Source of the DNA: a virus
Direction: 5' to 3' (one strand)
Length of the DNA stretch: 22,707 bases
IMG/VR virus record: IMGVR_UViG_3300030389_002306
Location: 21,032-43,738 of that record
In this document: one piece after another, positions 1 to 22,707 of the stretch
Position numbering within the stretch: position 1 is the first letter of the stretch
Layout of the letters: each line of letters begins with the position of its first letter
Made by a program: the position numbers and the translations under genes
The notes under the pieces: generated by a model
Told to the model about the DNA's origin: nothing
Seen by the model: only the letters and a program-made list of their open reading frames with translations
Databases searched by the model: none

Positions 1-3000
1 CCTGATAATCTTCTAGTAAATTAGTCTGCACTCTAGCCTCTTGTCCTAGTGGACTAATCTTCGTTGTACCTGGTACATTACCAATATGTGCGTAGTTTAA
101 ATATATAGCGTCACCATCTAAATCAGCACCCATAACATGTGATACTCTTGATGGTATAGCTATTGTAGATCTTGCACCATCTACACCCTCAGCTGCAAAA
201 CCTTTAACAACAAACACTACAGACGATTGTTTACCGTGTGCAGGTATACGTGTGCCTAATACTAAATCACCTACTTTAATACCATCTTTCTTTGCAGATG
301 CAGGTATTATAGCTTCTGACACCACAAAGTCTTTACCTTGTTCTATTAATGCATTAAGATTATTTTTATACTGTTGTCCTGATACTTCATCAACCAAGTC
401 AGATACTTTAATATATGACTTTAAATCTCTACCTATTGGGGATGTTTGATAAGCTATTGTACCGCCAAACATAGCCTTAGTTCCAAACTTAACAAGTCTT
501 GATGATGCTAACTGTTGCAACATCTTGTGCAACTGTGGATGTAGTCCTGGAGCATATTTTGATAATGATGTATTCAAATTACCAAAAAACTCTTCACCTA
601 TTAGTTTGCTTAAAAATTCTGTATCTTTTTGTCTTTGTTCAGTTGTAGACTTATCACTATATATAACATTACCACTTCTTTTTTGTTCAAAACCTACCAT
701 AGCTCTAGCTGCTAGCTCATGCATACGAGATACTATAGCTTCTTCTTCAGCTTCTAAATTAGTGTGATGATGTCCAAATAACTGTGATGGCATATGGAAT
801 GAATGTCTTTCTTTATCAAGTTCTACTTGTAAACCAAATCCTTCACCATTCACACCTGCCCAAGTTCCATCTACATATATATCATCTTGTCTTTCTACAA
901 CCTCATCTTCTGTAGTATTTTCTAAATCATATGTATATTGTTCACCACCTGCATATAATTTCAAAGCAGATTCAAAAGTTGCAATTGGAATAAAATCGTG
1001 TAACTGTCCTGTTACTTCTGGTCCAGGTATAAGTCTAGACTCACCTATACGTTCTTTTCTAGCTCTTAATATATTAGCTATCTTTTTAAGATACGGACTA
1101 TTTTGTTCCATTTCAGGAGTTATTTCATCTATCTTAAACTTAGCAAAAGTTCTTTTACCTATAAGCTTACTATTGTTAGTCTCAACATAATCATAAACAT
1201 GTTTGAATTGATTGCCAACCTTACGCATAGATCCAAACTTTTTACGAATTATTTCACCGTCACCAGGCAATACATATGCTTGTGCATCCGTTGCATTAAA
1301 TCCGTCAAAGTCTGTTACATCTTGAAATGCTACAAACTCTATAGGCGTATTACGATCGTGTGGCGTATGTCTTTTAATAGCTCCTTCTGCTCTTTTGATA
1401 TAATCTATCTCACTTTCACTTTCTTCATGTTTACCTATAAAAAATTCTTGTGCAAAAAATTTATTAATAGAATAGTTTAAAAGATAATTGTCTATTTCTC
1501 CTTGTTTTAACCTTTGCCCTTTTTCACCTATAAGTGTATTAAGCTTAATTTGATCTGGATCTTTTAGTAATTCTTTCTTAAACTTTTTAGCATATTGCTT
1601 TAGTCCTACTAAAGCTAAACCATCTTTCTTTTTAACTATCTTAAATGGATTAACTCTTTTACCATCTTTATATTTTACATCATTATAACCAGCATCTAAT
1701 GCCATTTGTAACAACCTTTGTCTTTGTTTAAGAGTTTGTGCAATAGGTGTACTAACATAGTATCTTCTTTTAGCTGCACCAAATACTGCTATAGGTTGAT
1801 CGTAGTATACTGTTTCACCTTTATTAAATCTAGATAGCGCATAAACAAAATCATTAAAGTCTGTAAGCATAAGCTCTTGACTATCCATCTTAACATATTT
1901 TCTGTTTCTACGCGCGTCTTGTTTTGCATTTTCAGGTGTGCTAAATACACCAGACAACATACTTATATTATGTTCTTTACCTGTTCTATCAGCCAACATT
2001 AATGCATATATATTACTATATCTACCTACATCTTCATTAATAAATCCTAAACCTTTCATTAATGAAATGTATGCGTCTATATTTTGTTGTGCTAAAGTTG
2101 CATAGTTTTCATTTTTATTATGCAATGAGTTTTCTTTATTAATAGTTAAGGTAGGGTTTTCTGCTACATCATTAACTTGTGTAATGTAGTTCTTAGCTCT
2201 TGATTGAACTATTAAATCGCCCAATAGTTTATTAAAACCACCTTTTATTTGTAACACACCACCTTGTACAAAATCACTTTGTCTTGATTGGAATAGTTGT
2301 TTTAATGAAGAATATCTTTTATTATCAAATGTGTATTGATTACCTGTTTCTGTAAGTTTTCTTTTATCAATAAATGCCCAATAAGGTGAATCACCATATA
2401 AAGATGTAAGCGCTTCTGCTATACCATTACCAGATTCAATAGCAGATATCATATCTCTTACTGTATTTCTATCTTCTTGTATTGTAGGTCTAAAGTATTT
2501 ATTAGCCTGTTTAGTTAGTGTAGATTGCCATCTGGCTTCATCTTTACTAAATGATATGCCAGGCACCCAAGTAGTTTGTTTATTATCACCTCTCATAAAC
2601 CCTACCTCTTTCATAGTTTCAATCTTTTTATTAGCAAAGTCAATAGACATTTCTAATAATAAAGCATCTACAAATGCATCTTTTTTAAGTTTAGATTTAA
2701 GAAACGCTACAAATCTAGCTACAGATGCATTATCACTATTAGTAACAGAATTTACAAATGTAAATACATCACGCTTTTTACTTTGTTGTCCTAGTGAATG
2801 TAGCTCAGATAATAAATCTTTTACATCTACAGGGTTCTTATCATTCTTTTTACTTTCTTCTATTGCATATGCTTGTATAAGCTTTGATGTGGTATCACCA
2901 AATAATGTTTCTTCTTGATCGTATATATTGCCTTTATCGTTTTCTTCTGCTACCTGCTCACTCTCTTGATTGAAACTAAATACTAATGAATCATCAGATC

Positions 3001-6000
3001 TTTCACCCTGATTAAGTCTAGCGTCTACAGATTGTATAAGCCCATCTACAACTCTTTGATATTCTGCAAAAGATAATCTTTCTACCTGTGCTCTAATCTT
3101 TCTAAGTAGATAGTCATGTTCTACAGATGTTACTTCAAATGGTGGAGTTTGTTTATCTGTATTATATGTTTTATTGTTTTGTTTATATATTTCTTTTGCT
3201 ATTTCTTGTACAGCATCTTCACCTCTGACACCTTTAGCTAATACTTTTTGTTCTATAATTCTAAACAATCCAACAGTAGATATAGCATCAAAGCTAGCTT
3301 GCTTTAACATAGTATTTTTGCTGTAAGAGTTTTGTTTAAACTTATTGTCTTTGTTTAATATATTAAAGTTTCTTTGAACATAAGTCATAGCTTCATCAAA
3401 GTTCATTAATCTAACTTCAGGCAAAACTTTGTCTAAAACAGACTTACCTGCATCTTTATCAGCTAAATTAAATATACGTTTATACATACGCTTTAATAAA
3501 CTATCATAGTTATTAGCATCTGTTTTATTATCTATAACATTTCTAATACCTCCACGTTTATTAAACTCTTCGTTAGAATATGCAAATGCTTCCTCTAATA
3601 ATCCATATTGTGATTTATCTTGTAATCTTTTTATATCACCTCTTTGTGATAAATATGAAAATAAAGATTGCGCTGCATTTTTATATGCAATAGTATTGCC
3701 TGATTCCGATGATGTTTCTATAGTATCTAACAGTTGAGATAAAGCATCATCTATTGTTGCTCTTTCTTGTTTTCTTAAATCATTTAATATATCACCACCA
3801 GTTACAAATTTTTTACCTCTTTTATATCTTGTAAGTAAAGGATAACTATATTGAATATTTTCTATTAAACCCTCAATAGATCCTCCTGGTGTAACTATTC
3901 TTCTTTTAATTAATAAAGAATTAAGACGTTTTTGTATTGGAGTTCCTGCTATTGATTGGTAATATGGATGTGATAGCTCATGTATCAAATCCGTTTGCAT
4001 AGCTTTTCTTGGATTTACTATAATTGTACTTGCAAAAAATACAGCAGATGCAGGTGCGCCAAACCCTTCTATAACTTGTCTATTTGTAAATGTAATATTT
4101 TTACCAGGAAATTTTTCTTCTAAAGCTGAACGTAAATATCTTTTAATAAAAAATGCATCTTCATCTACTCTTTCAAGATATGATCTAGCAGGTTCTTTAT
4201 CGTTAGTATCTTTTCTTTTTGGAGTTTCTCTACTAAACTCACTACTTTGATCTAAAAGACTTTGATTGTCTGTATTGTCTTCTGCAGTTGTTTCTTGTTT
4301 TACAGATTCTTCTACTACTTGTTTTGTTGGTCTTTTACTTTTTTTTTTAACCTTTTCTGTTCTAGCTTTTACTTTTTCTGTAGCTTCATCAAGTTTTTCT
4401 TTACTCTGATCTGCTAATTTTTTACCTTTTTCTACAACCTTTTTAGCAGTATCTTTTGTTTTATCAATTAAAGAATCTGCTATATTTACCACAGTTTCTG
4501 TAACAGTTTTATCTTGTAATTTTTTTTCTACAAAAGTTGTAAATTGTTCTAAAACTTTACCAGATGCTCCAACTAAATTAACTTTTTTTATTTTCTGTAT
4601 TATTTCTTTAGCTTTAGTTTTTACTTCTTCTGCTGATGGAACACGCTCACCAAATATTTCTCTTGCTGCACTTATTTCTTTTTCTAATGCTTCAGATGTT
4701 TTTGGTGCATTTTGTTTTAAATACTTTTTAGCAAAGTTTTTACCTTGATCAAATTGTTCTTGTAAGAATGTACGTAGATTTTGTGCAGGTTGACTTTTAA
4801 TAGTTTCTTGTGCTTTTTCTTGTGCAAGACCTAATGCATCTCCAGTAGCTTTAACTACACCTTTTTCTCTTACAGCCTGTACGCCTTTTTGTACACCTTC
4901 TTTAACTGCTTGCGCCCCTTTCTTTACAGTATCTACTACACGTTGTACTACTGGAGCAGGTTGTTCAATGCCTTCTGTAGTAAACTCTCTAAACTGTTTA
5001 GGCGTTAATCCTATAGATGATCTTTTAACATTACCATCTTTTCTTAGTTTACCTGCTCTTAATGAAGCTATATTAGTAATTAACTCTTCATTAGCTTGTA
5101 TTTGTTCTTCTTGCAATTGAACAGCAGCGTCATGCTCTAAATTAGTTAATTCAATTTGTTCTGCTAATATTTCAGGTTTATTTTTAATAGTTTCATTATG
5201 AAAATCTATTTGTTCTTGTCTTTGTTTGTTTATAGCCTCAATACTTATTTGAGCTTCTGCTATTTCCATACGAGCTAAAAATATTTGTCTTCTACCTGCC
5301 TGACTAAGAGAGTTATCTTTATAAGTAGTTCTATATATATCTTCAGCTTGTTCTATTGCAGCAATAGCTTCTTCTCCAAAAAGCTCATCCATTTGTCCTT
5401 CAGCAACCATTCGTTCTACCCTTGATTTTGCTAAGGCTGCATTACCGTTGCTATCTATAACAGTATAAGCTATATACTCTAATCTATTTCGTTGTGCTGC
5501 ATTAAACTTATTTCTATCTAAAAACTCTCCAAGTCTTGTTTCAGCTTCTTGTAATTGATACGATCTTTCAGCTATAGCATCTACATAACCCCCTCTAGAA
5601 CCCATAGCTAAACCTAAAGCAAAAGCACTTACTCGTGTTTGTAACATTTCATCACTTTTGAAAAAATCACTAAAAGTAACAAAATCTTCACCTTTTTGAT
5701 CTGCAATAGCTCTACCTTTTATCCACTCTTGATAAACTTCCTGGTATTGTTCAACCACACCTTCAGTAACACCTGTAGCACCTGCTTGTACAAAAGGCAA
5801 TATTTTTTGTCCAAAGCTAGCTTGTTTTGGTATATTTCTTAAACCTGCTGTTAGTCTACCTAGTCCACCAAACACTAAACCAAATTGAGCTATATCTGCT
5901 GCAATCCAATTAGTATTATCTCTCCATACTTGTGATGCTGCAGCTTGAGCTTCTTGTGGTGTTAATCCATCAGCTAAAGCTTGCTGTAAGGTTTCTCCTG

Positions 6001-6913
6001 CTACAAAAGCGCCTTCTGCAAAGTTACCACCAATACCACCACCTATAGCTGATGCAATAATGTTTGGAGTTTTCTTTAAGTTTTCTACTACAACCTTTTC
6101 TCCCTTTAATACTCCTTTTTGTTTAGCTAATTTTCTACCAGCTTTTACAATCTTTGGTTGATATAATCTATCTGCAATACCAAATGCTGATGCAGCTCTA
6201 TATGCTTTAGTTGAGTTAAGCATTATTCTTGTTGCAGTAGCTGCTGCACCTGCAGGTAAAAAGAATGACATAGAATATGGTAAAAGCTTTGCTACATCAG
6301 TAGCCCAAAATCTTGGATCTGCTAATTGATTCCAGCCTACAGATTTCATTTCTTCAGGAATAAATGTAGTATTAGCATTCATTATATCTGAACCTTTTCT
6401 TTGTAAGAAATCACCTATAGTGGTTTGTTGATCTACATCTTCATCCCATGGCGTTACAACAGCTTTAAGATATTCAAAAGTATCTCCTGTGCCCTGTATA
6501 AGTTGCCCTGTACCTGCAGCTAAACTTCTTGATAACATTGATTCAGATCCTGTAGCATCAGCAGCTGCAGCACCTAAACCTATACCAGTAGCTAGACCTA
6601 ATGGACCACCTAGTGCACCACCTATAACACCACCAGCTACAGTAAATGCATCTTGTGGTGAAACAATAGGTGCTAATGCGGCATTAGGATCAATACCTAC
6701 ACCAGTTGACTCTAAACCCAACTGTTGTTTTTGAATTTCACTAGTTTGTCTTTGTGCGAATTGTTGTCCAGCATATTGATCTAAAGCTTCGTTGCGCTCT
6801 GCATCTTGATTAGCAATGCGCTGTAAAAAAGATTCTATACCTCCCCCAGCAGTCATTCCCTGGTCATACTCATTAATAGCCTCTTCTGGTGTATTATTAT
6901 TTAAGTCTGCCAT
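1..6913 (-). CDS. Giant virion protein: membrane segments, HELSH metallopeptidase-like domain and crAss-type virion RNA polymerase (C-terminus cut by window edge)
   Basis: The frame is open from the ATG at 6913 to the window edge (2304 codons, no stop). Seen: glycine-rich hydrophobic segments near residues 88-120, 206-229, 284-305, 334-352 and 426-445; long helical/coiled-coil stretch about 450-620; Lys/Glu-rich linker to about 880; HELSH (978-982, HExxH zincin motif) with a candidate third ligand in LLEEAF (E1107/E1108). Further on are TDAQAYV (about 1875-1881), RIPAHGKQS (2222-2229) and GADLDGDAIY, with catalytic-type aspartates D2264, D2266 and D2268. Known: the DxDGD loop of the beta'-like double-psi barrel binds Mg2+ in multisubunit RNA polymerases and in QDE-1/RDR-like enzymes, including the packaged polymerase of crAss-like phages. 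TDAQA probably belongs to the beta-like barrel. Inferred role: ejected with the genome, perhaps processed by its own protease, and transcribes early genes. The start overlaps the upstream stop as TAATG. Polymerase call strong, peptidase likely, membrane role tentative. Confidence 0.85.
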   Translation of the reverse strand, partial: MADLNNNTPEEAINEYDQGMTAGGGIESFLQRIANQDAERNEALDQYAGQQFAQRQTSEIQKQQLGLESTGVGIDPNAALAPIVSPQDAFTVAGGVIGGALGGPLGLATGIGLGAAAADATGSESMLSRSLAAGTGQLIQGTGDTFEYLKAVVTPWDEDVDQQTTIGDFLQRKGSDIMNANTTFIPEEMKSVGWNQLADPRFWATDVAKLLPYSMSFFLPAGAAATATRIMLNSTKAYRAASAFGIADRLYQPKIVKAGRKLAKQKGVLKGEKVVVENLKKTPNIIASAIGGGIGGNFAEGAFVAGETLQQALADGLTPQEAQAAASQVWRDNTNWIAADIAQFGLVFGGLGRLTAGLRNIPKQASFGQKILPFVQAGATGVTEGVVEQYQEVYQEWIKGRAIADQKGEDFVTFSDFFKSDEMLQTRVSAFALGLAMGSRGGYVDAIAERSYQLQEAETRLGEFLDRNKFNAAQRNRLEYIAYTVIDSNGNAALAKSRVERMVAEGQMDELFGEEAIAAIEQAEDIYRTTYKDNSLSQAGRRQIFLARMEIAEAQISIEAINKQRQEQIDFHNETIKNKPEILAEQIELTNLEHDAAVQLQEEQIQANEELITNIASLRAGKLRKDGNVKRSSIGLTPKQFREFTTEGIEQPAPVVQRVVDTVKKGAQAVKEGVQKGVQAVREKGVVKATGDALGLAQEKAQETIKSQPAQNLRTFLQEQFDQGKNFAKKYLKQNAPKTSEALEKEISAAREIFGERVPSAEEVKTKAKEIIQKIKKVNLVGASGKVLEQFTTFVEKKLQDKTVTETVVNIADSLIDKTKDTAKKVVEKGKKLADQSKEKLDEATEKVKARTEKVKKKSKRPTKQVVEESVKQETTAEDNTDNQSLLDQSSEFSRETPKRKDTNDKEPARSYLERVDEDAFFIKRYLRSALEEKFPGKNITFTNRQVIEGFGAPASAVFFASTIIVNPRKAMQTDLIHELSHPYYQSIAGTPIQKRLNSLLIKRRIVTPGGSIEGLIENIQYSYPLLTRYKRGKKFVTGGDILNDLRKQERATIDDALSQLLDTIETSSESGNTIAYKNAAQSLFSYLSQRGDIKRLQDKSQYGLLEEAFAYSNEEFNKRGGIRNVIDNKTDANNYDSLLKRMYKRIFNLADKDAGKSVLDKVLPEVRLMNFDEAMTYVQRNFNILNKDNKFKQNSYSKNTMLKQASFDAISTVGLFRIIEQKVLAKGVRGEDAVQEIAKEIYKQNNKTYNTDKQTPPFEVTSVEHDYLLRKIRAQVERLSFAEYQRVVDGLIQSVDARLNQGERSDDSLVFSFNQESEQVAEENDKGNIYDQEETLFGDTTSKLIQAYAIEESKKNDKNPVDVKDLLSELHSLGQQSKKRDVFTFVNSVTNSDNASVARFVAFLKSKLKKDAFVDALLLEMSIDFANKKIETMKEVGFMRGDNKQTTWVPGISFSKDEARWQSTLTKQANKYFRPTIQEDRNTVRDMISAIESGNGIAEALTSLYGDSPYWAFIDKRKLTETGNQYTFDNKRYSSLKQLFQSRQSDFVQGGVLQIKGGFNKLLGDLIVQSRAKNYITQVNDVAENPTLTINKENSLHNKNENYATLAQQNIDAYISLMKGLGFINEDVGRYSNIYALMLADRTGKEHNISMLSGVFSTPENAKQDARRNRKYVKMDSQELMLTDFNDFVYALSRFNKGETVYYDQPIAVFGAAKRRYYVSTPIAQTLKQRQRLLQMALDAGYNDVKYKDGKRVNPFKIVKKKDGLALVGLKQYAKKFKKELLKDPDQIKLNTLIGEKGQRLKQGEIDNYLLNYSINKFFAQEFFIGKHEESESEIDYIKRAEGAIKRHTPHDRNTPIEFVAFQDVTDFDGFNATDAQAYVLPGDGEIIRKKFGSMRKVGNQFKHVYDYVETNNSKLIGKRTFAKFKIDEITPEMEQNSPYLKKIANILRARKERIGESRLIPGPEVTGQLHDFIPIATFESALKLYAGGEQYTYDLENTTEDEVVERQDDIYVDGTWAGVNGEGFGLQVELDKERHSFHMPSQLFGHHHTNLEAEEEAIVSRMHELAARAMVGFEQKRSGNVIYSDKSTTEQRQKDTEFLSKLIGEEFFGNLNTSLSKYAPGLHPQLHKMLQQLASSRLVKFGTKAMFGGTIAYQTSPIGRDLKSYIKVSDLVDEVSGQQYKNNLNALIEQGKDFVVSEAIIPASAKKDGIKVGDLVLGTRIPAHGKQSSVVFVVKGFAAEGVDGARSTIAIPSRVSHVMGADLDGDAIYLNYAHIGNVPGTTKISPLGQEARVQTNLLEDYQ
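4339..4348 (-). other. A10 homopolymer (possible slippage site) in the giant protein's linker
   Basis: On the coding strand this is GTT followed by ten A and then GT, read as Val-Lys-Lys-Lys-Ser around residues 855-859. Adding one A creates AAG TAA, an immediate stop. Removing one A leads to a TAG within about eight codons. Either slip would release a protein of about 860 aa with the hydrophobic and coiled-coil part but without the peptidase and polymerase. It is the longest homopolymer I noticed in the window. It may simply be a lysine-rich linker in AT-rich DNA. Confidence 0.35.
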
Positions 6914-8883
6914 TATTTAAAATATTTGCTCCAAAGTTTGAATCTTGTTTCTTTTTGTTTATAAAGATCTTTATTGTTTACTTTATAATAATCTAATAGT
7001 GCTGTTGGATTACCTGATTGATAAGCTTTAAATAAGCTTGGATCGTCTTTTGCAATACTACTAAAATTCCTTAATATATTATTGACATTTGTAGAAAAGT
7101 TAGCATTTTGATTTCTATCTTTTTGCACCAATGTAACTTGCTGTGCCATGTCAAATATATCAGCCATAATATAAGGAGTCATTCGATTGTGTATATCATT
7201 CATAGCAAAAGTAGCTATTGCTGTTGGCGCATGTTGTGCATAAAGAGTTTGTATTCCTATACCATCATCTGTTTTGTAAATATTATTAAGATTATTTAAT
7301 ACCCTTTCATCAAGATCAGCTCTTTTTCTATTTGTAATTTTTTCAGCTTCTATATTAGCTCTTGCATTTTTGCTAAATGATAATTTTTCATCATAGTTTT
7401 CATCTCTTAATGCAGATATAAAATAATCTTTACCTAGATTTAATTCGTGATAATATATATCATCTGCTAAAATATCAGGATCATTTAACTGCATTATATA
7501 TGCAGGCATAAATTTAACAGTTTCTTCTGCAGCTACACCTTCTAAAACTTTATTTATATATGTAGCTCTATCTGTTGGATCTAAATCTTTAACACCCTTT
7601 GTAAGTATTTTGCTTTTTAATTCTCCTGTAGCTTTATCTGTATATACAGCTTTCATGCCTAAGAATATACCATTTATTTCTAAATCATTAGCCATAAATG
7701 TTTCCATTAATCCTACATCACCTTTCATTGATGCACCTTTATAATTATAAGACTCTTCTAAGAATGCTTCATCAAAATTAATTTTTAATTTACCACCTCT
7801 TGAGCTATACAGTTTATCGCCTAAATAAGCTTCTAAAACTCTATATTTAGTTTTGTCATCTGTAGCAAACAATTCATAAGCAACATCTGCTATAACACTT
7901 TCTTTAGATTCTAAATTTGTTAATGCATCAGACGCATCAAAATTAGATTGGAAATATGCATCCAAACCTTTTTTGCTTTTTATATAAGAATTTACACCAC
8001 CATAGTCTTGTAAATCAGCTGCACGCACCCCACTACCCATAGTAAGCTGTTGAGCTTCAAGCAATTCATCAGGTAATGTTGTTTCTATATTTTTTGTTCC
8101 AAACTTAATAGGTAAAGGATCACTTATATCTATTCCTAATCTTTGTTTTAAATATCCTGAAGTTACTATTTCTTCTGGGTTATGTAATGCTCTATCATGA
8201 AGCAATCTTTCATTAGCTTTATCTAATCCCATAGTAGAAGCTACATAATAAGCATAGTCTGCTGCTAAAGTTTCTTTATTGGCTAATACATAATCTATTT
8301 CTTCAATGCGTTTATTAAGAGGCTCTTCATCTATAAATGATAGATCTATAGGTGCATCTAAATGTCCTCTATATTGTATAACATCTGTTTCGCCTCTATG
8401 CCAAGCATCTATAGATTTTAAATCACTTAGTGGAAATAAATTAGCAGTTTCAGGATTGCTTATTGCTTCAAAATACTTTGCGTAATTTGCTGTATTTTGT
8501 TTCATTTGCACAACCTTTTCATTATTATTTAGTTTAAAAGCATAAGCTTTTAAGTCTGCATCAATACCTAATCTTTTAGCTTTTTGATAACCACCTGCTC
8601 TTCTAATTTTTTCATTAATAGGCTCTAATAGACTTTGTGATAATTGTTCAAATTCTAATACATCTTTAGGTCTAGCATGATCACCTGTAATAGAATCATA
8701 AGCAGCTTGATACGCTGTATTAATAATGTTTTGTGAATTTTCTGCATCACGCTGCTCTAATAATTGTTGTCGTTCTTGTGATTTTAATATACTATCTAAA
8801 TATCTTAACTGCTGTTGTTTGTTAGATTTTATATTACTAGATCCTAGAAATCCACTTAATGCGTTATATCCAAATGCGTCCAT
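6913..8883 (-). CDS. Probable internal virion (cargo) protein, all-helical
   Basis: This 656-residue protein has no domain I can name with certainty. It looks almost entirely alpha-helical and charged. It has a Gln-rich start (KQQQLRYLDSILKSQERQQL, about residues 22-41), no signal peptide, and no clear transmembrane segment apart from a short Gly/Ser/Leu N-terminus. A segment near residues 70-180 has the helical, N/K-rich pattern I associate with the ejected cargo proteins of crAss-like phages, encoded between the tail muzzle and the polymerase; this resemblance is from memory and weak. Context supports it: the gene lies directly upstream of the virion RNA polymerase gene and just after the virion lysozyme gene, with 1-nt TAATG overlaps on both sides, so the products are probably made in matched amounts. 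No catalytic motif is evident. The function is inferred from position only. Confidence 0.7.
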   Translation of the reverse strand: MDAFGYNALSGFLGSSNIKSNKQQQLRYLDSILKSQERQQLLEQRDAENSQNIINTAYQAAYDSITGDHARPKDVLEFEQLSQSLLEPINEKIRRAGGYQKAKRLGIDADLKAYAFKLNNNEKVVQMKQNTANYAKYFEAISNPETANLFPLSDLKSIDAWHRGETDVIQYRGHLDAPIDLSFIDEEPLNKRIEEIDYVLANKETLAADYAYYVASTMGLDKANERLLHDRALHNPEEIVTSGYLKQRLGIDISDPLPIKFGTKNIETTLPDELLEAQQLTMGSGVRAADLQDYGGVNSYIKSKKGLDAYFQSNFDASDALTNLESKESVIADVAYELFATDDKTKYRVLEAYLGDKLYSSRGGKLKINFDEAFLEESYNYKGASMKGDVGLMETFMANDLEINGIFLGMKAVYTDKATGELKSKILTKGVKDLDPTDRATYINKVLEGVAAEETVKFMPAYIMQLNDPDILADDIYYHELNLGKDYFISALRDENYDEKLSFSKNARANIEAEKITNRKRADLDERVLNNLNNIYKTDDGIGIQTLYAQHAPTAIATFAMNDIHNRMTPYIMADIFDMAQQVTLVQKDRNQNANFSTNVNNILRNFSSIAKDDPSLFKAYQSGNPTALLDYYKVNNKDLYKQKETRFKLWSKYFK

Positions 8884-10982
8884 TAGTTCCCTGTGTTTTG
8901 ATTATTCTGTGTATTTGTATTATACAATTGCGTACCATATATGTTATATAAATTTGGATTCTGTATACCAAACATATTAGGTGTTTGCAAAGGCAGAATA
9001 GAGTTATTAGCCATATTATTAGTTATCATATTTTTATATTTTCTAATAATAGGATTTAACTGTGCATCTGCTTGTTTTTGTTGTAATGTTTGAAATACTT
9101 TTTGTGCAAAATTAGATGCACCTTGCTGTCTGCTTATTTCAAGTTTTAACTCGTCAGCTCTTTCTGCCTTAGATTTATTTAAGTTATATTCTTCTGCAAA
9201 AGATAAAGCTTTAGAATATGAATCTAAATTTCTTCTATTTAGTTCTGCATCTTTAGCTGCAAAATCTAATAACGCAGATTGTCTTCTACTATCTAATACT
9301 CCAGACATAGCTAGAAATTTAGCCCTATCACCAGCAGTACCTCTAACTGCATTTTCAATACCTTTACCATATGCTCCATCTATTTCAGCTCTAGCTTTTT
9401 GTGCTTCTTCTACACTAAAACCCATTTTAGAAAGCTGTCCTAATTGATTCATATGTTCTTTATACATATTAGAAAGATCAGGTATTTTACTAGGTTTAAT
9501 AGTTTTTAAAGATTCCATATATGCGCGCTTACCTAAAGCTGCTAACTCTAAATCTTCTTTATTGTTTACTAAATTTCTTACCTCTTCCACTATCCCTAGC
9601 CCTTGTTCTAACACTTTACCTAAATCTCCAAGAGTATCCATATAGTTAGTTGTAGATACTTTTTCATATGGATCTTTGTCTGTAGCTGCAGGATTAGTAA
9701 AATCAGGATCTAAAAAATTAGGAACAGTATCGCCATCTGCATCATTAGGATCTATGTCTTGCGTTATATCTGTATCCTCAGAATCTTTTACACCATCACC
9801 ATCTTTATCACCTTCTTTGTTTTGTTGTTCATTTATAAAGTTTTGTAAATTTCCATCTGCTTCAGGATCTAAATCTAATGGCGTAGGATCTACAAGTTTA
9901 TTTCTATCAAAATCATCAGGATAACCATCATCTTTAATAGTTATATCTATTTTATTTGGATCAAACTCTTGTACTGGTGGTAATGCATTAGCACTATAAT
10001 TTTCATCATATATAATAGTACCATCTTCTATTAGTTCTACTAACTTTTCTTCATTGAATGGTAATTTTTTTAAATATATATGATTAGCTACATCGCCTCC
10101 CGCATGTTTTCTTATTTCAGATTTATATGAGGTTTCAGGTAATGCAAAAAACTCTCCGTCTTTTTTAAAGACATAATAGTTTCTATTACCCATTGTTAAT
10201 ATTTTACCGTCCTCAAAATCTACAGATGGCTCTTCTTCATTAATCTCTTCTAATTCAGATTCTGCATCTTCTAACATTTCTGTTGTGACTCTTGTATCTT
10301 CTTCTTCTTTAATAACTGCTTCTGCTTGCTCTGAAAGCTTTTGCTGTCTTTCAACATCTGCAGCTACATTAACTTCTAAATTTGCTCTTTTTATAGGTAT
10401 TTGATCAAAGCCACCCTCACCATTAGGTACAGATATATAATCTTTTGCATTTACTTGCATTATCGTAGCATCTGGACCATAATAATTTTGATACTCTTCG
10501 AGTGATTTTACTTGTAAATCAGGCTCACCATTCGTATTTCCTGGCAAATCTAATTCATCTATATTACTTAAACCATCAACTCTTTTTTTAATAGCTTCTT
10601 CTGATTGATCTGCTGGTTTTTCAAAATCTAACATAAAAGCCCTTGTAGAATCAGATACAGAATCAAAAGTAGTATTTAAATATTTTTGTGCTTCTGCTTC
10701 TTGTAATGCAAAATCTATTTGTCCTTTCCAATTAGTTTTCCAATCAGGCACAGCTTTAAGAAATGCTTGTTTTCTTGCAGGAAAGGTGTGTTGAAACAAT
10801 CCTATTCCTTTATTCTTCATATCTCCTATCTCTACAGCATCTACATAAAACTGTGATTCTGCTTTTATATTTGCTATAATGCCAAGAGCTTTAGTCTCAG
10901 TCATTTTAGGTTTAGTCATTAGATAATCGAATATCTCAGCAGGATGAACTACTACATTTCCTATGTCTGATAATTTAGCCAT
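8883..10982 (-). CDS. Virion-associated lysozyme (phage tail lysozyme-like domain) with calcium-type repeats and helical C-terminus
   Basis: The protein has 699 residues. Residues about 15-130 match the pattern of the phage tail-lysozyme family: IIANIKAESQF, with the likely catalytic Glu42, then GIGLFQHTFPARKQAF, then a conserved-looking Trp/Gln segment (WKGQIDFALQE). Such domains cut peptidoglycan glycan strands during genome entry. The middle is very acidic. Residues 392-428 contain DKDGDGVKDSEDTD followed by DADGDTVPNFLDPD, resembling thrombospondin type-3 calcium-binding repeats. The C-terminal 260 residues are helical and end in an Asn/Gln/Tyr-rich tail (about 655-699). There is no signal peptide, so delivery from the virion fits better than a secreted endolysin. 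Its position among internal protein genes, joined by TAATG overlaps to both neighbours, agrees. The lysozyme assignment is from motif reading, not from a database search. Confidence 0.75.
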   Translation of the reverse strand: MAKLSDIGNVVVHPAEIFDYLMTKPKMTETKALGIIANIKAESQFYVDAVEIGDMKNKGIGLFQHTFPARKQAFLKAVPDWKTNWKGQIDFALQEAEAQKYLNTTFDSVSDSTRAFMLDFEKPADQSEEAIKKRVDGLSNIDELDLPGNTNGEPDLQVKSLEEYQNYYGPDATIMQVNAKDYISVPNGEGGFDQIPIKRANLEVNVAADVERQQKLSEQAEAVIKEEEDTRVTTEMLEDAESELEEINEEEPSVDFEDGKILTMGNRNYYVFKKDGEFFALPETSYKSEIRKHAGGDVANHIYLKKLPFNEEKLVELIEDGTIIYDENYSANALPPVQEFDPNKIDITIKDDGYPDDFDRNKLVDPTPLDLDPEADGNLQNFINEQQNKEGDKDGDGVKDSEDTDITQDIDPNDADGDTVPNFLDPDFTNPAATDKDPYEKVSTTNYMDTLGDLGKVLEQGLGIVEEVRNLVNNKEDLELAALGKRAYMESLKTIKPSKIPDLSNMYKEHMNQLGQLSKMGFSVEEAQKARAEIDGAYGKGIENAVRGTAGDRAKFLAMSGVLDSRRQSALLDFAAKDAELNRRNLDSYSKALSFAEEYNLNKSKAERADELKLEISRQQGASNFAQKVFQTLQQKQADAQLNPIIRKYKNMITNNMANNSILPLQTPNMFGIQNPNLYNIYGTQLYNTNTQNNQNTGN

Positions 10983-11971
10983 TAATCCATATTATTTTTT
11001 TTCCATTTATCATGATTCTTTTTGATCATATCAATTATGGATTTATTACTCATTTTACTATCATATTGATCCTCTATGTGATCATATATACCTGAGCCTG
11101 GCTCAGCTTTCATGCCTGTGCTTTTACCCATTTTATCCATTATAGTTCCATCCTCTGCAACAGGTAATGGGTTTGTTTTATGGCTAGCTTCACCTGGAGT
11201 TATATTTTTATCTTTTACTTGTGATCTAAATATCTCTGCAGCTTTATCATCTTGGCCTTTAGCCATAGCATCTCTCATCTCATCTTCTTTATTGTTTACA
11301 AGTTCACCGCCTGTAAACTCTGCAATAACCTCTCCTTTGCCTCCCTTTTCTCCTTTAGCAACTTTATCATCTGGTATATCAGGATAGATTTGATCTAGCA
11401 TATTATCTGCAAAATTTTGTGCTTGATTAGTGTTAGCTAAATCATTTTTATTAATAGGACCATTAAACATTACATTTTTAAAAAACTCATTTGCAGATTC
11501 TATACTAGGTCTTCTATAATTTTTTATAGCACCCATATAGTCATTATTTAATACTGCATTAAAAAAATCTTCATTTTTATCTCCAGTTAAATGATAATTA
11601 GATAGTATAAATTGATTCTTAATAGGTAAGCTTTCAAATACTTTGCCTTTACTCTCTACATATTTTTTTGCAGATTTCTCAGATTTAACTAAATCATTCT
11701 TAAATAGTTCTTTAATACCATCTACAGTTAATGCTGGCAAATCTTTTTTCTTTTGCTTAGCATCATCTAAATTATTAAACTTACCTACAATTGAATAACC
11801 TTGTTTTACAACAAATTTACCATCATCTGTTTTTTGTATAAATGGACTGACTGTACCGTCTGTATTAAATCCTTCTTTTTGTGGATTTATCATACCCATT
11901 ACAGTCTGTAAGTATCCTGGCTGTAGTTGTTGTTTTAAAAATCTATTTATTATTTGTTCTGGCCCTTTCAT
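10982..11971 (-). CDS. Internal virion protein with possible degenerate T4-lysozyme-like (GH24) domain
   Basis: The protein has 329 residues. Residues about 30-165 follow the layout of T4-type lysozymes. E33-G34 sits where the catalytic Glu-Gly would be. A TDDGKFVVKQGY stretch stands where the D-x-x-G-x-x-T-I-G-x-G loop would be. Next come LTVDGIKELFKNDL and a helix pair ending NDYMGAIKNYRR, like the 'alpha-lobe' of that fold. The Asp position is shifted and the catalytic Thr position appears to be Val, so activity is doubtful. The C-terminal third carries VIAEFTGGELVNNKEDE (about 213-229) and ITPGEASHKTNPLPVAEDG, then a Lys-rich tail. I have an impression, unverified, that similar Gly-Glu-Leu and ITPG motifs recur in internal proteins of Bacteroidota phages. 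The gene lies between the membrane-active protein and the virion lysozyme, with 1-nt overlaps on both sides. The fold call is tentative; a real protein is near certain. Confidence 0.6.
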   Translation of the reverse strand: MKGPEQIINRFLKQQLQPGYLQTVMGMINPQKEGFNTDGTVSPFIQKTDDGKFVVKQGYSIVGKFNNLDDAKQKKKDLPALTVDGIKELFKNDLVKSEKSAKKYVESKGKVFESLPIKNQFILSNYHLTGDKNEDFFNAVLNNDYMGAIKNYRRPSIESANEFFKNVMFNGPINKNDLANTNQAQNFADNMLDQIYPDIPDDKVAKGEKGGKGEVIAEFTGGELVNNKEDEMRDAMAKGQDDKAAEIFRSQVKDKNITPGEASHKTNPLPVAEDGTIMDKMGKSTGMKAEPGSGIYDHIEDQYDSKMSNKSIIDMIKKNHDKWKKNNMD

Positions 11972-13542
11972 TATATTGATTCTTGTGTTTCTGAATATAT
12001 ATTATTTCTTTCTACATCTTCTGGCCTTACAAATCCTGCAGATCCAGATCCCATACTAAAATCTAATGCTTTTGTTACAGGTTTATTTGTGTAAGGATCT
12101 ACTGTTACTATATTAGGGGCTTGTACTGTTTCTGCAGTTTGTATATTAGGATCTTGTATAGGAGGTAAATTTATTTGTGGTTCATCATCGTCACCTTGTA
12201 TAAAGTCAAATAATGCACTACCTCCTGCTTGAACTATATTAGCTAAAGGCTCACCTACAGCCTCTATAATCGGAAATGCTACTTTGCCAACTGTTTCCAT
12301 TCCTGCTTGCGCCATTCCACCTGCAAAATCAACAGTATCCATAGCTAAATCTATACCTGATTCTATACCCATTTGTAAAACTTCTCCACCAGCCTCTACA
12401 AATGGCTGTAAAGTTTGTCCTGCAAATTGAACTGTTTCTCCAGCTGCATCTAAAACATCAGTTGCTCCAGTAGCTTCTGCTATGTCAGCTACTGCACCAC
12501 CTGTTGCACTCCCTATATTTGCAATTGTATCTAATGCACCTCCACCTATATTTGCTACTGCATCAATAGCTCCTGTTGTTATATCTGCTGCTCCACTAAA
12601 AATGTCTGAAATTAATCCGCCTAAAAAAAACTTTGGCATTTTACCGCCTTTTTCCATATTACCCATTCCATATGGATTCATAAATTTTGATGCTTCTTTT
12701 ATATAGTTGGCAGCTCGTGTTTCACCTTCTCGTTGTTCTCTAGATTCTGTTACAGATTCTTGATACATTTTTCTTATTTCAGTTTCTCTTTCTTTTAAAG
12801 CTTTTTCATAAGCCTTTTGTAGTTTTCTAGCTTTTCTTCTTTTTCTAGCTCCGCCAAATAAAGATATACCAATTCCTAAAGCTATACCTGCAGGACCTAA
12901 AGCTGCTAGTTTTGGCGAAAGCGCCATTAAAGAACTTGCTGCACCTGCACCTGATATAGCTGCACCTGCCATTTCACCACCCGTAAATGTAGTTGGATCA
13001 TCATCATCAAATGCGCTTCTTATAAGTCTTCCTGCAATATATGTAGGTACACCTGCTGATACACTACCACCTTTTAAATTACTAAAATAATTACTTGCTG
13101 CTTGTCCAGCGGTAACTCCACCAGCACTAGCAGTTGGACCTAATTGTGTTTGTGGAGTAAATGTTCCAGCAGATACATTTGTTGTAAAAGGATTACCTAA
13201 CTGTGTACTAGGTCTACTTAAATTTACACCTAATTGCTGACCTAATGTTTGTTTACCTAATTTTAAATTTAGTAATTGTGGTGCAGTTTGTGCAACTTGC
13301 AAACCTGTAGATAAACTTGACAAAGCTCCTGGTGATTGATAATCTAAAAATGGATCAATTGGCTCTGGATTCATTGATTGTAAATCCATATATGATGTTC
13401 CAGGACTAGGAGCCATAGAGTAAGGTGTAAATGCAGGTACTACATTATTTGTTCTTCTATTTAATGCTTCTATTCCTTGTAGTGTGTTCCCTCCTGGCTG
13501 TAGGTAGGGCATGTATCTCATTATACTAAATCTATCTTCCAT
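11971..13542 (-). CDS. Probable membrane-active internal virion (ejection) protein
   Basis: The protein has 523 residues. The N-terminal 180 are low-complexity, rich in Pro, Gln, Thr and Gly. Residues about 187-230 form a long Ala/Gly/Leu-rich hydrophobic stretch, ending ALGIGISLFGGA, that could be a membrane hairpin. A basic patch (RKRRKARK) and a charged coiled coil to about 275 follow. A GGKMPKFFLGG loop lies near 298-308. Residues 310-455 are an unusual run of Ala/Gly-rich amphipathic segments (such as GAIDAVANIGG followed by GALDTIANIGS). The C-terminus is acidic and Pro-rich. I recognise no enzyme motif. Its place directly after the muzzle gene and before the lysozyme-type genes suggests a protein ejected into the host envelope to form or line a DNA channel; that role is inferred. 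The start codon directly follows the upstream stop (gap 0), and no ribosome-binding motif is visible. Confidence 0.65.
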   Translation of the reverse strand: MEDRFSIMRYMPYLQPGGNTLQGIEALNRRTNNVVPAFTPYSMAPSPGTSYMDLQSMNPEPIDPFLDYQSPGALSSLSTGLQVAQTAPQLLNLKLGKQTLGQQLGVNLSRPSTQLGNPFTTNVSAGTFTPQTQLGPTASAGGVTAGQAASNYFSNLKGGSVSAGVPTYIAGRLIRSAFDDDDPTTFTGGEMAGAAISGAGAASSLMALSPKLAALGPAGIALGIGISLFGGARKRRKARKLQKAYEKALKERETEIRKMYQESVTESREQREGETRAANYIKEASKFMNPYGMGNMEKGGKMPKFFLGGLISDIFSGAADITTGAIDAVANIGGGALDTIANIGSATGGAVADIAEATGATDVLDAAGETVQFAGQTLQPFVEAGGEVLQMGIESGIDLAMDTVDFAGGMAQAGMETVGKVAFPIIEAVGEPLANIVQAGGSALFDFIQGDDDEPQINLPPIQDPNIQTAETVQAPNIVTVDPYTNKPVTKALDFSMGSGSAGFVRPEDVERNNIYSETQESI

Positions 13543-16500
13543 TTAATTGTAGGATTTACGGTATTTAGCCATTATTGCAAATATATTAAATTTTTCGGTA
13601 GTTCTTGCAGATAAAGTAGCCTTCATATATGTTCCAACAACTCTTTGCTTTGACTGTTCACTACGCAAAGGTATTCTTAATACACCTTCTCTATACTTGT
13701 GTAATGTCTGATTGAATTGTGTAGTTGATGGATAACCTGGAGTATTGGTAGTACTGATTCCAATTGTTGTTCTTGGAAATGATTCAGATTCGAATTGTAG
13801 GTCCTCAAAATACATTGAAGAATTTAAATTTTCTTCATCTCTTCTAACAACTTTTGTAGTAAGATCTGGATTTGTTAAATATGCTAAAATATTATTAGAC
13901 AAATTTTGTTTAGACTTAACTGTGACTACTACATTTAAATTATCAAACTTTTTATTTTCTCCAGGCGCATCAGTTATAACTTTTTCAATATATGATTTAT
14001 GTATAATTCTTCTTGCCAATTCTTCTTGATTGTTAAAATCATATATAGGATAAGCATTTGTTCCATATTCATCATTAGCATACGCCACATCTTGATCAAT
14101 TGGATTGTGTAATTTTTCTTGACCAAAGAAACGTGTTTTTTCATCAGCAGCATCCCACTCCCATAAAGTCAAATTACCTTCTGATAATTCATGTGTGCTA
14201 AACCTATATCCTGACATATTAGCTCCTGTTGGTCCATATACACCAGTTAAACCTTGACCAAAATTATTATTTGAATTTCTAAATCCATCTTCATAGCCAT
14301 TTAGATCATCACCTGGATCATTAAAATATTGCCCCCATGGTAACTGAGATTGTGGCGTATATAATCTACCATTATGCTCTATCCATTGTTGTGGATAAAC
14401 ACTATATTTAGAAATTACAGCATTTATATCTTCATTGTACGAAACAGTAGTACTTGTTATAGTTTTTTCTGGAAAGATACCTGTTTCTATTAACCCTTCA
14501 TACATTGGATCAATGCCTAATATTTGCCCTTCATTATTGGTATATAAATATTTACCATTTGGATGTAGCACTGTATCTTTTGCATCAATTCTAATTCTAT
14601 CTGCAAAAGTCATATAAAGCGTATTTGAAGAATAATCAAATGCACCATGTATACCAACAAAATACAAAGGCATATCGCACATACTTACTCTTATAGCATC
14701 ATAGAATCTTTGTTCTGTTTTTAATCTTCCATATGATACAGCTTTTTCAAATAAATCTCTTGTTCCTAAATCATCAGATATACTTACAAGTTTTTTATCT
14801 GATCCATACTTTAATAGCTTAGCATATCTTATATCAAAGAAAAATAAATTACGTTCACTTGCTACAACGCTATGCATGTGTTTAGTACCATACTTAATGG
14901 ATATATATTGATGCGATTCGATTGTATCACCAGATCCTGTAAATATAGAATCAACACCAGATGTATCTTGTAAAAATGTTCTAGGATTTACTAATAACTG
15001 ACCAAATGCATTTTCTTGGAAAAAGTGTATTTCATTTTGAAAATTAATGATTCTATTAATTTGTCCATATATAGCTTCAACATCATAAAAGTTGAATATT
15101 GGAAATATTCTAAATGCATCTGTTTGTTCACCAGATAGTTTTGTTTTAGAGTAGGCTATTTCTACAGGCAAATCAGTATACTGCTGTTCATCATCTTGTA
15201 ATGATAAATAGCTTTTAAGATTGTTCTCTTGAGAGTATACATCATTGTAAAACCAATCATTACTAAATGGTGGATTATTTTGATCAAAACCTTCTACGTG
15301 GTCATTAGCAGCTAGATGCAAACCACTTCTCATTTCAGTATTAACAAATGACTCACATGGGAATACAACCCATTTAGAAAAACTTTTTTCTGGATATGGT
15401 GATGTTGTCATTTGATGTGAATACAAACCAACAAATGTATCTCCACCCAAGACTGTAGTATGATGTTCTAATGTGTCTATATTAATAGGATGAAAATTAC
15501 CCGCATTTACCCATCTAGTTTTTTGTATTGCTTCTAATGAATCTCCACCATATTGAGCATCATTGAATCTATATATATTAGCATAGTAATAATATGGTTG
15601 TGCTACAGCTGAATGAGCGCATACCAAACCATCTGATTCTATGAAAGGCTTAGATGATTTATTCCACAAATAACTTTGCCCTCGTATTATTTGCATAACA
15701 TCAGGCATATGCATCATTTGTTTATTAGTATTAATAAGTATTGCTCTCGTACCCATTTGCAAAGTTGATACAGTTTCATAGGCTAAATCAACACCTTCTG
15801 TATCTGTTATTTTTCCATACATCCAAGTATGACCATATGTATTTGGTGCATATAAATATCTAGCTCCCAATGAAAAATTTGAAAACCCTCTTTTTTCAAT
15901 ATACCATTCTTTTCCTCCATTTTCTTCACTAACAAATTGTGTAAAAAAATCTTTTGGAACAAATTCACCTTGACCTATTTCCTTTGCATTTTCTATAGCA
16001 GAATTATATGCAAAACTAGGACGACTTACAGGTGATTTTACACCAGACAAATTTATATTGTTAAATGAAGCGTCTGGATTAGTTGAGCCACTAAATGCAG
16101 TAGAACTATCTGCAAAAAGAGTTGGATCGGTGACATCGTTAAAAAAAGCATTTTCATAATTATTCACACCATTTATAGAAACATATAACTGTGTTGTATA
16201 TCCACTGCCATTATAAGTAGGATAATTTCTAATATACGGCTCATAATATGTATCTAAAACAGCGCATTTAGCTACCATAACACCAGACTCATTATCTTTA
16301 GTTATTTTTTTAGTAGAAAATATTAAACCTTGATCTCTTTGATTATCAGCATTTCCTAAAGCTTGATACTGTAAAGAACTTTGTGAACCTTCCAACATAG
16401 TAGTAAAATTGCCAGCAGTATCAGAGTCAAAAGATAAAATGCCAGACCAACTGTCAAATCCATGTGCACTACTAGGAGCTATAAATGTTCCATGCTCTTG

Positions 16501-19308
16501 AAGATCGTTATTATTCATCCTTTCTTCATTATACAGCTTTAGTATACTTACCCATTGCAATTTATCTTCACCAGAAAATGCATATGGTCTAATACCAAAT
16601 GTACTATCTGGACTATACATAAGCCCTGCCCTTGCTTGTGTATGTACATCTATAAATGGTTCAGTACTAGAGTTTGAGGTTGGATGGAACATTTTACCAT
16701 ATGATCCAAACTCTCCACTACCAGCTCCATATATATTTTTAAGAGTTTTTGGATTGCTTTCAGATTCATTTAAAAATCTTGGTTTACCATCACCATCTTT
16801 TACTACTACACTATTAGATCCAGCATTAACACCAGCATATCCATTTAAAACTCTATCGTAAATTTCATCCGTATTTTCAGCTACAATAGATGCAGTATCA
16901 CCAGCTTGTACCTTTTCCGCTCCAATACCGCCATCAAAGCTAGTGCCTTTTCCTTTTACATATCCATGAGATAGTTCTGATCTTCCATAATTACAAACTT
17001 GATTTACTAATCCTGACTGAATAATAGTTCTATCTGATTCAGTTCTTTCAGCTCTTACTACTCTAAATCCTGATATTTTTTCTCTTACATGTGGCGGTAT
17101 TTTAAAGGTAAAATCAATTGCTAAATCTAATGTATAATGATAACCTGATTCTCCTGGACCTGCACAAAAACCATACATCTGCGGAGATACATTTGTAGTA
17201 TAGTTTGTAGATCCGTGATATACAACATCTGCTAAATGCGCCATATCATATCCAAAGTCAAAACTACTTGTATCATATTGCACACCATGACCAGGAACAG
17301 GCATATCAGTATGTGCACTTATTCTATAATCTTGTGCGTATGGATTTTCTCTCCATTTAGTTCTATCGTTTGTAGCATCTCTACCTAATTCAGTATTTTT
17401 TAAATCAAGCTCCCAGGCTTTATCATAATGATTTGGCATTTTAATATCACCTATCCATAATACATTACCAGGATCACCATTTTTATCATACACTAATACA
17501 CCAAATCTATATGTTTCACTTCTTTGATAACCTCTCTTATTACCTGAAGCATGGGGATCTTTATTAGATCCAATTGTAAAACTAGCAGTATATTCTGTAT
17601 CAACATTATTATTATCTCCATCAGCACCTGCTAAATTGTCTGTTTGTATTGATGGATTTGTTACATTGGTAGATATAAATTCTGTTTGTGAACTATTTAC
17701 ACCACCTCTATTGTTTCTTGTATCTGATATTTTTGGTATTTGTCTAAAAGAAAACATACACCCACCCAATCTATTTGTTTCCTCACCAGCATAATATGCA
17801 TAGCTTACACCTCCCAATATTCTTCTTGATCTACCATCTGCATCTACATTAGGAGCAAATTTTTCATTACCCCAAAGACAAGTACCTTGCGTGGGTAAAT
17901 ATCTGTGTTCACTTGGTATGTTGTATCCTATATATGATGCTTGAACATATGAGGTTGCGCTACCAGCTTCTACCACATTATCAGGACTGTATTGACTAGA
18001 AGATGGATGATAATAATCTTTTACAGCAGAATCTGTTGTTGTTAATGATCCACCAGAAGGTATTGCAGTTCCACTTAAAGTAGTTTCATCAAGTTTATAT
18101 CTTAAAACTTTTACATTCCATTCTTTTTCAGTAACAAAATTTCTTTTTTGTCTTAGGTTTGCAGCAAATAATACATTGTCTTTTATTGCAATGTCTTTAC
18201 AAACATCCCAAGTATTTGTTGGAATTAAAATGTTTTCTACACCATTTTCAATTACAGTAGTTAAAGTTGTATGTTTAAATTCTATTTGTGCATCAGCCAA
18301 AATATTTTTTGTGGCTACTTCTGATACTTGAGGAACAGCTCCTAAAGAATTGTAATATACAGCATATATTGTAATAGCATCAAACCTTGTATCTAAATTT
18401 GTTATTTTAAGTAAAAAACCATCATTAGATAAAGATCCTGGTGTACCTCCATAATATGTAGCAGAACTTGCACTACTTGTATTAGATATATGATAAATAT
18501 TACTTAATGGTGATATTCCTGATTCTGATCCAGCATCTGTTATATATTTATAACAGTATTGATATACACCAACTGGCAACGAACCACTAATTGTGCTTTT
18601 TAATGCTATTTGATTATGTGTTGCCTTTGGAGTAATATCCAACTCTGAAGGATTCATTGTGTGAATATCAGGATCATTTAATGAAAATGTTCTTAATGGA
18701 TTTTTATTATCTGTCCAATATATTCTTGATATTGCATCATTCTCTATTATACCCTCAACTCTACATTTAATAAATGGATGCATGTTAAGATTAGGAAATT
18801 CATTAGTTCCTGAAACAGGATTATACGCTACCCTTAAATCTATAAATTTTTCTACCTCACCTTCACCATTAAAAACTATTTTAAAAAAAGCTGTTCTAAA
18901 ATCACCAGTCGATTGTGATCCATTTGCATTTCCATAAAATATATAACCACAAACAATAATTACTAATTCATTTCTAAATGAAAAATGACCAACTATATTA
19001 GCGGCTTGTGACATTGGCTGACCATCAATTCCTGTTGGTCTAAAGTCTGTACCTGCAAAGTATGAACTTGAAAATCCTGAAACTTCATTGCCATCACCTG
19101 AATAAGAAGCAGGAAATGTTTTATCAAATTCATGTAGATCTACTACCTTTCTATTGCCATTAATATTTTCTATGGTAAATGTAGTGCCATCAGTATTGAC
19201 TACCCTAACATTCATGGCATCTCTATATGATCCTTCTAATTGATAGCGTGGATCTACATCGGTAATTAAACCTTTACTAAAACCTTTAGGTGCGCTTTTT
19301 TGTGACAT
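13543..19308 (-). CDS. Tail muzzle / stabilisation protein, crAss-like type (1921 aa)
   Basis: The N-terminus is diagnostic: KGFSKGLITDVDPRYQLEG, then SYRDAMNVRVVNTDG and IENINGNRKV (residues 8-52), the form of the 'stabilisation' proteins (P22 gp10-like by fold) of crAss-like and flavobacterial podoviruses. The rest is beta-rich with many Asn, Ser, Tyr and Gly, as expected for repeated propeller or sandwich domains. A segment reading FFQENAFGQLLVNPR, GTKHMHSVVASERNLFFFD and FDYSSNTLYMTF (about residues 1420-1575) again matches the pattern of that family. In crAss-like virions this protein forms the distal part of the short tail (muzzle) below the rings. No signal peptide or membrane segment is seen. 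It overlaps the upstream ring-protein stop by 1 nt (TAATG) and directly abuts the next gene. It is by far the longest complete gene here and has no frame interruption. Confidence 0.85.
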   Translation of the reverse strand: MSQKSAPKGFSKGLITDVDPRYQLEGSYRDAMNVRVVNTDGTTFTIENINGNRKVVDLHEFDKTFPASYSGDGNEVSGFSSSYFAGTDFRPTGIDGQPMSQAANIVGHFSFRNELVIIVCGYIFYGNANGSQSTGDFRTAFFKIVFNGEGEVEKFIDLRVAYNPVSGTNEFPNLNMHPFIKCRVEGIIENDAISRIYWTDNKNPLRTFSLNDPDIHTMNPSELDITPKATHNQIALKSTISGSLPVGVYQYCYKYITDAGSESGISPLSNIYHISNTSSASSATYYGGTPGSLSNDGFLLKITNLDTRFDAITIYAVYYNSLGAVPQVSEVATKNILADAQIEFKHTTLTTVIENGVENILIPTNTWDVCKDIAIKDNVLFAANLRQKRNFVTEKEWNVKVLRYKLDETTLSGTAIPSGGSLTTTDSAVKDYYHPSSSQYSPDNVVEAGSATSYVQASYIGYNIPSEHRYLPTQGTCLWGNEKFAPNVDADGRSRRILGGVSYAYYAGEETNRLGGCMFSFRQIPKISDTRNNRGGVNSSQTEFISTNVTNPSIQTDNLAGADGDNNNVDTEYTASFTIGSNKDPHASGNKRGYQRSETYRFGVLVYDKNGDPGNVLWIGDIKMPNHYDKAWELDLKNTELGRDATNDRTKWRENPYAQDYRISAHTDMPVPGHGVQYDTSSFDFGYDMAHLADVVYHGSTNYTTNVSPQMYGFCAGPGESGYHYTLDLAIDFTFKIPPHVREKISGFRVVRAERTESDRTIIQSGLVNQVCNYGRSELSHGYVKGKGTSFDGGIGAEKVQAGDTASIVAENTDEIYDRVLNGYAGVNAGSNSVVVKDGDGKPRFLNESESNPKTLKNIYGAGSGEFGSYGKMFHPTSNSSTEPFIDVHTQARAGLMYSPDSTFGIRPYAFSGEDKLQWVSILKLYNEERMNNNDLQEHGTFIAPSSAHGFDSWSGILSFDSDTAGNFTTMLEGSQSSLQYQALGNADNQRDQGLIFSTKKITKDNESGVMVAKCAVLDTYYEPYIRNYPTYNGSGYTTQLYVSINGVNNYENAFFNDVTDPTLFADSSTAFSGSTNPDASFNNINLSGVKSPVSRPSFAYNSAIENAKEIGQGEFVPKDFFTQFVSEENGGKEWYIEKRGFSNFSLGARYLYAPNTYGHTWMYGKITDTEGVDLAYETVSTLQMGTRAILINTNKQMMHMPDVMQIIRGQSYLWNKSSKPFIESDGLVCAHSAVAQPYYYYANIYRFNDAQYGGDSLEAIQKTRWVNAGNFHPINIDTLEHHTTVLGGDTFVGLYSHQMTTSPYPEKSFSKWVVFPCESFVNTEMRSGLHLAANDHVEGFDQNNPPFSNDWFYNDVYSQENNLKSYLSLQDDEQQYTDLPVEIAYSKTKLSGEQTDAFRIFPIFNFYDVEAIYGQINRIINFQNEIHFFQENAFGQLLVNPRTFLQDTSGVDSIFTGSGDTIESHQYISIKYGTKHMHSVVASERNLFFFDIRYAKLLKYGSDKKLVSISDDLGTRDLFEKAVSYGRLKTEQRFYDAIRVSMCDMPLYFVGIHGAFDYSSNTLYMTFADRIRIDAKDTVLHPNGKYLYTNNEGQILGIDPMYEGLIETGIFPEKTITSTTVSYNEDINAVISKYSVYPQQWIEHNGRLYTPQSQLPWGQYFNDPGDDLNGYEDGFRNSNNNFGQGLTGVYGPTGANMSGYRFSTHELSEGNLTLWEWDAADEKTRFFGQEKLHNPIDQDVAYANDEYGTNAYPIYDFNNQEELARRIIHKSYIEKVITDAPGENKKFDNLNVVVTVKSKQNLSNNILAYLTNPDLTTKVVRRDEENLNSSMYFEDLQFESESFPRTTIGISTTNTPGYPSTTQFNQTLHKYREGVLRIPLRSEQSKQRVVGTYMKATLSARTTEKFNIFAIMAKYRKSYN

Positions 19309-20321
19309 TAATAACTATTTAATCCGTCATACAATGGTGGATTGAAAGATGTCAATGGAATTTTTGTATTCCATAGTTTACCAATTTTCAATAATTCTAT
19401 TGAGGTAGGCATATTATCATCACCCCTTGCTTTACCACATAGTTGATACCACCTTCTTTCTAAATCTTTAACTATGTATTGTGGAACTTCACCAGCATAA
19501 TAACCAATAAGTTTGTATTTCCACATAATGTAATGAGCTACAGCCTCTTCATGTCCTTGTAATATCATTGGATAACCTTCTACTGACAATGGAACTGATA
19601 GTATAGTCACTACTACATCAGAAGTATAATCAGCCGTAAAATTAATTCTGTTACCATTTATGTAAAATCTATCCAATAAAGTAGAGACTTTACTTTTATA
19701 TTGTGAACTTGTAGGTTGAATAATAGCATCACCTGCTCTAACACTAAGGACTTTTACATAGCTATCTGGTAATCTAATTTGTTTGTTGTTAAGTATATCT
19801 TTACCTCCACTAAAAAACTTTGTAACTTTTATTCCATTACTAGTCTCTATAGTGTAATCATTACCAAAATTACCATTATCGTTTACAGTTAGTGTTATAG
19901 TTTTATCGCCATCATTTGACGCTGTTATCCCTTGTATTTTTTCGTAATATGTTCGATTTACTTTTAAAGTAAAAGCGTTAAGTGATCCAGCTAAATTAAC
20001 ACCAATAGCAACCTCAAAACTGTCTGTTACTGTACCAATAAAATTTGCACTTGATGTATCTCTAAAAATAAATCTTACACCATTTATTTCTACATATTCT
20101 TTATCAAGATTTGTATTATCAACCTCTAATGAAAACTGTGCTGTTGCTTGTGCTGGTGTTGCAGAATATACAATTTCTTTTTGCAAAAATGTTTTATTAC
20201 TCCCTATATATTGTTCAGCTTCAAAAGCCCATTCGGACCAAGAGTCTAGATTATTAGCATAGGTTTGTAGACCAAGATTTCTTGATACATTATTAAATAC
20301 TCTGTTTACTGGTACATGCAT
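19308..20321 (-). CDS. Ring/adaptor-type tail protein with an inserted beta domain
   Basis: The protein has 337 residues. The ends fit the crAss-like ring (tail hub/adaptor) family. Near the N-terminus is a Trp-rich helix, DSWSEWAFEAEQYIGS (26-41). Later come NKQIRLPDSYVKVLSV (179-194), a GYPMI segment at 249-253, EEAVAHYIMWKYK (258-270) and a helical, basic C-terminus. Between them, about residues 51-173 look like a separate domain: VEINGVRFIFRD, VAIGVNLAGSL, TITLTV and GNFGNDYTIET. This is the pattern of a beta domain common in phage tail-tube, sheath and other surface proteins, apparently spliced into the ring fold. It should sit between portal/tail rings and the muzzle, whose gene follows with a 1-nt overlap. 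The start is 1 nt after the upstream stop; no Shine-Dalgarno motif is seen. Family assignment good, insertion likely but unverified. Confidence 0.75.
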   Translation of the reverse strand: MHVPVNRVFNNVSRNLGLQTYANNLDSWSEWAFEAEQYIGSNKTFLQKEIVYSATPAQATAQFSLEVDNTNLDKEYVEINGVRFIFRDTSSANFIGTVTDSFEVAIGVNLAGSLNAFTLKVNRTYYEKIQGITASNDGDKTITLTVNDNGNFGNDYTIETSNGIKVTKFFSGGKDILNNKQIRLPDSYVKVLSVRAGDAIIQPTSSQYKSKVSTLLDRFYINGNRINFTADYTSDVVVTILSVPLSVEGYPMILQGHEEAVAHYIMWKYKLIGYYAGEVPQYIVKDLERRWYQLCGKARGDDNMPTSIELLKIGKLWNTKIPLTSFNPPLYDGLNSY

Positions 20322-20322
20322 A

Positions 20323-20784
20323 TTACGATGATGCTATAAATAATTCTAATTGTTGATTTGCTGCGCCCTTAACTTTTAATGCTGTAGCATTATCCAATGT
20401 TGATCCGCCATTATCACCCTCTACAGTAGTTCCTGTAAATATTATACTACTATCAGCAGCTACTGAAGTGTATGCTGCATCAGAGTCTTCGTCATCCATA
20501 CCTACTTGGAGTGCATCAGATGCGTCTAAATTAGTAACTCTTATATATTTAATATCTCCACGAACAAATGCTCCGTTTTGTGTATCACTACCAAATGTTG
20601 CTATTTCTGTAAGATTTGTATTAGCTAATTTTATAATTCTTTTAGATACATTAGCTATACTTGAATATGTATGCGTATATACTTGTGCAAAGTCTATATC
20701 ATTAGTTTCACCATTAGCATGATCTACAGCTAATGCTTCTGTTATTGTTACTGTTAAAGATTGTGCTGTTAATTCAGTTGCCAT
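20323..20784 (-). CDS. Small beta-rich virion protein (possible decoration or tail accessory protein)
   Basis: This 153-residue acidic protein is rich in Thr, Ala, Asp and Val, with alternating patterns that suggest a beta sandwich. A central segment, GDIKYIRVTNLDASDALQVG (about 76-95), resembles small structural proteins that I associate with phages of aquatic bacteria, where a shared KYIRITNLD-like strand is followed by a loop. There is no signal peptide, membrane segment or enzyme motif. It is encoded between an IHF/HU-like protein and a ring protein, with gaps of 0 and 1 nt, so a virion role (capsid decoration, tail-side fibre or chaperone) is the natural guess. I cannot tell which. The start ATG directly follows the upstream stop codon. 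Confidence 0.6.
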   Translation of the reverse strand: MATELTAQSLTVTITEALAVDHANGETNDIDFAQVYTHTYSSIANVSKRIIKLANTNLTEIATFGSDTQNGAFVRGDIKYIRVTNLDASDALQVGMDDEDSDAAYTSVAADSSIIFTGTTVEGDNGGSTLDNATALKVKGAANQQLELFIASS

Positions 20785-21255
20785 CTATGTAGTTTTTAAT
20801 TTGCTTATTTCTTTTTTAAAATTGCCCAAAGGCATTATTTTACATTTACTATATTTTTTTGGTCTTACCCAAACTATTTTGTGATAGTAATCATCTAATA
20901 TTGGAACTTTGTATTTAACAAGTTTACCTTGACTATTAGATTCATTAATATCAATTCGATAATGAAATGCTCTGCTGTGTTCTTTTTTGTCTAGGTACAC
21001 ATAACCAAAATCACAAGGCAAATGCACAAGTTCATTTCGATGCACTACATCTCTTATCAATATTTCAAAAAACTTTGAAACAACTGCATAATATGTTTTA
21101 TAATCCAGTTTGTTTCTTCTATATTCTTTTTTTCCCTTTAGCCACTCCCCTTTAACCGTTACATTTTCCCTAACATTTTTAAATATGTCACGAGCGTTTT
21201 CGTACTTGTCTCTGTGCTTTCGACTGAATAATTTTTGTACTATCTCTTTCATCAT
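20785..21255 (-). CDS. Small basic protein, possible IHF/HU-like DNA-binding protein
   Basis: This 156-residue protein is very basic (many Lys and Arg). The middle reads TYYAVVSKFFEILIRDVVHR, then a VHLPCDFGYVYLDKK strand pair, then a long basic arm with Tyr and Lys. The order 'amphipathic helix, short turn, LP-x-x-G-x-hydrophobic strand' is that of IHF/HU-type DNA-binding proteins. crAss-like phages encode IHF-like subunits in their structural block, which fits this location between a ring protein and the muzzle. The proline-arm tip of classical HU (R-N-P) is not visible, so the assignment is tentative. The first 22 codons overlap the 3' end of the preceding gene by 68 nt. Two ATGs stand side by side, so initiation could be at codon 1 or 2. 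No later in-frame ATG would give a credible shorter protein. Confidence 0.6.
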   Translation of the reverse strand: MMKEIVQKLFSRKHRDKYENARDIFKNVRENVTVKGEWLKGKKEYRRNKLDYKTYYAVVSKFFEILIRDVVHRNELVHLPCDFGYVYLDKKEHSRAFHYRIDINESNSQGKLVKYKVPILDDYYHKIVWVRPKKYSKCKIMPLGNFKKEISKLKTT

Positions 21256-22222
21256 CTAAATCATCGCTTATTGTTGATAATGATAATGCCATTTCTTTAG
21301 AAAGTATATTTTGATTCAATTCTGATATTAAATATTCAGGTATTGGATAAACATCATCATCATTTCTATAATAACTTGCTTCAGTAGGATTTGCAAATAA
21401 CCCCTTCAAATACACTGCATATGGTATGGCATGTTTTATAAGACCGTCTGACGCAGATTTATAAACAGATCTAAGTCTATCTATTCTAATTTGACACTCA
21501 TTTCTATATTGACTATACGGTGATGAAACTCGACTTTCTACATGGGCTTTTATACTATTTTTTGTGAACCTATTATATTTAGAATTTTCAGCCTCATGTT
21601 TTGTTAATAATGGAACATTAATTGCTCTTGTATTTTGATTTGTATAAATTTCACCTTGAACCCCCGCTTTTCTTATTTCTAAATTAAAAATACCATGATT
21701 AACATTAATTAATTCAGGCACTGCAAATTCTATCCGACCATAATCATAATTACTTTCGTTTGAATTATATTCATAAAAATCTTGTCCATAAAAATCATCA
21801 TAAACATTTCCTATAGCTGCAATAGATGATTCTGACAAAGGAGATGATACTGCTTCATTTATATCTTCGGTATTTGGATCATCTTCTACAGTAGTAGCAG
21901 CATTTGCTAAATCAGCAACTCTTGCAGAGTATGCTAATAAAGCTTTATTCCAACTAGTTATTTCGTTTGCAAGTGTATTGATTGCACCACCAGAATAAGT
22001 TTCTCTCATATAAGGCACATCATCTCTTACAGGTTGATGTTTTTGATAAAACTCATATGGTAGGTTTTTACCTTTTAAGTAAAAATCTTTAATCATTTTA
22101 GCTCTATAATAATGTACCCAGAATTTTATTTGACGTATTCCAATATTTTCTTCATTAATGGTAGAGCTACCACCATACGCCATATTTTTTATATTGTATG
22201 CTATTTCATTCAATGATGCCAT
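21188..22222 (-). CDS. Ring/adaptor-type structural protein, crAss-like type
   Basis: The protein has 344 residues. The N-terminus SLNEIAYNIKNMAYGG, followed by GIRQIKFWVHYYRAKMIKDF (about 28-47), is the signature I associate with a conserved structural (tail ring) protein of crAss-like and flavobacterial podoviruses. The family form is a SLNE-like start, a disordered loop, then a helix with Q-x-x-x-x-I-x-x-Y-R. The C-terminal half contains the helical EYLISELNQNILSKEMALSL and ends in a basic tail (QRQVRKRS). It probably sits between the portal and the muzzle. The conserved motif begins at codon 3, so the ATG at 22222 must be the start; the next Met (codon 14) would cut the motif. No Shine-Dalgarno sequence precedes it. 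This is the first gene after the intergenic hairpin and therefore the possible head of the operon that ends with the polymerase. Its 3' end overlaps the next gene by 68 nt. Confidence 0.75.
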   Translation of the reverse strand: MASLNEIAYNIKNMAYGGSSTINEENIGIRQIKFWVHYYRAKMIKDFYLKGKNLPYEFYQKHQPVRDDVPYMRETYSGGAINTLANEITSWNKALLAYSARVADLANAATTVEDDPNTEDINEAVSSPLSESSIAAIGNVYDDFYGQDFYEYNSNESNYDYGRIEFAVPELINVNHGIFNLEIRKAGVQGEIYTNQNTRAINVPLLTKHEAENSKYNRFTKNSIKAHVESRVSSPYSQYRNECQIRIDRLRSVYKSASDGLIKHAIPYAVYLKGLFANPTEASYYRNDDDVYPIPEYLISELNQNILSKEMALSLSTISDDLDDERDSTKIIQSKAQRQVRKRS

Positions 22223-22226
22223 GATA

Positions 22227-22257
22227 CAAAAATACTTTATTTTACTTTATAAAACAA
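22227..22257 (-). promoter_or_regulatory. Possible Bacteroidota-type promoter (TTG-N20-TATTTTTG), near-leaderless
   Basis: On the minus strand, TTG at 22257-22255 is followed by a 20-nt spacer and TATTTTTG at 22234-22227. The second element fits the Bacteroidota -7 consensus TAnnTTTG and the spacing to the -33 TTG is in range. The G is only four bases before the ATG at 22222, so transcription would begin at or next to the start codon, giving a leaderless message. The region is about 85% AT, so a chance match is quite possible. Confidence 0.3.
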
Positions 22258-22259
22258 CA

Positions 22260-22293
22260 ATAGGCCTCACATCAAAAAGATGATACAGCCTAT
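22260..22293 (-). terminator. Probable intrinsic terminator after the upstream structural gene
   Basis: On the minus strand, ATAGGC (22293-22288) pairs perfectly with GCCTAT (22265-22260). Inside is a second stem, CATC-TTTTT-GATG, separated by a small internal loop. The hairpin is followed by TTGTTGTTTTAT, a T-rich tail. It lies 27 nt beyond the stop codon of the upstream gene in the only intergenic gap of the window. The lower stem is short (6 bp), so read-through is likely. A smaller GAGC-TTTTT-GCTC hairpin lies just upstream at 22305-22317. Confidence 0.5.
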
Positions 22294-22319
22294 CATTGCG
22301 CAGGGAGCAAAAAGCTCAT

Positions 22320-22707
22320 TTATATTGATCTGCTCTGCTCTGCTTCTATTGCTTGTGATTGATAGTTTGCTCCTTCAATATTTGAAGTCATCAATCTTAC
22401 TGCATTTTGAATTATCTCGTGACAAACTGATTCTGGATAACCCCATTGTAAAGAGCCTGATACTCCATAATCATAATCGTTGTCACCATTAGCTTTTCGA
22501 TAATTTCTATATGTCAAAGCTCCCATATGTACATTACTTGTTCCCCAAAGATCTGGATTACTTAGATCATTTTCATCATAACCACCCATAGCTACGTTTG
22601 ATGCTAATGGGTAAACAATATATCTACATAACCATCTTGATATATTTCCTGCTGAAAAATTAACAGCTTCTAATGTTTCATCTACATCTTCTGTTAATGG
22701 ATCATCC
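22320..22707 (-). CDS. C-terminal part of a structural protein, probably another ring/adaptor protein (5' end outside window)
   Basis: The frame is open from the right edge to the TAA at 22320-22322, giving 128 residues of the C-terminus. The first ATG inside, at 22589, is not the true start because coding sense continues upstream (RWLCRYIVYPLASNVAMGGY). Visible features are acidic beginnings (DDPLTEDVDETLEAV), aromatic- and Asn-rich loops, then a helical end: WGYPESVCHEIIQNAVRLM and a Gln/Glu-rich tail. The 'Pro-Glu-x(4)-Glu-Ile-Ile-x-x-Ala-Val' ending is common in ring/adaptor proteins of this phage group, in my reading. The gene precedes the ring protein at 22222 and is separated from it by the terminator-like gap. 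The family name is uncertain because most of the protein is missing. Confidence 0.6.
   Translation of the reverse strand, partial: DDPLTEDVDETLEAVNFSAGNISRWLCRYIVYPLASNVAMGGYDENDLSNPDLWGTSNVHMGALTYRNYRKANGDNDYDYGVSGSLQWGYPESVCHEIIQNAVRLMTSNIEGANYQSQAIEAEQSRSI

Follow-up and report, generated by a model that had tools for sequence, protein, structure and literature searches.

A predicted zincin-like metallopeptidase domain was located on the same chain as a giant crassvirus-type RNA polymerase, directly behind a hypervariable linker and ahead of the catalytic core. By structure and origin, the domain is very probably a metallopeptidase, and its motif recurs at the same place in divergent relatives of the chain. 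The chain is encoded in the window, which is the whole stretch of 22,707 nucleotides of viral DNA that was analysed (IMG/VR record IMGVR_UViG_3300030389_002306, positions 21,032 to 43,738).

Metallopeptidase-like domain

The coordinates of the domain were re-read on the minus-strand chain, and HELSH, IIVNPRKA and LLEEAF were present where the initial annotation had placed them (Table 1). HELSH was the sole HExxH motif in the 2,304-residue chain, with about 0.02 such motifs per chain expected by chance from its composition. The downstream glutamate was located about 130 residues past HExxH. LLEEAF had been put forward as the source of the third zinc ligand, with either of its two glutamates as the candidate. 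This was borne out for one of them. E1107 was rejected as a zinc ligand, being replaced by aspartate in several relatives (the HENFH group), and E1108 is the likelier third ligand because it was invariant. The linker of about 265 residues showed blocks of only 2-24% identity, with 40-64% of the residues being K, E, Q, R, D or S.

Table 1. Features of the giant chain and of neighbouring genes, with positions in the window
Feature	Position	Strand	Basis
Giant RNA-polymerase chain, residues 1-2304	2..6913	-	frame without stop, open at 3' end
N-terminal module, about residues 100-620	5054..6616	-	
Hypervariable, charge-rich, low-complexity linker, about residues 640-905	4199..4996	-	directly ahead of metallopeptidase domain
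Predicted zincin-like metallopeptidase domain, residues 905-1150	3464..4201	-	37-sequence alignment, AlphaFold2 pLDDT 80
IIVNPRKA, residues 964-971, hydrophobic segment ahead of catalytic helix	4001..4024	-	strand by pattern
HELSH, residues 978-982	3968..3982	-	H978, E979, H982 invariant in 37 sequences; model helix
Y1024	3842..3844	-	invariant in 37 sequences
Q1102, first residue of Glu helix motif	3608..3610	-	invariant in 37 sequences
LLEEAF, residues 1105-1110	3584..3601	-	
E1108, predicted third zinc ligand	3590..3592	-	invariant in 37 sequences; model helix
DLDGD, residues 2264-2268, catalytic motif of beta-prime-type double-psi-barrel RNA polymerase	110..124	-	
Neighbouring gene, 656 aa, cargo protein likely by position	6913..8883	-	no family match
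Neighbouring gene, 699 aa, phage tail lysozyme domain PF18013	8883..10982	-	
Virion protein, 1,921 aa, crassvirus 'stabilization protein' match (crAss001 gp44 position)	13543..19308	-	

Giant chain, gene neighbourhood and polymerase identity

The record was affiliated with the crAss-like phages because its TerL, portal, major head and large stabilization proteins matched crassvirus families. The gene order beside the chain, including the cargo candidate with the PF18013 lysozyme domain, resembled the crassvirus cargo block. The open frame of the chain is cut off at the edge of the window by a scaffold gap. This gap, ten N at record positions 21022-21031, ended one base before window position 1, and the frame resumed beyond it as an ORF of 1,363 aa in the 64,742-base virus record. 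The polymerase is thus incomplete in the window, and the break in its gene is an assembly gap only. In complete relatives, a single uninterrupted ORF spanned 3,645-3,774 aa; HELSH was located around residue 1000 and D[LM]DGD around residue 2300. The DxDGD motif was therefore on the same ORF as the HExxH domain, which agrees with the initial annotation of a protease and an RNA polymerase on one chain.

The polymerase was identified by its catalytic region. With hhalign, the DxDGD region matched crAss001 gp50 with a probability of 89% (pair E 2e-6) and crAss002 gp33 with a probability of 87%; blastp also tied it to p-crAssphage gp44. The best match of the polymerase profile to a solved structure was 8h2n, the tail-fused polymerase of Thermus phage P23-45, which was centred on the catalytic motif and non-significant (E 0.1). 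Based on homology to crassviruses, the polymerase of this phage is presumably packaged in the virion.

Other parts of the chain also had counterparts. Part of the N-terminal module, about residues 100-450, showed 28-29% identity over about 350 residues to the chains L024 and L025, and L024 in turn matched phi14:2 gp078 (1.5e-7), p-crAssphage gp45 (3e-5) and also crAss001 gp49. Since both the N-terminal and the C-terminal parts match proteins encoded by adjoining crassvirus genes, the chain is best read, from these sequence matches, as a putative end-to-end fusion of two or three proteins that are separate in other crassviruses.

A tblastn search of GenBank phages with the chain and two polymerase parts of relatives gave no matches, so at the level of this chain the clade is absent from that collection. 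No relative was found in the scanned bacterial genome contigs. Outside the window, at record positions 10466-12343 on the minus strand, the record encoded a 625-aa repeat protein with a terminal T9SS type A sorting domain (TIGR04183, 27.3 bits, cut-off 23). This is a Bacteroidetes secretion tag and is unusual in a phage.

Conservation among relatives

Relatives were gathered from viral contigs using the zincin region and the polymerase motif as queries. Loss of HELSH in close homologues had been named as an observation that would speak against the domain; all 10 close relatives kept the motif. A survey of polymerase chains, as suggested by the initial annotation, covered 42 giant chains, none identical to another, and 41 of them carried HExxH or HExxxH. 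HExxH was present in 36 chains and HExxxH in five, and one chain, L096, had neither. In L046, L048, L087 and L089, HExxxH replaced HExxH, with the remaining conserved residues retained; the fifth chain, L088, is truncated and starts later. The forms seen were HELTGH, HEYGGH and HEFTGH, in which the last histidine has moved by one position. L046 and L048 were considered as chains devoid of HExxH and rejected as such, both carrying HExxxH.

The domain alignment comprised 37 members, 13-94% identical to the domain of the window. Only H978, E979, H982, Y1024, Q1102 and E1108 were invariant, a set that comprises the four residues a zincin requires and two more. Among five sequences of the window clade, residues 951-1000 formed the best-conserved 50-residue block of the 2,304-residue chain, with 76% identity, compared with at most 72% in the polymerase blocks inside the window. 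Two comparisons gave a dN/dS over the domain of about 0.26 and 0.21.

The exception is the giant polymerase chain L096:2969-14644, which comprises 3,892 aa and is a relative of L099. It has lost the HExxH segment and kept the E-bearing helix and the polymerase. The chain represents a natural test of whether the HExxH segment is dispensable. The loss of the segment in a chain that keeps its polymerase suggests that HExxH activity is not always needed.

Predicted structure and family searches

Zincin topology had been proposed as the point to examine by structure prediction. AlphaFold2 was run on residues 905-1150 with the 37-sequence alignment and reached a pLDDT of 80; an earlier run with 13 sequences was discarded, with a pLDDT of 57 and meaningless structure matches. 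Residues 972-1149 were mostly above 80 pLDDT. HExxH was located on a helix at 973-987 (model 69-83) and E1108 on a helix at 1103-1120 (model 199-216), with a mainly helical insert between them. Both motif helices were thus well predicted. The strand proposed ahead of the catalytic helix was not confidently recovered: the N-terminal stretch of about 65 residues mostly had a pLDDT of 49-65 and no strand was assigned. Zincin topology is regarded as a likely but putative feature of the domain.

Database searches provided few matches. Foldseek with the 37-sequence model against the PDB and viral models gave no match at E<=0.001, and VIA-align gave none above Z 4.4. The VIA-align row for 4l7a, a putative zinc metallopeptidase of Bacteroides, was within background (104 residues across model positions 29-246, Z 3.3). 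Scans of the chain and the 37 domain members with Pfam, PHROGs and NCBIfam assigned no significant family, the Pfam models of polyvalent metallopeptidases matched none of the 37 members at E<=0.1, and a profile search of PDB sequences with the domain returned chance matches only. Weak matches among the 37 members were single ones to Tox-MPTase2 (0.017) and Peptidase_M85 (0.047) in Pfam, and to the metallo-protease phrog_87 (0.023) in two members. The missing significant fold match and the upstream sheet, which was not modelled with confidence, count against the reading of the domain as an active gluzincin-type peptidase.

Comparison with other crassviruses

The order N-terminal module, HExxH domain, polymerase was common to the gene sets of p-crAssphage, crAss002 and crAss001 and to a Culoivirus chain. 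Where the modules are split over separate genes, the HExxH domain is directly followed by the break. In p-crAssphage (Carjivirus communis), KP06_gp45 ends with HESLH and is annotated as 'putative RNAP associated protein fused to zincin protease'. As in the window, this HExxH domain precedes the catalytic RNAP, encoded by the next gene, KP06_gp44, but the modules are on two separate chains and not on one as in the window clade. The spacing from HExxH to Glu is about 70 residues in p-crAssphage and 100-155 in the window family. Comparison of the window zincin with that of p-crAssphage, by way of the Intestiviridae set, gave an hhalign probability of 1%; one sequence family for both was not confirmed, and what they share is position and motif. 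In crAss002, gp32 carries HEGVH near its C-terminus and is encoded ahead of the polymerase.

crAss001 gp47 likewise has a HEAFH domain near its C-terminus, and the window-clade polymerase matched gp50. The parts differ from the window chain in being split over gp47, gp50 and gp49, with the polymerase genes adjoining gp47 on the opposite strand. The crAss001 zincin set matched the window zincin weakly, with a probability of 21% and HExxH in register. The HExxH-bearing gp47 as well as gp49 and gp50 are virion proteins according to mass spectrometry (PMC10172136).

A single chain was also present in Culoivirus americanus MT774380 (Suoliviridae), where gp_19430 (L119:2178-15833) comprises 4,551 aa and is annotated as 'hypothetical protein'. 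Like the window chain, it carries a HExxH domain (HEAFH) first and a virion polymerase, of the phi14:2 type, after it. Its zincin resembles that of crAss001 gp47 (2e-10) and not the window family, and its catalytic motif is DFDVD. This human-gut chain matched 6vr4, the phi14:2 polymerase, with 2e-57. Around DxDGD, it matched the window clade best in L047 (3e-5) and less well in the clade members L004 and L005 (0.002-0.003).

The Culoivirus chain thereby joins Cellulophaga phage phi14:2, whose solved polymerase PDB 6vr4 is GenBank gp077, to the window clade. The polymerase chain of phi14:2 differs in having no HExxH. The motif HEIMH is located in the N-terminal part of gp076 (L029:98-4363), which is encoded downstream, and this domain matched the Intestiviridae zincins with an hhalign probability of 94%. 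The upstream protein gp078 had no HExxH. A further virion protein of phi14:2, gp081 (L029:19461-21242, 593 aa), showed two HExxH motifs in addition to the crassvirus cargo-1 domain PF25725. The zincin domains of the window and of other crassviruses share position and motif, and their common descent is a plausible hypothesis.

Comparison with N4-like phages and polyvalent proteins

Virion polymerases of N4-like phages are described as always fused to a zincin-type domain (PMC5512222, PMC12633501). Coliphage N4 gp50 (Schitoviridae) is a giant packaged protein that, like the window chain, combines a polymerase with a HExxH zincin-like domain; the motif is HELVH at position 2228 of 3,500 residues. 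As a further parallel, a low-complexity linker joins its flexible N-terminal module (PMC12633501). The two chains differ in that the N4 polymerase is a T7-like single-subunit enzyme followed by the HExxH domain, whereas the window chain has a double-psi-barrel DxDGD polymerase preceded by it. No sequence relation of the window zincin to the N4 domain was detected (hhalign probability 8%).

The polyvalent proteins that phages and conjugative elements deliver also resemble the window chain, being multidomain chains with a HExxH or HExxxH metallopeptidase. HExxxH was described as a variant of these metallopeptidases by Iyer and colleagues, and self-processing was proposed for the domains (PMC5512222). 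The domain set of the window chain is that of the crassvirus polymerases and is unlike that of the polyvalent proteins.

Proposed function and alternative explanations

As the leading reading, somewhat short of an even chance, we tentatively propose that the domain is an active gluzincin-type zinc metallopeptidase that forms a module of the ejected crassvirus cargo and has its own chain or sibling cargo as substrate. In this mechanism, H978, H982 and E1108 would bind zinc and E979 would activate water. The domain would be an old module of the ejected transcription cargo, placed between an N-terminal ejection or associated module and the RNA-polymerase core, and would be packaged and ejected together with the polymerase. 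Cleavage in the own chain or in sibling cargo would probably occur at or near the adjacent flexible linkers, either in the head or during or after threading of the chain into the cell, and may free the polymerase from the N-terminal module. Catalysis is suggested by the general base E979 and all putative ligands, which are invariant across divergent sequences. Three observations favour the own chain or sibling cargo as the substrate: the hypervariable linker ahead of the domain, the gene break behind it in split sets and its constant place beside the polymerase. In nearly all lineages, the HExxH domain adjoins the polymerase core, and the gene break of split sets is the same spot at which self-cleavage of a fused chain would part the modules.

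Self-cleavage is weakened by phi14:2, in which the zincin-like motif is on the downstream chain gp076 and not upstream. It is also weakened by N4, the best parallel, where the virion polymerase is packaged unprocessed (PMC5512222) and no degradation was seen (PMC12633501). The N4 results point as well to a zinc-binding or zincin-like domain with a mainly structural role in packaging, in unfolding and refolding at the tail or in restraint of the polymerase, with proteolysis absent or vestigial. The HExxH-holding region of N4 is needed for encapsidation of the uncut chain (PMC5512222), and its HExxH-bearing C-terminal part inhibits the polymerase (PMC12633501). Retention of the E-bearing helix in L096, with HExxH lost, is also in line with a structural role. 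The absolute invariance of E979 and the three putative ligands suggests catalysis instead, and we regard a mainly structural domain as unlikely.

The invariant active-site residues would equally be expected of an active zinc metallopeptidase aimed at a host protein of defence, transcription or the envelope early in infection. Metallopeptidase effectors occur in other conflict systems, and polyvalent proteins have been suggested to act in the same way (PMC5512222). Entry together with the polymerase would bring the domain into the cell before any expression of phage genes. However, it stays beside the polymerase core and does not move freely as a host-directed effector might, which makes a host target a rather improbable explanation.

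A different metal enzyme at the HExxH site, such as an alpha-ketoglutarate-dependent HExxH oxygenase, is very improbable. HExxH is also a motif of such enzymes, a point made for the C1 domain of N4 (PMC12633501), and the fold searches were without a significant zincin match, but three features fit the metallopeptidase group better: the order of segment, HExxH and Glu, the occurrence of HExxxH forms and the polyvalent nature of the chain (PMC5512222). Chance occurrence of the motif in some unrelated helical region could be entertained for a five-letter match in one sequence taken alone, but is ruled out for practical purposes by the low chance expectation and by 41 of 42 divergent chains sharing the place and the companion residues.

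Novelty and biological significance

The initial annotation had presented the pairing of a metallopeptidase with a virion polymerase as the novelty. This is not supported, as the N4-like fusions and the p-crAssphage annotation were already on record and the deposited Culoivirus chain carries both parts. Zincin-like domains fused to packaged N4-like polymerases and a zincin beside the RNAP in crassviruses are established. To judge from the searchable literature, the combination of a zincin and a crassvirus-type polymerase on one chain across dozens of environmental lineages is new. So are the divergent zincin family, in which a long insert separates HExxH from Glu, its HExxxH members and the single natural loss of the motif.

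Crassviruses belong to the most abundant groups of phages. With its retention in 41 of 42 one-chain polymerases, the domain is a concrete candidate for the processing of ejected cargo and bears on how the giant crassvirus polymerases pass the tail and become active. Coupling of a protease to a packaged polymerase arose in the N4-like phages as well, where the polymerase is of an unrelated type and the two domains stand in reverse order, and this suggests a shared need. A more specific and doubtful proposal is that a separate, hitherto undescribed zincin family has been fixed in the one-chain crassvirus polymerases as an in-cis protease that releases a multisubunit-type polymerase from its ejection module inside the host. 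If true, these chains would be self-cleaving injected polyproteins, with switching from HExxH to HExxxH and occasional loss of the motif.
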